Source of the DNA: Sphingosinicella microcystinivorans
GTDB lineage: Bacteria; Pseudomonadota; Alphaproteobacteria; Sphingomonadales; Sphingomonadaceae
Direction: 5' to 3'
DNA length: 64,000 nt
NCBI RefSeq assembly: GCF_027941835.1
Contig: NZ_CP116005.1
Location: 3,239,501 to 3,303,500 of the forward strand
The notes below the pieces were generated by a model. That model was not told the DNA's origin, did no database searches, and was given only the letters and a program-made list of their open reading frames with translations. Below, in pieces: positions 1 through 64,000 of this stretch (the stretch's first letter is position 1; every line of letters begins with the position of its first letter). Made by a program: the position numbers and the translations under genes.

Positions 1-891
1 GTGATCGGGGATGTACGCGACGCGAGCGTGCTCGAAGCCGCGCTCATCGCGGCATCGCCAAGCGTCGTCTTCCATCTCGCCGCTCAGCCGCTGGTACGGC
101 GCGCCTATTCCGAGCCCGAGTTCACCTTCGCCACGAATGTCATGGGAACGGTGAACCTGCTTGAAGCCGTGCGGCGCTGCCCTTCCGTGAAGGCTGTTCT
201 CGTCGTGACCACCGACAAGGTCTACACGAACATGAACACGACGCGCCCTTACTGCGAAACCGACCGTCTCGGGGGAAGGGAACCCTATAGCGCCAGCAAG
301 GCTGCGGCCGAGATGGTCGTCGACGCGTATCGCCACAGCTACCTTGTTCCGCCCGGAGTCGGTGAAGGGCGCGTGGGCCTTGCGGCGATCCGCGCGGGGA
401 ATATCTTCGGCGGCGGCGACTGGGCGGCGGACAGGATCGTGCCCGACGCGGTGCGCAGCTTTCAGGCGGGCCGGCCTCTGGTGCTCAGGAACCCGGCTTC
501 AACGCGGCCGTGGCAGCACGTTCTCGATCCCCTGCCGGGCTATCTGCACCTTGCGGAGAATCTCTGTGCGGACCCCGGGGCTTTCTCGGAAGGATGGAAT
601 TTCGGGCCTGTCGTGCACGACTGCCGACCGGTCGGCACGCTCGCCCAGTTGCTTGGCGACGCGTGGGGAGAGGGCGCTGAGGTGCGGGTGGAGCCCAACA
701 ACCGGATCTTCGAGGAACGGCTGCTCGCACTGGACAGCGCCAAGGCGGGACGCAGGCTCGGCTGGATTCCGCGCTGGAATCTGGAAGCCGCCGTTGCGCG
801 CACGGTCGAATGGTACAAGACATATTACAGCCGCGGCGACGTCTGGGCGCTGACCCAATCCCAGTGTGCAACGCTCATGAAAGCTGCCTAG
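1..891 (+). CDS. rfbG: CDP-glucose 4,6-dehydratase, 5' end cut by the window
   Basis: This is an extended short-chain dehydrogenase/reductase that converts CDP-glucose to CDP-4-keto-6-deoxyglucose. The visible 296 residues include HLAAQPLVRRAY, the VVTTDKVY strand, the catalytic YSASK (YxxxK) motif and the RfbG-typical STRPWQHVLDPLPGYL segment. Family members are about 360 residues and carry an N-terminal GxxGxxG NAD loop, which is missing here, so the gene begins upstream of the window and the GTG at base 1 is unlikely to be the true start. The stop TAG is directly followed by the ATG of the next gene. It supplies the keto-deoxysugar used by the following four genes. Confidence 0.9.
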   Translation: MIGDVRDASVLEAALIAASPSVVFHLAAQPLVRRAYSEPEFTFATNVMGTVNLLEAVRRCPSVKAVLVVTTDKVYTNMNTTRPYCETDRLGGREPYSASKAAAEMVVDAYRHSYLVPPGVGEGRVGLAAIRAGNIFGGGDWAADRIVPDAVRSFQAGRPLVLRNPASTRPWQHVLDPLPGYLHLAENLCADPGAFSEGWNFGPVVHDCRPVGTLAQLLGDAWGEGAEVRVEPNNRIFEERLLALDSAKAGRRLGWIPRWNLEAAVARTVEWYKTYYSRGDVWALTQSQCATLMKAA

Positions 892-2133
892 ATGCTTTCC
901 GCCTGTCGCTTTTGCGGATCACCGCTCACTCATACGGTCGTTGATCTCGGCCTTTCTCCGATCTCCAACGCCTTTCGGCCGTTCGACACCGTCGACCGCG
1001 AGCCCCAGACCTTTTATCCGTTGAAGGTGATGGTTTGCGACACGTGCTGGCTCGCCCAGATCGTCGATGTCGAAACGCCTGCGCACTTCAACCCGAACTA
1101 CGTGTATTTCTCATCCTATTCGCAATCATGGCTGGAGCACGCCGAGGCCTATGCCGGAGAGATGACCCGCGATCTTGTGCTGGGTGCGCACTCAAAGGTT
1201 GTCGAGGTCGCCAGCAACGACGGTTATCTGCTGCAGTATTTCAAGGCGCGCGGTATCCCGGTGCTGGGGATCGAGCCTTCGGGCAATGTCGCCGAACACG
1301 CGCGGACGGTGCACGGCATCGAGACGATCGACGCGTTCTTCGGGAAAGACTGTGCGGTTGCGCTTGTCGAAAAGGGCGTACAGGCCGATCTCATCGCTGC
1401 GAACAATGTTCTGGCGCACGTTCCCGACATCAACGACTTCGTCAGTGGGTTCACGCTGCTGCTGAAGCCCGGCGGAATCCTGACCATCGAGTTTCCGCAT
1501 CTGCTGAACATGCTGCGCGAGTGCCAGTTCGATACGATCTATCACGAGCACTATTCCTACCTTTCGCTTGGGGCCGTCGAACGGATACTGACGGCGCATG
1601 GCCTTGTCGTTCATGGCGCACGCCGATTGCCAACTCATGGAGGATCCCTGCGGCTCTATGCCGGACATGCAGGTCAGGGCCGCACCGATCCGGCGCTTGC
1701 AAAGACGCTGGAGGAGATTCGGCAGGACGAGCTGGATGACGGGCTGGAAACGCTGGCGCCCTACACGGCGTTTTCCGCTGCCGTGGAGCGCCGCAAGATC
1801 GACTTCGTTTCGTTCCTGATCGCCGCAAAGACGGAAGGAAAGACAGTCGTAGGTTATGGAGCGCCGGCCAAGGGCAACACGATGCTGAACTACTGCGGCG
1901 TCGGGCCCGAGCTTCTCGCGTATACGGTTGACCGGAGTCCGCACAAGCAGAGGCATTTCCTGCCGGGATTGAATATTCCCGTGCACGCGCCCGAGCGGAT
2001 ATTCGAGGATCGCCCCGACTATATCGTCATTCTGCCGTGGAATCTGAAAGAAGAAATCTCGCAGCAACTTCAGGATGCGCGGGCATGGGGCGCGCGCTTC
2101 GTGGTGGTCAACCCGGAACTGTCGATATTCTGA
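892..2133 (+). CDS. class I SAM-dependent C-methyltransferase of deoxysugar type
   Basis: This 413-residue protein resembles NDP-hexose C-methyltransferases (TylC3 type; Methyltransf_13 zinc domain, SAM domain, Methyltransf_14 domain). The N-terminal zinc site is visible as C5xxC8 and C49xxC52. The SAM loop VVEVASNDGYLLQYF follows near residue 100, and the C-terminal half has GYGAPAKGNT, typical of the family. It probably adds a methyl branch to the 4-keto-6-deoxysugar made by the gene before. It starts immediately after the rfbG stop and its TGA overlaps the next ATG, which indicates translational coupling. The exact carbon methylated cannot be read from sequence. Confidence 0.85.
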   Translation: MLSACRFCGSPLTHTVVDLGLSPISNAFRPFDTVDREPQTFYPLKVMVCDTCWLAQIVDVETPAHFNPNYVYFSSYSQSWLEHAEAYAGEMTRDLVLGAHSKVVEVASNDGYLLQYFKARGIPVLGIEPSGNVAEHARTVHGIETIDAFFGKDCAVALVEKGVQADLIAANNVLAHVPDINDFVSGFTLLLKPGGILTIEFPHLLNMLRECQFDTIYHEHYSYLSLGAVERILTAHGLVVHGARRLPTHGGSLRLYAGHAGQGRTDPALAKTLEEIRQDELDDGLETLAPYTAFSAAVERRKIDFVSFLIAAKTEGKTVVGYGAPAKGNTMLNYCGVGPELLAYTVDRSPHKQRHFLPGLNIPVHAPERIFEDRPDYIVILPWNLKEEISQQLQDARAWGARFVVVNPELSIF

Positions 2134-2675
2134 TGCGCCTTGAGCCCCTCTCCATCCCCGGAGCCTTCCGGATCGTCCCGGCACCCGTCCGGGACGAAAG
2201 GGGCAGCTTTACCCGTTGGTACGACGTGGAGGTTTTTCGGGCGCACAGGCTGGAACTGCCGAATGTGCAGGGCGGCGTCTCCTACAATGCCCTTCGCGGG
2301 ACGCTGCGGGGCCTTCATTTCATTCCGGAAGCCGAAGGCGAGGCCAAGCTGGTCCGGTGTACGCGCGGGCGCATCTTCGATGTCGTCGTCGATCTGCGAC
2401 CCGCTTCATCCGCTTTCGGCCGTTGGATCGGTGCCGAGCTTTCACCGCAAACCGCCGAAGCGCTCTATATCCCGCGAGGTTGCGCGCATGGTTTCGTTTC
2501 GCTCGAAGACGAGTCCGATGTGGTTTACCAGTTTTCGATGCCGTTCCGGCAGGGCGTGGAGCGCGGCATCCGGTGGGATGATCCCGATATCGGAATTGAA
2601 TGGCCGCTGGAGCCGGTAGTGATTTCCGAACGCGACAGGACTCTCCCTCTCCTGAGAATGGAGCGTGCACTGTGA
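2133..2675 (+). CDS. rfbC: dTDP-4-dehydrorhamnose 3,5-epimerase-like sugar epimerase
   Basis: This 180-residue cupin belongs to the RmlC/RfbC family, which epimerises 4-keto-6-deoxysugars at C3 and/or C5. The catalytic His is in LRGLHF (H62) and the catalytic Tyr is Y132 in VVYQFS. The substrate-binding segments VVDLRP and YIPRGCAHGF are present. Translation starts at the ATG in the ATGA overlap with the methyltransferase; the longer frame upstream of it lies inside that gene. Given its neighbours the substrate is probably a CDP-linked, C-methylated keto sugar, not dTDP-4-keto-rhamnose. The gene symbol denotes the family only. Confidence 0.82.
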   Translation: MRLEPLSIPGAFRIVPAPVRDERGSFTRWYDVEVFRAHRLELPNVQGGVSYNALRGTLRGLHFIPEAEGEAKLVRCTRGRIFDVVVDLRPASSAFGRWIGAELSPQTAEALYIPRGCAHGFVSLEDESDVVYQFSMPFRQGVERGIRWDDPDIGIEWPLEPVVISERDRTLPLLRMERAL

Positions 2676-3664
2676 TCCGTGGGCGCGCGCATCGTCTGTT
2701 GCTGACCGGGGCAAACGGCTTCATCGGCCGGCAGGTCGCGGCCAGCCTGCCGAAAGGGATCGAACTGCACTGCGTATCCCGGTCTCGCCCCCATGGGGAT
2801 GAGCAGGGCGTCTGGCATGAAGTCGATCTGAGGGACCGTCACGGCTGTGTCCGACTGATCGAGGACATACGGCCAACGCATCTGGTCCATCTTGCGTGGA
2901 ACACCGAACACGGCCGCTTCTGGGATGCGCCCGACAATGCCGATTGGCGGGATGCGGGTATTTCCCTTGTGGAGGCGTTTGCCCGCATGGGCGGGCAGCG
3001 GCTGGTGATCAGCGGAACCTGCGCCGAGTATTCGGTGACGGCACCTTCACCGCTCCACGAGATTGAAGCCCTTGTCGATCCCGCGACCCCATACGGGCAA
3101 GCGAAACGTGCGCTTCATCTGGAAGCTGGCAGGATTGCGGACGCATACGGCGTGGCATTCGCCTGGGCACGATTGTTCAACGCCTATGGGATTGGCGAAA
3201 AGCCCGGCCGCCTCGTGCCGAGCATCATTGAAGCGATCTCCCGCGGTCTGCCCGCGCGTTGCTCGAGTGGGCGCCAGCTCAGGGATTTCATCGACGTTCG
3301 CGACCTTGGCGAGGCGCTGGCGCGGCTGGCGATGTCGACGATCGAAGGACCCATCAACCTCGGCAGCGGCGTCTCGGCGACGATCGCTGAAATCGCGCAG
3401 ACGATCGGCACATTGATGGGACGCCCCGATCTTGTCGTACTCGGTGCGTTGCAGGATCGCGCCGGGGAGCCGCTCGTGCAGGTGCCCAGTGTGGATCGCA
3501 TGAAGACGGAACTCGGGTTCGTTCCTTGTATCCTCCTCGCGGATGGCTTGAGAGAGGCCATACACTGGTGGGATCAGGCGGAGCACGCTGGTTATCAACG
3601 GATTTCGAACGAAGGCCCCTTGCATTCGCAGGCGGGCGATAGGGAACAGGCAGGATCTCAATGA
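2672..3664 (+). CDS. NAD(P)-dependent epimerase/dehydratase (probable 4-ketoreductase)
   Basis: This is a 330-residue extended SDR. The N-terminal Rossmann loop LLLTGANGFIG (GxxGxxG) and the catalytic YGQAK (YxxxK) are visible, along with RDFIDVRDLGEAL and INLGSG, typical of nucleotide-sugar epimerases and reductases. The start is a GTG that overlaps the TGA of the epimerase gene (GTGA), and the end overlaps the ATG of the next gene. In this position it most likely reduces the 4-keto group to finish the branched deoxysugar. An epimerase role is the alternative. Confidence 0.8.
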   Translation: MIRGRAHRLLLTGANGFIGRQVAASLPKGIELHCVSRSRPHGDEQGVWHEVDLRDRHGCVRLIEDIRPTHLVHLAWNTEHGRFWDAPDNADWRDAGISLVEAFARMGGQRLVISGTCAEYSVTAPSPLHEIEALVDPATPYGQAKRALHLEAGRIADAYGVAFAWARLFNAYGIGEKPGRLVPSIIEAISRGLPARCSSGRQLRDFIDVRDLGEALARLAMSTIEGPINLGSGVSATIAEIAQTIGTLMGRPDLVVLGALQDRAGEPLVQVPSVDRMKTELGFVPCILLADGLREAIHWWDQAEHAGYQRISNEGPLHSQAGDREQAGSQ

Positions 3665-4407
3665 CAATCGACACGGCATTTGAGGAAGAGCGGCGCGAGG
3701 GCATTCGCGCCATTGCAGAGGACGGTGCGTTCGCGGCGATTTCCGGGGCATGGCTCTCGCGCGCCCAGGAGCAGCGTTACTCCTACCATTTCGATTGGCT
3801 CGGATTGCCGATCATACAATATCCGCAGGATATTGTCGCAATGCAGGAGATCATCTGGTCCGTGAAGCCGGACCTGATCATCGAGACCGGCATCGCGCGG
3901 GGTGGCTCCGTGATCTTCTATGCGTCCATGCTGGAGTTGCTTGCAAGCTGCGGGCACGGCGAAGGATCCGTGGTTGCGGTCGATATCGACATTCGCACCG
4001 CAAACCGGCAGGCGATTGCCGGGCATCCGATGTCCCGCAGGATCGAGATGATCGAGGGATCGAGCATAGCGCCGGAGGTGATTACCCAGATACAGGCGAA
4101 GGCCCAGAGTCGGAGGCGCGTTCTCGTCTGCCTCGATTCCAACCACACGCATGATCACGTGCTCGCGGAACTGCACGCCTATGCCGGACTGGCCAGCGTG
4201 GGGAGCTATGTGGTGGTCTTCGACACGCTGGTGGAAGATATCAGCGAGACGGCGATCGGTGATCGCCCGTGGGGGAAAGGCAACAATCCCAAGACCGCGG
4301 TTCACGCTTTCCTGGCGCAGGACGACCGCTTCGAGATCGACCAGTCCATACACCAGAAGCTTCAGGTGACCGTCGCGCCCGATGGCTTCCTGAAGAGAGT
4401 CCGCTAA
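3661..4407 (+). CDS. CmcI-family (cephalosporin hydroxylase / rhamnosyl O-methyltransferase) protein
   Basis: This 248-residue protein has the class I methyltransferase fold of the CmcI family. The N-terminal half carries KPDLIIETGIARGGS, the SAM loop, and later VVAVDIDIRT and LDSNHTHDHVLAEL, which supply the acidic and metal-side residues. Relatives in glycan clusters act as sugar O-methyltransferases; the name cephalosporin hydroxylase is historical. The ATG lies in a 4-base overlap with the preceding stop, so it is part of the same operon and probably methylates the deoxysugar or a neighbouring residue. Confidence 0.75.
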   Translation: MTIDTAFEEERREGIRAIAEDGAFAAISGAWLSRAQEQRYSYHFDWLGLPIIQYPQDIVAMQEIIWSVKPDLIIETGIARGGSVIFYASMLELLASCGHGEGSVVAVDIDIRTANRQAIAGHPMSRRIEMIEGSSIAPEVITQIQAKAQSRRRVLVCLDSNHTHDHVLAELHAYAGLASVGSYVVVFDTLVEDISETAIGDRPWGKGNNPKTAVHAFLAQDDRFEIDQSIHQKLQVTVAPDGFLKRVR

Positions 4408-4419
4408 AAGGAATCTCGC

Positions 4420-5265
4420 GTGCCGCGTGTTTCGATCTGTCTGCCGGTTTACAACGGCGCCGCCTTCGTGGAGGAAGCGCTCGTGTCGATCGCGGCACAG
4501 ACCTTTTCCGACTATGTCGTACTTGCAAGTGACAACGCGTCCACGGATCAAACGGCTGACATCCTGAGGCGCTGGGCCGATCGCATTCCGATGGAGATCG
4601 TGACGCAGGCGCAGACAATCCCAATGCAGGCGCATTTCGATTGTCTCCTGGACCGGGTTCGCACCGAAAGTTACATGTTGCTGTGCCACGACGACTTCCT
4701 TGCATCGCCGCAAGCGCTTGAGCGGGCGCAGACCGTTCTGGACTCGCAGGCGCATGTCTCGGCCGTCTACTGTGATCTGGCCTATGTCAGCGAACGCGGC
4801 AGGGCGCTCGCCCATCGGCGTTTCGGACGTAGCGGGGAAATGAACGCCGACGACATAGGGCGGCAGTGTCTTGCAACGGCGCGCAACATGTTCGGCATTC
4901 CGCTGCTGGTTCGTACAGATGCGCTCGGGGAGAACCGATACGATCCGCAGTTCCGCTATGTGGTGGATGTCGACCTGTCTTGGACGCTGTCAAAAGCACG
5001 CCCCTGTTGGCATATTCCCGAGGTTCTGATCGCCAACCGCTACAGCGGCGGCAACAGCACATGGTCGCTGCTTGCCTCGGCGGCAGACGAGTTTTCACGG
5101 CTTGCCGAGAAGCACGGCGTACAGCTTTCCGGCAGCGAACGCATTCGTCTGAAACTGACGACATGGTCGGTCGGTCGGCAACGGCAGCTTTTCGGCCTTT
5201 ACGAGCGGATGGTCACGCGGTTTGGCGAGGACCATGCAAAGGGGCCCGACCGGTGTTCGGTTTGA
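4420..5265 (+). CDS. glycosyltransferase family 2
   Basis: This 281-residue GT-A enzyme has the N-terminal SICLPVYNGAAFVEEAL, then VLASDNASTDQT with the nucleotide-binding acidic residue, and a metal-binding motif within CHDDFLASP. It starts at a GTG about 7 bases after an AAAAGGAA ribosome site. It has no predicted membrane segments, so it should work at the cytoplasmic face, probably transferring the deoxysugar onto a lipid carrier. Donor and acceptor cannot be told from sequence. Its end overlaps the start of gtrA by 13 bases. Confidence 0.88.
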   Translation: MPRVSICLPVYNGAAFVEEALVSIAAQTFSDYVVLASDNASTDQTADILRRWADRIPMEIVTQAQTIPMQAHFDCLLDRVRTESYMLLCHDDFLASPQALERAQTVLDSQAHVSAVYCDLAYVSERGRALAHRRFGRSGEMNADDIGRQCLATARNMFGIPLLVRTDALGENRYDPQFRYVVDVDLSWTLSKARPCWHIPEVLIANRYSGGNSTWSLLASAADEFSRLAEKHGVQLSGSERIRLKLTTWSVGRQRQLFGLYERMVTRFGEDHAKGPDRCSV

Positions 5266-5687
5266 GCGCTTTTTCTCCTGCATTGCTTGGCCGCTACCTT
5301 GTCGTCGGTCTGTTCAATACGGCGGCCAGCTATGCCTTTTATTGTGCGCTCCTGTACGCTGGCGTCGCTTATCCGCTGGCCAGCCTCGGGTCTCTTCTCG
5401 GCGGCATTTTTCTGAGTTTCGTGACACTTGGACGGTATGTTTTCGTGTCGCGGTTGCGGGGGCGCTTTTCCCGCTTCCTGATGGTTTGGGGCGGGCTCTA
5501 TTTCCTGAATATCGGCCTGTTGAACGTCCTGATCGGCGTGGGTTTCAACCCCTATATCGCCGGCATTGTCGCCGCACCGCCGACGATCGGCCTTGCATTC
5601 CTGCTGCAACGCTTTGTGGTTTTTCCTCCTGCGGCGGAAACGCCCGGAGCGGAAAGCGCTTCGCTCAACTCGGACAATGCAGCCTAG
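5253..5687 (+). CDS. GtrA-like membrane protein
   Basis: This is a small 144-residue protein of the GtrA/DPMS_TM family with four predicted hydrophobic helices: LLGRYLVVGLFNTAASYAF, YPLASLGSLLGGIFLSFVTL, FLMVWGGLYFLNIGLLNVLI, and a fourth ending LAFLLQRFVVF. Family members are thought to flip polyprenyl-phosphate-linked sugars. The best start is the GTG overlapping the end of the GT2 gene. The stop TAG is part of the CTAG target duplicated by the insertion element that follows, so the gene is intact even though the element begins at the next base. Confidence 0.8.
   Translation: MFGLSAFSPALLGRYLVVGLFNTAASYAFYCALLYAGVAYPLASLGSLLGGIFLSFVTLGRYVFVSRLRGRFSRFLMVWGGLYFLNIGLLNVLIGVGFNPYIAGIVAAPPTIGLAFLLQRFVVFPPAAETPGAESASLNSDNAA
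5684..5687. repeat. left copy of CTAG target-site duplication
   Basis: The 4-bp sequence CTAG here is repeated at 7118-7121 on the far side of the element. A 4-bp CTAG-type duplication is typical of IS701-family insertions. The copy includes the gtrA stop codon. Confidence 0.75.
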
Positions 5688-7117
5688 CGCTACTTTGGTA
5701 GAATGTTGATTTTTGGGATTCCCTTGTCGGGGTTTCGGTGGTTCATAGGGAGCCAGCTTTTGGGAGGCTGGCGATGGACGCGGATTGGATGGGCGACCTC
5801 GAGCGCTGGCTTGAGCCGTTTCTCAACGGGCTGGGGCACAAGGCGCGGCGTCGGATGTGCCCCGCTTATATCGCCGGATTGATCGGTCCGGGCGATCGCA
5901 AGAGCATCCAGCCGATGGCGGCGCGCGACGATGCGATCAGCTACGACCGGCTGCATCATTTCATTGGTGCCGGACTGTGGGACAGCAAGCCGCTTGAGGC
6001 AGCGCTGTGGCAGCATGCCGAGGGACTGGTCGGCGGTGAGGATGCTTGGCTGATCATCGACGATACAGCCTTGCCGAAGAAGGGCATGAGTTCGGTCGGC
6101 GTTGCTCCCCAATATGCATCGGCGCTGGGCAAGAGAGCCAACTGTCAGACACTGGTTTCCACGACTCTCGCGAACGGTGAAGTGCCTGTCATGCTGAGCT
6201 TGCGCCTCTTTCTACCCGAGAGCTGGATGGGTGACGACGCGCGGATGGCGAAGGCCGGCGTACCGCAAGGGTATCGCCAGCCCAGGACCAAACCGGAAAT
6301 CGCGATCGAGGAGATCGACCGGATCATCGCGGCCGGTGTGCGATTTGGCTGCGTGCTTGCCGATGCCGGCTATGGGCTTTCAGCGTCATTCCGACAGGCC
6401 TTGAGTACGCGGGAACTGTGCTGGGCGGTGGGCATTCCCAAGCACCAGAAAGTTTATCCTGCCGATGTGGAACTGGTCTTCCCTGTCGCTGGCCGCGGGC
6501 GGCCGCGTCAACGCCACGTTCCCGACTGCAAGTCGATCGCTGCCCATCTAATATTGGAAGGTGCCAGATGGCGGCAGGTCAGTTGGCGGCGTGGCACGAA
6601 GCGACGTCTCTCCGCCCGCTTTGCGGCGATGCGGGTGCGAATCGCTGACGGGGCGCCGCAACGTATCGGCAGTATGGGATCGCAGCATATGCCCGGCGAA
6701 GAGGCTTGGCTGGTGGGCGAGCATCGCTCGAATGAAGAACGCAAATATTATCTCTCGAACCTTCCTGCCGATACGCCGATCAAGAAGTTGGCCGGTGCCA
6801 TCAAGGCCCGCTGGATCTGCGAACAGGCCCATCAGCAACTCAAGGAAGAGCTGGGGCTCGACCACTTCGAAGGTCGATCATGGACTGGCTTGCACCGACA
6901 CGCGCTCATGACAATGATCGCCTATGCCTTCCTCCAATCCCGCCGCCTCGCAGCAGCGGGGCGGGAAAAAAAGAATCGGCGGCCCGCCGCCACAGCCCAG
7001 CTTGCCAGCAGTCAGGCAAGCCATCCTTGATCACCTCTCACGACCTCCGCCGAGCCATTGCCCCAACTGCGGATACAACCTTCGACCCCCTACAAGACAG
7101 AATCTGCCAAAGTAGTG
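5688..7117 (+). mobile_element. IS701-family insertion sequence, 1430 bp, apparently intact
   Basis: The element is bounded by imperfect inverted repeats. The left end reads CGCTACTTTGGTAGAATG (5688-5705) and the right end, read inward, CACTACTTTGGCAGATTC (7100-7117), matching at 14 of 18 bases. It is flanked on both sides by CTAG. It holds one full transposase frame and no visible passenger gene. Length and duplication size fit the IS701 family. Intact ends and an uninterrupted frame suggest a recent insertion, possibly still mobile. Confidence 0.88.
5774..7030 (+). CDS. IS701-family DDE transposase
   Basis: This 418-residue RNase-H-fold transposase is uninterrupted. The candidate catalytic acids are Asp96 in WLIIDDTALPKKG, the Asp in CVLADAGYG, and the Glu in QQLKEELGLDHFEGRSW. 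The start chosen is the ATG at 5774, which has GGGAGG 6-7 bases upstream; an in-frame GTG at 5738 would add 12 residues but has a poorer ribosome site. Length agrees with other IS701 transposases. After the stop, about 87 bases of apparently non-coding sequence lead to the right inverted repeat. Confidence 0.92.
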   Translation: MDADWMGDLERWLEPFLNGLGHKARRRMCPAYIAGLIGPGDRKSIQPMAARDDAISYDRLHHFIGAGLWDSKPLEAALWQHAEGLVGGEDAWLIIDDTALPKKGMSSVGVAPQYASALGKRANCQTLVSTTLANGEVPVMLSLRLFLPESWMGDDARMAKAGVPQGYRQPRTKPEIAIEEIDRIIAAGVRFGCVLADAGYGLSASFRQALSTRELCWAVGIPKHQKVYPADVELVFPVAGRGRPRQRHVPDCKSIAAHLILEGARWRQVSWRRGTKRRLSARFAAMRVRIADGAPQRIGSMGSQHMPGEEAWLVGEHRSNEERKYYLSNLPADTPIKKLAGAIKARWICEQAHQQLKEELGLDHFEGRSWTGLHRHALMTMIAYAFLQSRRLAAAGREKKNRRPAATAQLASSQASHP

Positions 7118-7121
7118 CTAG
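7118..7121. repeat. right copy of CTAG target-site duplication
   Basis: It matches the CTAG at 5684-5687. Removing the element and one copy would join the gtrA stop to a 13-base gap and then the end of the convergent DUF3775 gene, so the insertion fell in a very short tail-to-tail gap without breaking either gene. Confidence 0.75.
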
Positions 7122-7134
7122 GACGGGCGGACTG

Positions 7135-7536
7135 CTAGCTCTGCTGCCCAACCCCGTCGCAATCCAGACCGAACGCCGCAAGGCCGGTCTCCAGCAGGGA
7201 CGCCAGCATGGGGGTGCGCATCAGGGCCTCGGGGATGTCTGAAATCTCCTCGGTGACGGTGGCGAGGGCTTCATCCCATTCCGCGGCGTCATAATCGCCC
7301 GCGCCCACCAGCATCAGCGTGTAGAGCTCGGTCTGCTCGTCGTCGTTCAGGTCCTCGATCATGCTGCGAAGCTCTTCCTCGACGGAGGTGTTCGAGGAAT
7401 CCTCGAGGACGTCCACGGCATTGTCGTCGGCCATGTTGGAGCTGTCGTCGGGGTCGACGGCGGGGACCTGCGCGTCGTACTCGCGCGCCCTCAGCACGAT
7501 GCGGCACACCTCTTCGAGCGAAATCGTCAGTTCCAT
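7135..7536 (-). CDS. DUF3775 domain protein
   Basis: This small acidic protein of 133 residues begins MELTISLEEVCRIVLRARE and contains the DUF3775-like stretch MIEDLNDDEQTELYTLMLVG followed by a helix rich in Asp and Glu. The function of the family is unknown. No signal peptide or membrane segment is seen. It lies tail to tail with gtrA, separated by the insertion element, and downstream of nitronate monooxygenase on the same strand with a gap of about 98 bases. Confidence 0.75.
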   Translation of the reverse strand: MELTISLEEVCRIVLRAREYDAQVPAVDPDDSSNMADDNAVDVLEDSSNTSVEEELRSMIEDLNDDEQTELYTLMLVGAGDYDAAEWDEALATVTEEISDIPEALMRTPMLASLLETGLAAFGLDCDGVGQQS

Positions 7537-7634
7537 CGCGCGTTTCCGATCCTTTGTCTCGAGTCGCCATGCCTTGCCCGCGACCATGCCACAGATGCGG
7601 GGCCGTTTCTTGAGCCTCGTCAAAAAAGAACGGC

Positions 7635-8576
7635 TCAGGCGGCGCAGAGTTTCGCCCTGGCGGCGTCGTATTCGCGTTTCAGGCGCGCGACGAGCTCGGC
7701 GGCGGGCACCACGGTCTGCACTGCGCCGATGCCCTGGCCGCAGCCCCAGATGTCCTTCCACGCCTTGGCCCCGGTGTTGCCGCCGCTGCCGAAGTCCATC
7801 TTCGAAGGGTCGCTGGTCGGCAGGTTCGCGGGATCGAGGCCCGCCTTCACGATGGACGGGGCGAGGTAGTTGCCGTGCACGCCGGTGAAGAGGTTGGTGT
7901 AGACGATGTCTGACGCGTGGCTTTCCACGATCATCTGCTTGTAGCGCTCGTCGGCGCGCGCTTCCGTGGTGGCGATGAAGGCGGAGCCGATATAGCCGAA
8001 ATCCGCGCCCATCGCCTGCGCGGCGAGGACGGCATTGCCCGTGGCGATGGCACCGGAGAGGGCGATCGGCCCGTCGAACCATTCGCGGATTTCCTGAACG
8101 AGCGCGAAGGGGGAGAGCGTGCCGGCATGGCCGCCGGCGCCCGCGGCGACGGGAATCAGGCCGTCAGCGCCCTTTTCGACGGCTTTGCGCGCGAAGGCGT
8201 TGGTGATGACGTCGTGGAAGACGAGGCCGCCGTAGCTGTGGATCGCGGCGTTCACGTCCTCCCGCGCGCCGAGCGAGGTGATGACGAGCGGCACCTTGTA
8301 TTTCACGCAGAGCGCGAGATCGTCCATCAGCCGGTCGTTCGACTTGTGGACGATGAGGTTGACCGCGTAGGGCGCGTCCTTGTCCGTCAGCTCGGTTGTC
8401 AGGCGTTGCAGCCATTCCTCGAACTGCGGCAGCGGCCGGGCGTTCAGCGACGGGAAGCTGCCGACGACGCCTGCGCGGCACTGCGCGATGACGAGATCGG
8501 GGTTCGAGATGATGAACAGCGGCGATCCGATCACCGGGATCGAGAGCCGCCCGTGGAAAAGCGCCGGCATGGTCAA
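7635..8576 (-). CDS. nitronate monooxygenase (2-nitropropane dioxygenase family)
   Basis: This 313-residue FMN TIM-barrel enzyme oxidises alkyl nitronates, including toxic propionate-3-nitronate, to carbonyl compounds and nitrite. Family signatures are the N-terminal IPVIGSPLFIISNPDLV, the AAGAGGHAG loop with the catalytic-base His, and GADFGYIGSAFIAT, which binds the FMN phosphate. Length fits the class. It follows the FAD reductase gene by only 28 bases, so the two and the isoaspartyl peptidase are probably co-transcribed. Their shared role, if any, is not obvious; the substrate is unknown. Confidence 0.87.
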   Translation of the reverse strand: MTMPALFHGRLSIPVIGSPLFIISNPDLVIAQCRAGVVGSFPSLNARPLPQFEEWLQRLTTELTDKDAPYAVNLIVHKSNDRLMDDLALCVKYKVPLVITSLGAREDVNAAIHSYGGLVFHDVITNAFARKAVEKGADGLIPVAAGAGGHAGTLSPFALVQEIREWFDGPIALSGAIATGNAVLAAQAMGADFGYIGSAFIATTEARADERYKQMIVESHASDIVYTNLFTGVHGNYLAPSIVKAGLDPANLPTSDPSKMDFGSGGNTGAKAWKDIWGCGQGIGAVQTVVPAAELVARLKREYDAARAKLCAA

Positions 8577-8604
8577 GGCGAGACTCCCCCTTACGACGTG
8601 GCCC

Positions 8605-9837
8605 TCAAGACGAGGCGAGGAGTTCCTTCAGCGGCGTGCCGGCGTCGGCCAGCCGGGCAGGGTCGATGACGGCCGCTTTCTCGACGAGCGCGCGGCCCTG
8701 AATGAAATCCTTCGCCGCATTGATGCAATCGAGCGCGATGACCCGGCCACCCTTCAAATAGATAAGGCTGAAGCTGCGCGCGCCCGGATCGCCGCGCAGC
8801 GCGGTCGCGTCGTGGCCCGTGGAGAGGCCCACGGTCTGGAGGCGGAGATCGTACTGGTTGGACCAGAACCACGGCGTCGCCGTGTAGGGCTGCGGATCGC
8901 CGAGAATGGAGGCGACGGCGGTCTTCGCCTGATCCACGGCGTTCTGCACCGATTCGAGGCGGATTTTCGCGCCGCCCGCGAAGCGGTTCTCGTGGCAGGC
9001 GCAGTCGCCGATGGCGTAGATGTGGGGCAGGGTGGTGCGGCAGAAGGCGTCAACATCGACGCCGTTGCCGCCGCTCGCACCCGCCGCGATCAGCGGCTCG
9101 ACGGAAGGCACGAGGCCGATGCCGACGATCACCGCGGCGGCGGGCAGGCGCTCGCCGCCGGCGAGGCGTACCGCCGTGACGCGTCCGCCCTCGGTTTCCA
9201 GCGCCTCGACGGCGGCGGAGAGGCGCAGGTCGACGCCGTGCGCGCGGTGCTCCTCCTCATAGAAGCGCGACACGGCTTCCCCGGCGACGCGCGCGAGCAC
9301 GCGCGGCAGCGCTTCGAGCAGCGTGACCTTGTGGCCGAGCTTGATGAGCACGGCCGCCGCCTCAAGGCCGATGTAGCCGCCACCGACGATGACGACCGGG
9401 CCTCTGCCTTCGAGATCGGCGCGCAGCGCGTCGACATCGGCGATGGTGCGGATCATGTGGACGTTGTGGCTGTCGGCGCCGGGCAAGGGCAGGGGGCGCG
9501 GGCTGCCGCCCGCCGCCCAGATGAGGTCGCCGTAGCCGAGATGCTCGCCCGCGTCGGTGGTCGCCGTGCGGGCCTCGGGGTTCACCGCGACGACGCGCGT
9601 GCCGAGATGCAGCGTCACATTCTTGTCGGCCCAAAAGGTCTCAGGCCGGAGCAGCAGCCGGGCGGCTTCCTTCTCCCCGGCAAGATAGTCCTTGGAGAGC
9701 GGCGGCCGCTCATAGGGGGGGAGCGCCTCGGCGCCGACCATCGTGATGCTGCCCGCAAAATTCGCCATCCGCAGGCTGATGGCGGCCTGGGCGGCGGCCT
9801 GGCCCGCGCCCACGATCAGAACGTCGCTTGTGCTCAC
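8605..9837 (-). CDS. FAD-dependent ferredoxin reductase-type oxidoreductase
   Basis: This 410-residue flavoprotein is of the putidaredoxin/rhodocoxin reductase type. It has an N-terminal FAD dinucleotide loop DVLIVGAGQAAAQAA, a central NAD(P) loop VVIVGGGYIGLEAAA, the second FAD motif IYAIGDCA, and a C-terminal Reductase_C domain (WFWSNQYDLRLQTVGLS). It should pass electrons from NAD(P)H to a [2Fe-2S] ferredoxin serving a P450 or dioxygenase; no such partner is in the window. The start is a GTG overlapping the TGA of the isoaspartyl peptidase gene (GTGA). Confidence 0.87.
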   Translation of the reverse strand: MSTSDVLIVGAGQAAAQAAISLRMANFAGSITMVGAEALPPYERPPLSKDYLAGEKEAARLLLRPETFWADKNVTLHLGTRVVAVNPEARTATTDAGEHLGYGDLIWAAGGSPRPLPLPGADSHNVHMIRTIADVDALRADLEGRGPVVIVGGGYIGLEAAAVLIKLGHKVTLLEALPRVLARVAGEAVSRFYEEEHRAHGVDLRLSAAVEALETEGGRVTAVRLAGGERLPAAAVIVGIGLVPSVEPLIAAGASGGNGVDVDAFCRTTLPHIYAIGDCACHENRFAGGAKIRLESVQNAVDQAKTAVASILGDPQPYTATPWFWSNQYDLRLQTVGLSTGHDATALRGDPGARSFSLIYLKGGRVIALDCINAAKDFIQGRALVEKAAVIDPARLADAGTPLKELLASS

Positions 9838-10832
9838 TCTTCATCCCCATAGATTTGAACGGCGAATTCGCCGCCCGACGTGGCCCGCCCGCGATACATG
9901 CCGGGCGTGTTGAAGGAAAAGGCCGACGTGCCGTCCGGTGCGACGGCGATGACGCCGCCCGCGCCGCCGAGCGCCTTCACCTCGGCCTGCACCGCGTCGG
10001 CGGCGGTCTGCACGTCTTCCTTGCCGAAGCGCATCCGCGCGCAGATCTCGTGCGCCACACCAACACGGATGTAATATTCGCCGGAGCCCGTCGCCGAGAC
10101 GGCGCAGCCGCGGTTGTCCGCATAGGTGCCCGCGCCGAGCACCGGCGAATCGCCGACGCGCCCCCAGCGCTTGCCGGTGAGACCGCCCGTGGAGGTGGCG
10201 GCGGCGAGGTTGCCGTGAACGTCCTTCGCGACCGCGCCCACGGTGCCGTATTTCACCTCAGCATCGAACGCCGCGCCGGTCTTCGTGTTCTCCTTCATCT
10301 GCCGGAGTTGCTGCCAGCGCTCCTCGGTGCGGAAATACGACGGGTCGACCTGATCGAGGCCGCGTTCGCGCGCGAAGCGGTCCGCGCCGGGGCCTTGCAG
10401 CATGACGTGCGGGCTCTTTTCCATCACGGCGCGCGCGGCGGTGATCGGGTTGCGCGTGCGGGTGAGGCCCGCGACCGCGCCCGCTGCACGGTTCCGCCCG
10501 TCCATGACGGCGGCGTCAAGCTCGTTGACGCCTTCATAGGTGAAAACGGCGCCGCGGCCCGCGTTGAAGCCGGGGTCGTCTTCCAGAACCTTCACGGCGG
10601 CTTCCACGGCATCGAGCGCGCTGCCGCCCGCGGCGAGCACGGCCTTGCCCGCGCCCAGCGCCGCGGAAAGCCCGGCCCGCTGCGCGGCATCCCGCCCGGG
10701 TGTCATCCTGCAGCGCTCCATCACGCCGGCGCCGCCGTGGATGAGAAGCGTCCAGTCCTGCATCGCATGAGCCTCGTTTGAAAGGAAACCGGCCGTGAGC
10801 GTGGCAGCGAGCACGAACGAACGCCATGTCAT
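9834..10832 (-). CDS. isoaspartyl peptidase / L-asparaginase, secreted (Ntn hydrolase)
   Basis: This 332-residue plant-type asparaginase precursor cleaves isoaspartyl dipeptides and asparagine after self-processing. Residues 1-23 form a signal peptide ending NEAHA, so the enzyme should be periplasmic. The autocleavage site is before Thr197 in KYGTVGAVAKD, giving alpha and beta chains. The beta-chain substrate residues are seen in ATSTGGLTGKRWGRVGDSP and GAGTYAD. It is the first gene of a three-gene minus-strand operon, overlapping the reductase gene by four bases. Confidence 0.9.
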   Translation of the reverse strand: MTWRSFVLAATLTAGFLSNEAHAMQDWTLLIHGGAGVMERCRMTPGRDAAQRAGLSAALGAGKAVLAAGGSALDAVEAAVKVLEDDPGFNAGRGAVFTYEGVNELDAAVMDGRNRAAGAVAGLTRTRNPITAARAVMEKSPHVMLQGPGADRFARERGLDQVDPSYFRTEERWQQLRQMKENTKTGAAFDAEVKYGTVGAVAKDVHGNLAAATSTGGLTGKRWGRVGDSPVLGAGTYADNRGCAVSATGSGEYYIRVGVAHEICARMRFGKEDVQTAADAVQAEVKALGGAGGVIAVAPDGTSAFSFNTPGMYRGRATSGGEFAVQIYGDEE

Positions 10833-10979
10833 CGGCCGATCTCTCCCCTCAGTCCGCCGCCACGATGGCGCACGGCTTAGCCAGCCCGTGAAGCGAGCGC
10901 AACCATGCTGCGCGGACGATTGACCGGGGCGGCACCCACGCCTATATGACCCCCGCTTTCGGGCCGTACAGGTCTACGG

Positions 10980-11056
10980 GGCGGAGTAGCTCAGCTGGTT
11001 AGAGCAGCGGAATCATAATCCGCGTGTCGGGGGTTCAAGTCCCTCCTCCGCTACCA
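10980..11056 (+). tRNA. tRNA-Met (CAT), elongator type
   Basis: A 77-nt cloverleaf with encoded CCA. The acceptor stem GGCGGAG pairs with CTCCGCT with a G-U first pair, the D arm is GCTC/GAGC, the anticodon stem is GCGGA/TCCGC around the loop ATCATAA (anticodon CAT), and the T loop is TTCAAGT. A paired position 1-72 and the absence of three G-C pairs in the anticodon stem argue against initiator tRNA. A lysidine-modified tRNA-Ile2 is the alternative, but the body matches alphaproteobacterial elongator tRNA-Met. Confidence 0.93.
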
Positions 11057-11193
11057 ATCCAAAAAGAATTCTCGTTCAGATTGTCCGCCAGCCGAAGCGT
11101 GTCCGACGTATCGGGGCATCGCAAGATGTTGCGGATCGATATTCGTGCTGCCAAGTTGCGCTGACGGAAAAATTTGTCTTGGAAAGAAAATTC

Positions 11194-12240
11194 ATGGCAT
11201 CCGAAGCTGTCGCGCCTGTCGGCTCGAAAGTCTGGTTGTGGGTTCGCCGTGTCGCCGTCGGCCTCGCCGGCGTGCTCCTGCTGCTGGTGCTCGCTGGCGC
11301 CGTGTACGAGTTTTTCGCGCGTCGCAGCGCCGCCTCGGCCTATCCGCCGCCCGGCAGGCTTGTCGATATCGGGGGGCGCAGGATCCATCTCGATTGCCGG
11401 GGGAGCGGCGCCCCGGTGGTGATCCTGGAATCGGGGCTCGACGTGAACGGATCGCTGGCGTGGTACAAGGTCCACGATGCGCTCGCGAAAAAGACGCGGA
11501 CATGCGCGTATGATCGCGCCGGGATCATGTGGAGCGACCCGTCGAACGGCGTGCGGGACGGCGATCATGTCGCCCGCGATCTTCACGCGGCCCTGACGGC
11601 TGCGGACATCGACGGCCCGCTCGTTCTCGTCGGCCATTCGCTGGGCGGGCCCTACATCATGAACTACACGCGCCAGTTCGGCGGGGCGGTGAAGGGGCTG
11701 GTCTTCGTGGATGCTTCCCATCCCGATCAGCTCGAGAAGCTGGTCCCGCCCGGCAAGGAGAAGATGAAGGTCGAACTGCCCGTCGCCGTCCGCGCGCTGA
11801 GCGCGCTTGCCTGGGCGGGGCTGCCGCGCGTCCTGTCGGGCGCGTTGTCGCCGGAGGAGGACAGCGCGGTCACGCCCGCGCGCAATGCCTACACGCCGAC
11901 CAGCCTGCCCCGCATGATCGACGAGCTGGAATCGCTGGAAATCACGCTTCGTCAGGCGGGCACGTTCAGAACCCTCAGCGATCGGCCGCTGGTCGTCCTG
12001 TCCGGCGCGAAACCGTATCCGAAGGCGGTGCTGGCGGCGCAGGGCCTCAGCGAGGCGGAGGGCCGCGCCCAACTGGCACGATGGCTCGATCTCCACCGCG
12101 ACGAGGCGCGCTGGTCGACGCAGTCGAGGCACGAAATCCTTCCGGACGCCGGGCACTATGTCCAGATGGATCGCCCGGATTCCGTCATCAACGCCGTGAA
12201 CGGGGTCGTGGATCAGGTCCGTGCCGGGGTGGAGGACTGA
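11194..12240 (+). CDS. membrane-anchored alpha/beta hydrolase
   Basis: This 348-residue protein has one N-terminal membrane helix (about residues 15-38, rich in Leu, Val and Ala) followed by an alpha/beta hydrolase domain. The oxyanion region is VVILESGLDVNG, the nucleophile elbow is GHSLGG, and the C-terminal His is in LPDAGHYVQMD. The catalytic domain should face the periplasm. The ATG at 11194 is preferred because AGGAAAG lies just before it; an in-frame TTG at 11179 would add five residues. The substrate is unknown. It converges on the exosortase-associated hydrolase gene with a 30-base gap. Confidence 0.8.
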   Translation: MASEAVAPVGSKVWLWVRRVAVGLAGVLLLLVLAGAVYEFFARRSAASAYPPPGRLVDIGGRRIHLDCRGSGAPVVILESGLDVNGSLAWYKVHDALAKKTRTCAYDRAGIMWSDPSNGVRDGDHVARDLHAALTAADIDGPLVLVGHSLGGPYIMNYTRQFGGAVKGLVFVDASHPDQLEKLVPPGKEKMKVELPVAVRALSALAWAGLPRVLSGALSPEEDSAVTPARNAYTPTSLPRMIDELESLEITLRQAGTFRTLSDRPLVVLSGAKPYPKAVLAAQGLSEAEGRAQLARWLDLHRDEARWSTQSRHEILPDAGHYVQMDRPDSVINAVNGVVDQVRAGVED

Positions 12241-12270
12241 ACGGCGAGCATTCGTCCAGCCAAAGCTGGT

Positions 12271-13044
12271 TCAGTCTTTCAGGAAATCGCCGATCGCGGC
12301 GAGCAGCGCCTCCTGCGCCTCCGGCCGCGTGAAGGTATGGTCGGCGTTTTCGATCCATCGCGTGCGGACATGCGCGCCGAGGTGCGGCAGCAGTTCGCCG
12401 AAGGCCCGGGCGGTGGCGTCGCTTCGGGAGAGGACGACGAAGACCGGACCCTGAAACGCGTTGAGCGCGGCGACGAGGCGCGCGGCGAGCTTCTGTTCGG
12501 TCGCCGGTTCGGGCCGGGCGAAGACCGAACGCAGCGCGCCCACGATGTCGACCTGCCCGGTGAGGACGCGCAGCCACGCGCCGGGGCTTCTGAGACGCCG
12601 CGCCGTGCGTTCGCGCTGCGCGGCGGCGGGCATTTCGGCGACGGCGCCGTCGAAGCTCCACGGATTGATGAGGACGAGACGGTCGATCCCGGCCCCGGCG
12701 CCGAACAGGGCGAGCGCCGCGGCGCCGTCGCAGAGTCCGATACCAGTCGTGCCGTCGGCGCCGCCTTCCCGGCGAAGCGCGGCGGCGGCTGCCGCGATGT
12801 CGGCTTCGCTGCCGAGGAAGCCTGCATCCCCCCCTTCGCTGTCGCCGACGCCGCGCCGGTCGAAGCGGAGCGTCGGCATACCACGCGCGGCGAGTGCCTC
12901 GGCAAGCCGCGTGAACAGCCGGTGCGGCCCGGCGCGCGTCTGCACGCCGCCCGAGACGATGAGCGTGCCATGCGCGCCGCGCGCGGGATGCAGCGCGGCG
13001 GCGAGTGCGGTGCTCTCGCAGCGGATGACGAGCGGCCGCATCAT
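12271..13044 (-). CDS. exosortase A system-associated hydrolase 1
   Basis: This 257-residue alpha/beta hydrolase matches the family found with XrtA loci (TIGR03100). It has RFDRRGVGDSEG, a nucleophile elbow GLCDG in which Cys105 replaces the usual Ser, and a C-terminal ENADHTF with the expected His. The enzyme may act on an ACP-bound or CoA-bound intermediate, but no reaction has been shown. The start used is the ATG in ATGATG that overlaps the TGA of hydrolase 2; an in-frame ATG three codons earlier (13053) is possible. It is the last gene of the left arm of the locus. Confidence 0.87.
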   Translation of the reverse strand: MMRPLVIRCESTALAAALHPARGAHGTLIVSGGVQTRAGPHRLFTRLAEALAARGMPTLRFDRRGVGDSEGGDAGFLGSEADIAAAAAALRREGGADGTTGIGLCDGAAALALFGAGAGIDRLVLINPWSFDGAVAEMPAAAQRERTARRLRSPGAWLRVLTGQVDIVGALRSVFARPEPATEQKLAARLVAALNAFQGPVFVVLSRSDATARAFGELLPHLGAHVRTRWIENADHTFTRPEAQEALLAAIGDFLKD

Positions 13045-13718
13045 TGCATCCATCCGGCGATGTCGGCCGCGAGCGCGGCTGCATACTCCGGCGCGGGCGC
13101 GGGTTCGGCCTGCCGCCAGACGGGCGGTCCCTCGATCGCGGCGGTGCGGGCCGGCACGGCGGCGACGGGAAGCGCCAGCGCGCCGAGCGCCGAGGCGAGC
13201 GGCGGGGTGACGGCGTACCCCGTCAGCGTGACGGATTCGCCGTGCGCCAGCCGGGCTTCATAGGCGGCAGGGCCGGAGCGTGCGCCGGTGCGCTCCTGAT
13301 CCGTGACCGCCTGCGCGCGCATCATCTCGCGCAGAAGCGCGGCCCCGGACGAGACGGGGGCGATGCGATAGAGACAGCGGCTGCCTTCGCCGTCCGTCAG
13401 CAGCGCACCGCCGCGCACGGCGACGATCCGGAGCGGCCGCGCCGACAGCGCCGCGATTGCGGCGGTGACGGCAGAACGCCAGAGGTCGACGTCGGGTTCG
13501 CCGGGTGCGTCGCCCGTGCCGGGGAGGTCCGGAAGCGCGCTGCCGATGCCGCGCTCCGCAAGCGCGCGGCCGATGTCCGCGAGAAGCCGCCGGGTGCGGT
13601 TCATCTCCTCGAACAGCGGCGGGACGATAAGGACGCACGGCCCGGTTTCGGGGCCGCGCAGCACGGTCGGCAGGTCGAACGGCCCGGCGCCCAGCAGCGA
13701 GAACCGGAACGGCTCCAC
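13041..13718 (-). CDS. exosortase A system-associated hydrolase 2
   Basis: This 225-residue alpha/beta hydrolase-fold protein is of the TIGR03101 type, recognised by PPLFEEMNRTRRLLADIGRAL and LPDLPGTGDAPG. At the nucleophile elbow, residues 100-105 read AVRGGA, with Arg where Ser or Cys would be expected, so it may be non-catalytic or use another residue. It begins one base after the ACP stop region and overlaps hydrolase 1, so the three genes form one unit. Pairing of the two hydrolases is normal for XrtA loci. Confidence 0.85.
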   Translation of the reverse strand: MEPFRFSLLGAGPFDLPTVLRGPETGPCVLIVPPLFEEMNRTRRLLADIGRALAERGIGSALPDLPGTGDAPGEPDVDLWRSAVTAAIAALSARPLRIVAVRGGALLTDGEGSRCLYRIAPVSSGAALLREMMRAQAVTDQERTGARSGPAAYEARLAHGESVTLTGYAVTPPLASALGALALPVAAVPARTAAIEGPPVWRQAEPAPAPEYAAALAADIAGWMQ

Positions 13719-13988
13719 CTAGGCGGCGGCCTTCCGCTCGACGAAGCCGACGAGATTGCCGAAGGTCGCGAAGAGTTCCGCGTCGATCTCGTCGTCGTCG
13801 ATCACGATGCCGAAGCGGTCCTCGATCTCGGTGAGAAGGCCGGCGACCGCCATCGAATCGATCTCGGGCAGCGCGCCGAACAGCGGCGAGGCGGCGTCGA
13901 GCGCGGTGGCCGTCGCAGCGGGCACGCCCAGCACCTCGACGAGAATGCGCCGCATCTGGTCGGCGTGGGAAGCGGTGTCGGCGTTCAT
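13719..13988 (-). CDS. acyl carrier protein of the exosortase A locus
   Basis: This 89-residue acidic four-helix protein carries the phosphopantetheine site Ser45 within [11 protein letters not shown] (DSM). The C-terminal helix has [15 protein letters not shown], typical of carrier proteins. It is the first gene of the hydrolase operon. Paired with the acyl-CoA ligase and PLP decarboxylase on the other arm, it suggests that a carrier-bound acyl or aminoacyl group is made for transfer to the polysaccharide or the sorted proteins; the cargo is unknown. Confidence 0.9.
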
Positions 13989-14069
13989 GTGCCCCCTGTT
14001 CGTATCGTTGTTTCCGGCCGGCGATATACTGGTCGTGCGCCGGGACGTAAATGTACGGAAGGATCGCCT

Positions 14070-14542
14070 CTAGTGCTCCCCGCCCAGCTTGCCGGTCCGG
14101 TAGTCTTCCGCGACGAATTTCAGGAGCTGTGACAGGTGCTGCACGTTCGAAACGCGCGGCTCCGGGTTCGGGACCGCGTCGAGCGGAACCCCGTTTATAT
14201 AGATGTCGAAGCCGTTCGCGTTCGGCTCGGTCGGGTGTTGGGGCGCCCGGCTCACGCCGAAGATCGGCAGGTTGTGCGGCGGCTTCGTATAGGAAACGGC
14301 AAGATCGTAGATGGCGCGCGTCGTTTGCGGGTCGGCATAGGATATGAGCACGATCCTGTGATCGCGCGAGCCGATGATCGCCAAATTCTGGGAGAGTATC
14401 CAGCCGTCGTTCCGCGCCGTGACGTCGAGATAGCGGAGCGAGGTCTGCTGCGTATCCGCTGCGTCTTGCGCCTGTGCGGGGCGAGGCCTGTCGCGACCGA
14501 CAGGCAGAGGATCAGGGCGGGGATGCGCCAGCGGGATTTCAT
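14070..14542 (-). pseudogene. secreted protein of unknown function with a frameshift
   Basis: The frame from the ATG at 14542 gives a clear signal peptide (MKSRWRIPALILCLSVATGL) but then loses protein-like sequence. The neighbouring frame continues sensibly with AQAQDAADTQQTSLRYLDV and runs to the stop at 14070. One missing base in the CCCC run (14478-14481 on the + strand) would restore a 157-residue secreted protein. The second frame has no usable start except a TTG at 14384. GGAGA precedes the ATG. This may be true decay or a sequencing error. No known domain is recognised. Confidence 0.65.
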
Positions 14543-14667
14543 TTCTCGTCTCCGTTTTTCGGGGCGAACAGCGGGCAGACGATCTGCGGCGGAATGCGCA
14601 GCCCGCCTTCGGCGCCCGGTTCGTGGGCGACGGCGATGATCATGCGCCTGTCGTCCGTGTTCGTCGG
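14539..14667 (-). pseudogene. in-frame continuation of the upstream secreted-protein gene after a TAA
   Basis: After the TAA at 14668-14670 the same frame stays open for 42 codons (including RRMIIAVAHEPGAEGG and IPPQIVCPLF) and ends in TGA that overlaps the next ATG (ATGA). The coupled stop suggests that the original gene ended here and that the TAA is a nonsense change. Alternatively the ATG at 14643 starts a separate 34-residue peptide, but no clear ribosome site was found for it. Confidence 0.4.
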
Positions 14668-15642
14668 TTACCTGGCGAGAATGGCATTGCGTTCCTGCGC
14701 GCCGTAGATCCGGAAGGCATTGAACGCGCGTTCGGCAAGCGCGGCGTCGACGTGGTGAACGCCGTATCCGTAAACGTGGTCCCCGTTCAGGCTGGGCTCC
14801 ACCATCGTGAAGGACCCGCACTGCTTCCACGCCGCGAGGTGCGGCTGCGGTTTCGGTTGCAGGGCGCCCGCCATCGCGACGACGCGAATCACGTAGTCCT
14901 GCACGGCGAAGCCGCACGCGGAGCGGTTGCCGGTGCGCGCGGTGTGCAGGGGGCGGCCGATGCGGTTGCCGCCGTCTGCGAGGAACTGCGCCTCGCTCAT
15001 CACGCCCTTCTGGCCGGCCGGTCCGACGAACTGCACCCGTGTGGCGACGTCGTAGACGATCAGATTGTCGGGATCGTAGTGGCCGCCGAGCGGTTCGACC
15101 GGGAACACCGAGACTACGGTGATGCCCGGCAGCGCGCGCCCGTTCGATCCATCGGGATTGAGGGTGCGGGTGTGGCCTCGATAGCCGGCTCCGGCCTCGG
15201 CATTGTAGGTGAAGGCGCGGCCGATGTCCTGCGCGTTGTATGGATTTTCCGGCGCGGGCCTTGCCGTGGCGGCGAGGTTGGAGTGGTCCGCGGCCCGCAG
15301 CGCCGCGCCCCGCTTCACGGCTTCCGCCTGCGCCTGCCGGAGCGTCATGCCGGGGCGGATGCCGAGCGCGTCCAGCGCCAGCAGGTAATCGGCGGTCGTC
15401 GCAGCACTCCGGGGCGCGGAGGCAGATGCCTGCTGCTGCTGGACATACTCGCGCTTCGAGCGCGGTCCTTGCGCAGCGGACGATTTCTCGCCCGGGGCAG
15501 TCGTGCCGCAGGCCTTCGCGATGGCCTTGCGCTCCTCGGTGGACTTGCCGACCATGCGGCAATCCTGCTGCGCCTGCGCGGATTCGGCTTGAAGGCCGAG
15601 GGCCGAAGCAACAACGACGAAGCTTGCAAGCGACCGGCGCAT
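14668..15642 (-). CDS. secreted protein of unknown function, possibly truncated
   Basis: A 324-residue protein starts at the ATG at 15642 behind AGGGGG. Residues 1-25 are a signal peptide ending ESAQAQ. A low-complexity Gln/Ala/Ser linker follows, then a globular part with ALGIRPGMTLRQAQAEAV, NPYNAQDIGRAFTYN and YGYGVHHVDAALAERAFNAF. Two Cys pairs (near residues 28 and 45, and in the C-terminal half) could form disulfides in the periplasm. I do not recognise the family. The gene sits inside the XrtA locus between the ACP arm and the ligase arm and is divergent from the GNAT gene. The TAA that ends it may be a premature stop (see the next entry on the minus strand). Confidence 0.65.
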   Translation of the reverse strand: MRRSLASFVVVASALGLQAESAQAQQDCRMVGKSTEERKAIAKACGTTAPGEKSSAAQGPRSKREYVQQQQASASAPRSAATTADYLLALDALGIRPGMTLRQAQAEAVKRGAALRAADHSNLAATARPAPENPYNAQDIGRAFTYNAEAGAGYRGHTRTLNPDGSNGRALPGITVVSVFPVEPLGGHYDPDNLIVYDVATRVQFVGPAGQKGVMSEAQFLADGGNRIGRPLHTARTGNRSACGFAVQDYVIRVVAMAGALQPKPQPHLAAWKQCGSFTMVEPSLNGDHVYGYGVHHVDAALAERAFNAFRIYGAQERNAILAR

Positions 15643-15738
15643 GATGCTGTTCCCCCTGGCAGTTTCGTCGTGCCCGACGCATGAGTCGATATACTGCGCC
15701 GACTTGCCGCGGTAAATGCGGCCGGAATCGGGGGCGAG

Positions 15739-16389
15739 ATGGCGTTTTCGGATACGCTCAGAACATTGGGGCCGCTGACGAGCCTGTCCTACGCGCTCGG
15801 GCGTGCGGCGGCGCGGGTTCCGGGCGTTTCGTGGCATCGCTATGTCCTTATCGCCGTGCCGCTCTCCGGTATGCCGAAGATGCCGCGCGGCCATGTCGTG
15901 CGCGAACTTTCGGCGGACGCGCTCAAGACTTTGGTCATTGATGCGCCCCTAGACGTGCAGGCGGACCGGTTCGCACGCGGGCTCACCTGCCTCGGCGCGT
16001 TCGACGGCGAGGTGCTGGTCGGCGTCAACTGGCTGGCGCGGGATCAATACGACGAGGACGAGGTGGACGTGCGGTTTCTGCTCCCCGACGACGCGGCATG
16101 GGACACGGGCCTGTGGATTCGCGAGGACCGGCGTCTCGGCCGCGCGTTCGCGGCGCTGTGGGCAGGGACGGGCGTGTGGCTGGCGGAGCGGGGGCTGAAG
16201 CGCTCGCTGAGCCGCATCGCCGACTACAATACGGGCTCGCTGCGGCCGCACGAGCGGATGGGCGGCAAGACGCTCGGCACGCTCGCGGCCATGCGCCTCG
16301 GCGCGTGGCAGATCGCGGCGCGCGCGAGCCCCGCGGCGGTGCGCGTGGGGGCTGGGGCGCCTGCGGTCTGCGACCTGAGGGGCTGCTGA
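15739..16389 (+). CDS. GNAT-like acyltransferase of the XrtA locus
   Basis: This 216-residue protein resembles GNAT acyltransferases: a central beta-strand region (LGAFDGEVLVGVNWLARDQYDEDEVDVRFLL shortened here to its core GEVLVGVNWLARDQ), helix AFAALWAGTGVWLAERGL, and the substrate-end segment RIADYNTGSLRPHERMGG. The acetyl-CoA loop is weak, so the assignment rests on overall pattern. It ends three bases before the acyl-CoA ligase start and opens the right arm of the locus. It may transfer the acyl group made by the ligase/ACP system to an amine; this is inference. Confidence 0.6.
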   Translation: MAFSDTLRTLGPLTSLSYALGRAAARVPGVSWHRYVLIAVPLSGMPKMPRGHVVRELSADALKTLVIDAPLDVQADRFARGLTCLGAFDGEVLVGVNWLARDQYDEDEVDVRFLLPDDAAWDTGLWIREDRRLGRAFAALWAGTGVWLAERGLKRSLSRIADYNTGSLRPHERMGGKTLGTLAAMRLGAWQIAARASPAAVRVGAGAPAVCDLRGC

Positions 16390-16392
16390 ACG

Positions 16393-17883
16393 ATGCGGGT
16401 GGATGCGCTTCATCTCGGGCACGACGGCGCGCGCGCAGCGCTCATCGAGGGCGCACACACCACGACCTATGCCGAGCTCGAGGCGCTCGTCGGCCAGATG
16501 GCGAGCGGCCTCGCCGCGCTCGGCGTCCGGCCCGGCGACCGGGTCGCGGTGTGGCTCAGCAAGACCACGGGCAACATCGCGGCGCTGCTCGGCGCGATGC
16601 GCGCGGGCGCGGTTGCGATTCCGGTGAACCCGGTGCTGAAGGCGCCGCAGGTCGAGCACATCGTCGCCGACAGCGGCGCGACGGTGCTGCTGACCAACAA
16701 TGCGCGCTCCGAAACGCTCCGCAACACGCCGCGCACCTGCCGCGTCCTGCGCGCGGAAAAGGACTGGGGCGTGCTGATGAAGGGCACGCCCGTGGCCGTG
16801 GACCGCGCGCCCGACGACCTCGCGGCGATTCTCTACACGTCCGGCAGCACCGGGCGTCCCAAGGGCGTGATGCTCTCCCACGCCAACCTTGTGCTCGGCG
16901 CGGAAAGCGTTTCCGAATATCTCGGCATCAGCGGCGAGGATCGCATCCTCTGCGTGCTGCCGCTCGCGTTCGACTACGGCCTCAACCAGGTGCTGACGGC
17001 GCTGAAGCAGGGTGGCACGGCGATCCTGCTCGATTACCTGCTGCCGCGCGACGTCGTGAAGGCCGTGGCACGCCACAAGGCGACCGGGCTCGCGGGTGTG
17101 CCGCCGCTGTGGATGCAGCTTGCCGAGGTGGACTGGCCCCCCGAGGCACGCGGCCTGCGCTACATCACCAACTCCGGGGGACGGATGCCAGCAGCGCTGA
17201 CGAAGCGCCTGCGCGAGTTGCTGCCCGGCACGAAGATCTACCTGATGTACGGCCTCACCGAGGCGTTCCGGTCGACCTATCTCGACCCCGCGCTTGTCGA
17301 CACGCACCCCGACTCGATCGGGCGGGCGATCCCGCGCGCGGAGCTTCACGTGCTGCGCGCCGACGGGACGCCGGCGGCGGCGGGGGAGCCGGGCGAGCTT
17401 GTTCACGCCGGGCCGCTCGTCGCCAAGGGCTACTGGAACGATGCCGAGCGTACCGCCATGCGGTTTCGTCCGGCGCCCGCGTTCTTCCGGCATTCGGGCA
17501 TGGCCGTGTGGTCGGGCGACACGGTGATGCAGGACGATGAGGGCCTGCTCTATTTCGTGGGCCGCGACGACGAGATGATGAAGGTCTCGGGCAACCGCGT
17601 GAGCCCCACCGAGGTCGAGGAGGCGATCTTCGCGACCGGCGCCGTCAGCGTGGTGGCGGTGTTCGGCGTGGCGGACGAGCGGCTGGGGCAGGCGATCATC
17701 GCGGTCGGCGTGCCGGCCGCCGGTCTTTCAGGGGACGACGCGGAGGCGCTTGCGCGGCGGGAGCTTGCCGGACTAGTGCCTGCCTACATGGTGCCGCGCC
17801 ATTTCATCTGGGAAACCGAGCTGCCGCGCAATCCGAACGGCAAGATCGACCGCGCCGTGCTGCGCGCGAGGCATGTCCAGTGA
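16393..17883 (+). CDS. acyl-CoA ligase (AMP-forming), exosortase A system-associated
   Basis: This 496-residue ANL-family enzyme activates a carboxylic acid with ATP. The P-loop YTSGSTGRPKG is at about residues 148-158, with YGLTEAF, the hinge motif YFVGRDDEMMKVSGNRV, and the C-terminal LPRNPNGKIDR holding the catalytic Lys. The family (TIGR03098) occurs with XrtA. It may load an acid on CoA or directly on the nearby ACP. Its end overlaps the GTG of the PLP decarboxylase by four bases, so the two proteins are made together. The substrate is unknown. Confidence 0.9.
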   Translation: MRVDALHLGHDGARAALIEGAHTTTYAELEALVGQMASGLAALGVRPGDRVAVWLSKTTGNIAALLGAMRAGAVAIPVNPVLKAPQVEHIVADSGATVLLTNNARSETLRNTPRTCRVLRAEKDWGVLMKGTPVAVDRAPDDLAAILYTSGSTGRPKGVMLSHANLVLGAESVSEYLGISGEDRILCVLPLAFDYGLNQVLTALKQGGTAILLDYLLPRDVVKAVARHKATGLAGVPPLWMQLAEVDWPPEARGLRYITNSGGRMPAALTKRLRELLPGTKIYLMYGLTEAFRSTYLDPALVDTHPDSIGRAIPRAELHVLRADGTPAAAGEPGELVHAGPLVAKGYWNDAERTAMRFRPAPAFFRHSGMAVWSGDTVMQDDEGLLYFVGRDDEMMKVSGNRVSPTEVEEAIFATGAVSVVAVFGVADERLGQAIIAVGVPAAGLSGDDAEALARRELAGLVPAYMVPRHFIWETELPRNPNGKIDRAVLRARHVQ

Positions 17884-19109
17884 GCCGCGATCACCGCATC
17901 CACCCGCTGTTCCTAGAAATGGACGGAGAGCTCGCCATCGCGGGCCGCACGGCGGCCGAATGGATCGCGGCGGCGGGCGGGCAGACGCCGCTGTTCGTCT
18001 ATGATCGTGCCATCATTGCGGCGAAAATCGCCGACCTGCGCGCGGCGCTGCCGGCGGAGGTCGGCATCCACTACGCCATGAAGGCGAACCCGATGCCCCC
18101 GCTCGTCGCGTGGATGGCGGGGCAGGTGGACGGGCTCGACGTCGCCTCGGCGGGCGAGCTGCGGGTCGCGCTCGCGGCAGGCGCCGATCCGGCGCACATC
18201 AGCTTCGCGGGGCCGGGCAAGCGCGATTTCGAGCTGGAGCTGGCGATCGGCGCGGGGGTGACGCTCAACATCGAATCCGCGCGGGAGTTCGCGCGCGCCG
18301 CCGCGATCGGCGACCGGCTCGGGAAACCGGTGCGCGCCGCCGTGCGCGTCAATCCGCCGTTCGACCTCAAGGCCTCGGGGATGCGGATGGGCGGCGGCGC
18401 CAAGCCGTTCGGCGTCGATGCCGACAAGGTGCCCGCGCTGCTCGCGGAGATCGAGACGGCAGGCGCGGATTTCCGAGGGTTTCATGTCTTCGCCGGTTCG
18501 CAGAACCTCTCGGCGGAAGCGATCATCGACGCGCAGAAGAAGACGCTCGACCTGGTGGCGGACCTCGCCGAGCACGCCGCCGTCCCGCCGCCGCTCGTCA
18601 ATCTCGGCGGCGGCTTCGGCCTGCCGTATTTCCCGGGCGACAAGCCGCTCGACCTCGCCGCGGTGGGCCATGCGCTCGGCAAGGCACTCGCAGGGCGCGA
18701 TCCCATCCTCGCCGACACGCGGTTCGTCCTCGAGCTCGGGCGCTATCTCGTCGGCGAAAGCGGCGTCTATCTGACCCGCGCGGTCGACCGGAAGATGAGC
18801 GAGGACGAAGTTTTCATAATTACCGACGGCGGCCTGCATCATCAGCTGGCGGCAAGCGGCAACTTCGGCACGGTCGTCCGGCGCAACTATCCCCTTGCAA
18901 ACGCTAGCCGTTTCGGCGCGCCGGACGCGGAGAGCCTGAACGTGGTCGGCTGCCTCTGCACGCCGCTCGACAAGCTCGGCGACAAGGTGATGCTGCCGGC
19001 CACCGAAGTCGGTGACATCATTGCGGTTTTCATGGCGGGCGCCTATGGCCTCACAGCCAGCCCGACAGCCTTCCTGAGCCACGAACCGCCCGCCGAAATG
19101 CTTGCGTAA
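17880..19109 (+). CDS. PLP-dependent decarboxylase, exosortase A system-associated
   Basis: This 409-residue fold-type III decarboxylase is related to diaminopimelate and ornithine decarboxylases (TIGR03099). The PLP lysine is Lys68 in HYAMKANPMPPLV, the phosphate-binding region is LVNLGGGFGLPYF, and the C-terminal active-site segment is VVGCLCTPLDKLGD. It begins at a GTG in a GTGA overlap with the ligase. It probably removes a carboxyl group from an amino acid or a loaded aminoacyl group to give an amine used by the XrtA system. The amino acid is not known. Confidence 0.9.
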   Translation: MSRDHRIHPLFLEMDGELAIAGRTAAEWIAAAGGQTPLFVYDRAIIAAKIADLRAALPAEVGIHYAMKANPMPPLVAWMAGQVDGLDVASAGELRVALAAGADPAHISFAGPGKRDFELELAIGAGVTLNIESAREFARAAAIGDRLGKPVRAAVRVNPPFDLKASGMRMGGGAKPFGVDADKVPALLAEIETAGADFRGFHVFAGSQNLSAEAIIDAQKKTLDLVADLAEHAAVPPPLVNLGGGFGLPYFPGDKPLDLAAVGHALGKALAGRDPILADTRFVLELGRYLVGESGVYLTRAVDRKMSEDEVFIITDGGLHHQLAASGNFGTVVRRNYPLANASRFGAPDAESLNVVGCLCTPLDKLGDKVMLPATEVGDIIAVFMAGAYGLTASPTAFLSHEPPAEMLA

Positions 19110-19232
19110 ATTGCAAAATTTGCTATTGGATGAGACGGGATACGAACGATGCCGTAACTTTTGGGCGGTATCGGGTTCAGGGGCGGAAAGGCGGCCAGCC
19201 GGCATACATAGTGTGTGTCGGCCTGATTTTGT

Positions 19233-19250
19233 CTCCCGCGAACGCGGGAG
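19233..19250 (+). promoter_or_regulatory. inverted repeat in the leader of the export operon
   Basis: CTCCCGCG and CGCGGGAG flank AA, giving a perfect 18-bp palindrome whose RNA could form a 7-bp stem with a GAAC tetraloop. It ends 25 bases before the ATG of the Wza-like gene and just before the GAGGGG ribosome site. It could be a leader hairpin, an operator, or a weak terminator for the decarboxylase gene. The remaining gap (19110-19275) shows no clear sigma-54 or sigma-70 promoter. Confidence 0.45.
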
Positions 19251-19275
19251 CGTTTGAAGAGGGGACTCAACTCAG

Positions 19276-19914
19276 ATGGCGAAATCTTTGAATGCGGTCG
19301 TTCCGGCTCTCGCGGCGGCCCTGGCGCTTTCGGCCTGCGCCTCGAACAGCGGGCTGCCGACGCTGCCGCCCGCGCAATTCCAGGCTTCGGATGACGGCCC
19401 CGGTGCAGAATACGTGGTCGGCCCGCTCGATTCCCTCAGCATCTTCGTGTGGCGCAACCCGGAGCTGTCGACCTCGGTGACGGTGCGCCCGGACGGCCGC
19501 TTCACGACGCCGCTGATCGAGGACATGGTGGCGACGGGCAAGACGCCCTCCGCGCTCGCCCGCGAGATCGAGCAGAAGCTCGGGACCTACATCCAGGAAC
19601 CGATCGTCTCGGTGATCGTGAACAACTTCAACGGACCGCTTTCGCAGCAGGTTCGCGTCGTCGGCGAGGCGGCGCGCCCGCAGGCGATCCCGTTCCGCTC
19701 CAACATGACGCTGCTCGACGTCATGATCGCGGTCGGCGGCCTCACCGAATATGCCGCCGGCGACAGCGCCCGCCTCATCCGCTACGACAAGGCGAGCGGC
19801 ACGCAGAAGGAATATGCGATCAAGATCGAAAGCCTGCTGAAAGGCGGCAAGACCAACGCCAACGTCGCCGTGCAGCCCGGCGACGTCATCATCATCCCGG
19901 AAAGCTTTTTCTAA
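19276..19914 (+). CDS. polysaccharide export lipoprotein, XrtA-associated (Wza-like)
   Basis: This 212-residue outer-membrane polysaccharide export protein (TIGR03027 type) has a lipoprotein signal with the lipobox LSAC and the lipid-bearing Cys21. A Poly_export domain follows (YVVGPLDSLSIFVWRNPELS), then a SLBB-like domain (VRVVGEAARPQAIPF, LLDVMIAVGGLTEYA) and the end NVAVQPGDVIIIPES. It should form the periplasm-to-surface channel for the exopolysaccharide. It starts the main export/biosynthesis stretch and is followed by the chain-length gene after 71 bases. Confidence 0.93.
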   Translation: MAKSLNAVVPALAAALALSACASNSGLPTLPPAQFQASDDGPGAEYVVGPLDSLSIFVWRNPELSTSVTVRPDGRFTTPLIEDMVATGKTPSALAREIEQKLGTYIQEPIVSVIVNNFNGPLSQQVRVVGEAARPQAIPFRSNMTLLDVMIAVGGLTEYAAGDSARLIRYDKASGTQKEYAIKIESLLKGGKTNANVAVQPGDVIIIPESFF

Positions 19915-19985
19915 GCTTTCCGGGCTAGGTACGGCGATCGGCCGTTGGCCGTTCATCCTTGTCACGCAGGCGGTCCGCGAAAGCC

Positions 19986-21527
19986 ATGAATTCGATCCAG
20001 GAAGAAGTGATGACGACCCTGTACGGGGTCTGGCGCAAACGCTGGTACGGGCTTGCGCTGATGTGGGCCGTGTGCCTCCTCGGCTGGGTGTTCGTGGCGA
20101 CGATCCCGAACACCTATGAATCGCGCGCCCGCGTCTACGTCGACTGGGCGTCGCTGATTCCGGAGAAGCTCGGATACCAGGGCGCGAACCTGCTCCGGCA
20201 GGTGGACGTCGTCCGTCGCACGCTGACGTCGCGCGTGAACATGGAGAAAGTCGTTCGCCGCACCGAGCTCGATGTCGGCCTCGACAGCGACCGGGAACTG
20301 GACGAGCTCATCGCGCGGATGACGAACAACATCTCCGTGCAGAGCCAGCAGGCCGACCTGTTCACCATCATCTACAAGTCGAACGATCCGTCGCGCAGCA
20401 ACGCCCAGAACGCCAACCTCGCGCGGCGCGTCGTCGACAACCTCATCCAGATCTTCATGGAAGAGAACGTCGCGTCCGACCGCGACGACATCAACGAGGC
20501 GATCCGCTTCTTCGAGGACCAGCTCGCCGAGCGCGAGCGCCAGCTCGAGCAAGCCGAGCGGCGCAAGGCGGAGTTCGAGGAGAAATACCTCGGCATGCTG
20601 CCGGGGCAGGGCAACATCACGACGCGCCTGACCTCGGCGCGGACCGACCTCGACCGTGTCGAGATCGAGCTCGCGCAGGCCCGCAACTCGCTTCTGGCGC
20701 TGCAACGGCAGATCGGCGGAACGCCGTCGACCATCAATGCCCCCTCGTTCGTCATCGAGGGCGCGATGACATCGAGCCCGACGCAGCAGCAGATCGCCGC
20801 GCTGGGCCGCAGCCTCAGCGACATGTACGCGCGCGGCTGGACCGACCAGCACCCCGACGTCGTGGCCACCAAGGCGCAGGTCCGCCGGCTGGAGCAGCAG
20901 GCCGCCCGCGAGGCGAAGGACCCCGAGCTTCGCCAGCAGGCCGCGCAGGCGAACCCGGTCTATGTCAACTTGAGGAGCATGGTGTTCGAGCGCCAGTCCG
21001 CCGTCGCGGCGCTCGAGGCGCGCAGGGCGCAGTTGCAGAACGCCATTTCCGAGATGGCGTCGCGGCAGGTCCAGCAGCCGGGCATCGTCGCCGAGCAGGC
21101 CAAGCTGAACCGCGACTACGAGGTGTTGCAGTCGCAGTACAACCAGCTGCTGAAGTCGCGTGAGGAAATCCGCCTCAGGAGCGATGTCGAGACCAAGACG
21201 CAGCAGGTGAAGTTCCGCGTCGTCGATCCGCCCTCGCAGCCGCGCGAGCCGATCGCGCCGAACCGCCCGCTCTACCTCAGCCTCGTGCTGCTGGTCGGCC
21301 TCGGCGCGGGCGGCGCGCTCTCCTTCCTGCTGAGCCAGCTGCACACGACCTACATCACGGCGGCGCAGCTCGAGAAACGCTTCGACTATCCGGTGCTGGG
21401 TTCGGTCACGGAGATCGTCTCGGACAACCAGCGCGCCCAGAACAGGGTGTGGCTCTGGGGGTTCGGCGTGCTGAGCCTTGGGCTCATCGTGATCTATCTT
21501 GCCCTGCTGCTGTATGAACTCGTTTAA
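19986..21527 (+). CDS. XrtA system polysaccharide chain-length determinant protein (Wzz/GumC-like)
   Basis: This 513-residue inner-membrane co-polymerase (TIGR03007 type) has an N-terminal helix (WYGLALMWAVCLLGWVFVA), a long periplasmic coiled coil of about 350 residues rich in Glu, Arg and Gln, and a C-terminal helix (LYLSLVLLVGLGAGGALSF). A further C-terminal helix is at WLWGFGVLSLGLIVIYLAL. The proline-rich motif before the second helix (PPSQPREPIAPNRP) is typical of the family. The ATG at 19986 (MNSIQEEVM) is preferred to the in-frame start at 19959. It works with the next gene, the tyrosine kinase, to set chain length. Confidence 0.92.
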   Translation: MNSIQEEVMTTLYGVWRKRWYGLALMWAVCLLGWVFVATIPNTYESRARVYVDWASLIPEKLGYQGANLLRQVDVVRRTLTSRVNMEKVVRRTELDVGLDSDRELDELIARMTNNISVQSQQADLFTIIYKSNDPSRSNAQNANLARRVVDNLIQIFMEENVASDRDDINEAIRFFEDQLAERERQLEQAERRKAEFEEKYLGMLPGQGNITTRLTSARTDLDRVEIELAQARNSLLALQRQIGGTPSTINAPSFVIEGAMTSSPTQQQIAALGRSLSDMYARGWTDQHPDVVATKAQVRRLEQQAAREAKDPELRQQAAQANPVYVNLRSMVFERQSAVAALEARRAQLQNAISEMASRQVQQPGIVAEQAKLNRDYEVLQSQYNQLLKSREEIRLRSDVETKTQQVKFRVVDPPSQPREPIAPNRPLYLSLVLLVGLGAGGALSFLLSQLHTTYITAAQLEKRFDYPVLGSVTEIVSDNQRAQNRVWLWGFGVLSLGLIVIYLALLLYELV

Positions 21528-21565
21528 CGCACCGGCTTTTGCCGCGTGCGCGGAAGGTAAAGAAG

Positions 21566-22576
21566 ATGAGTGAAGAGAAACCGTCCGGAACGCCGCGCGC
21601 CTCGCTGCTTGAGCGGGCCGCCGGACGGCTTGACCAGGGCGTGGCCGCGAAGCCCGAGGCGTCGCGTCCGGCCGTGGTGCCGGCGGTCGCTCCGGCCCCG
21701 CGCGCTCCGGCCCCCCGCGCACCTGCGCCCGAGCCAGCAGCCGCGCCGCCGGTGTCCGTGTCGCCGCAGCCGCAGTTCGCGCCGCAATTCGCCACGCCGG
21801 AAACGCCCGTGGTGCATCTGCCCGCGGACGACGGCAACCGCACCAGCCGCCGCGGCGTCATCGACCTCTCCGAACTCCGCGATCTCGGCTACGTGGTGCC
21901 GGACGCGCCCGCGACGGCCACCGCCGAGGAGTTCCGCATCGTCAAGCGGCAGCTCCTGATCAACGCGATGGCGCGCGGCGAGAACGGGATCCGCAACGGC
22001 AATCTCATCCTGGTGTGCTCGGCGCAGCCCAACGAGGGCAAGACGTTCTGCGCCACCAACCTCGCGCTTTCGATCGCTTCCGAGCGCGACCTCACGGTCC
22101 TGCTCGTCGACGCGGACTTCGCCAAGCCCGAGATCCTCTCGACGCTCGGCCTCGAAGGCGGCAAGGGCCTGATCGACGTGATCGCCGATCCGTCGCTCGA
22201 CCTGTCCGACTGCCTGATCCGCACCAACATCGAGAACCTCTCCGTGCTGCCCGCCGGGCGCCAGCACAACCTGACGACAGAGCTGCTCGCGTCGGAGCGC
22301 ATGGGCGACATGGTCGAGGAGATCGCCAAGCGCTACAGCGACCGCATCGTCATATTCGATTCCCCGCCCGCGCTGGCGTCGTCGGCCGCCTCGGTGCTCG
22401 CCATGCACGTGGGCCAGGTGATGTTCGTGGTCGAGGCCGAGAACACGCGCGAGACGGAGCTTCGCGACGGCCTGTCGCTGATGAGCGGCTGCGAGCACGT
22501 GCAACTGCTCCTCAACAAGGTACGCTATGCCGGTGTCGGCAGGCGCTTCGGGACGTATTACGGTTATGGAAGCTGA
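21566..22576 (+). CDS. XrtA-associated tyrosine autokinase
   Basis: This 336-residue cytoplasmic BY-kinase (TIGR03018 type) opens with a Pro/Ala-rich linker of about 80 residues, then the kinase domain. Walker A is SAQPNEGKT, Walker A' is VLLVDADFAKP, and Walker B is RIVIFDSPPAL. The tail ends GTYYGYGS, giving the tyrosine cluster expected for autophosphorylation. GGAAGG precedes the ATG at 21566. It should partner the chain-length protein encoded just upstream. The end overlaps the start of the next gene by 11 bases. Confidence 0.92.
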   Translation: MSEEKPSGTPRASLLERAAGRLDQGVAAKPEASRPAVVPAVAPAPRAPAPRAPAPEPAAAPPVSVSPQPQFAPQFATPETPVVHLPADDGNRTSRRGVIDLSELRDLGYVVPDAPATATAEEFRIVKRQLLINAMARGENGIRNGNLILVCSAQPNEGKTFCATNLALSIASERDLTVLLVDADFAKPEILSTLGLEGGKGLIDVIADPSLDLSDCLIRTNIENLSVLPAGRQHNLTTELLASERMGDMVEEIAKRYSDRIVIFDSPPALASSAASVLAMHVGQVMFVVEAENTRETELRDGLSLMSGCEHVQLLLNKVRYAGVGRRFGTYYGYGS

Positions 22577-24275
22577 CGTGACGGGCACTTTGACGACGGG
22601 CGGCGGGAGCCGCGGATACAGGCGCCGCCGGACGCTCGCGGCGACCGGGATGGCGGTGTCGGTGCTGACGGCGATGATGCCCGCGTCGGCATCCGCCGAT
22701 GTCGAGATCAACCCGTTCGTATCGCTCCGGCAGGTCGTGTCGGACGGGAAAAACCGTGACGGGCGGGGATGGCTGGAAGCCGGCGCCGGCTTCGCCGCCC
22801 TGCTCGATACGAACCGGGTCGAGGGCAAGCTCGGCTATCGCTACGCGCGCCGGATCGAGGAATTCGGCAACATCAACCGGAAGAACCGTCACTATGCGAA
22901 CGCCGACGTGCGGGCGGAGGTGATCGACGATTTCCTGATGATCAATGCCGGGGGCACGGCGTCGCAGTACACGACGGACATGCGCGGCTTCAATGCCGTC
23001 AACCCCGACGACGAGAGCGGCAACCAGACGCAGATATTTTCAGGCTACGTGGAGCCGAGCATCCACCAGCGCCTCGGCGATTTCGCGACGTTTCAGGGCC
23101 GCTACCGGCTCGGCGCCGTGTCCGCCGACTCGCCGCGCGAGGGGTTCACCAATCCCGGCAGCATCGGGCTCGACCCCAGCGACGGTATCGGCTCGCGGCT
23201 CAGCGATTCCATCACGCAGAGCGCAGGCGTGACGCTCGCCTCGACGCGCGCGACCAACACGATCAACTGGTCGCTCGACGCGCAGGCCACGCACGAGGAC
23301 GTCGATCAGCTCGATCAGAAGTACCGCGGCTACAGCGCCGGCGGCGAACTTGGCTTCCGCGTGTCGCGCAAGCTGGAGCTTCTTGGCAGCGCCGGCTACG
23401 AAGACATTGAAAACACGCAGGACAGCATTCTCTTTGACCCGGACACCGGCCTGCCGGACCTCGACGATAACGGGCGTTTCCAGGTCGACCCGACGATGCC
23501 GCGACGGACGGCCTACGATTTCAGCGGCATGTACTGGAATGCGGGCTTCCGCTATACGCCGTCGCGCCGCACGTCGCTCGAATTCCGGGCGGGCGAGCGC
23601 TACGGTTCGGCGAACTTCTTCTTCAACTTCAACCATCGTTCGCGCAACGGCATGTCCGTGCGCGCCAACTTCCAGCAGACGCTGAACAGCTTCAGCCGCC
23701 TGCTCACCCAGTCGATCAACGGCGTTCCGGTCAATGTCGCCCGCGTCGCGGGGCTGGAGCAACTCGGCATTCCGTTCTGCGTCATCGGCATCGACCCGGA
23801 ATCGGATGACGGCGATTGCCTGGGCGGGTTCACGCAATCGCTGACGCCGGCGACGTTCAAGTCCGATCGCGGACTGTTCATGGTCTCCCGCAGGCTCGAG
23901 GCGCTGACATGGTCCGCCACGGCCTACTACGACAGGCGCCGCTACGTGGACGCGCAGCAGCTGCAGGCGCCCACGCAGGCCGAACTGCCGACGGGCCTTT
24001 TCGGGCACGACGAATCCTTCGGCGTGCGCGGGCGCGTCGTGCTTCGGCTCGGCGATCTCCAGTCGCTCGGCTTCGATGCGCTGGCGGCGCGCAACAGCTA
24101 TGCGCTGTCGGCCCGGCGCAAGGACACGCAGGTCACGGTCGGCACGCAGTATTCGCGGCGGCTGAGCAGGAATCTGCGCGGCAATGCCTCGCTCTATGGA
24201 ACCCAGCGCTTCAGCGAAGGCTATCAGGATACGTCATCCTTCACGGCTTCCGTGGGTGTGAGATACAATTTCTGA
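22566..24275 (+). CDS. outer-membrane beta-barrel protein, PEP-CTERM system-associated (TIGR03016 type)
   Basis: This 569-residue protein has an Arg-rich N terminus followed by a signal peptide ending MMPASASA. The rest alternates polar and hydrophobic residues with many aromatic strand ends and finishes with SFTASVGVRYNF, the terminal Phe typical of outer-membrane barrels. Two Cys near residues 410 and 420 sit in an external-loop-like segment. It is conserved in XrtA loci and may form or assist the outer-membrane export pore. The ATG at 22566 overlaps the kinase gene; an in-frame start at 22527 lies well inside that gene. Confidence 0.85.
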   Translation: MEADVTGTLTTGGGSRGYRRRRTLAATGMAVSVLTAMMPASASADVEINPFVSLRQVVSDGKNRDGRGWLEAGAGFAALLDTNRVEGKLGYRYARRIEEFGNINRKNRHYANADVRAEVIDDFLMINAGGTASQYTTDMRGFNAVNPDDESGNQTQIFSGYVEPSIHQRLGDFATFQGRYRLGAVSADSPREGFTNPGSIGLDPSDGIGSRLSDSITQSAGVTLASTRATNTINWSLDAQATHEDVDQLDQKYRGYSAGGELGFRVSRKLELLGSAGYEDIENTQDSILFDPDTGLPDLDDNGRFQVDPTMPRRTAYDFSGMYWNAGFRYTPSRRTSLEFRAGERYGSANFFFNFNHRSRNGMSVRANFQQTLNSFSRLLTQSINGVPVNVARVAGLEQLGIPFCVIGIDPESDDGDCLGGFTQSLTPATFKSDRGLFMVSRRLEALTWSATAYYDRRRYVDAQQLQAPTQAELPTGLFGHDESFGVRGRVVLRLGDLQSLGFDALAARNSYALSARRKDTQVTVGTQYSRRLSRNLRGNASLYGTQRFSEGYQDTSSFTASVGVRYNF

Positions 24276-24346
24276 TGGCGGATTGATGGAAACGTCACGA
24301 CGACGAGGTAAGCCGGGGGGCGTTTTCGAGGAACACAGGCACGAGC

Positions 24347-25429
24347 ATGTACACCGAGTTCTACAACCTGAACGGACGCCCGTTCCAGCTGACGCCTGAT
24401 CCGCGCTTCTACGTCGACACGCAGACGCACCGGAAAGCGATGGCCTACCTCACCTACGGCCTCGGCCAGGGCGAGGGCTTCATCATCATCACCGGCGACG
24501 TCGGCGCGGGCAAGACCACGCTGGTCGGCCGCCTGCTGCAAACGATCGACCGCTCGAAGCTCGTCGTCGCCAACATCGTCACCTCGCTGGTCGATGCCGA
24601 CAACCTCCTGAAGATGATCGCCACCGGGCTCGGCATCAACGCCGAGAACCTCGATGTCGCGACGCTGCTGACGCGCATCGAGAACTTCCTGCGCGTGCAG
24701 CACCAGCAGGGCCGCCGCGTGCTGCTGATCGTCGACGAGGCGCAGAACCTGCCGATCGGCTCGCTCGAACAGCTTCGGATGCTCTCGAACTTCAGCGCCG
24801 GCGCGCAGCCGCTCAGCCAGACGATCCTGCTCGGCCAGCCGGAGTTCCGCGAGAAGCTGGCGAATTCGTCGGAGCTCGAGCAGCTCCGCCAGCGCGTCAT
24901 CGCCTCGCACCACCTGGAGCCGATGCGCCGCGACGAGATTCCAGCCTATGTCGAGAACCGGCTGGCGCTGTGCGGCTGGTCGGGCGACCCGACCTTCACC
25001 GACGACGCCTACGACGCGCTTTTCGACTATTCGGGCGGCGTGCCGCGCAAGCTGAACAACCTCTGCGCGCGCGTGCTGCTGTTCGGCGCGCTCGAGGAGA
25101 AGCACGAGATCGACGAGACGATCGTGCGCGAGGTGACCGACGACCTGCAGCGCGACAACGCGCCGCGCGACCGCGAGAAGATCATCCCGCCGAACAGCGC
25201 CTCGCTGGCGGCCGTTCCCGCTGCCGCGCCGCAGGTGCAGCCGGTGGCCGGGATCGGCGGCGGGGCGGCCGCGACGATCGACGACCGGCTGATCGCGCGT
25301 ATCGACCGTCTTGAACATTATGCTTCAGAAAACGACCGTAACCTGCGGCAAGTCCTGAGAATTCTTTCCGATCTCGTCGAGCAGAACGAGGTCGAGCGCG
25401 GCCCCTACGGCGTCAGCCGAAGCGCATGA
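24347..25429 (+). CDS. XrtA/PEP-CTERM system-associated AAA ATPase
   Basis: This 360-residue ATPase (TIGR03015) resembles the ExeA/GspA type. It begins MYTEFYNLNGRPFQLTPDP, with Walker A GDVGAGKTTL, Walker B RVLLIVDEAQNL, and LRMLSNF and sensor regions after it. The last 60 residues are a Pro/Ala linker and a short coiled helix. It probably energises assembly or transport steps of the polysaccharide machinery at the inner membrane. Its end overlaps the deacetylase ATG by four bases, starting a coupled chain of genes that continues to xrtA. Confidence 0.93.
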   Translation: MYTEFYNLNGRPFQLTPDPRFYVDTQTHRKAMAYLTYGLGQGEGFIIITGDVGAGKTTLVGRLLQTIDRSKLVVANIVTSLVDADNLLKMIATGLGINAENLDVATLLTRIENFLRVQHQQGRRVLLIVDEAQNLPIGSLEQLRMLSNFSAGAQPLSQTILLGQPEFREKLANSSELEQLRQRVIASHHLEPMRRDEIPAYVENRLALCGWSGDPTFTDDAYDALFDYSGGVPRKLNNLCARVLLFGALEEKHEIDETIVREVTDDLQRDNAPRDREKIIPPNSASLAAVPAAAPQVQPVAGIGGGAAATIDDRLIARIDRLEHYASENDRNLRQVLRILSDLVEQNEVERGPYGVSRSA

Positions 25430-26304
25430 GCGGCGCCGTGGCGAACCGCGGCGTCTGCAATGCGATGTCGGTCGACGTGGAAGAGCACTTCCAGGTCGGC
25501 GCGTTCGAGGCGACCATCCGCCGCGAGGACTGGCCGCGCTGGGACAGCCGTGTCGTCCGCAACACCGAGCGCGCGCTTCAGCTCTTCGCCGACAAGGGCG
25601 TGTCGGCGACCTTCTTCACGCTCGGCTGGGTCGCCGAGCGCGAACCGGCGCTGATGCGCCGCATCGTCGAGAACGGCCATGAGATCGCCAACCACGGCTA
25701 CGCGCACGACCGCGTGCACACGTTCGCGCCGGAGAGCTTCCGGGCGGACATCCGCAAGGCGCGCGCGCTGATCGAGGATGCGGCGGGCGCCGAGGTCAAG
25801 GGCTACCGCGCGCCGAGCTTCTCGATCGGCAGCGGCAACCGCTGGGCGCTCGAGGTGCTGGCCGAGGAAGGCTACGCCTACAGCTCGTCGGTCGCGCCGA
25901 TCCGGCACGACCACTACGGCTGGCCGGAAGCGCCGCGCTTCCCGCACAGGCCGGTCGCGGGGTCGGACATGGTCGAGGTGCCGGTGACGACGGTGGAGTA
26001 CGCGGGCCGCCGCATGGCGTGCGGCGGCGGCGGCTTCTTCCGGCTGCTGCCCTACGGCCTCTCCGAATGGGCCATCGACCGCGTGAACCGCGTCGAGGGG
26101 CAGGCGACGGTGTTCTACTTCCACCCGTGGGAGATCGACCCCGAGCAGCCCGTGGTGCCGGGCGCGCCGCTCAGGTCGCGCATACGCCACTATACGAACC
26201 TCGATGTCATGGAGGCCAAGCTCACGCGCCTGCTGGACCGGTTCCGCTGGGACCGCATGGACCGCGTGTTCCTCGGCCGCGAGGCGCTGAAGGCGGCGGC
26301 ATGA
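25426..26304 (+). CDS. XrtA system polysaccharide deacetylase
   Basis: This 292-residue NodB-type carbohydrate esterase (TIGR03006) has the catalytic acid region MSVDVEEHFQVGAFE, the metal-binding HEIANHGYAHDRV and the YRAPSFSIG motif, with the C-terminal HPWEIDPEQP. It removes N-acetyl groups from the growing or exported glycan, exposing amines. That fits the nearby acyl-activation genes, which could re-acylate them (inference). No signal peptide is seen, as is usual for this subfamily. It has ATGA overlaps on both sides. Confidence 0.93.
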   Translation: MSGAVANRGVCNAMSVDVEEHFQVGAFEATIRREDWPRWDSRVVRNTERALQLFADKGVSATFFTLGWVAEREPALMRRIVENGHEIANHGYAHDRVHTFAPESFRADIRKARALIEDAAGAEVKGYRAPSFSIGSGNRWALEVLAEEGYAYSSSVAPIRHDHYGWPEAPRFPHRPVAGSDMVEVPVTTVEYAGRRMACGGGGFFRLLPYGLSEWAIDRVNRVEGQATVFYFHPWEIDPEQPVVPGAPLRSRIRHYTNLDVMEAKLTRLLDRFRWDRMDRVFLGREALKAAA

Positions 26305-27353
26305 ACGCGGAAAGCCCGATCGCGCCTCCGGTGACGGAAATCGACCTCGACGACGCCGGGGCGTCGGCGGCGTTCGACGCCGCTGTCCTCAAGCATCCGG
26401 GCGCGACGCCGTTCCACCGGACGGCATGGGGCAGGGCGATCCGCGACGCGCTCGGCCACACGCCGCATTACCTGATGGCGGGAGAGGCGGTGCTGCCGCT
26501 GATCGCGCTGCGCTCCGGCCTGTTCGGCTCCGCGCTCATCTCGAACGCCTTCGCCGTGCGCGGCGGGCCGCTCGCCGCCGATCCGCGCGCGCTTGCCGCG
26601 CTCGACAAGGCGGCGTGGGCGATCGCCGAGGCGGCGAACATCGGCGTGCTCGAATATCGCGGCACCGAGGCGCTGCACCCGGACTGGGCGGTGAAGGCCG
26701 AGACATACGCCAACTTCGCACGCCCGCTCGCGGCCGACAGCGAGGCGAACCTGAAGGCGATCCCGAGGAAGCAGCGCGCCGAAGTGCGCCGCTCGCTGAC
26801 GATGGACCTCAGCGTGCGCGTCGCCTCCGACGCGAAGGCGCTCCGCGACCATTTCGCCGTCTATTCCGAAAGCGTCCGCAACCTCGGCACGCCGGTGTTT
26901 CCGGCGCGCCTGTTCGCGGAGATCGTCCGCCACTTCGGCGACGATGCGGACGTCCTGACCGTGTACCATCAGGAAAAGCCCGTGGCCTCGGTGCTGTCGC
27001 TCTACGACGCGGACACCGTGTACCCCTATTACGGCGGCGGCACGGCAGCGGCGCGGGCGCTGCGCGCCAACGACCACATGTACTGGATGCTGATGGAGCA
27101 CGCCGTGGCGCGCGGGCGGCGGGCCTTCGATTTCGGGCGCTCGAAGTACGACACCGGCGCGTTCGCGTTCAAGAAGAACTGGGGCTTCGAGCCGCAGCCG
27201 CTCGTCTACGAATACCGGCTGGCGGAGGGCCGCACGATGCCCGACGTCAACCCCAACAACCCGAAGTACCGGCTGATGACCGAGGTGTGGAGCCGCCTGC
27301 CGCTGTGGCTCGCGAACCGCGTGGGGCCGCTGGTCGCGCGGTCGCTGGGGTAG
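26301..27353 (+). CDS. FemAB family XrtA/PEP-CTERM system-associated protein
   Basis: This 350-residue GNAT-fold protein (TIGR03019) is related to FemA/FemB, which transfer amino acids from aminoacyl-tRNA. Typical segments are HPGATPFHRTAWGRAI, the central IPRKQRAEVRRSL, and the C-terminal GRRAFDFGRSKYDTGAFAFK with NWGFEPQPL. It may attach an aminoacyl or acyl group to the glycan or to a lipid intermediate. The ATG lies in a four-base overlap with the deacetylase stop, so the two products are coupled. Confidence 0.92.
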   Translation: MNAESPIAPPVTEIDLDDAGASAAFDAAVLKHPGATPFHRTAWGRAIRDALGHTPHYLMAGEAVLPLIALRSGLFGSALISNAFAVRGGPLAADPRALAALDKAAWAIAEAANIGVLEYRGTEALHPDWAVKAETYANFARPLAADSEANLKAIPRKQRAEVRRSLTMDLSVRVASDAKALRDHFAVYSESVRNLGTPVFPARLFAEIVRHFGDDADVLTVYHQEKPVASVLSLYDADTVYPYYGGGTAAARALRANDHMYWMLMEHAVARGRRAFDFGRSKYDTGAFAFKKNWGFEPQPLVYEYRLAEGRTMPDVNPNNPKYRLMTEVWSRLPLWLANRVGPLVARSLG

Positions 27354-27357
27354 GGCG

Positions 27358-28590
27358 ATGGGCGACCTCCTGTTCCTTGCGCACCGCATCCCCTATCCGC
27401 CCGACAAGGGCGACAAGATCCGGTCGTGGAACATCCTGAAATACGTCGCGGCGCGCGCGCCCGTGCATCTCGGGGCGTTCGTGGACGATCCGGAGGACAT
27501 GAAGCACGCCGAGTTCCTGGCGAGCGTCTGCAAGTCGGTGAAGCTGATCCCGATGGACCCGAAGGAGAAGCTGAAACGCGCGTGGACCGGCTGGTGCAAG
27601 GGCGAGGCGCTCAGCATCGCGCTGTTCGACGACCGCGCCATGAAGCGCTGGGTGTGGGACCGCGTGAAGCACGACGACATCGACCGCGTGTTCGTCTTTT
27701 CCAGCCAGATGGCGCCCTATGCGCTCGGCCACACGTCGCAGGAGCGGCGGGTGGTGATGGATTTCGTCGACATCGATCTGGACAAGTTCGCGCAGTACGC
27801 GAAGGAGAGCCGCTGGCCGAAATCGCGGCTCTACGCGCGCGAGGCGAAGCTCTTGCAGGCGTTCGAGAAGCAGGTGGCGCGGCATGTCGACGTCAGCCTG
27901 TTCGTCTCCGACGCCGAAACGGCGATGTTCAGGCGCATCGCCGGGTCCTACGCGCATACGGTCGATACGCTGCACAACGGCGTCGACCTTGCCTATTTCT
28001 CGCCCGGTGCGGACTTCGCGCCGCTCGGCGACGAGGCCGGACCGAGGCTCGTGTTCACGGGCGCGATGGACTACCGGCCCAATGTCGATGCCGTCTGCTG
28101 GTTCGCGGACGCCATCCTGCCGCTCGTCCGCAAGCGCTATCCCGCGGCCCGCTTCTTCGTGGTCGGCGGCAAGCCGGCGCCCGAGGTGCAGGCGCTCGCC
28201 AGCCGGGAGGGCATCGTCGTGACCGGGCGCGTGCCCGATGTAAGGCCCTATGTCGCGGCGGCCGACGTGGCGGTTGCACCGGTCCGCATCGCGCGGGGCG
28301 TGCAGAACAAGGTGCTGGAAGCGATGGCGCTGGCGCGGCCCGTGGTGGCGACGGAGGCGGCGTGGTCCGGCATCGACGCGGAGCCGGAACGCGATCTTCT
28401 CGTGCGCAGCGATGCGGAGAGCTTCGCGGTGGCGGTTTGCGCCGTGCTGGATGACCCGGCGCTCGGCGCGCGCCTCGCCGGAAACGCCCGTCAGCAGATG
28501 GAAAACCGCTACGCGTGGCCTGCCCAGCTCGCGAAGCTCGACGCGTGGCTCGGCCTCGGCGCGGCAGACTCGAAAGTGGAAGCGGCATGA
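27358..28590 (+). CDS. PEP-CTERM/XrtA system glycosyltransferase (TIGR03087 type)
   Basis: This 410-residue GT-B enzyme (GT4-like) has the N-terminal LFLAHRIPYPPDKGDKIRSWN that marks this subfamily. The C-terminal donor domain has LVFTGAMDYRPNVDAV, VTGRVPDVRPYVAAADVAVAP split around its E-x7-E-like region, and NKVLEAMALARPVVAT. It should add a sugar to the XrtA polysaccharide in the cytoplasm. It starts four bases after FemAB, and its stop overlaps the xrtA ATG. Confidence 0.92.
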   Translation: MGDLLFLAHRIPYPPDKGDKIRSWNILKYVAARAPVHLGAFVDDPEDMKHAEFLASVCKSVKLIPMDPKEKLKRAWTGWCKGEALSIALFDDRAMKRWVWDRVKHDDIDRVFVFSSQMAPYALGHTSQERRVVMDFVDIDLDKFAQYAKESRWPKSRLYAREAKLLQAFEKQVARHVDVSLFVSDAETAMFRRIAGSYAHTVDTLHNGVDLAYFSPGADFAPLGDEAGPRLVFTGAMDYRPNVDAVCWFADAILPLVRKRYPAARFFVVGGKPAPEVQALASREGIVVTGRVPDVRPYVAAADVAVAPVRIARGVQNKVLEAMALARPVVATEAAWSGIDAEPERDLLVRSDAESFAVAVCAVLDDPALGARLAGNARQQMENRYAWPAQLAKLDAWLGLGAADSKVEAA

Positions 28591-30122
28591 ACGATATGAC
28601 CGAGTTCGAAACCCGGACGGTTGCGGCCGGAAAGGGGTGGCGTGCCGCCATCGTCGCATGGGCGGTCGTGGCCGCGGCCATCCTCGCGCTGCTGCACAAG
28701 GATGTCGCCCACATTGTCGACCTGTGGTGGAACACCGACACGTTCGGGCACTGCCTGCTGATCCCGCCGATCCTTGCCTATCTGGTGTGGCAGCGGCGCG
28801 GCGAGCTTTCCGCGCTGACGCCGAAACCGTGGTATCCCGCGGCGATCCTGATGGTGATCGGCGGCGCGGGCTGGCTGGTGGGCGAGGCCTCCGGCGTCGC
28901 CCTGCTGCGCCATGCGGCGGTCGTCGGCCTCCTTGTCGTCTCCGTGCCGCTGGTGTTCGGCCTCACGGTCTCGCGGGGCCTCGCCTTCGTGCTGTTCTTC
29001 GCGCTGTTCATGATCCCGGCGGGCGAGCAGCTCGTGCCGATCCTGCAGACGCTGACCGCGGCGATCTGCATCAAGCTCCTCGAATGGTCGGGCATCCCGG
29101 CCTTCATCGACGGCGTGTTCATCGCCATCCCGAACGGCAATTTCGAGGTCGCCGAGGCATGCTCGGGCGTGCGCTTCCTGATCGCGATGATCGCGTTCAG
29201 CGTGCTCGTCGCCAACCTCTGCTACAAGAGCTGGACGCGGCGCATCCTGTTCGTGCTCTCGGCCATCGTGCTGTCGATCCTCGCGAACGGCATCCGCGCC
29301 TTCGGCACGATCTACATCTCGCACCTGACGACGCCGGGCTTCGCGGCGGGCGTCGATCACATCATCTACGGCTGGGTCTTCTTCGCGGTCGTCATGTTCC
29401 TGCTGGTCGCCGCGGGCTGGCGCTTCTTCGACCGCCCGGTCGACGATCCGGCGTTCGACCCGGCGCGCTTGCAGCCGGTGCCGCCGGCGCCATCCGCGCC
29501 GCGTGCGGTCGCCGCGGCCGCCGCGCTCGGCATCGCGGCGATGGTCGCGGGTCCCGTCTACGGCCTCGTCGTCGCGAACCGCGCGCCCGACACGGTCACT
29601 GCCGCGATCGCGCTTCCCGAGGTGGCGGGCTGGCAGCGGATCGAAGGCCGCCCGGAATGGCAGCCGCACTACAAGGGCGCGTCGGCCGCGGCGATCGCGC
29701 GGTACGCGGACGGCGAGGGCCAGCCGATAGATCTCTACATCGCGGTTTTCGACCGGCAGAGCGAGGACGGCGAGCTGATCGGCTACAAGCAGGGACTGCT
29801 GCCGCCGGGCAGCGACTGGTCGTGGACGCGCAACGAGAAGGGGCCGCCGAACGGCCGCGCGCAACTGATCAAGAACAGCGGCGCGGTCCGCGACAACTGG
29901 CAGTTCTTCCTCGTGAACGGCAAGCTCACCGGCAGCGACTACGTGGCCAAGATCGAGGGATTGAAGTCGCGGCTGCTCGGCGGCGAGACGCTGGCGGGCA
30001 CGCTCGTCATCTCGGCCGACCGCCGGGACGACCTGGTGAGCGCCATGCCGACGATCGAACGGTTCGCGGCGGCGCTCGGCCCCGTCGATGCCGCGATCGA
30101 AAACGCGACGGTGGAGCGCTAG
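28587..30122 (+). CDS. xrtA: exosortase A fused to an EpsI domain
   Basis: This 511-residue multi-pass protease/transpeptidase recognises PEP-CTERM proteins at the inner membrane. The exosortase domain spans about residues 20-285 with eight or so helices, and the catalytic triad is visible: Cys192 in EACSGVRF, Arg237 in NGIRAFGT, His258 in VDHIIYGW. A Pro/Ala linker and another helix lead to a periplasmic EpsI (DUF3485) domain from about residue 335 (LPEVAGWQRIEG, WTRNEKGPP). The start is the ATGA overlap with the glycosyltransferase. Fusion with EpsI is usual for exosortase A. Confidence 0.95.
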   Translation: MNDMTEFETRTVAAGKGWRAAIVAWAVVAAAILALLHKDVAHIVDLWWNTDTFGHCLLIPPILAYLVWQRRGELSALTPKPWYPAAILMVIGGAGWLVGEASGVALLRHAAVVGLLVVSVPLVFGLTVSRGLAFVLFFALFMIPAGEQLVPILQTLTAAICIKLLEWSGIPAFIDGVFIAIPNGNFEVAEACSGVRFLIAMIAFSVLVANLCYKSWTRRILFVLSAIVLSILANGIRAFGTIYISHLTTPGFAAGVDHIIYGWVFFAVVMFLLVAAGWRFFDRPVDDPAFDPARLQPVPPAPSAPRAVAAAAALGIAAMVAGPVYGLVVANRAPDTVTAAIALPEVAGWQRIEGRPEWQPHYKGASAAAIARYADGEGQPIDLYIAVFDRQSEDGELIGYKQGLLPPGSDWSWTRNEKGPPNGRAQLIKNSGAVRDNWQFFLVNGKLTGSDYVAKIEGLKSRLLGGETLAGTLVISADRRDDLVSAMPTIERFAAALGPVDAAIENATVER

Positions 30123-30126
30123 GGCC

Positions 30127-32043
30127 ATGTGCGGCATCGCCGGGTATTTCGATCAGCGCGAGCACCGGACCGTCCCGGAGCCGGTGCTGCGCGCCATGAC
30201 CGACGTCATCGCGCACCGCGGCCCGGACGGCAGCGGCATCTTCCGCGCGCCGGGCGTCGGGCTCGGCCACCGGCGGCTGTCGATCATCGACATCGCGGGC
30301 GGCGTGCAGCCGATGCCGAGCGAGGACGGCAAGGTGCAGATCGTCTTCAACGGCGAGATCTACAACTTCCGCGAGGTGCGCCGCGACCTTCAGGCGCTCG
30401 GCCACGTTTTCAGGCGCGACAGCGACACCGAGGTGATCATCGCGGCGTGGCGCGCATGGGGCGAGGCGTGCGTCGACCGGCTGCGCGGCATGTTCGCCTT
30501 CGCGATCTGGGACGAGACCGCGCGCACGCTGTTCCTCGCCCGCGACCGGCTGGGCGTGAAGCCGCTCCACTACGCCGATCTCGGCGACGGGCGCTTCATC
30601 TTCGGATCGGAGCTGAAGGCGCTGCTGATGTGGCCGGGGCTGCCGCGCGCCATCGACCCGCGCGCCATCGAGGACTATTTCGCCTACGGCTACGTGCCCG
30701 ACGACAAGTGCCTGCTGAGCGCGGTGAAGAAGCTTCCCGCCGGGCACACGCTGACGCTGCGCTGGGGCGAGACGGGCGCGCGTCCGCGCCGCTACTGGGA
30801 CGTCGCGTTCGACGGCCGCGTGAAGGGCACGCCCGAGGCGCTGGCGGAGGAACTCACGGCGCGGATGCGCGAGGCGGTGGCGCTGCGGCTGGTCGCGGAC
30901 GTGCCGGTGGGCGCGTTCCTTTCGGGCGGCGTCGATTCGAGCGCAGTCGTCGCGCTGATGGCGGGGCTGATCGACACGCCGGTCAACAGCTGCTCGATCG
31001 GCTTCGACGACCCGGCCTATGACGAGACCGGCCACGCCGAGGCGATCGCCAAGCGCTACGCCACGCACCACCGCGCGCGGACGGTGACGACCGACGACTA
31101 CGGCCTCATCGACACGCTGGTGCGCGCGTTCGACGAGCCGTTCGCGGATGCCTCCGCGCTGCCGACCTACCGCGTCAGCGAGCTGGCGCGCGAGACCGTG
31201 ACGGTGGCGCTGTCCGGCGACGGCGCCGACGAGGCGATGGCGGGCTATCGCCGCTACAGGCTCTACATGAACGAGGAGCGGGTGCGCGGGGCGTTTTCGC
31301 CGGGCCTGCGCGAGAGCGTCTTCGGGCGGCTGGGCCGGGCATGGCCGAAGCTCGACTGGGCGCCGCGCATGTTCCGGGCGAAATCGACGTTCGAGGCGAT
31401 CGCGATGGACAGCGCGGAGGCCTATTTCCACGCCGTCAGCGCGACTCCGGACCGCATCCGGTCGCGCCTGTTCTCGGATGCGCTGAAGCGCGCGATCGGC
31501 GGTTACTGGGCGGGCGCGCTCTATGCCGACACGATGCGCGCCGCGCCCGCCGACGACATGCTCGGCCGCGCGCAATACGCTGACCTGATGATCTGGCTGC
31601 CCGGCGACATCCTGACCAAGGTGGACCGGACCAGCATGGCGGTGAGCCTTGAGGCGCGCGAGCCGCTGCTCGACCATGAACTCGTCGGCTGGATGGCGGG
31701 GCTGCCGAGCGATCTCCGCCTGCGCGGCGGCGAGGGCAAGTGGCTGATGAAGAAGGCGATGGAGCCGTACCTGCCGAAGGACATCCTCTACCGGCGCAAG
31801 ATGGGCTTCTCCGTGCCGATCGACCGCTGGTTCCGCGGCGCGCTCGCGGACCGCGTCGCCGCGCTCGCGAACGGCTCCAACGTCGCCGGCAGCGGCTGGT
31901 TCGACATGAATTATTTCGCGGCCTGCGCGGCGGCGCATCGCAGCGGCCGCGCGGATCACAGCCGGCTGCTGTGGCAGATGCTGATGCTGGAAGGGTCGCT
32001 TGCGGCGTTGGCCGCGACTCCGGCGGCGGCGCTCGCCGCCTGA
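30127..32043 (+). CDS. amidotransferase, exosortase A system-associated (asparagine synthetase-like)
   Basis: This 638-residue class II glutamine amidotransferase (TIGR03108) begins MCGIAGYF with Cys2 as the nucleophile. It has IAHRGPDGSG and VFNGEIYNF in the glutaminase half. The synthetase half has the ATP pyrophosphatase loop SGGVDSS at residues 266-272 and VALSGDGADEAMAGY. It should amidate a carboxyl group with glutamine nitrogen, perhaps on uronic acids of the polysaccharide; a role in making asparagine is less likely here. It starts four bases after xrtA and closes the right arm. Confidence 0.93.
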   Translation: MCGIAGYFDQREHRTVPEPVLRAMTDVIAHRGPDGSGIFRAPGVGLGHRRLSIIDIAGGVQPMPSEDGKVQIVFNGEIYNFREVRRDLQALGHVFRRDSDTEVIIAAWRAWGEACVDRLRGMFAFAIWDETARTLFLARDRLGVKPLHYADLGDGRFIFGSELKALLMWPGLPRAIDPRAIEDYFAYGYVPDDKCLLSAVKKLPAGHTLTLRWGETGARPRRYWDVAFDGRVKGTPEALAEELTARMREAVALRLVADVPVGAFLSGGVDSSAVVALMAGLIDTPVNSCSIGFDDPAYDETGHAEAIAKRYATHHRARTVTTDDYGLIDTLVRAFDEPFADASALPTYRVSELARETVTVALSGDGADEAMAGYRRYRLYMNEERVRGAFSPGLRESVFGRLGRAWPKLDWAPRMFRAKSTFEAIAMDSAEAYFHAVSATPDRIRSRLFSDALKRAIGGYWAGALYADTMRAAPADDMLGRAQYADLMIWLPGDILTKVDRTSMAVSLEAREPLLDHELVGWMAGLPSDLRLRGGEGKWLMKKAMEPYLPKDILYRRKMGFSVPIDRWFRGALADRVAALANGSNVAGSGWFDMNYFAACAAAHRSGRADHSRLLWQMLMLEGSLAALAATPAAALAA

Positions 32044-32046
32044 GCC

Positions 32047-32415
32047 CTATTGCGCCGCGGGCGGCGGCGGTGCGGTTTCGGGAGCCGGCGTTTCGGCGGC
32101 GGGGCTTGCGGGCGCATCCGGTGCCGGCGCGGCGTCGCTCTTCGCCGAGGCGACCGCGCTCGAATGGGCGCGCGCGATGTCCGCGGCGGCGTCGGTCTGC
32201 GGGCGGACCCGCACCGCTTTCAGCGTGGACGCCGGGCGCGTCTGGTCCCGCTCCGACATCAGCGGCGTCATCGTGTTCGCGTAGAGCGAGCTGTCGCGCA
32301 GCGCATGATAGGTGAGCAGAATCCCGATTCCGGCAAACAGGATGACTCCGGCAAGCCAGAACAGAATCGTGTTTCTCGCAGCAGTGTGCCGTTCCGTGCG
32401 GACGTGTGACGCCAT
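32047..32415 (-). CDS. small membrane protein of unknown function
   Basis: This 122-residue protein has one strong membrane helix (about residues 17-37, within TILFWLAGVILFAGIGILL), a short loop, and a C-terminal tail of about 50 residues made mostly of Ala, Pro, Glu and Asp. With a positive N terminus the tail is likely periplasmic. No family is recognised. It converges on the amidotransferase gene with a three-base gap and is preceded, about 125 bases upstream, by a sigma-54-like promoter, so it may belong to the PEP-CTERM regulon. The start at 32415 fits a GAAGGG site; longer in-frame starts lack one. Confidence 0.7.
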   Translation of the reverse strand: MASHVRTERHTAARNTILFWLAGVILFAGIGILLTYHALRDSSLYANTMTPLMSERDQTRPASTLKAVRVRPQTDAAADIARAHSSAVASAKSDAAPAPDAPASPAAETPAPETAPPPPAAQ

Positions 32416-32540
32416 CTCGAACCCTTCATCCGGCGGCTGCCATGGCCTCGTGCTCCAAAGCTGCGACAGGCGCCACCGGCCTCTTTCGTAAGACCCGGGA
32501 CTTGAGAGTTTGTTACTCTTCGAATTCCAGCGCAACGAAT

Positions 32541-32556
32541 GCATGGACTGTGCCAA
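32541..32556 (-). promoter_or_regulatory. sigma-54 (RpoN) promoter candidate for the small membrane protein
   Basis: Read on the minus strand, TGGCACAGTCCATGCA matches the RpoN consensus TGGCACG-N4-TTGCW at all but two defined bases, with GG and GC exactly ten bases apart. Transcription would start near 32529, leaving a leader of about 114 bases. The rest of the gap (32416-32646) holds a small inverted repeat, CCGGTT-N7-AACCGG (32593-32611), of unknown meaning, possibly the end of the truA transcript. Confidence 0.5.
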
Positions 32557-32646
32557 AATGGGAATTCTACATGTTTCAAGGAGGTTACGTCACCGGTTGT
32601 GACAGAACCGGAATGAAGGCCACGAAAACGTAAAGGATTTCGACAC

Positions 32647-33387
32647 TTAACCGTAACGCGCGGAGACGAAGAAAAGCCCGTCGGGCGGGGCGTTCAGGCC
32701 GAGCGCGGCGCGGTCCCGAGCGGCGAGCGCGCGGCGGAGATCGTCGGCGCTCCAGCTGCCGTCGCCGACCAGCTTCAGGCAGCCGACCATCGAGCGGACC
32801 TGATGGTGGAGGAACGACCGCGCGGCGGCGTGAACCCTGATCCGGTCGCCGTCGCGCACGACATCGAGCGTGTCGAGCGTCTTCAGCGGGCTGGCCGACT
32901 GGCAGTGCACCGAGCGGAACGTGGTGAAGTCGTGCCGCCCGACGAGGATCTGCGCCGCCGCGTGCATCGCATCGGCATCGAGCGGGCGCGCGACATGCCA
33001 CGCGAGGCCGGACTGCCACGTGAGCGGCGCGCGCCGGTTGACGATGTCGTAGCGGTAGCGGCGCCCCGTGCAGTCGAAACGGGCATGGAAATCGGGCGCG
33101 GCGGCCTCGCAGGCGACGACCGCGACCGGGGCGGGGCGCAGGTGGGCGTTGAGCGCCTCCTGAAGCCGGAACGGCGCCAGCGGCCTGGCGATGTCGACAT
33201 GCGCGACCTGCCCCTCGGCGTGGACTCCCGCGTCCGTGCGCCCGCAGCCGTACACGCGCGCTTCCGCCTGCGTGACGGCGAAGACGGCGTCCTCCAGCGC
33301 CTGCTGCACGCTCGGGCCGTTGTCCTGCCGCTGCCAGCCGACGAACGGGCGGCCGTCGTACTCGATCGTCAGCTTGAAGCGCTGCAT
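32647..33387 (-). CDS. truA: tRNA pseudouridine(38-40) synthase
   Basis: This 246-residue enzyme makes pseudouridine at positions 38-40 of the tRNA anticodon arm. It starts [21 protein letters not shown] and carries the catalytic Asp in [11 protein letters not shown], followed by [12 protein letters not shown] and [13 protein letters not shown], all TruA signatures. Length is typical. The ATG overlaps the fmt stop by one base, as in the common fmt-truA arrangement, so both are expressed together. Confidence 0.96.
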
Positions 33388-34292
33388 CAGCCGAGCCGCG
33401 TTCCCGCCGGGACCGGGAAGCCGCGCAGCATCCCGGCGACGTCCATCGCACGCTTGCCGGGGCGCTGCACGAGCGTCGGGCGGATCGCGTCCACGCCGCA
33501 GGCGATGGTGAGGCGGTCGTCGATCGTGACGCCGGGCTCGCCCGTCCCCTCCACGACCGCGCAGGCGAGGATGCGCAGGCGCTCCCCGCCCAGCGGCGCG
33601 AAGGCGCCGGGCGCGGGGTTGAAGGCGCGGACGGTGCGCTCGACCTCTTCGGCGCTCCGCGTGAAGTCGAGCGCGGCCTCGGCCTTGTCGATCTTGTGCG
33701 CGTAGGTGACGCCCTCGGCGGGCTGCGCCTCCGGCACCAGCGTGTCGAGACGGGCGAGGGCGCCCACGATCAGGGCCGCGCCCATCGCGGCGAGCTCATC
33801 GGTGAACTCGCCCGCGGTCTTGCCATCCACCAGTGTTTCGGCGGCGAGCAGCATCGGGCCGGTGTCGAGGCCGCGCTCCATCTGCATGATGGTGACGCCG
33901 GTCGCCGCGTCTCCGGCGAGGATCGCGCGCTGGATGGGCGCGGCGCCGCGCCAGCGGGGAAGCAGCGAGGCGTGGATGTTGAGGCAGCCGCGGCGCGGGG
34001 CGTCGAGGATCGCCTGCGGCAGGATGAGGCCGTAGGCGGCGACCACCGCGACATCGGCATGGAGCGCGGCGAAGGCATGCCGGTCGGCATCGTCGCGGAA
34101 GTTCACCGGGCAGCGCACGGGAAGGCCGAGACGTTCCGCGGCGACCTGGACGGGTGAAGGCTGGGGCTGCTTGCCGCGCTGCGCCGGACGGGGCGGCTGC
34201 GTGTAGACGGCGGCAACCTCGTGCCCCGCCGCCACGAGAGCCTCGAGCGCCGGCACCGCGAAGGCCGGGGTTCCCATGAAGACGATCCGCAT
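33387..34292 (-). CDS. fmt: methionyl-tRNA formyltransferase
   Basis: This 301-residue cytosolic enzyme formylates initiator Met-tRNA using 10-formyl-THF. It begins [19 protein letters not shown] and has the catalytic region [18 protein letters not shown], with the conserved Asn/His, then [11 protein letters not shown] with the Asp. The start at 34292 is preferred; the in-frame start at 34328 would overlap upstream sequence without family support. It forms an operon with truA and diverges from recR. The related def gene lies nearby on the other strand. Confidence 0.96.
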
Positions 34293-34360
34293 GTGGGACC
34301 CGCTAGCCCCCGCGCGGGGCACTTGCAAGACGCCCGCGCGCGCCGATACATGGGCATCCT

Positions 34361-34957
34361 ATGTCGTCCCCCGAAATCGACGCGCTGACGCAGGCGCTCT
34401 CGCGGCTCCCCGGCCTCGGCCCGCGCTCGGCCCGCCGCGCCGTGCTGCACCTGCTGAAACGCCGCGAGATCGCGCTGAAACCGCTGATCGCCGCGCTCGA
34501 AGCCGTGGAGGCGAACCTCGCCACGTGCGATGTCTGCGGCAACGTCGACACGGCGAACCCCTGCGGCGTCTGCACCGACCCGCGCCGCGACACGAAGCTG
34601 CTCTGCGTGGTGGAGGAGGTGGCGGACCTGTGGGCGATGGACCGCGCGCGCCTGTTCCCGGGCCGCTTCCACGTGCTCGGCGGGCGGCTTTCGGCGCTGG
34701 AAGGCGTGGGGCCGGACGACCTCGGCATCACGCAGCTGATGGCGCGCGTGACGGCGGGCGGCATCGAGGAGGTCGTGCTCGCCATGAACGCCACGATGGA
34801 AGGTGCGACGACGATGCACTACCTCGCCGAGCGGCTGGCGGGCACCGGCGTTTCGGTGACGCAGCTCGCGCACGGCGTGCCCGTGGGCGGCGAGCTCGAC
34901 TATCTCGACGAAGGCACGATCGCACAGGCGCTCCGCGCACGGCGGCCCGTGGGCTGA
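34361..34957 (+). CDS. recR: recombination mediator protein RecR
   Basis: This 198-residue RecFOR-pathway protein helps load RecA at gaps. It has an N-terminal helix-hairpin-helix ([20 protein letters not shown]), a four-Cys zinc finger ([18 protein letters not shown]) and a Toprim domain ([29 protein letters not shown]). Length is standard. It is divergent from fmt with 68 bases between them. Confidence 0.97.
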
Positions 34958-35045
34958 CGGCTTTGCGGCGCATTTCTGTCGGGCTGCTTTACACGCGCCG
35001 CGACGCCTTCCCCGCAAGTGCCTGAAACCATTCGGGGCCCGTGAA

Positions 35046-35059
35046 GGCACGAATCTTGC
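35046..35059 (+). promoter_or_regulatory. sigma-54 (RpoN) promoter of the PEP-CTERM gene
   Basis: GGCACG-AATC-TTGC has the invariant GG and GC ten bases apart and matches the RpoN consensus core TGGCACG-N4-TTGC except for the first T. Transcription would start near 35071, about 40 bases before the ATG. PEP-CTERM genes are known to be controlled by the PrsK/PrsR two-component system with sigma-54, so the location supports the call. Confidence 0.7.
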
Positions 35060-35111
35060 GTAAGGAATGCCAATGGCGAGGGGCCGGTTCCTTTGACGAG
35101 GAGGGAGCGCC

Positions 35112-35729
35112 ATGTACAGATTTCTGCTTGCCGCAACCGTTTTCACGTTCGGCACGGTGGCGCCCGCCGCTGCGGCCATCATCGTTTACGAAACCAGCCT
35201 GAGCGGCGGGGCGGAGGAACCGTCCACCCCCTCCGCGGGAACGGGCACCGCCACGCTGACGTTCGATAGCGATCTCAATACCATGACGCTGGAGGTGGCG
35301 TTTTCCGGCCTGACCGGCACGGTGACCGCCGCGCATATCCACTGCTGCACGGCGGCCCCGGTTGCGGGCAACGTCGGCGTCGCGACGGCCGTGCCGACGT
35401 TTCCGGGCTTTCCCGCGGGCGTGACCTCGGGAAGCTATGCGATGACGTTCGACCTTACGCTGCCGTCGTCTTTCAACCCCGCGTTCGTCACGGCGAACGG
35501 CGGCACGCCTGCGGGCGCCGAGGCGGCGCTGCTCGCCGGCGTGGCGGAGGGACGCGCCTATCTCAACATCCACACGGCGGCATTTCCCGCCGGCGAGATC
35601 CGGGGCTTCCTCGTGCCCGCGCGCGCCATACCGGAACCCGCGGCGATCGGGCTGTTCGCGCTCGGCATCGGGGCGCTGGCGCTCGCACGTCGCGGCAGGA
35701 AACGGCGGGGTCATGGCCCGCGCGCCTGA
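35112..35729 (+). CDS. CHRD-domain protein with a PEP-CTERM sorting signal
   Basis: This 205-residue exported protein has a signal peptide (residues 1-22, ending APAAAA), then a CHRD domain of about 140 residues (YETSLSGGAEEPSTPSAGTG, AAHIHCC, INIHTAAFPAGEIRG-like end, here YLNIHTAAFPAGEIRG). The C terminus is a textbook PEP-CTERM signal: IPEP at 173-176, a hydrophobic helix AAIGLFALGIGALALA, and the basic tail RRGRKRR. It should be processed by the XrtA encoded 5 kb upstream. An AGGAGGGAG ribosome site precedes the ATG. Its function at the surface is unknown. Confidence 0.92.
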   Translation: MYRFLLAATVFTFGTVAPAAAAIIVYETSLSGGAEEPSTPSAGTGTATLTFDSDLNTMTLEVAFSGLTGTVTAAHIHCCTAAPVAGNVGVATAVPTFPGFPAGVTSGSYAMTFDLTLPSSFNPAFVTANGGTPAGAEAALLAGVAEGRAYLNIHTAAFPAGEIRGFLVPARAIPEPAAIGLFALGIGALALARRGRKRRGHGPRA

Positions 35730-35778
35730 GACATTCGCGCACCTTGACCGAAGGCGCCCGCATACCTAGCTATCCGGC

Positions 35779-36324
35779 ATGGCCATTCTACCCATTCTCG
35801 AGGCGCCGGACCCCCGGCTGCGGCAGGTTTCCGAACCCGTGGCGCGCGTGGACGACGACCTGCGCCGCTTCATGGACGACATGCTGGAGACGATGTACGA
35901 CGCGCCCGGCATCGGCCTTGCCGCCATCCAGGTGGGCGTGCCGAAGCGCGTGCTGGTGATCGATCTCCAGGAGGTGCCGGAAGGCGCGGAGGACAAGCCC
36001 GAAAACCGGGTGAAGACGCCGCTCTACTTCGTGAACCCCGAGATCCTGTGGCATTCGGAGGAAACCTCCACCTACAACGAGGGCTGCCTTTCGGTGCCCG
36101 AGCAGTACGCGGACGTGGACCGCCCCGCGCGCATCCGCGCGAAGTGGCTGGATTACGACGGCAAGGCGCACGAGGAAGAACTGGACGGCCTGCTCGCCAC
36201 CTGCCTGCAGCACGAGATGGACCACCTCGAAGGCATCCTCTTCGTGGACCATCTTTCGAAGCTGAAGCGCGACATGCTGCTGAAGAAGCTCGCGAAGCTC
36301 CGCAAGGGCGCGAAGGCCGCCTGA
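35779..36324 (+). CDS. def: peptide deformylase
   Basis: This 181-residue metalloenzyme removes the formyl group from nascent proteins. The three family motifs are present: [18 protein letters not shown] with the metal-binding Cys, and QHEMDHLEG with two His and the catalytic Glu. An insertion after motif 1 ([16 protein letters not shown]) is common in alphaproteobacteria. Its stop overlaps the next ATG by one base (TGATG). Confidence 0.96.
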
Positions 36325-36725
36325 TGCCCGTGGAAAACGCCGCTGCGGCGGACGAGGCGAACCGCTCGTTCCGCAGCTTCCTCCCGCGCGCGCTGGCGGG
36401 CAAGTGTCCGGCCTGCGGCGAGGCGAAACTGTTCCGCCGCTTCCTGAAGCCCGTGGACCACTGCCCGAAGTGCGGCGAGGCGTGGCACCACCACCAGGCC
36501 GACGACTTCCCGCCCTATATCGTCATCCTGCTGCTCGGCCACATCCTCGTGCCGACGATGTACGAGGTGAACGCGGCGTTCGACATCCCCTACGAATACC
36601 AGATCCCGATCTGGCTTACCCTCACCGCCGCCCTCGCGCTCGCCCTGCTGCAACCCGTGAAGGGCGCGGTGATCGGGTATCAATGGGCGAAGCGGCTGCA
36701 CGGATTCGGGGACCGGGCGGAGTAG
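36324..36725 (+). CDS. DUF983 domain membrane protein
   Basis: This 133-residue protein has a zinc-ribbon-like start (CPACGEAKLFRRFL and HCPKCGEAWHHHQADDFPPY) and two hydrophobic helices (YIVILLLGHILVPTMYE and IWLTLTAALALALLQPV). This pattern is typical of DUF983, a family without assigned function that is widespread in alphaproteobacteria. It is translationally coupled to def through the TGATG junction. Confidence 0.87.
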   Translation: MPVENAAAADEANRSFRSFLPRALAGKCPACGEAKLFRRFLKPVDHCPKCGEAWHHHQADDFPPYIVILLLGHILVPTMYEVNAAFDIPYEYQIPIWLTLTAALALALLQPVKGAVIGYQWAKRLHGFGDRAE

Positions 36726-36726
36726 G

Positions 36727-36743
36727 CGCGCAGGTCCTGCGCG
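36727..36743 (+). terminator. possible terminator hairpin after the def-DUF983 pair
   Basis: CGCGCAG and CTGCGCG form a 7-bp GC-rich stem with a 3-base loop, one base after the DUF983 stop codon. No T tract follows (TATCTTACCC), so the hairpin may be only a weak terminator or protect the mRNA end. The gap up to 36940 shows nothing else clear. Confidence 0.3.
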
Positions 36744-36940
36744 TATCTTACCCGATTTGCCGACGGATGACCCGAATCGTCCGATTGTGACGCCATGCCG
36801 ACAATTCCATCATGGTCTTCCGCGGGTTGGGAGGCCCGGATGCTTTTCGGGTGCTTGCCTGCGTCGGCGTTGTTTGCTGCCCCGACGCAGAGGAACAGCG
36901 CAAAAACAAGAGCCGGGTCGTTCAAGGGAAGGGGTAAGCG

Positions 36941-38035
36941 ATGGCGGATTCGATCGGACTGGACCAGCAGGCACCGACGGGGCGCATTGCCGCCACGGTT
37001 TTCCGGTGGCTGGGCGCGGCGGTGGCGCTCATCTGGCTGCTGCTGGCCGTGACCGGAATATTGCTGACCTACCATTTCGAGATAAACGACAGGCTCCTTT
37101 CATCGGCCGAAACGCCGAAGGACTTCGCGGCCATCGAGCAGCGCATGAACGCTCTTGAAGCGGACGGCGGCGCGGCGAAGGTCAACTGGATCTGGACGAC
37201 CGCGGGGCTGAAGGACCGCTTCTTCATCAACTACACGGCCGCGGACGGAAGCAGCCGCAACGTGCGCATCGCCGGCGACGGCAGCGTGCTTCTGGATACC
37301 GGCGGAAATCAGCGCACCGCACTCGAATGGGTGCGGGAAATTCACCTGTCGCTTGCGTCGGGCGCGGTCGGGGAATGGATTCTCGCGATCAGCGGCATCG
37401 TGCTTCTGGGCGCCCTGATCCGGGGACTCTACAGGATGTGGCCGCGCGGGGAGAGATGGGGCGACGTGTTCAGCCCCCGCCGCGGCGCGCCCGGAGAGCG
37501 GCTGGAACGCTGGTATCGCGCCATCGGGCTCGTGGGCGCCGTGCCCGCCTTCGTCGTCGTCGGCGCGGCCGTGGTGATCTTCTTCGAGCACAGCATCGAA
37601 GGGCCGATAGGCGCGCCTCCGATCAACCTTCCCGCGGTTGCGCCCGAAGGCGAGGGGGCAGGCTTCGCCGCAGCCGCCAGAGCGGCGGAAGCAGCGATAC
37701 CGGGCAGCCGGTTCGTGGGCACGACCATGCCGACCCGGGAAGACGCCACCTACCGCGCGTGGGTGAACGAGCCCGGCGAGTATTTTCGCGAGAACGGATA
37801 CGGCGGCAGCCTCGTGATGATAAACGCGAACGACGCCAGCGTGCGCGGCGTCTGGCCTCTGAAGACGGCCAGCGCCGCCTACAAGTTCATGGCGCTTCCA
37901 TACCCCGTGCACACGGGGGAGATCATCGGGCCGGTGGGCCGCGTGCTGGTGATGCTGACCGGTTTCTGGCTGCTGACCATGACCGTCATCGGGCTGATCC
38001 TGTGGAACCGCCGCCGCAAGGCGGCAGCGGTTTAG
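36941..38035 (+). CDS. PepSY-associated transmembrane protein
   Basis: This 364-residue protein of the PepSY_TM family has helices at about residues 17-42 (AVALIWLLLAVTGILLTYHF), 147-168 (WILAISGIVLLGALIRGLY), 192-215 (LVGAVPAFVVVGAAVVIFF) and 333-355 (LVMLTGFWLLTMTVIGLIL). The periplasmic stretches resemble PepSY domains (EWVREIHLSLASG; NDASVRGVWPL). Relatives act in iron-siderophore uptake or reduction or as sensory inhibitors. No TonB receptor or Fur box is adjacent, so the role here is open. Confidence 0.8.
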   Translation: MADSIGLDQQAPTGRIAATVFRWLGAAVALIWLLLAVTGILLTYHFEINDRLLSSAETPKDFAAIEQRMNALEADGGAAKVNWIWTTAGLKDRFFINYTAADGSSRNVRIAGDGSVLLDTGGNQRTALEWVREIHLSLASGAVGEWILAISGIVLLGALIRGLYRMWPRGERWGDVFSPRRGAPGERLERWYRAIGLVGAVPAFVVVGAAVVIFFEHSIEGPIGAPPINLPAVAPEGEGAGFAAAARAAEAAIPGSRFVGTTMPTREDATYRAWVNEPGEYFRENGYGGSLVMINANDASVRGVWPLKTASAAYKFMALPYPVHTGEIIGPVGRVLVMLTGFWLLTMTVIGLILWNRRRKAAAV

Positions 38036-38070
38036 GGCTGAATGTCGATCCGCCCTAGCGCCGGCGGCTT

Positions 38071-39993
38071 CTACTCCACCACCGGCAGCTCGATCCGGCT
38101 CGGGTACTGCGACGACGTGTATATCCGCTGCGTCGCCTTCCTGTAGTCCTCCTTCTTCGCGAAGAAGATGTTGGGGACGAAGGTCTGCGGGTTGCGGTCG
38201 TAGAGGGGGAACCAGCTCGACTGGATCTGCACCATGATGCGGTGGCCCTTCAGGAAGCGGTGGCTCACGTCCGGCAGCCTGATCTCGTAGGGGACGACCT
38301 TGTTCGCCGGGATCGCGGTGGGCTTCGACGGGTCGTCGCGGTAGCGGCCGCGCAATATGTCCATCGAGATCGCCAGTTCGTAGCCGCCCATTTCCGGCGC
38401 CGCCGGGTATTCCGCCGGGTAGACGTCGATCAGCTTCACCACCCAGTCGCTGTCCGTACCGCTCGTGGAGGCGAAGACCTTCGCAATCGGCTGGCCGGCG
38501 AGGCGCACGTCCTCGGTCAGCACCTCGCTGACGAAGGTGACGACGTCGGGCCGCGCCTCGGCGAAGCGCTGGTCGTCCACCAGCCACCGGCCCCATGTCG
38601 TGTTGGGGTTGTAGGTCGAAAGGATCGGACGCTCGCGGTACGTCACCGGGCGCGCCGGATCGGAGACATATTCGGCGAACGCGGCGCGTGCCGCGGGGGC
38701 GCTCCAGCCGAGCCCGCCGTCCGGTTGCAGATAGATCGGCTTCGACTGCGAGGGGCAGTCGCTCGCGCAGGAGATCGGCCAGCGGTCGTAGCGGTGCCAG
38801 ACGTTGGCGCCGGTCTCGAACGCCGTTACCGGCGCGAGGTCCGCCTTCGGGGCGCCATCCTTGAGGTGCGCGTCGAAGAAGGGGATCAGCACCTCGCTGC
38901 GATACCAGGCCGAGGTGTTGCTGCCGAAATCAATGGCGCCGAGCTTCGCGCCGTTCTGCACGTTGCTCTGGCCGTGCTGCCACGGGCCGATGATCATGTA
39001 GTTGCGGCTGTTGCCCGCGTCCTTCGGCTCCATCGCCTTGTAGACGGCGGGGGCGCCGTAGATGTCTTCCTGGTCCCAGAGGCTGTGGACGTGGAGCGTC
39101 GGCACCTTCAGCGGCTCCTTCGCCAGAATCCGGTCGAGCGCCTGCTGCTGCCAGTATTCGTCGTAGGCCGGATGCGCGGCGGCCTTCCTGAAGACCGGGA
39201 AGTCCGCGATGCCGAGCACTTTCGCCATGTCGCTCGCCGACCCCGCGCCCAGCCAGCTTTCATAGGTGTCGTAGTGATCGAACTGGAGCGCGTGCTTCGA
39301 GGACTTGTCGGCGGTCATCCGGTAGACCCAGTCGAGGAAGCTCTGCCGGTAGGCGCCGTTGTGGAACCAGTCGTCGCCGACCCAACCGTCGACGAGCGGG
39401 TTGATCGGAACCGCGGCGCCGAGCGCGGGGTGCGGGTTCACGAGGCTCATCAGCGTCGTGAAGCCGCCGTAGCTGACGCCGATGGTGCCGACCTTGCCGT
39501 TCGTCTCCGGCACGTTCTTCACCAGCCAGTCGATGCTGTCCCACGTGTCGGTCGAATGGTCGACGTCGGTGGGGTTGAGCGGACCGGCGAGGGGCCGGGT
39601 GACGATGTAGTCGCCTTCCGACCGGTAGCGGCCGCGCACGTCCTGCACGGCGATGATGTAGCCCGCGGCGGCAAGCTCCGCATAGGTGACGGGAAGCGCC
39701 AGCGCATAGCGGTTGGACGCGAGGCCGGTGATCGCCTTGTCCGCCGAATAGGGCGTGCGCGAGAAGATGATCGGCGCGTTTCTCGCGCCCTTGGGGATGA
39801 CGAGGTTGACGTGCAGCTTCACGCCGTCGCGCATCGGGATCTGCACCTCGCGGATCGTGAAGTCCTTGAGGGCGTCGGACGGCTTGAAGTCGGCGGGGAT
39901 GTCGCTGGCGGGGAGGGGCTCGGCGGCGGACGGCAGTGCCGCGACAGCGAGCGCGGACGCGAGGAGAGCGGCGAGGCAGCGGCGAACGGGCAT
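38071..39993 (-). CDS. CocE/NonD family hydrolase (X-Pro dipeptidyl-peptidase fold), secreted
   Basis: This 640-residue protein has a signal peptide (residues 1-25, ending LPSAAEP), an S15-type alpha/beta hydrolase domain (MRDGVKLHVNLVIPKG, YIIAVQDVRGRYRSEGDY, nucleophile GVSYGG), and a C-terminal jelly-roll domain (FLKGHRIMVQIQSSWFPLYDRNP). Family members hydrolyse acyl esters or amides such as cocaine, glutaryl-7-ACA or N-terminal proline peptides; the periplasmic substrate here is unknown. It is preceded by a 93-base gap after the SDR gene on the same strand. Confidence 0.88.
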   Translation of the reverse strand: MPVRRCLAALLASALAVAALPSAAEPLPASDIPADFKPSDALKDFTIREVQIPMRDGVKLHVNLVIPKGARNAPIIFSRTPYSADKAITGLASNRYALALPVTYAELAAAGYIIAVQDVRGRYRSEGDYIVTRPLAGPLNPTDVDHSTDTWDSIDWLVKNVPETNGKVGTIGVSYGGFTTLMSLVNPHPALGAAVPINPLVDGWVGDDWFHNGAYRQSFLDWVYRMTADKSSKHALQFDHYDTYESWLGAGSASDMAKVLGIADFPVFRKAAAHPAYDEYWQQQALDRILAKEPLKVPTLHVHSLWDQEDIYGAPAVYKAMEPKDAGNSRNYMIIGPWQHGQSNVQNGAKLGAIDFGSNTSAWYRSEVLIPFFDAHLKDGAPKADLAPVTAFETGANVWHRYDRWPISCASDCPSQSKPIYLQPDGGLGWSAPAARAAFAEYVSDPARPVTYRERPILSTYNPNTTWGRWLVDDQRFAEARPDVVTFVSEVLTEDVRLAGQPIAKVFASTSGTDSDWVVKLIDVYPAEYPAAPEMGGYELAISMDILRGRYRDDPSKPTAIPANKVVPYEIRLPDVSHRFLKGHRIMVQIQSSWFPLYDRNPQTFVPNIFFAKKEDYRKATQRIYTSSQYPSRIELPVVE

Positions 39994-40086
39994 GTGGTTT
40001 CCCCCGGCTATGGTCTTGCCGCAACCATAAAGCCGATTCCCGAACGGGCAAGTTATTCTCTGTTTGGAAAATATGAGCCTGTCGGG

Positions 40087-40758
40087 TCAGGCCCTGATCA
40101 GCCCGGCAATCTCCGCGGCGGCGGCCTCCGGGGTCTTCAGCGCGGCGGGGTCCTCGCCCGGGTAGGCCTTGGCGCGCATCGCGGTGGCGGTGGCGCCGGG
40201 GTTGTAGACGTGCGTCCTCACCTTGCTGATCGCGGCGACCTCGAGGCCGTAGGTTTCGACGAGGTTGGCGAGCGCGGCCTTGCTGGCGGCGTAGGCGCCC
40301 CAGTAGGCGCGCGGCGCGGTCGCGACGCTGGAGGTGACGGCGACGACGCGCGCATCGGGGCTGGCCCTCAGCAGCAGGTCGAAGGCGCGGATCAGGCGGT
40401 AGTTCGCGGTGACGTTCGTTCTGAACAGCTTTTCGAAGTCCTTCGGCTCGACGTGGCTGACCGGCATGAGATCGCCGAGGATCGCGGCGTTCAGCACCAG
40501 CGCGTCGAGCTTGCCCCAGCGACCGCCGACCGCCTGCGCGAGCCTGTCCAAGGCATCGCCGTCGGTGATGTCGAAGGGCGCGATGGTGGCGCTGCCGCCC
40601 GCGTCGTGGATGGCGGATTCGGTGGCTTCGAGCCCGCCTTCGGTGCGCGCCGTCAGCAGCACGTGATAACCGGCGGCGGCAAGCGCCTTCGCCGTTGCGG
40701 CGCCGATGCCGCGGCTGGCGCCCGTGACGAGCGCGACCGGCTTTTCGATGTCGCTCAT
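40087..40758 (-). CDS. SDR family NAD(P)-dependent oxidoreductase
   Basis: This 223-residue classical short-chain dehydrogenase has the cofactor loop VTGASRGIGAATA, the NAAIL motif, the catalytic Ser in VTSSVA, and YAASK (YxxxK). The substrate cannot be inferred. It lies one base after the purF stop on the same strand, so it is probably co-transcribed with purF. Confidence 0.85.
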   Translation of the reverse strand: MSDIEKPVALVTGASRGIGAATAKALAAAGYHVLLTARTEGGLEATESAIHDAGGSATIAPFDITDGDALDRLAQAVGGRWGKLDALVLNAAILGDLMPVSHVEPKDFEKLFRTNVTANYRLIRAFDLLLRASPDARVVAVTSSVATAPRAYWGAYAASKAALANLVETYGLEVAAISKVRTHVYNPGATATAMRAKAYPGEDPAALKTPEAAAAEIAGLIRA

Positions 40759-40759
40759 G

Positions 40760-42223
<1,464 letters not shown>

Positions 42224-42329
42224 CAGGCGCTCCGTGGCGGCGGGCGATTCGTCGGCTCATATAGGATGCCTTGCCCGGTTTGTCGCGGGGTTGTCACAAA
42301 CGCATGGCTGCCCTGCCGTCCGCTGCATG

Positions 42330-43553
42330 TCAGGTTTCGCGCGCGAGCGCCCTCGCGAAGTCGTGCCCGGCAGGCTCCTGGAACAGGCGGAGGCCGAACT
42401 CCGGCAGGATCGCGAGCAGGTGATCGAAGACGTCGGCCTGAATCGACTCGTACTCGGTCCACGCGGTCGTGTTCGTGAAGCAGTAGACCTCGAGGGGCAG
42501 GCCCGTCGGCGTGGGGGCGAGCTGGCGCACCATCGTGGTCTGGGTGTCCGCGATGCGCGGATGCGCGCGGAGATACGCGTCCACGTAGTGACGGAAGGTG
42601 CCGAGGTTGGTGAGGCGGCGGGCGTTCACGGCTTCGGACGCGCCCTGTTCCCGGTTCCAGCTTTCGATTTCGGCCTGCTTGTCGGCCAGATAGGGCGCGA
42701 TCAGCGCGAAGCGCTTCAGCCGCGCGGTTTGTTCCGCGTCCAGAAAGCCGACGCTGGTCTGGTCGATGAGCAACGCGCGCTTGATCCGGCGGGCGCCCGT
42801 TTCGAACATGCCGCGCCAGTTCTTGAAGGATTCCTTGATGAGCTTGCTCGTCGGGATGGTGGTGATGGTCTTGTCCCAGTTGCGGACCTTCACCGTGTGG
42901 AGCGCGATGTCGATGACGTCGCCGTCCGCGTTCTGGCCGGGCATCTCGATCCAGTCGCCGACGCGCAGCATGTCGTTGGAGGTGATCTGGATGGAGGCGA
43001 CCAGCGACAGGATCGTGTCCTGGAACACCAGCATCAGCACGGCGGCGAGCGCGCCGAGGCCCGAAAGGAGGATGATGGGCGAACGGTCCATCAGTGCCGA
43101 GATCACGAGCACCGCGGCGGCGCAGTAGACGACGATCTTGCCGACCTGCACATAGCCCTTGATGGGATGCTGCGCGGCGTCCTCGCGGCGCTGGTAGACG
43201 TCGTTCAGAAGGCTGAGGCCGCTGCTGATCGCCATCGCGACGGTGACGATGGAGAAGGCGGCCGCGACGTTCCGCACGAGCGTGATCGCCGTATCGGAAA
43301 GGTGCGGGACGCCCGCGATGCCCATCTGCACGATGATTGCGGGAACGAGGTAGGACAGCCGCCACGCCATGCGCGAAAGCGTCCGTTTCTCCTCGCCGAA
43401 GCTGGTGAGCGCGAGCGCGCGGCTGAGACCCTTGAGAGCGATGACCTTGGAGAGCCAGTTGGCGGCCGCGGCGACCGTCGCGAGGATCGCGAGCGCGGTG
43501 AGGGTCTGGAGCCACGGCTGGTCGGCGAATGCGAAATCGAACCCGAAAATCAT
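42330..43553 (-). CDS. MscS-family mechanosensitive channel, YbdG-like
   Basis: This 407-residue protein has about five N-terminal membrane helices, then the pore-lining and beta domain region (LVFQDTILSLVASIQI, RVGDWIEMPGQNADGDV, VRNWDKTITTIPTSKLI) and a large cytoplasmic C-terminal domain starting SFKNWRGMFETGARRIKR. These segments closely follow E. coli YbdG (MscM). It should release solutes on hypo-osmotic shock. It is divergent from hisI with 81 bases between the two genes. Confidence 0.9.
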   Translation of the reverse strand: MIFGFDFAFADQPWLQTLTALAILATVAAAANWLSKVIALKGLSRALALTSFGEEKRTLSRMAWRLSYLVPAIIVQMGIAGVPHLSDTAITLVRNVAAAFSIVTVAMAISSGLSLLNDVYQRREDAAQHPIKGYVQVGKIVVYCAAAVLVISALMDRSPIILLSGLGALAAVLMLVFQDTILSLVASIQITSNDMLRVGDWIEMPGQNADGDVIDIALHTVKVRNWDKTITTIPTSKLIKESFKNWRGMFETGARRIKRALLIDQTSVGFLDAEQTARLKRFALIAPYLADKQAEIESWNREQGASEAVNARRLTNLGTFRHYVDAYLRAHPRIADTQTTMVRQLAPTPTGLPLEVYCFTNTTAWTEYESIQADVFDHLLAILPEFGLRLFQEPAGHDFARALARET

Positions 43554-43634
43554 GTCCTCCTGTCGGCCGGGCCGTCCCTATTCCACAGCGCGGCGGCTAT
43601 GGCCACCCGCGGCGTCCCGCGCTAAGCGGAGCGC

Positions 43635-43943
43635 ATGGACCTGAAATTCGACGACAAGGGCCTCGTGACGGCCATCGTGACCGACAGCGGCACGGGCGAG
43701 CTGCTGATGGTCGCGCACATGAACGCCGAGGCCTACGCGAAGACGCTGGAGACGCGCGAGGCGCACTTCTGGTCGCGCTCGCGGCGGGAACTCTGGCACA
43801 AGGGCGCGACCAGCGGGAACACGATGAAGGTCGTGGAGGTCCACGTCGATTGCGACAAGGACGCCGTGTGGCTGAAGGTGGAGCCCGCCGGGCCTGCCTG
43901 CCACACCGGGGCGCGGAGCTGTTTCTTCACGCAGGTAGGTTGA
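43635..43943 (+). CDS. hisI: phosphoribosyl-AMP cyclohydrolase
   Basis: This 102-residue cytosolic enzyme opens the purine ring of PR-AMP in histidine synthesis. It has [30 protein letters not shown], the metal-binding [11 protein letters not shown], and the end [10 protein letters not shown]. There is no fused PR-ATP pyrophosphatase (HisE) domain, as is normal in alphaproteobacteria. The stop codon lies inside the palindrome that precedes the MerR gene. Confidence 0.95.
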
Positions 43944-43961
43944 CGTTTACGTAAACGTCAA
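43940..43961 (+). promoter_or_regulatory. 22-bp perfect palindrome, probable LiuR-type operator
   Basis: TTGACGTTTAC is followed at once by its exact reverse complement. It resembles the TTGACGTTAACGTCAA-like sites of LiuR, a MerR-family regulator of acyl-CoA catabolism. It starts at the hisI stop and ends 13 bases before the MerR-gene ATG. Its left end, TTGACG, could be a -35 element with TAGAAA 17 bases further as -10, which would place the operator in the spacer in MerR fashion and the RNA start very near the ATG. Confidence 0.75.
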
Positions 43962-43974
43962 CTAGAAAGGGCGT

Positions 43975-44397
43975 ATGCCGCAGCGCCCGATGGAAGCCGT
44001 CCGCGAGGACGAAACCTTCACCATCACCGATCTCGCCGCCGAGTTCGGCGTGACGCCGCGCGCGATCCGTTTCTACGAGGACCAGGGGCTGATCGAGCCC
44101 GCGCGGCAGGGACAGAACCGCATCTATTCGCGCCGCGACCGCGCCCGGCTGGCGTGGATCCTGCGCGGCAAGAACGTCGGCTTCAGCCTCGCCGAGATCA
44201 AGGAAATCCTCGACCTCTACGACGCGGACGACGGCCGCGTCCGGCAGCGCGAGCGCACGCTGGAGCTTTGCCGCCGGCAGATCGGCCTGCTGACCAGCCA
44301 GCGTAACGATATCGATGCGACGATCGCCGAGCTTCAGGAGTTCGTGGCCGTCGTGGAGGGCCTGTTGCCGCCCTCGAACGCAGATAGCACCAGATAA
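43975..44397 (+). CDS. MerR family regulator, LiuR-like
   Basis: This 140-residue regulator has an N-terminal winged HTH ([28 protein letters not shown]) and a dimerising coiled coil ([18 protein letters not shown] to about residue 130). No metal-binding Cys cluster is present, so it is not a metal sensor. It is followed after 23 bases by an acyl-CoA dehydrogenase, and its own promoter holds a LiuR-like palindrome. It probably controls itself and the downstream beta-oxidation genes in response to an acyl-CoA. Confidence 0.87.
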
Positions 44398-44420
44398 CGC
44401 CAGATCCGGGGAGTCCTGAC

Positions 44421-46223
44421 ATGCCCACCTACCGCGCGCCCGTTCGCGACACCAAGTTCATCCTCGACGAGGTCATCGGCCTCGACCGCTACTCGAACCT
44501 GCCGACCTTTTCCGAAGCGACCCCCGAGATGGTTTCGGCCATTCTGGAAGAAGGCGCGAAGTTCGTGGAAGGCGTCGTGCAGCCGATCAACTTCCCCGGC
44601 GACCGCGAGGGCTGCAAGCGGAACGACGACGGCTCGGTGACGACGCCGAAAGGCTACAGGGAAGCCTATCAGGCGTTCTGCGAGGGCGGCTGGGGCACGC
44701 TGCACATGAGCCCGGAATACGGCGGGCAGGGGCTGCCCTACACGATCAGCATAGCCTTCGAGGAGTATATGAGCTCGGCGGGCATGGCCTTCGCCATGTA
44801 TCCGGGGCTCACCGCCGGCGCGATCGCCTCCATCGAGGTGAAGGGCTCCGAGGAGCAGAAGCGGAAATACCTGCCCAACATGGTCTCCGGCAAATGGACC
44901 GGCACCATGAACCTCACCGAACCGCACTGCGGCACCGACCTCGGCCTCATCCGCACCAAGGCAGTGGACGCGGGCGACGGCAGCTACCGGATCACCGGCA
45001 CGAAGATCTTCATCTCGGCGGGCGAGCACGACCTTTCGGAGAACATCATCCACCTCGTGCTGGCGAAGCGGGAGGGCGCGCCGGACAACGTGAAGGGCAT
45101 CTCGCTGTTCATCGTGCCGAAGTTCCTCGTGAACGACGACGGCGGCCTCGGCGTGCGCAACGGCGTTTCCTGCGGCGCCATCGAGCACAAGATGGGCATC
45201 CACGGCAACGCGACCTGCGTGCTCAACTACGACGAGGCGACGGGCTATCTGGTCGGCGAGCCGGAGCGCGGCCTTGAGGCCATGTTCATCATGATGAACG
45301 TCGCGCGCCTCGGTGTCGGCGTGCAGGGGTTGGCGCAGGGCGAGGTCGCCTACCAGAACGCCGTCAATTACGCGATCGAGCGGCGGCAGGGCCGGGCGCT
45401 GACCGGCGCGGCCGAGCCGGACGAGAAGGCGGACCCGATCATCGTCCACCCCGACGTGCGTCGGCTGCTGATGGACGGCAAGGCCTTCACCGAGGGCGCC
45501 CGCGCGCTGATGCTGTGGGGCGCGTTGCAGGTCGATCTCGCGAAGAAGGCGCAGACCGAGGAGGAGCGCACCAACGCCGACGAGCTCATCAGTCTCCTCA
45601 CCCCCGTCATCAAGGGCTACATGACCGACAAGGGCTTCGAGACGGCGGTGAACGCGCAGCAGGTCTACGGCGGGCACGGCTATGTCGGCGAGTGGGGCAT
45701 GGAGCAGTTCGTCCGCGACGCCCGCATCGCGCAGATCTACGAGGGCACCAACGGCGTGCAGGCGATGGACCTCGTCGGCCGCAAGCTCGGGCGTCATGGC
45801 GGCAAGGGGCTGATGCTGCTCGCTTCGGCGGTCGCCGAGGACGTGAACGCCGCGAAGGCCGACGAGACGCTGAAGCCGATGGCCGAGGCGCTGGAGAAGG
45901 CGGGCGGCGAGCTTCAGGCAGCGACCATGTGGCTGATGCAGAACGGCACGGCGAACCCCAACAACGCGGGCGCCGCGGCGACGCCCTTCCTGCACCTGAT
46001 GGGCATTGTCGTCACCGGCTGGATGTGGCTGAAGATGGCGCGCGCGGCGCAGGCCGCGCTCGCGGCGGGCGCGGCAGACTCATCATTCTACGAGGCGAAG
46101 CTGGCGACGGCGCGCTACTATACTGCCCGCTACCTGCCGGACGCGGGCGCGCTGCGCCGCAAGCTGGAAACCGGCGCCGAGACACTGATGGCACTTCCGG
46201 CGGACGCATTCGCGCGCGCCTGA
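44421..46223 (+). CDS. acyl-CoA dehydrogenase, long form with C-terminal domain
   Basis: This 600-residue flavoenzyme makes the first oxidation of an acyl-CoA. It has the N-terminal extension of the larger subfamily ([15 protein letters not shown]), the core FAD region ([19 protein letters not shown]), and the active-site segment [16 protein letters not shown] with the probable catalytic Glu. An AcylCoADH_C-like domain follows in the last 130 residues. GGGGAG precedes the ATG. Chain length preference is not clear, but the following thiolase and FadB-like genes show a complete beta-oxidation set. Confidence 0.92.
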
Positions 46224-46243
46224 CACGCAAGGAGCAAGACCCA

Positions 46244-47455
<1,212 letters not shown>

Positions 47456-47473
47456 GCGGGCGGAGGGAAAGAC

Positions 47474-49663
47474 ATGACCATGGAAACCATCAAGTACGAC
47501 CTCGACGCCGACGGCATCGCGCTGTTCACCATCGACGTGCCCGGCCAGTCGATGAACGTCATCACCGCCGAGCTGACGCGCGACTTCGATACGATGATCG
47601 CGATGATCGAGAAGGACGACGCCATCAAGGGCGCCGTCATCACCAGCGGCAAGCCGAGCGGCTTCATGGCCGGGGCCGATCTCAAGGGCATGGGCGACAT
47701 CTTCTCGTCGGGCAGTGTCGCCGCGGCCGAGGGGAAATCGAGGATGGCGCGGCTGTTCGACAGCGTGTTCACGCTGAACGGGCTGTTCCGGCGGCTGGAG
47801 ACGAGCGACAAGCCGGTGGCGGCTGCGGTGAACGGCCTCGCTCTCGGCGGCGGGCTCGAAATCTGCCTTGCCTGCCACTACCGCGTCGTCGCGGACGATC
47901 CGAAGCTCCAGCTCGGCCTGCCGGAAGTGCTCGTCGGCCTGTTCCCCGGCGCGGGCGGCACGCAGCGCCTGCCGCGCCTGATGGGGATCCAGGCGGCCTC
48001 GATGTACCTGCTGCAAGGCAAGTCCATGTCGCCGCAGGAGGCGCTCGGCTTCGGCGTGGCGAACGAGATCGCGCCCGCGGGCGAGGTGGTTGGACGCGCG
48101 AAGGCGTGGGTGAAGGCGAACCCGACCAAGGGCGTGCAGCCGTGGGACCAGAAGGGCTTCAGGTTCCCCGGCGGCGTCGGCCAGTTCAACCCGGCGTTCG
48201 TGCAGACGTTCGTCGGCGGCAACGGCATGGTGCTGAAGATGACGAACGGCAACATGAACGCGCCGCGCGCGATCCTCTCGGCGGTCTATGAAGGGTCGCA
48301 GGTGCCGATGGACCTCGCGATCCGCATCGAGAGCAAGTATTTCGCCAAGGTCGCAGCTGATCCGCAGGCGGGCAACATGGTCCGCAGCCTGTTCGTCAAC
48401 AAGCAGGCGGCGGAGAAGGGCGCGCGGCGCCCGAAGGACGTCGTGAAGATGCCGACGAAGAAACTCGGGATGCTCGGCGCGGGCATGATGGGGGCGGGCA
48501 TCGCGCTCGTCTCTGCGCGCGCGGGTATCGAGGTGGTGCTGCTCGACCGCACCATCGAGGCGGCGGAGAAGGGCAAGAGCTACACGGCCGACAAGCTGAA
48601 ACGGCTGCCCAAGGAGAAGCTGGACGAGGTCCTCGCGCGCATCCACCCGACGACCGATTTCGCCGACCTCAAGGGCTGCGACTTCATCATCGAGGCGGTG
48701 TTCGAGGACCGCGCCATCAAGGCGGAAACGACGCAGAAGACCGAAGCGGTGGTCGGAGCCGACACGATCTTCGGCTCCAACACCTCGACGCTGCCGATCA
48801 CCGGCCTTGCGAAGGCGTGGTCGAAGCCGGAGAACTTCATCGGCGTGCACTTCTTCTCGCCCGTGGACAAGATGCCGCTCGTCGAGATCATCGTCGGTGA
48901 GAAGACCGGGCCGGAAGCCATTGCGAAGGCTCTGGATTACGTCGCGCAGATCCGGAAGACGCCGATCGTCGTCAACGACAGCCGCGGCTTCTACACGTCG
49001 CGGTGCTTCGGCACCTACACCGCCGAGGGGTCGGTGATGGTGGGCGAGGGCGTGAACCCCGCGCTCGTCGAGAATATCGGCAGGCAGATGGGTATGCCTG
49101 TGGGGCCGCTCGCGGTGTTCGACGAGGTCTCGATCGAGCTTGGCCACAAGGTCATGCTGCAGACGAAGAAGGACCTCGGCGACGCCTACAAGGCGACGGC
49201 AGCCGACGACGTCATCGAGAAGATGGTGGCGCTCGGCCGCCTCGGCCGCAAGGCGGGCAAGGGCTATTACGATTATCCCGAAGACGGCAAGAAGGCGCTG
49301 TGGGCCGATCTCGGCAAGACGTTCGGCCAGAAGCCGGATGCCGAGCAGCCCGCTCCGCAAGAGGTCAAGACGCGGCTTGCCTATCGCCAGCTCGTCGAAT
49401 GCGCGCGCTGCTTTGCCGAAGGCGTGCTGGAGACGCCCGAGGACGGCGATCTCGGCGCGATCTTCGGCTGGGGCTTCATGCCGCACACCGGCGGCCCGTT
49501 CAGCATGATGGACACGATCGGCCTCGACGAGGTCGTCTGCACGCTCGACCGCCTGACGCAGCAATACGGCGAACGCTTCGCGCCGCCGCAACTGCTGCGC
49601 GACATGGCGGCGAAGGGCGAGACCTTCTACGGCAACGCGGCGAAGCTGAAGAAAGCGGCCTGA
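47474..49663 (+). CDS. FadB/FadJ-like enoyl-CoA hydratase / 3-hydroxyacyl-CoA dehydrogenase
   Basis: This 729-residue bifunctional enzyme performs hydration and the second oxidation of beta-oxidation. The hydratase half has FMAGADLKGMG and GGGLEICLACHYRV with the two catalytic Glu regions (LGLPEVLVGLFPGAGG). The dehydrogenase half has the NAD loop LGMLGAGMMGAGIA, then VHFFSPVDKMPLVEI and the C-terminal 3HCDH domains. AGGG precedes the ATG; a second ATG six bases later is an alternative. It ends the operon started by the MerR gene. Confidence 0.94.
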   Translation: MTMETIKYDLDADGIALFTIDVPGQSMNVITAELTRDFDTMIAMIEKDDAIKGAVITSGKPSGFMAGADLKGMGDIFSSGSVAAAEGKSRMARLFDSVFTLNGLFRRLETSDKPVAAAVNGLALGGGLEICLACHYRVVADDPKLQLGLPEVLVGLFPGAGGTQRLPRLMGIQAASMYLLQGKSMSPQEALGFGVANEIAPAGEVVGRAKAWVKANPTKGVQPWDQKGFRFPGGVGQFNPAFVQTFVGGNGMVLKMTNGNMNAPRAILSAVYEGSQVPMDLAIRIESKYFAKVAADPQAGNMVRSLFVNKQAAEKGARRPKDVVKMPTKKLGMLGAGMMGAGIALVSARAGIEVVLLDRTIEAAEKGKSYTADKLKRLPKEKLDEVLARIHPTTDFADLKGCDFIIEAVFEDRAIKAETTQKTEAVVGADTIFGSNTSTLPITGLAKAWSKPENFIGVHFFSPVDKMPLVEIIVGEKTGPEAIAKALDYVAQIRKTPIVVNDSRGFYTSRCFGTYTAEGSVMVGEGVNPALVENIGRQMGMPVGPLAVFDEVSIELGHKVMLQTKKDLGDAYKATAADDVIEKMVALGRLGRKAGKGYYDYPEDGKKALWADLGKTFGQKPDAEQPAPQEVKTRLAYRQLVECARCFAEGVLETPEDGDLGAIFGWGFMPHTGGPFSMMDTIGLDEVVCTLDRLTQQYGERFAPPQLLRDMAAKGETFYGNAAKLKKAA

Positions 49664-49687
49664 GCGGAACGACCTGTTTCCTCTTCC

Positions 49688-49715
49688 CGTCATCCCGGCC
49701 TGTGCCGGGATGACG
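49688..49715. terminator. hairpin after the beta-oxidation operon (terminator or REP-like repeat)
   Basis: A perfect 12-bp stem, CGTCATCCCGGC with its complement, surrounds the loop CTGT. It begins 25 bases after the stop of the FadB-like gene. The core GTCATCCCGGC is a familiar dispersed intergenic repeat in alphaproteobacteria. No T tract follows, so rho-independent ending is uncertain. Confidence 0.5.
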
Positions 49716-49785
49716 ATGGGGGCGGGCGTCGCCATCGGTCTTCCTTCCACCGCAGCGTTCAGCGCTTCTTAAGTTTGAATCCGCA

Positions 49786-49799
49786 CTCTGACGTCAGAG
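49786..49799. repeat. 14-bp perfect palindrome upstream of dacF
   Basis: CTCTGACGTCAGAG is its own reverse complement, and no known regulator is assigned. It lies in the 301-base gap (49664-49964) between the FadB-like gene and dacF, about 166 bases before the dacF start. It may be an operator. Confidence 0.45.
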
Positions 49800-49875
49800 G
49801 CGCACGGGATTCGGAACGGCGCGGAATCGACTCAGGTCGTCGCATGTTTCGGTTCCGTTCGCCTTAAAGGCTTTT

Positions 49876-49901
49876 CAGAATGGCGTACTTGCGCCATTCT
49901 G
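49876..49901 (+). repeat. long hairpin in the probable dacF leader
   Basis: CAGAATGGCG and CGCCATTCTG, perfectly complementary over 10 bp, enclose the loop TACTTG. A smaller repeat, GCCTT-A-AAGGC (49861-49871), lies just upstream. The structure ends 63 bases before the dacF ATG and could be a leader RNA fold, a small RNA part, or an operator. Confidence 0.5.
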
Positions 49902-50962
49902 GGACGGTAGTGGAGTTGAGTGGCCTGCGCGGGGGCGCGGGCGGCGGGTGGGAGACTGGCGATCATGCGGCTGCATTTGATCGTTGCGTTGGTTGTTTCC
50001 GTTCTTGTCGGGGTGCCGCTCGCGCCCCAGCCGGCCACGGCCGCGAGCCTTGCTTCGGTTTCCAAATATGCGGCGATCCTTGTCGATGCGGAAAGCGGCG
50101 AGGTGCTCTACGCGCGCAATCCCGACGAAGCCCGCCACCCGGCCTCGATCACCAAGGTGATGACGCTCTACCTGACGTTCGACGCGCTCGAGCGCAAGGA
50201 GCTGAAGCTGACCGACAAGGTCTACTTCTCGGCCAACGCCGCGGCGCAGCCGCCCTCAAAGCTCGGCGTGCCGCGCGGCGGCTGGATCACGGTGGAGCAG
50301 GCGATCCGCGCGCTCACCACGAAATCCGCGAATGACGTCGCGGTGGCGCTCGCCGAGCGGCTCGACGGGTCGGAAGTCGTCTTCGCGCGCGCCATGACCG
50401 AGAAGGCGAAGGCGCTCGGCATGAACAGTACGGCCTTTTTCAACGCCTCCGGCCTGCCGAACGCCGCGCACCATACGACCGCGCGCGACCTCGCCACGCT
50501 TTCGAAAGCGCTGATCCGCGATTTCCCGCAATATTACCCGTTCTTCTCGGAACAGCAGTTCAACTTCCAGGGCACGGTCATGCCCAACCACAACAAGCTG
50601 CTCGGCAAGTTCGTCGGCCTCGACGGCATCAAGACCGGCTACACCAACGCCTCCGGCTTCACGCTCGCCGCCTCGGCCGTGCGCGACGGCAGGCGGCTGA
50701 TCGCGGTGGTGCTCGGCGCGCCGACGTCGGCGGCGCGCAACACCAATATCGAGGCGCTGCTCGCCTCCGGCTTCGACGTGATGAAGAAGCGTCGGCAGGG
50801 CGAGTTCCTGACGGTCGCCATGTCGATGAACGAGGTGCCGCAGATGCTGGACTTCCAGCAGGCGGTGACGGAACAGGGCTCATCCGACGACGTCAGCATC
50901 TGGCGCAGCGCGATCCGCAGCGACCAGACGCCGACACCCCCGGCGTCACCCCCCGGGGCGGC

Positions 50963-51873
<911 letters not shown>

Positions 51874-51877
<4 letters not shown>

Positions 51878-53169
51878 GTCGGTCTCTCCTTGAGTGCGCC
51901 CGGGATGTCAAAAGTATCGGCTCGGCGAAGCTCTGGAAAGCGCCAAGCCCAGAGTGCGGTGACGACGATGGTGCCGATGCCGCCGATCACCACGGCCTCC
52001 ACCGGCCCGAACCACGCGGCGGTGAGGCCGGAGCGCGCCTCGCCGAGCTCGTTCGAGGCCGAGATGAACAGCATCGACACCGAGGACACGCGGCCGCGCA
52101 TCGCGTCCGGCGTGTAGATCTGGATCAGCGAGGAGCGCACGTAGACGCTCACCATGTCCGCCGCGCCGAGCACGCCGAGCGCGCCCAGCGACAGCCACAG
52201 GTCGCGCGACAGGCCGAACACGACGATGGCGATGCCGAAGACGGCGACGCAGACGAACATCTTGATGCCGACGTGGCGTGCGAGCGGCCGCCGCGACAGC
52301 CACAGCGCCACCAACGCGGCGCCCACGGCGGGCGCGGCGCGCAGGTGGCCGAGGCCTTCGGGGCCGACGGCGAGGATGTCGCGCGCATAGACGGGCAGCA
52401 GCGCCGTGACGCCGCCGAGCAGCACGGCGAAGAGGTCGAGCGAGATCGCGCCCAGCACCACCTTGTTGTCGCGCACGTAGCGCAGGCCGTTCATCACCGA
52501 CTCGAACGGGCTCGCCGAGGCTTCCGTTTCCGGGAGCGGCACGCGCGAGATCAGGAACATGGCGACGAGGCTGATCGTCAGCATCGCCGCGGAGACCACG
52601 AGCGGCGCGGCGGGGTGCGCCGCGTAGAGATAGCCGCCGAGCGCCGGGCCGCCGATGGCGCCGACCTGCCAGCCGATCGAGTTCCACGCGATCGCGGTCG
52701 GCAGCATCCGCACCGGCACGAGGTTGGGCGCGAGCGCCGAGAGGGCGGGCGAGGCGAAGGCGCGCCCGACGCCGAGCAGTGCCGCCACCACGAACAGCGC
52801 CGGAATCGTGATGCCGCCTGTAAGTTCCAGCGCGCCGAGCCCCGCCGCGCACAGCATTTCGAGCGCCAGCGCGCCGCGCACGATGTAGCGGCGGTCGATC
52901 CGGTCCGCGATGTAGCCGACGACGAGCGACAGCACGAACAGCGGCAGGAACTGGGCGAGGCCGACCATGCCGAGCAGGAACGCCGCCTCGCGCTCTGGCA
53001 TCGTCTGCCGCGCGATGTCGTAGACCATCCAGCCGATCACGATGACGAGGATCATCTGCGACGTCGTCGAGGCGAGCTTGGTGATCCAGAAATAGCGATA
53101 GTCGGGGATCGCGAAGACGGATGTCCGGTCCTCCTCCTCCGTCCGGTCCTCGGCGGCGATGCTGCTCAT
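51874..53169 (-). CDS. MFS transporter (EntS-like)
   Basis: This 431-residue protein has about twelve hydrophobic helices, with an N-terminal cytoplasmic stretch of charged residues ([12 protein letters not shown]) and the loop [16 protein letters not shown] between helices 2 and 3, matching the MFS signature DRxxRR. It resembles the MFS_3/EntS exporter group. A link to cysteine metabolism is suggested only by the coupled cysK gene. The start at 53169 (MSSIAAEDR) is chosen over the very long open frame that runs on upstream, antisense to cckA. Confidence 0.85.
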
Positions 53170-53301
53170 GCCGGCCCGCTTAGCCCTGCGCGCGCGATCC
53201 TGCAAAGCAGAGAAACTTATACCTGCGATTGAAACGCTTGACCGCCGCGCCGCGGCGTCCGTTCCGCGCGAGCGGGCTTGACCGGGCGGCGGCTTGCGCG
53301 G

Positions 53302-55782
53302 ATGACCACGGACACGATGTTGACGAGCCCCGACTCCCGGTTCCCGGTCCGCACTGAGGACCTTCCCGACCCCATCGAGTGGCCGCGTCTGCCCGGCGCG
53401 CAGCACCACATGGCGATGGTGATCACGGGCGCGGTGCTGCTGGGCCTCGTCTCGACGGTGCTCGTCGGCTGGGCGATGGATTCGTGGGAGATCGCGTCGC
53501 TCTACGGCGCGATGATCCTGGCGGCGACGGTGGTCGCCTATTTCTCGGCGCTCGGCAGGGCGCGGCGCGGCGCCGGCGGCATCGACTGGACGATGATGCG
53601 GACCGCGCTCGATTCGCGCAGCGACGCGCTCGCCGTCACCGACGCGGAAGGCAAGCTCGTCTGCGCGAACGCCGCCTACGGCACGCGCTGCGACGGCTAT
53701 CCCTCGCCCTTCGACCTCGCGGGCGAGGACGAGGCCAGCCGCGGCCGCCTTGCCAACATCGCCGAGCAGGCACGGCGCGATGGCAACGGCTTTGCCGAGA
53801 TCGAGCAGGCCGTCGGCGGCGCGCGGCGCAGGCTGCGGGTTTCGGTGCGGCCCGCCGACACGGCGCGGAGCTACCTCTTGTGGACGCTGAGGCGCGGCAC
53901 CGCCGAGAAGGCGATGGACGACACGGTCGCGCTGCTGGAAGGCCCGGCGGGCATCTGGCTCGGCGGCGCCGGGCTGATGATCGTGATGGCCGATCCCTCC
54001 GGCAGGATCATTGCCGCGAACGGCGCCTTCAAGAACGCGATCACCGGCGGGCCGGGGCGCGTGCCGACGAGCCTCGTCGACATCCTCGAGGCGGACGAGG
54101 ACGGCGCGCGGCGCATGAAGACCGGCGGCGGCGCGAGCATTCCCGTCCGCCTCATCGAACTGCCGCTCGGCAGCCAGAAGGAACCGGGGACGAACGCCTA
54201 CGTGTTCCTGATCCTGCGCGAAGGCGGCGCGGCGGAGGCGGCGAAGCCGGTGCCCGACAGCCTGCCGGCGCTGCTTTCGGTGCTGCCGATCGGGCTCGCG
54301 CTCGCCGACCGCGACGGCCGCTTCACCTTCATGAACGAGAGCTTCGCGGCGATCGCCGGCGTCGAGGAGGGGAGCGAGGTCCGCTATCCGAGCGACCTCG
54401 TCGTCGACGAGGACAAGACGATGGTATCGGACGCCGTGCGCCGCGCCGCCGCCTCCATCGAGCGGGCGCGCGACCTTCGCGTCCACCTGAAGCACAAGCC
54501 GGAGGAGCCGGTCGCGCTCACCGTGGGCAAGGCGCCGGGCGCGGGCGGCCCCGCCGTGGTGCTGTCGCTGAAGGACAACCAGGAGCAGCTGAAGCTCGAA
54601 AAGCAGATCGCGCAGGCGACGAAGATGCAGGCCGTGGGCCAGCTCGCGGGCGGCGTCGCGCACGACTTCAACAACATCCTCACCGCCGTGATCGGCTACT
54701 GCGACCTCATGCTGCTCCGCCACACGCCGGGCGACAGCGACTTCGACGACATCAACCAGATCCGCCAGAACGCGAACCGCGCCGCGAACCTTGTGCGCCA
54801 GCTGCTCGCCTTCTCGCGCCAGCAGACGCTGCGGCCGCAGCTGGTCCACGTGTCGGACATCGTCGGCGAACTCAGCCACCTGCTGAAACGCCTGCTTGGC
54901 GAGACGGTGACGCTGACCGTGAAGCACGGCCGCAACCTCGCGCCCGTGCGCGCCGACCCCGGCCAGATGGAGCAGGTGATCGTCAACCTCGCGGTGAACG
55001 CGCGCGACGCGATGCCCGAAGGCGGCGAGCTCACCATCTCGACCTTCGCGGTTTCGGCGCGCGAGGCGAAGAAGCTCGACCGCGAGGGCATGCCTTCGGC
55101 GGAATATGTCGCGATCGCCGTGAAGGACACGGGCACCGGCATCCCGCCCGAAATCCTCGGCAAGATCTTCGAGCCGTTCTTCACCACCAAGGAGGTCGGG
55201 CGCGGCACCGGCCTCGGGCTTTCCACCGTGTACGGCATCGTCAAGCAGTCGGGGGGCTACATCTTCGCCGACAGCGTTCGGGGCGGCGGCACCACCTTCA
55301 CGATCTACCTGCCCGCGCAGGAAGCGCTGCCCGAGGCGGATGCGGCGGCGTCCGGCGAGGACGGCGGCGATCCGTGGGGGCAGGGCAAGATCCTGCTCGT
55401 GGAGGACGAGGCGATGGTCCGCGCCGTCGCCGAGCGCGCGCTGACGCGCAAGGGCTACGAGGTGCTGACGGCGGGCCACGGCGAGGAGGCGCTGGAGCTC
55501 CTGGAGCAGATGCCCGAGGGCGTCGACCTCCTCATCTCCGACGTGGTGATGCCGACGATGGACGGGCCGACGCTCGTCCAGCACGCCCGCAAGACCTTCC
55601 CCGACCTCAAGATCATCTTCATGTCGGGCTATGCCGAGGAGCAGCTGAGGAAGTCGATCGACGTGCCCGACGTGGCGTTCCTCGCCAAGCCGTTCTCGGT
55701 GCAGGAGCTTTCCGACAAGGTGCGGCAGGAGATCGCGCGCGGCAAGGCGCGCACGAAGCCGGAACCCGCCGCTGCGGGATAA
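53302..55782 (+). CDS. cckA: hybrid histidine kinase CckA (cell-cycle control)
   Basis: This 826-residue inner-membrane kinase has two N-terminal helices (MVITGAVLLGLVSTVLVGW and LYGAMILAATVVAYF), two PAS-like regions (about residues 110-200 and 330-430), and HisKA with His454 in GGVAHDFNNILTAV. HATPase_c follows (VIVNLAVNARDAMPEGG, DTGTGIPPEILGKIFEPFF), then a receiver domain with Asp747 in LLISDVVMPTMDG. This order and the H-box are diagnostic of CckA, which controls CtrA through ChpT. The ATG at 53302 is preferred; 53317 is possible. Two bases after the stop an SOS box for recA begins. Confidence 0.94.
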   Translation: MTTDTMLTSPDSRFPVRTEDLPDPIEWPRLPGAQHHMAMVITGAVLLGLVSTVLVGWAMDSWEIASLYGAMILAATVVAYFSALGRARRGAGGIDWTMMRTALDSRSDALAVTDAEGKLVCANAAYGTRCDGYPSPFDLAGEDEASRGRLANIAEQARRDGNGFAEIEQAVGGARRRLRVSVRPADTARSYLLWTLRRGTAEKAMDDTVALLEGPAGIWLGGAGLMIVMADPSGRIIAANGAFKNAITGGPGRVPTSLVDILEADEDGARRMKTGGGASIPVRLIELPLGSQKEPGTNAYVFLILREGGAAEAAKPVPDSLPALLSVLPIGLALADRDGRFTFMNESFAAIAGVEEGSEVRYPSDLVVDEDKTMVSDAVRRAAASIERARDLRVHLKHKPEEPVALTVGKAPGAGGPAVVLSLKDNQEQLKLEKQIAQATKMQAVGQLAGGVAHDFNNILTAVIGYCDLMLLRHTPGDSDFDDINQIRQNANRAANLVRQLLAFSRQQTLRPQLVHVSDIVGELSHLLKRLLGETVTLTVKHGRNLAPVRADPGQMEQVIVNLAVNARDAMPEGGELTISTFAVSAREAKKLDREGMPSAEYVAIAVKDTGTGIPPEILGKIFEPFFTTKEVGRGTGLGLSTVYGIVKQSGGYIFADSVRGGGTTFTIYLPAQEALPEADAAASGEDGGDPWGQGKILLVEDEAMVRAVAERALTRKGYEVLTAGHGEEALELLEQMPEGVDLLISDVVMPTMDGPTLVQHARKTFPDLKIIFMSGYAEEQLRKSIDVPDVAFLAKPFSVQELSDKVRQEIARGKARTKPEPAAAG

Positions 55783-55783
55783 A

Positions 55784-55798
55784 GAACGAAAATAGAAC
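55784..55798 (+). promoter_or_regulatory. SOS box (LexA operator) of recA
   Basis: GAAC-N7-GAAC, that is GTTC-N7-GTTC on the other strand, is the LexA site of alphaproteobacteria. It lies between the cckA stop and the recA promoter elements, 84 bases before the recA start. Confidence 0.82.
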
Positions 55799-55806
55799 AA
55801 AAGCGC

Positions 55807-55835
55807 TTGTGTGCGTGGAACAAACCACGTACACG
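55807..55835 (+). promoter_or_regulatory. sigma-70-type promoter candidate for recA
   Basis: TTGTGT and TACACG are separated by 17 bases, acceptable -35 and -10 elements for the housekeeping sigma of alphaproteobacteria. The SOS box ends nine bases before the -35. A short inverted repeat GTGG-N6-CCAC lies in the spacer. Confidence 0.45.
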
Positions 55836-55882
55836 ATCCCGCATTGAAACGGCTTCGTCAGCCCACTAGGAGGAACCGGACA

Positions 55883-56944
<1,062 letters not shown>

Positions 56945-56969
56945 GCGGCCCTTCCCGGCAGTCCCCGCC

Positions 56970-56995
56970 GAGGCAGCCTCCCCCGGGGCTGCCTC
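56970..56995 (+). terminator. rho-independent-like terminator of recA
   Basis: GAGGCAGCC and GGCTGCCTC form a perfect 9-bp stem around an 8-base loop, followed by ATTCGTTT. It lies 25 bases after the recA stop. The stem is strong and the T-rich tail moderate. Confidence 0.6.
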
Positions 56996-57179
56996 ATTCG
57001 TTTCCGGGCGGTACGTGCGGCTGCGGATACGAAGGCTGTGAAAGGCTCATGCGGTCGAAAAAAGAGGACCGGAGCATGAGCGATCATGCCCCGGCCAGGG
57101 ACGATCCGACGGCCGAGGGAGGGTGGGAGGCCGAAACGGACGAAACCGGGGAGGGAAGTCACCGGTCTTGTCGTTCTTT

Positions 57180-57198
57180 ATTGAGTTTAATTCTCAAT
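57180..57198. promoter_or_regulatory. Fur-box-like inverted repeat in an AT-rich island, no gene attached
   Basis: ATTGAG and CTCAAT flank TTTAATT. The core TGAGTTTAATTCTCA differs at two positions from TGAGAAT-N-ATTCTCA, a Fur-type site of some proteobacteria. It lies in an unusually AT-rich stretch (about 57171-57232) of the 328-base gap between recA and the EF-G-like gene. No promoter-driven gene is nearby on either strand, so the function is doubtful. The rest of the gap beyond the recA terminator shows nothing clear. Confidence 0.25.
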
Positions 57199-57272
57199 AT
57201 CAATTCATATCTTTCCAAGTCTCGCAACAAAATGGACCTGTCCGTCGCGCCGCCTGCCCGACCGTCGCCCGT

Positions 57273-59300
57273 TCAGGCCGCGATCGCCTGCTTGACGACG
57301 GCGTCCGCAAGCGTGCCGTTGAGTTCGGCGAGGTGATCGAAGCCTGCCGTGAACGTGGCGAGGCCCTGGCTCATCGCGCGGAGTTCCGCGCCGAAGCCGT
57401 GCAGTTCGGCCTCCGGCATCAGGGCCTCGACCACGTCCCAGCGCGACCAGCCCTCGCGGGGCGTGATGCCGAGCATCTGGCCCCGGTGGCTGGCGATGCT
57501 CGACGTGATGCGCGAGGTGGCGCTGCCCGGCGCCTCGATGGTCACGCGCGCCACGGGTTCGAGCAGGTGCGGGCTGCACGCTGCAAGCGCCTCGCTCATC
57601 GCGATCTGCCCCGCCGTGCGGAACGCCAGCTCGGAACTGTCGACCGTGTGGTAGGAACCGTCAGTGAGCGTCACGGCGACGTCGACGACCGGAAAGCCGA
57701 GCGGGCCGCGTTCCATCGCATCGCGGATTCCGGCTTCCACCGCGGGTATCCACTGCTTCGGGATGGCGCCGCCGGTGATGCGGTCGTTGAACGCGAAGCC
57801 TTCGCCGCGCCCGCGTGGGGCTATCTCGATCACGACGTCGCCGAACTGGCCGTGCCCGCCCGACTGCTTCTTGTGACGCCCGCGCTGCGTCGCGCCGCGC
57901 CGGATCGATTCACGATAGGGGATGCGCGGCGGATGCGCGTCCACGGCCACCGAATAGCGCCGTTTCAGACGCGCCAGCACCATGTTCAGATGCTCGTCGC
58001 TGAGCCCGCGCAGCAGCATCTCGTGCGTCGCGGCGTCCTGATCCCAGCCGAGGCCCACGTCCTCCTCGACGAGCTTGTGGAGCGCGGTCGAAAGCCGCAC
58101 GTCGTCCTTGCGGTCCCGCGTCGCGATGGCGAGCGCATGGCCGGGCACGGGCCGCGCGATGTCCGCGCTGCGGGCGCGGCCCGCGGCGGGGACGATGTCG
58201 CCCGCTGCGATCGTGTCGACCTTGGCGATCGCCGTCACCGCGCCCGGTGGCACGCTCGCCGTCTTGCCGAGCTTGTCGCCGAGCACGCTGAACAGCGCGC
58301 CAGCGCGCACCGGGTTGCCCTCTCGGTCGCGGAGTTCCGCGCCTTCGGCGAGCCCGCCGAACGCGCGCGCATAGACGAGCCGTCCCGCCGCGTTGCCGTG
58401 CGCGACCTTGAAGGCGAAGGTGCCGCCGTCCGCGCCGAGCCGCGCCGCCGCGGCGGCGGGCGCGGGCGTTTCGTGCCGCAGCATCTTCAGGAGCCGCCGC
58501 ACGCCGTGATCGTTCAGCGCCGAGCCGAACAGCAGCGGCACGACGAGGTTCTCGCCGGTTTCGCGCGAAAGGTCGCCGAACACCATCGCCGCGTCCGGCT
58601 GCTCGTCCATCAGCAGCTTTTCGAGGAGCGCGTCGTCGTGATCGGCAAGCTGCTCCAGCATGTGGAAGCGCTCCGCGGACTCGCGCTCGGCAAGCTCCGG
58701 CGGCAGTTCGATGCGTTCGGACGCCTTGCCGGGCCGGTAGTGGAAGGCGCGTTCGAGCGCGAGATCGACGAAGCCGGTGACGGCCTCGCCCTCGCGTATG
58801 GGGATCTGCCGGGCGAGGATCGGCCGCGCGCTCATCGGCTGGAGCGCTTCGAGGAGGTCGCGGATGCGGCCGCGCGCCTGATCGATCTTGTTGACGAAGA
58901 TCGCGTGCGGGAGCCCGAGCGCCTCGAGCTGGCGCAGCGCCGGTTCGGCGAGCGCGGCGCGCGCGGGGTCGGGGTCGATCACCACCACGGCGAGGTCGGC
59001 GCCCGCGACGGCGTAGGCCGCGTCGGGCGCGAACCCTGGCGCGCCGGGGGCGTCCACCAGCCCGAACGCATCGCCGAGATAGTCGAAACGGGCGAGATTG
59101 AGCTCGGTCGAGCCGCGCCGCGCCCGCGCCTCGGGCGAGGCGTCGCCGACGCTGGTGCCCGCGTCCACGCTGCCCTGACGCTGGATCGTGCCCGCCGTGA
59201 ACAACAACGCTTCCGCAAGGCTCGTCTTGCCCGCGCCCGCCGGGCCGACGAGCGCAACCACCCTGACAGGTTTGCCGGTCTCCGTATTCAAAGCCGCCAT
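57273..59300 (-). CDS. EF-G-like translation GTPase (FusA2-type paralogue)
   Basis: This 675-residue protein has the domain order of elongation factor G: G domain with P-loop GPAGAGKT (residues 19-26), G3 region DAPGAPGF (from Asp83) and G4 NKID (137-140), then beta barrel, domain III, and the domain IV/V ends (FPVVDVAVTLTDGSYHTVDS, GQMLGITPREG). The G3 motif has Ala where EF-G and EF-Tu have the catalytic His (DTPGH), and there is no ribosomal protein gene context, so this is a paralogue of the kind often annotated as EF-G. The start at 59300 is chosen over 59375 from the alignment of the P-loop. Confidence 0.85.
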   Translation of the reverse strand: MAALNTETGKPVRVVALVGPAGAGKTSLAEALLFTAGTIQRQGSVDAGTSVGDASPEARARRGSTELNLARFDYLGDAFGLVDAPGAPGFAPDAAYAVAGADLAVVVIDPDPARAALAEPALRQLEALGLPHAIFVNKIDQARGRIRDLLEALQPMSARPILARQIPIREGEAVTGFVDLALERAFHYRPGKASERIELPPELAERESAERFHMLEQLADHDDALLEKLLMDEQPDAAMVFGDLSRETGENLVVPLLFGSALNDHGVRRLLKMLRHETPAPAAAAARLGADGGTFAFKVAHGNAAGRLVYARAFGGLAEGAELRDREGNPVRAGALFSVLGDKLGKTASVPPGAVTAIAKVDTIAAGDIVPAAGRARSADIARPVPGHALAIATRDRKDDVRLSTALHKLVEEDVGLGWDQDAATHEMLLRGLSDEHLNMVLARLKRRYSVAVDAHPPRIPYRESIRRGATQRGRHKKQSGGHGQFGDVVIEIAPRGRGEGFAFNDRITGGAIPKQWIPAVEAGIRDAMERGPLGFPVVDVAVTLTDGSYHTVDSSELAFRTAGQIAMSEALAACSPHLLEPVARVTIEAPGSATSRITSSIASHRGQMLGITPREGWSRWDVVEALMPEAELHGFGAELRAMSQGLATFTAGFDHLAELNGTLADAVVKQAIAA

Positions 59301-59484
59301 GTCGCGATCTCCCCATGCTGGTTGATCGCCGCCCGGCGTTCGGCCTCGTGCATTGGGCCGGCACGCGGGCGGCACAACAGTGCAAACGTCTGCCTGTTGC
59401 GCGGCGAGCGCAAGGGGAAAGGCACGCGCCGCCTCCGCATTCTGTCGCCTTGAGTAGCGCGCGGTCCTCGACTACATGCTCGCC

Positions 59485-62133
59485 ATGACTTCCACGAACG
59501 ACATACGCCGCTCATTTCTCGACTTTTTCGGGGGCGAGGGGCATACGCGCGTGCCCTCCGCGCCGCTGGTGCCGCAGAACGACCCGACGCTGATGTTCGT
59601 GAACGCGGGCATGGTGCCCTTCAAGAACGTGTTCACCGGCCTCGAGACACGCCCCTACAGCACCGCGGTCTCCAGCCAGAAGTGCGTGCGCGCGGGCGGC
59701 AAGCACAACGATCTCGACAATGTCGGCTATACGGCACGGCACCATACGTTCTTCGAAATGCTGGGGAATTTCTCCTTCGGCGATTATTTCAAGGAACGCG
59801 CGATCAGCCTCGCGTGGAATCTGATCACCAAGGAATGGGGCATCTCGCCGGACCGGCTGACGGCGACGGTCTATCATACCGACGACGACGCCTATGCGCT
59901 CTGGAAGAAGATCGCGGGCCTGCCCGACAGCCGCATCATCCGCATCGCCACCAAGGACAATTTCTGGGCGATGGGCGACAACGGCCCGTGCGGCCCGTGC
60001 TCCGAGATCTTCTACGACCACGGCGACCACATCCCCGGCGGGCCTCCGGGCAGCCCGGACGAGGACGGCGACCGCTTCGTCGAGATCTGGAACCTCGTGT
60101 TCATGCAGTACGAGCAGGAGGCGGGCGAGATCGTCCGCGACCTGCCGCGCCCGTCGATCGACACCGGCATGGGGCTGGAACGCGTCGCGGCCGTGCTTCA
60201 GGGCAAGCACGACAATTTCGAGATCGACCTGTTCCAGGCGCTGATCGGCGAGACCGCCGAGCTGACGAAGACCGATGCGAACGGGCCGATGGCGGCTTCG
60301 CAGCGCGTGATCGCGGACCATCTGCGCGCAAGCGGCTTCCTCGTCGCGGACGGCGTGCTGCCGTCGAACGAGGGCAGGGGCTATGTGCTGCGCCGCATCA
60401 TGCGCCGCGCCATGCGCCACGCCCACCTGCTCGGCGCGAAGGAGCCGCTGATGCACCGGCTGGTGCCGTCGCTCGTCAGCCAGATGGGCGGCGCCTTCCC
60501 GGAGCTCCAGCGCGCGCAGCCGCTGATCGAGGAGACGCTGAAACTGGAGGAAACCCGCTTCCGGCAGACGCTGGAAACCGGCCTCCGCCTGCTCGACGAG
60601 GCGACGGCGGGCATGGGCAGCGGCGACGTGCTGCCGGGCGAGACGGCGTTCAAGCTCTACGACACCTACGGCTTCCCGCTCGACCTCACCGAGGATGCGC
60701 TGAGGCGGCAGGGGCTTTCGGTGGACAAGGCCGGTTTCGACACGGCGATGGCCGCGCAGAAGGCGGCGGCGCGCGCGGCATGGGCGGGCTCCGGCGCGCA
60801 GGCCGACGAGGGCGTGTGGTTCGACATTGCCGAACAGTTCGGGGCAACCGAGTTCACCGGCTACACGGGCGACACCGCGCAGGGCGAGGTGATCGCGATT
60901 CTGAAGGACGGCGCGCGCGTGGAGAGCGCCGGGGCGGGCGACAGCGTCGTCGTCCTCACCAACCAGACGCCGTTCTACGGCGAATCCGGCGGCCAGACCG
61001 GAGACGCCGGAACGATCACTGCACCCAACAGCTTGAAGGCCGTCGTTGAGACGACGTCGAAGCCGCTCGGCAAGCTCCATGCCCACCACGCGCGCATCGC
61101 CGAGGGCCGCGTCAGCGTCGGCGACGTCGTGCAGCTCGACGTCGATGCCGCGCGCCGCGACCGCATCCGCGCCAACCATTCGGCGACGCACCTGCTGCAC
61201 GCGGCGCTTCGCAGGCGCCTCGGCGCACACGTCACGCAGAAAGGCTCGCTCGTCGCCGAAGACCGCTTCCGTTTCGACTTCAGCCACCCGAAGGCGCTCA
61301 CGCCGGAGGAGATCGCACGCGTCGAGGCCGACGTGAACGCGCAGGTGCGCGGCAACGCGGCGGTGAACACGCGCCTGATGAGCCATGCCGATGCGATCGA
61401 GGCGGGCGCGATGGCGCTGTTCGGCGAGAAGTACGGCGACGAGGTGCGCGTGCTCTCGATGGGCCGCGACGCGGAAGCCGACTACTCGGTGGAGCTGTGC
61501 GGCGGCACACACGTCCGCGCGCTCGGCGACATCGGCCTGTTCAAGATCATCGGCGAAAGCGCCGTGTCCTCGGGCGTGCGCCGCATCGAGGCGCTGACCG
61601 GCGAGGCGGCGCGCCTCTACCTGCAAGGACAGGAGGACCGGCTGCGCGATGCCGCCGCGACGCTGAAAGTGGCGCCCGCCGAGCTTCCGGCGCGCGTGCA
61701 GGCGCTCGTCGAGGAACGCCGCCGCCTGGAACGCGAGCTTGCCGACGCGAAGAAGGCGCTGGCGCTCGGTGGCGGTGCGGGCGCGGCTCCGGCGGCGGAA
61801 GCCGAGGAGGTGGCGGGCACGAAATTCGTGGCGCGCGTCGCCGACGGGCTCGACCCCAGGGACCTGCGCGGCGCGGTCGACGAGGCGAAGAAGCAGGTCG
61901 GCTCGGGCGTCGCCGCGATCGTGGCGGTGAACGAGGGCCGCGCCAGCATCGCCGTCGGCGTCACCGACGACCTGACGGCACGCTTCAACGCGGTCTCGCT
62001 CGTGCAGGCGGGCGTCGCGGCGCTCGGCGGCAAGGGCGGCGGCGGGCGCCCCGACATGGCGCAGGGCGGCGGACCCGAGGGCGCGAAGGCGGCGGACGCC
62101 ATCGCCGCCGTGAAGGGCGCGCTCGCGGCGTAG
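59485..62133 (+). CDS. alaS: alanine--tRNA ligase
   Basis: This 882-residue class II synthetase has the N-terminal aminoacylation domain ([55 protein letters not shown]), the editing domain with zinc ligands HSATH and CGGTH, and a C-terminal DHHA1 part ending [12 protein letters not shown]. The ATG at 59485 ([11 protein letters not shown]) fits family starts; an in-frame ATG at 59476 is possible. It is divergent from the EF-G-like gene. Confidence 0.97.
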
Positions 62134-62155
62134 AGCCGATAGGACGCACAAGATC

Positions 62156-63946
62156 CTACTCCGCCACTTCCTCGCCCCGGCGCAGCCGTGACGCGGCCTT
62201 CAGCGGCTCGCGCAGCAGGTCCGGCACCATCGCCTTGATCTTGTTGCGCTTGATCTCGCGCATCTCGTGGATCGAGGCGATCACGAGGCCCATCGGGCGG
62301 CCGATGTCGACCAGCACCGCCTCGGCGAGCTGGAGCGAGGACTCGAGCGTTTCCGGAACCGCATCGGTCGCGCCCGCCTTGTAGAGCTGGGCGGCGTGCT
62401 CGGCATCCCGCGCGCGGGCGATGATGCAGAGGTCGGGGTAGGCGGTGCGCACGGCGCGGGTGGTCGCGATGATCTGCACCGGATCGTCCATCGTGAGCAC
62501 GATGGAGCGCGCGCTGGCGAGCCCGAGGTGGTCGAGGAGGCCCGGCTTCGCCACGTCGCCGTAGACGATCTCGTGGCCGCGCTCGCGCCCGTATTCGACC
62601 ATGTCGATGTCGGCATCGACGACCACGAACGGCTGCTCGTGACGCGCGAGCATGTCGGCGACCAGCTGGCCGACCCGGCCGTAGCCCGCGATGATCGTGC
62701 GGCCCGCGCCTCCCGCGGTGTCGCGAACGATCTCGGGCGGCACGGGCTCGACGCGCCGCGCCGTGTCGCTGCCGATACGCGCGAGCAGCGGCGTCGCGGT
62801 GAGGCCGACGGCGGTGACGATCTGCCAGAAGGCGGCGGTGTCGGCGTCGATCACGCGCGCCTGAAGCGCCGCGGCGAGGACGATCAGCGTCGTTTCCGAA
62901 GGCGAGGCCATCAGCAGGCCGATATTCGCGGCGAGCCCGCGCGGGGCGCCCCAGAGGCGGAGCAGGCCGCCCGTGACAAGCGCCTTCACCAGCACGACGC
63001 CGACGATGGCGATGGCGAGCAGCATCCAGTGGCGCGCGATGATCTCGAAGTCGATGCTCATGCCGATGGTCATGAGGAAGATGCCGAGCGCGAGGTTCTT
63101 GAACGGCTCGATGGTGACGTCCACCTGCATCCGGTATTCGGTCTCGGCGATGGCGAGGCCCGCGACGAGCGCGCCGACGATGGGCGACAGGCCCGCCGCG
63201 CTGGTGGCGAGGCTCGCCGCCATCACGACGACGAGCGCGACGGCGAGGAACAGCTCGGGGCTCTTGGTGCGCGCCGCCTGCCGCAGCAGGCGGGGCAGCA
63301 GGAACTTGCCGAGGACGAGGATGACGGCGACCACGAACCCGCCGAGCACCACGGTTTTCAGGAGGTTGCCGGGATCGTCGCTGCCGGGAAGCGGGCTGAT
63401 GACGCCGAGCACGAAGATGATCGGCACGATCGCCAGATCCTCGAACAGCAGCATCGAGAAAGCGGGCTTGCCGATCGCGCTCTTCGTGCCCGTCATCGGC
63501 AGCACCAGCGCGGTCGACGACAGTGCGAGCGCGAAGCCGAGCGTCAGCGCCACGGTCATGCCCATCGGCGTGAACTCGTAGAGCAGCAGGCCGATCACCG
63601 TGCCGGAGATGGCAAGCTCGGCGGGGCCGAGCAGGAACACGAGCCGGCGCAGGTCCCACAGCCTTCGGAACGACAGCTCGAGCCCGATCGAGAACAGCAG
63701 CAGGATGATGCCGAACTCGGCGAACGGCTCGATGATGTCGCGGCTGCTGATCGAAACGTAGTTCACCCACGGCGCGATGCCGGTGAACCGCCCGAGCCCG
63801 GACGGCCCGAGCAGCAGCCCCACGATGATGAAGCCGATGACCGGGCTGACGCGCAGCCGGTGGAACGCGGGTATGACGAGGCCGGTCGCGCCGAGGATGA
63901 CGAGCGCGTCGCGAAAGGCTGGCGAAAAGAGCGGATCTGCGGCCAC
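62156..63946 (-). CDS. monovalent cation:proton antiporter-2 with TrkA-N domain (KefB/YbaL-like)
   Basis: This 596-residue CPA2 transporter has about twelve helices (SPVIGFIIVGLLLGPSGLG; FGIILLLFSIGLELS), with the ion-binding region SALALS-like (FALALSSTALVLP) and LLFEDLAIVPIIF. A cytoplasmic RCK/TrkA-N domain follows with the Rossmann loop TIIAGYGRVGQLVADML and VVVDADIDMV, ending in a TrkA-C-like part. It should export K+ or Na+ in exchange for protons, gated by NAD(H) or glutathione. It converges on alaS with a 22-base gap. Confidence 0.9.
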   Translation of the reverse strand: MAADPLFSPAFRDALVILGATGLVIPAFHRLRVSPVIGFIIVGLLLGPSGLGRFTGIAPWVNYVSISSRDIIEPFAEFGIILLLFSIGLELSFRRLWDLRRLVFLLGPAELAISGTVIGLLLYEFTPMGMTVALTLGFALALSSTALVLPMTGTKSAIGKPAFSMLLFEDLAIVPIIFVLGVISPLPGSDDPGNLLKTVVLGGFVVAVILVLGKFLLPRLLRQAARTKSPELFLAVALVVVMAASLATSAAGLSPIVGALVAGLAIAETEYRMQVDVTIEPFKNLALGIFLMTIGMSIDFEIIARHWMLLAIAIVGVVLVKALVTGGLLRLWGAPRGLAANIGLLMASPSETTLIVLAAALQARVIDADTAAFWQIVTAVGLTATPLLARIGSDTARRVEPVPPEIVRDTAGGAGRTIIAGYGRVGQLVADMLARHEQPFVVVDADIDMVEYGRERGHEIVYGDVAKPGLLDHLGLASARSIVLTMDDPVQIIATTRAVRTAYPDLCIIARARDAEHAAQLYKAGATDAVPETLESSLQLAEAVLVDIGRPMGLVIASIHEMREIKRNKIKAMVPDLLREPLKAASRLRRGEEVAE

Positions 63947-64000
63947 GGCGGCACCCTAGCGAGGCGGCCGCCGCGGCGTCATCAGAAAAGCGCGTAAGGC

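Follow-up and report, generated by a model that had tools for sequence, protein, structure and literature searches.

In butirosin biosynthesis (BtrI/BtrJ/BtrK), BtrK is a decarboxylase that acts on carrier-bound glutamate (glutamyl-[BtrI carrier]), BtrJ is an ATP-grasp ligase, and the product ends up in the antibiotic. For the direct conversion of aspartate to beta-alanine, the known enzyme is PanD, a pyruvoyl enzyme of an unrelated family that works in one step on free aspartate, without ATP or a carrier. According to the passages of PMC11284099 dealing with these pathways, VinO converts 3-MeAsp-VinL to 3-aminoisobutyryl-VinL in the vicenistatin route, and FlvN is the ligase for Asp in the fluvirucin B2 route, whose starter is beta-alanine. 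In the same passages, the VinN/VinL/VinO and FlvN systems combine the elements that we find here: an adenylating enzyme, a standalone carrier and a PLP decarboxylase working on a carrier-bound amino dicarboxylate. A non-PanD source of beta-alanine has also been described in an alphaproteobacterium, the AmaB/reductive uracil route of Rhizobium etli (PMC7142369), which relies on other chemistry and other genes. For the 19 Sphingomonadales listed in Table A2 of that paper, beta-alanine synthase (PYD3), the final enzyme of the uracil route, is given as present in 2 and absent in 17, ADC (PanD) is given as 0, and panC and panB are present in 18.

The window analyzed here (the whole stretch of 64,000 nucleotides from Sphingosinicella microcystinivorans) contains all six genes that the preliminary description had placed in it. 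On the minus strand we find hydrolase 1 (12271..13053; TIGR03100, 189 bits against a cut-off of 168), hydrolase 2 (13041..13718; TIGR03101, 74 bits, E 1e-20, below the cut-off of 203) and a standalone acyl carrier protein (13719..13988; Pfam PP-binding, 3.5e-7). Hydrolase 2 is homologous to TIGR03101 and placed alike, though under the cut-off. The plus strand carries a GNAT-like protein, a candidate for an optional accessory acyltransferase (15739..16389; Acetyltransf_3, E 0.0016, below its cut-off), an AMP-forming ligase, predicted to be an aspartate:carrier ligase (16393..17883; TIGR03098, 652 bits against a cut-off of 592), and a PLP decarboxylase, predicted to act on aspartyl-carrier (17880..19109; TIGR03099, 564 bits against a cut-off of 478). 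Both arms are separated by around 1.75 kb, within which lies a secreted-looking, unassigned ORF (14668-15642). Downstream of the plus arm is the XrtA locus (19276-32043), with exosortase A itself (XrtA) on the plus strand at 28515..30122 (TIGR03109, 328 bits against a cut-off of 208). The overlapping starts claimed for each arm, measured on the longest ORFs, hold at two of the four junctions (hydrolase 1/hydrolase 2, 13 nt; ligase/decarboxylase, 4 nt) and fail at the other two, where hydrolase 2 directly abuts the carrier and a gap of 3 nt separates the GNAT-like gene from the ligase.

We have defined as the triad the ligase (TIGR03098), the carrier and the decarboxylase (TIGR03099). In a phylum sample of TIGR03099 loci (n=30, window included), the decarboxylase was accompanied within around 10 kb by the ligase in 29 of 30 and by the carrier in 29 of 30; this company is more than expected by chance. 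The gene maps, here and below, were drawn with a simple gene caller that may miss small genes. The carrier was also found near the decarboxylase in 64 of 65 long named loci. Its predicted phosphopantetheine serine is S45 (nt 13854-13856), and the DS motif was present in 64 of 64 carrier matches. Beside the ligase and decarboxylase of Sandaracinobacter neustonicus and of genomes G531 and G318, no carrier was found.

The nearest solved relative of the decarboxylase is BtrK (1e-73, the next entry being at 4e-36), and in our tree both group together (support 0.87), apart from lysA. The PLP lysine K68 and C360 are present in 82 of 82 aligned decarboxylases, and the motif starting at C360 reads C-T-P-L-D (CTP), without CES, the motif of diaminopimelate decarboxylase (DAPDC); the LCTP.D motif is shared with butirosin, as is a predicted carrier-bound substrate. 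One could argue that the enzyme is a spare diaminopimelate decarboxylase, with the carrier and the ligase as unrelated neighbours, given that it matches TIGR01048 with 223 bits. We consider this extremely improbable: the match is under the lysA cut-off of 298, the same genome has its own lysA elsewhere (462 bits), BtrK is closer, the motif is CTP instead of CES, and the ligase and carrier are constant companions in loci with and without XrtA. We have hence discarded the spare lysA as an identity for the decarboxylase.

Regarding the ligase, a search of the PDB with its pocket region (146 aa) gave 3wv4, 3wv5 and 3wvn as the sole matches at E<=1e-9. The PDB lists these entries as non-ribosomal peptide synthetase; we take them to be VinN, the 3-methylaspartate ligase, with D230, S299 and R331 presumably as its pocket residues. 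D194, S261 and R293 of the window ligase align with these three residues, so that the Asp, Ser/Thr and Arg positions of the presumed VinN pocket are kept, and among aligned ligases D194 is found in 76 of 76, R293 in 76 of 76 and serine or threonine at 261 in 75 of 76. It is the pocket region alone that singles out 3wv4/3wvn: with the full-length ligase, gramicidin synthase, peptide synthetase and feruloyl-CoA synthetase all outscore 3wvn, and gramicidin synthase dominates when the ligase alignment profile is used. The similarity of the pocket predicts an aspartate-like acid as substrate. The ligase here is AMP-forming, unlike the ATP-grasp ligase BtrJ of butirosin biosynthesis, in which the substrate is glutamate.

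Homology and conserved residues thus back three steps of the preliminary description: an acid is activated, it is loaded on the carrier, and an amino-acid-derived group is decarboxylated. We predict that this last step takes place on the carrier, and the triad very probably performs a carrier-bound amino acid decarboxylation. Kinship with BtrK together with a VinN-like ligase pocket leads us to predict the conversion of aspartate to beta-alanyl-carrier, and aspartate to beta-alanine is the likely reaction. A carrier-bound line using another acid for a specialised metabolite or lipid (glutamate to GABA, or 3-methylaspartate to 3-aminoisobutyrate) would be in keeping with the glutamyl-carrier used by BtrK and the 3-methylaspartate used by VinN, but we regard it as decidedly unlikely, as it leaves unexplained both the distribution of panD and the swap of chromosomal site described below. 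Many genes neighbouring the triad have no assigned function.

To place the triad in context, we surveyed 196 genomes of the order (Sphingomonadales), of which 133 were decarboxylase-positive, 63 were not, and 127 had XrtA. The closest named relatives of the window, with Pacificimonas flava as the best, place it in this order. XrtA over the cut-off was absent from 32 of the 133 decarboxylase-positive genomes. Of these XrtA-less genomes, 26 were mapped (around 10 kb): all 26 retained the ligase and 25 the carrier, whereas the mapped stretch no longer held the export genes, either hydrolase or the acyltransferase. Because the triad is kept without XrtA and the polysaccharide locus, the six genes do not form one unit, and a single six-gene unit was discarded. 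Conversely, 24 of the 127 XrtA genomes lack both the decarboxylase and hydrolase 1, and 16 of these 24 have panD. As far as gene content goes, these 24 are of the kind that the preliminary description had named as a case against itself. Unlike vicenistatin and fluvirucin biosynthesis, the bare triad survives the loss of its XrtA neighbours, and it would have a role in primary metabolism.

These results bear on the original proposal that all six genes provide an acyl or aminoacyl group whose sole destination is the XrtA-associated polysaccharide or the C-terminal end of sorted proteins. The gene neighbourhood speaks for it, as does the phylum sample, in which the decarboxylase over its cut-off was found in 27 of 35 XrtA genomes vs 3 of 363 others. 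Genomes also keep both XrtA and the decarboxylase when a long distance separates them on a single contig (G318, G349 and G102) or when they lie on different contigs (G338), and some distant triads have neighbours of the polysaccharide type, namely glycosyltransferase 61 and hexapeptide transferase genes (L119) or an AAC(3)-like transferase (L110). Nevertheless, the presence of the decarboxylase in the 32 XrtA-less genomes, the loss of the export genes and hydrolase pair in the 26 that were mapped, and the complementarity with panD make this proposal quite unlikely.

This complementarity was apparent across the order, with panD in 1 of 133 decarboxylase-positive genomes vs 22 of 63 others (Fisher 1.3e-11, not corrected for phylogeny). 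In G483, the sole genome with both panD and the decarboxylase, the latter scores below the family cut-off and belongs to an off-type cluster with multiple ligases; G483 was set aside as a counter-example, which gives 0 of 130 among genomes over the cut-off. Within genus g214, panD was found in 0 of 11 genomes with the decarboxylase and in 3 of 3 without it (p 0.0027). Besides, in G529 panD lies between truA and trxB, the site that the triad occupies in its congeners, with collinear flanks. This is the one genome with a clean swap of panD and triad. In two further genomes with extra genes, panD is beside truA (G571) or around 5 kb from trxB (G552). The triad thus resembles PanD in predicted net reaction, in complementary distribution and, in G529, in chromosomal site. 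Sandaracinobacter neustonicus carries one run of panB, an unassigned ORF, bamB, der, ligase and decarboxylase, and G531 has the identical six genes in identical order. We also detected the triad in N. capsulatum NBRC 12533 and Citromicrobium JLT1363, both among the Sphingomonadales listed in Table A2 of PMC7142369.

One could argue that the pattern is a phylogenetic coincidence, with panD lost early in the order, regained twice and unconnected with the triad. The panD-positive genomes surveyed fall into essentially two lineages (family f2 and the three g214 genomes), and 41 of the 196 genomes lack panD and the decarboxylase alike and so need another beta-alanine route or uptake. The neighbourhood of fmt/truA, where panD is also found in G032, may favour panD for other reasons. 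On the other hand, panD in G529 sits in the triad's own site, and the ligase chemistry independently suggests an aspartate-like acid. Outside the order, panD was absent in 10 of 10 decarboxylase-positive genomes tested, a weak argument since 7 of 7 triad-less XrtA genomes there lacked it as well. We consider coincidence unlikely, and it is somewhat probable that the triad feeds CoA as a substitute for PanD.

Starting from gene content, residues, phyletic patterns and the site swap, all of them observed directly, we hold with moderate confidence that the best explanation as a whole is a carrier-bound aspartate decarboxylation that replaces PanD and is shared with XrtA-linked enzymes. The ligase would adenylate the side-chain carboxylate of L-aspartate and load it on the carrier phosphopantetheine, the BtrK-like decarboxylase would strip the alpha-carboxylate to give beta-alanyl-S-carrier, and release would provide beta-alanine for pantothenate and CoA in place of PanD. 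In genomes with XrtA, the same carrier pool would probably be tapped on behalf of the XrtA/exopolysaccharide system by three enzymes: hydrolase 1 with its Cys, His and Asp, hydrolase 2 with its Arg substitution, and a GNAT-fold acyltransferase.

Both hydrolases have the alpha/beta hydrolase fold. Hydrolase 1 has Cys108 at the nucleophile position, with C108, D212 and H239 found in 26 of 26, and its model shows a strand (101-107) followed by a helix (109-117; pLDDT 80); it is predicted to be a transacylase or a thioesterase. Hydrolase 2 has Arg102 at this position (24 of 25 and 20 of 20 in two sets), where its model shows a strand (96-101) and then a helix at 102 (pLDDT 88), and is probably not a hydrolase. 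The possibility that they are serine hydrolases was ruled out by Cys108 and Arg102. When both models were used in fold searches, the best 50 matches consisted of esterases, lipases, lactonases and thioesterases of a generic kind, with no function indicated. In the order, hydrolase 1 was found in 97 of 101 genomes with XrtA and the decarboxylase, in 4 of 32 decarboxylase-positive genomes without XrtA over the cut-off and in 2 of 26 XrtA genomes without the decarboxylase, so it tracks XrtA and the triad jointly. The GNAT-like protein is not a general part of these loci, with homologues in 2 of 29 other phylum loci and 2 of 80 named loci (L070, L092, L182 and L251 only, among the loci searched). 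As a tentative picture, and a doubtful one, many members of the order would make the beta-alanine of CoA on a carrier that itself depends on CoA, and in XrtA lineages a cysteine transacylase, together with the partner that has Arg in place of the nucleophile, would tap the beta-alanyl-carrier to make an amine-bearing acceptor for the polysaccharide or for the sorting reaction.

Among the open-access papers covered by our searches we found nothing joining exosortase to pantothenate, nothing joining beta-alanyl-acyl carrier protein, pantothenate, panD and decarboxylase, and nothing on Novosphingobium transposon essential genes and pantothenate. Judged by their listing, N. aromaticivorans and beta-alanine led to salivary microbiota work only, exosortase with decarboxylase, carrier and ligase to other matters only, and the TIGR names to a single paper. 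Six terms looked for in Haft 2006 (PMC1569441) do not occur in it. In NCBIfam, TIGR03098 and TIGR03099 are still 'hypothetical equivalogs'.

Two questions meet in this locus: the role of the exosortase-A-associated ligase and decarboxylase, and the source of beta-alanine in Sphingomonadales. If our reading is true, the family names of TIGR03098 and TIGR03099 mislead, and a carrier chemistry of the antibiotic type has moved into vitamin synthesis. What is specific to XrtA in the locus would then come down to hydrolases 1 and 2 and a GNAT-fold acyltransferase, with beta-alanyl-carrier as their substrate.

All six genes of the preliminary description were recovered at their coordinates: hydrolase 1 (12271-13053), hydrolase 2 (13041-13718) and a carrier with a phosphopantetheine site (13719-13988) on the reverse strand, and a GNAT-like protein (15739-16389; the assignment is weak), an AMP-forming ligase (16393-17883) and a PLP decarboxylase (17880-19109) on the forward strand. 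The exosortase A (XrtA) locus (19276-32043) follows directly. The proposed membership of TIGR03098 to TIGR03101 was right for the ligase, the decarboxylase and hydrolase 1, which passed the cut-offs of TIGR03098, TIGR03099 and TIGR03100, respectively, but hydrolase 2 is a distant TIGR03101 relative scoring below the cut-off. Between the two arms lies a 324-aa ORF with a signal-peptide-like start (14668-15642, reverse strand), for which Pfam and NCBIfam returned no hit and the remaining mapped loci no homologue. A further alpha/beta hydrolase (11179-12240, forward strand; Abhydrolase_1, 1e-13) is convergent with hydrolase 1, and its sole match in the mapped loci is weak (L090, 29 bits).

Hydrolase 1 keeps a Cys/Asp/His set (C108, D212 and H239, invariant in 26/26), with a GxCD motif instead of GxSxG and, in the predicted structure, C108 between strand 101-107 and helix 109-117. 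Such a Cys nucleophile would suit acyl transfer from a thioester no worse than hydrolysis. Hydrolase 2 is probably not a hydrolase, since Arg102 occupies the nucleophile-equivalent position (24/25 and 20/20 in two comparisons, and also in the model).

We surveyed 196 Sphingomonadales genomes (decarboxylase E<=1e-120, hydrolase 1 E<=1e-20, XrtA over its cut-off) and found the decarboxylase in 133 (130 over cut-off), XrtA in 127 and hydrolase 1 in 106. Hydrolase 1 was present in 97 of the 101 genomes with decarboxylase and XrtA, in 2 of the 26 with XrtA and no decarboxylase, and in 4 of the 32 with the decarboxylase and no XrtA over the cut-off of 208, two of these four having XrtA matches below it (G401, 178 bits; G424, 205 bits). 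In seven of the 28 decarboxylase genomes devoid of both XrtA and hydrolase 1, an exosortase was matched less strongly (E 1e-37 to 1e-45) and may be of a different type. We mapped 26 of these 28 loci with ~10 kb on each side (L075, L080 and L136-L159; genomes G398 and G542 were left out). The ligase was there in all 26 and the carrier in 25 (missing in G531). Within this span there were no matches to export, chain-length, kinase, FemAB, XrtA, glycosyltransferase, hydrolase 2 or Acetyltransf_6 genes; hydrolase 1 gave a single weak match (24 bits, L143) and the deacetylase a match in one locus. Because the ligase stays in all 26 of these XrtA-less loci and the carrier in 25, the triad of ligase, carrier and decarboxylase does a job independent of XrtA and its polysaccharide, and the earlier idea that tied all six genes to that use is not supported.

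In a sample of 398 genomes from the phylum, TIGR03099 was over cut-off in 30, XrtA in 35 and both in 27. Hydrolase 1 was found neither in the three genomes with decarboxylase and no over-cut-off XrtA (G155, G396 and G107) nor in the eight with XrtA only, none of which had an over-cut-off ligase (G368 gave a match of 421 bits). Members are retained also where they lie apart: the G102 ligase is ~1.9 Mb from the decarboxylase, and G318 has hydrolase 1 close to XrtA and the ligase-decarboxylase pair elsewhere.

The link between hydrolase 1 and export genes is looser in the 65 long named loci, where both occur in 48, export genes alone in 4, hydrolase 1 alone in 7 (export genes may here sit past 9 kb) and neither in 6. 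Genomes G499, G547 and G564 are an exception to the hydrolase-XrtA link, as their loci (L160, L161 and L162) keep XrtA-locus genes and the triad and miss both hydrolases; two of them retain an Acetyltransf_6 protein. Export genes without an adjoining hydrolase 1 were seen in L195, L233, L247 and L258. In place of the window's GNAT, a different GNAT-fold protein (Acetyltransf_6) lies between carrier and ligase in 52 of the 65, and also takes that position in L078, L079 and L081-L086, for example. The XrtA-associated ATPase (TIGR03015) is still near the decarboxylase in seven of the 26 mapped XrtA-less loci (L080, L141, L146, L148, L152, L154 and L155).

Regarding the chemistry, the best solved relative of the decarboxylase is BtrK (1e-73, 252 bits), an L-glutamyl-[BtrI carrier] decarboxylase whose LCTPED motif reads LCTPLD in the window; the second, at 128 bits, bears the name probable diaminopimelate decarboxylase. 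A FastTree of 85 sequences, among them BtrK, the genome's own lysA and distant decarboxylases, places the 64 XrtA-type and XrtA-less enzymes in a single clade (support 0.95), which joins BtrK and 14 distant decarboxylases (0.87) apart from lysA; four distant ones fall outside the BtrK group at a poorly supported node. For the ligase pocket region (146 residues), the only PDB matches at E<=1e-9 were 3wv4/3wv5 and 3wvn, named non-ribosomal peptide synthetase in the PDB listing, which we take to be VinN; a search with the whole ligase ranked 3wvn below gramicidin synthase, a peptide synthetase and a feruloyl-CoA synthetase. VinN D230, S299 and R331, presumably its amino- and carboxylate-binding residues, align, under a single constant offset of 16, to D194, S261 and R293 of the ligase. 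D194 and R293 are invariant across 76 aligned ligases, and position 261 is S/T in 75. For vicenistatin synthesis, PMC11284099 describes the carrier VinL being loaded with 3-methylaspartate by VinN and the residue decarboxylated there by VinO; it also gives Asp as the FlvN substrate. The triad would resemble this system in its ligase, carrier and predicted on-carrier decarboxylation, with beta-alanyl-carrier as the expected product.

Beta-alanine can be made from aspartate by aspartate 1-decarboxylase (PanD). Table A2 of PMC7142369 scores ADC (PanD) as 0 in all 19 Sphingomonadales listed, with pantothenate synthetase and PanB in 18 and PYD3 in 2; two of its species, N. capsulatum NBRC 12533 and Citromicrobium JLT1363, have the triad (L222, L232). 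The gap is not order-wide, because we found panD in family f2 and in three genomes of genus g214. A first look at 26 genomes gave panD in 3/3 triad-less g214 genomes, 0/4 other decarboxylase-less and 0/19 decarboxylase-positive ones. Across the order it was present in 23 of 196, namely 1 of 133 with the decarboxylase vs 22 of 63 without (Fisher 1.3e-11, kinship ignored), and in 16 of the 24 XrtA genomes lacking decarboxylase and hydrolase 1. The lone overlap, G483, is 76% complete, and its decarboxylase is below cut-off in a multi-ligase cluster resembling the distant group. In 77 genomes outside the order, panD occurred in 0/10 decarboxylase-positive genomes, 5/15 with below-cut-off relatives and 16/52 others, a weak contrast since it was also absent from the 7 triad-less XrtA genomes among those 52.

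One genome carries panD where relatives carry the triad. In G529 it lies between truA and trxB, where congeners (e.g. L158) have decarboxylase, ligase and carrier, with the same flanking gene order on both sides; in G571 truA adjoins panD, and in G552 ~5 kb containing other genes separates panD and trxB. By tblastn, none of these three stretches held a convincing triad remnant. Sandaracinobacter neustonicus has panB, an unassigned ORF, bamB, der and the ligase-decarboxylase pair on one strand, and G531 the same six genes in identical order; as truA is also found next to them, the proximity of the pair to panB might simply follow from where the pair sits. Near ilvD, panD sits one gene away in four panD-positive f2 genomes (L176-L179), and ilvD flanks the triad locus in several f1 genomes.

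Taken from the sequences, the most likely reading is that the triad converts aspartate to beta-alanyl-carrier and supplies beta-alanine in PanD-less genomes; the hydrolases and GNAT-fold proteins would be XrtA-linked users of the carrier group. Counting against it, 41 of the 196 genomes have neither panD nor the decarboxylase. XrtA genomes may still use the carrier-bound group for decoration, as distant ligase-carrier-decarboxylase cores sit with varying transferases; such a combination also suits carrier-bound chemistry of a general kind. One related decarboxylase (L119) occurs with a ligase, a small carrier, a glycosyltransferase 61 and a hexapeptide transferase. L110 (8016-13563) has in a row a ligase, a BtrK-like decarboxylase, a B12 radical-SAM protein, a carrier and an aminoglycoside-3-N-acetyltransferase-like (AAC(3)-like) protein, and looks like an unexplored aminoacyl-transfer cluster. 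In L117 (8057-10489) the BtrK-like decarboxylase is annotated as fused to an acyl-CoA dehydrogenase-like part, that of L118 has the same length, and both have several ligases and small carrier-like ORFs close by. A link between the triad, beta-alanine and PanD was absent from the open-access literature searched. Close precedents for the triad chemistry are already known; its setting and its consequence would, if confirmed, be new.
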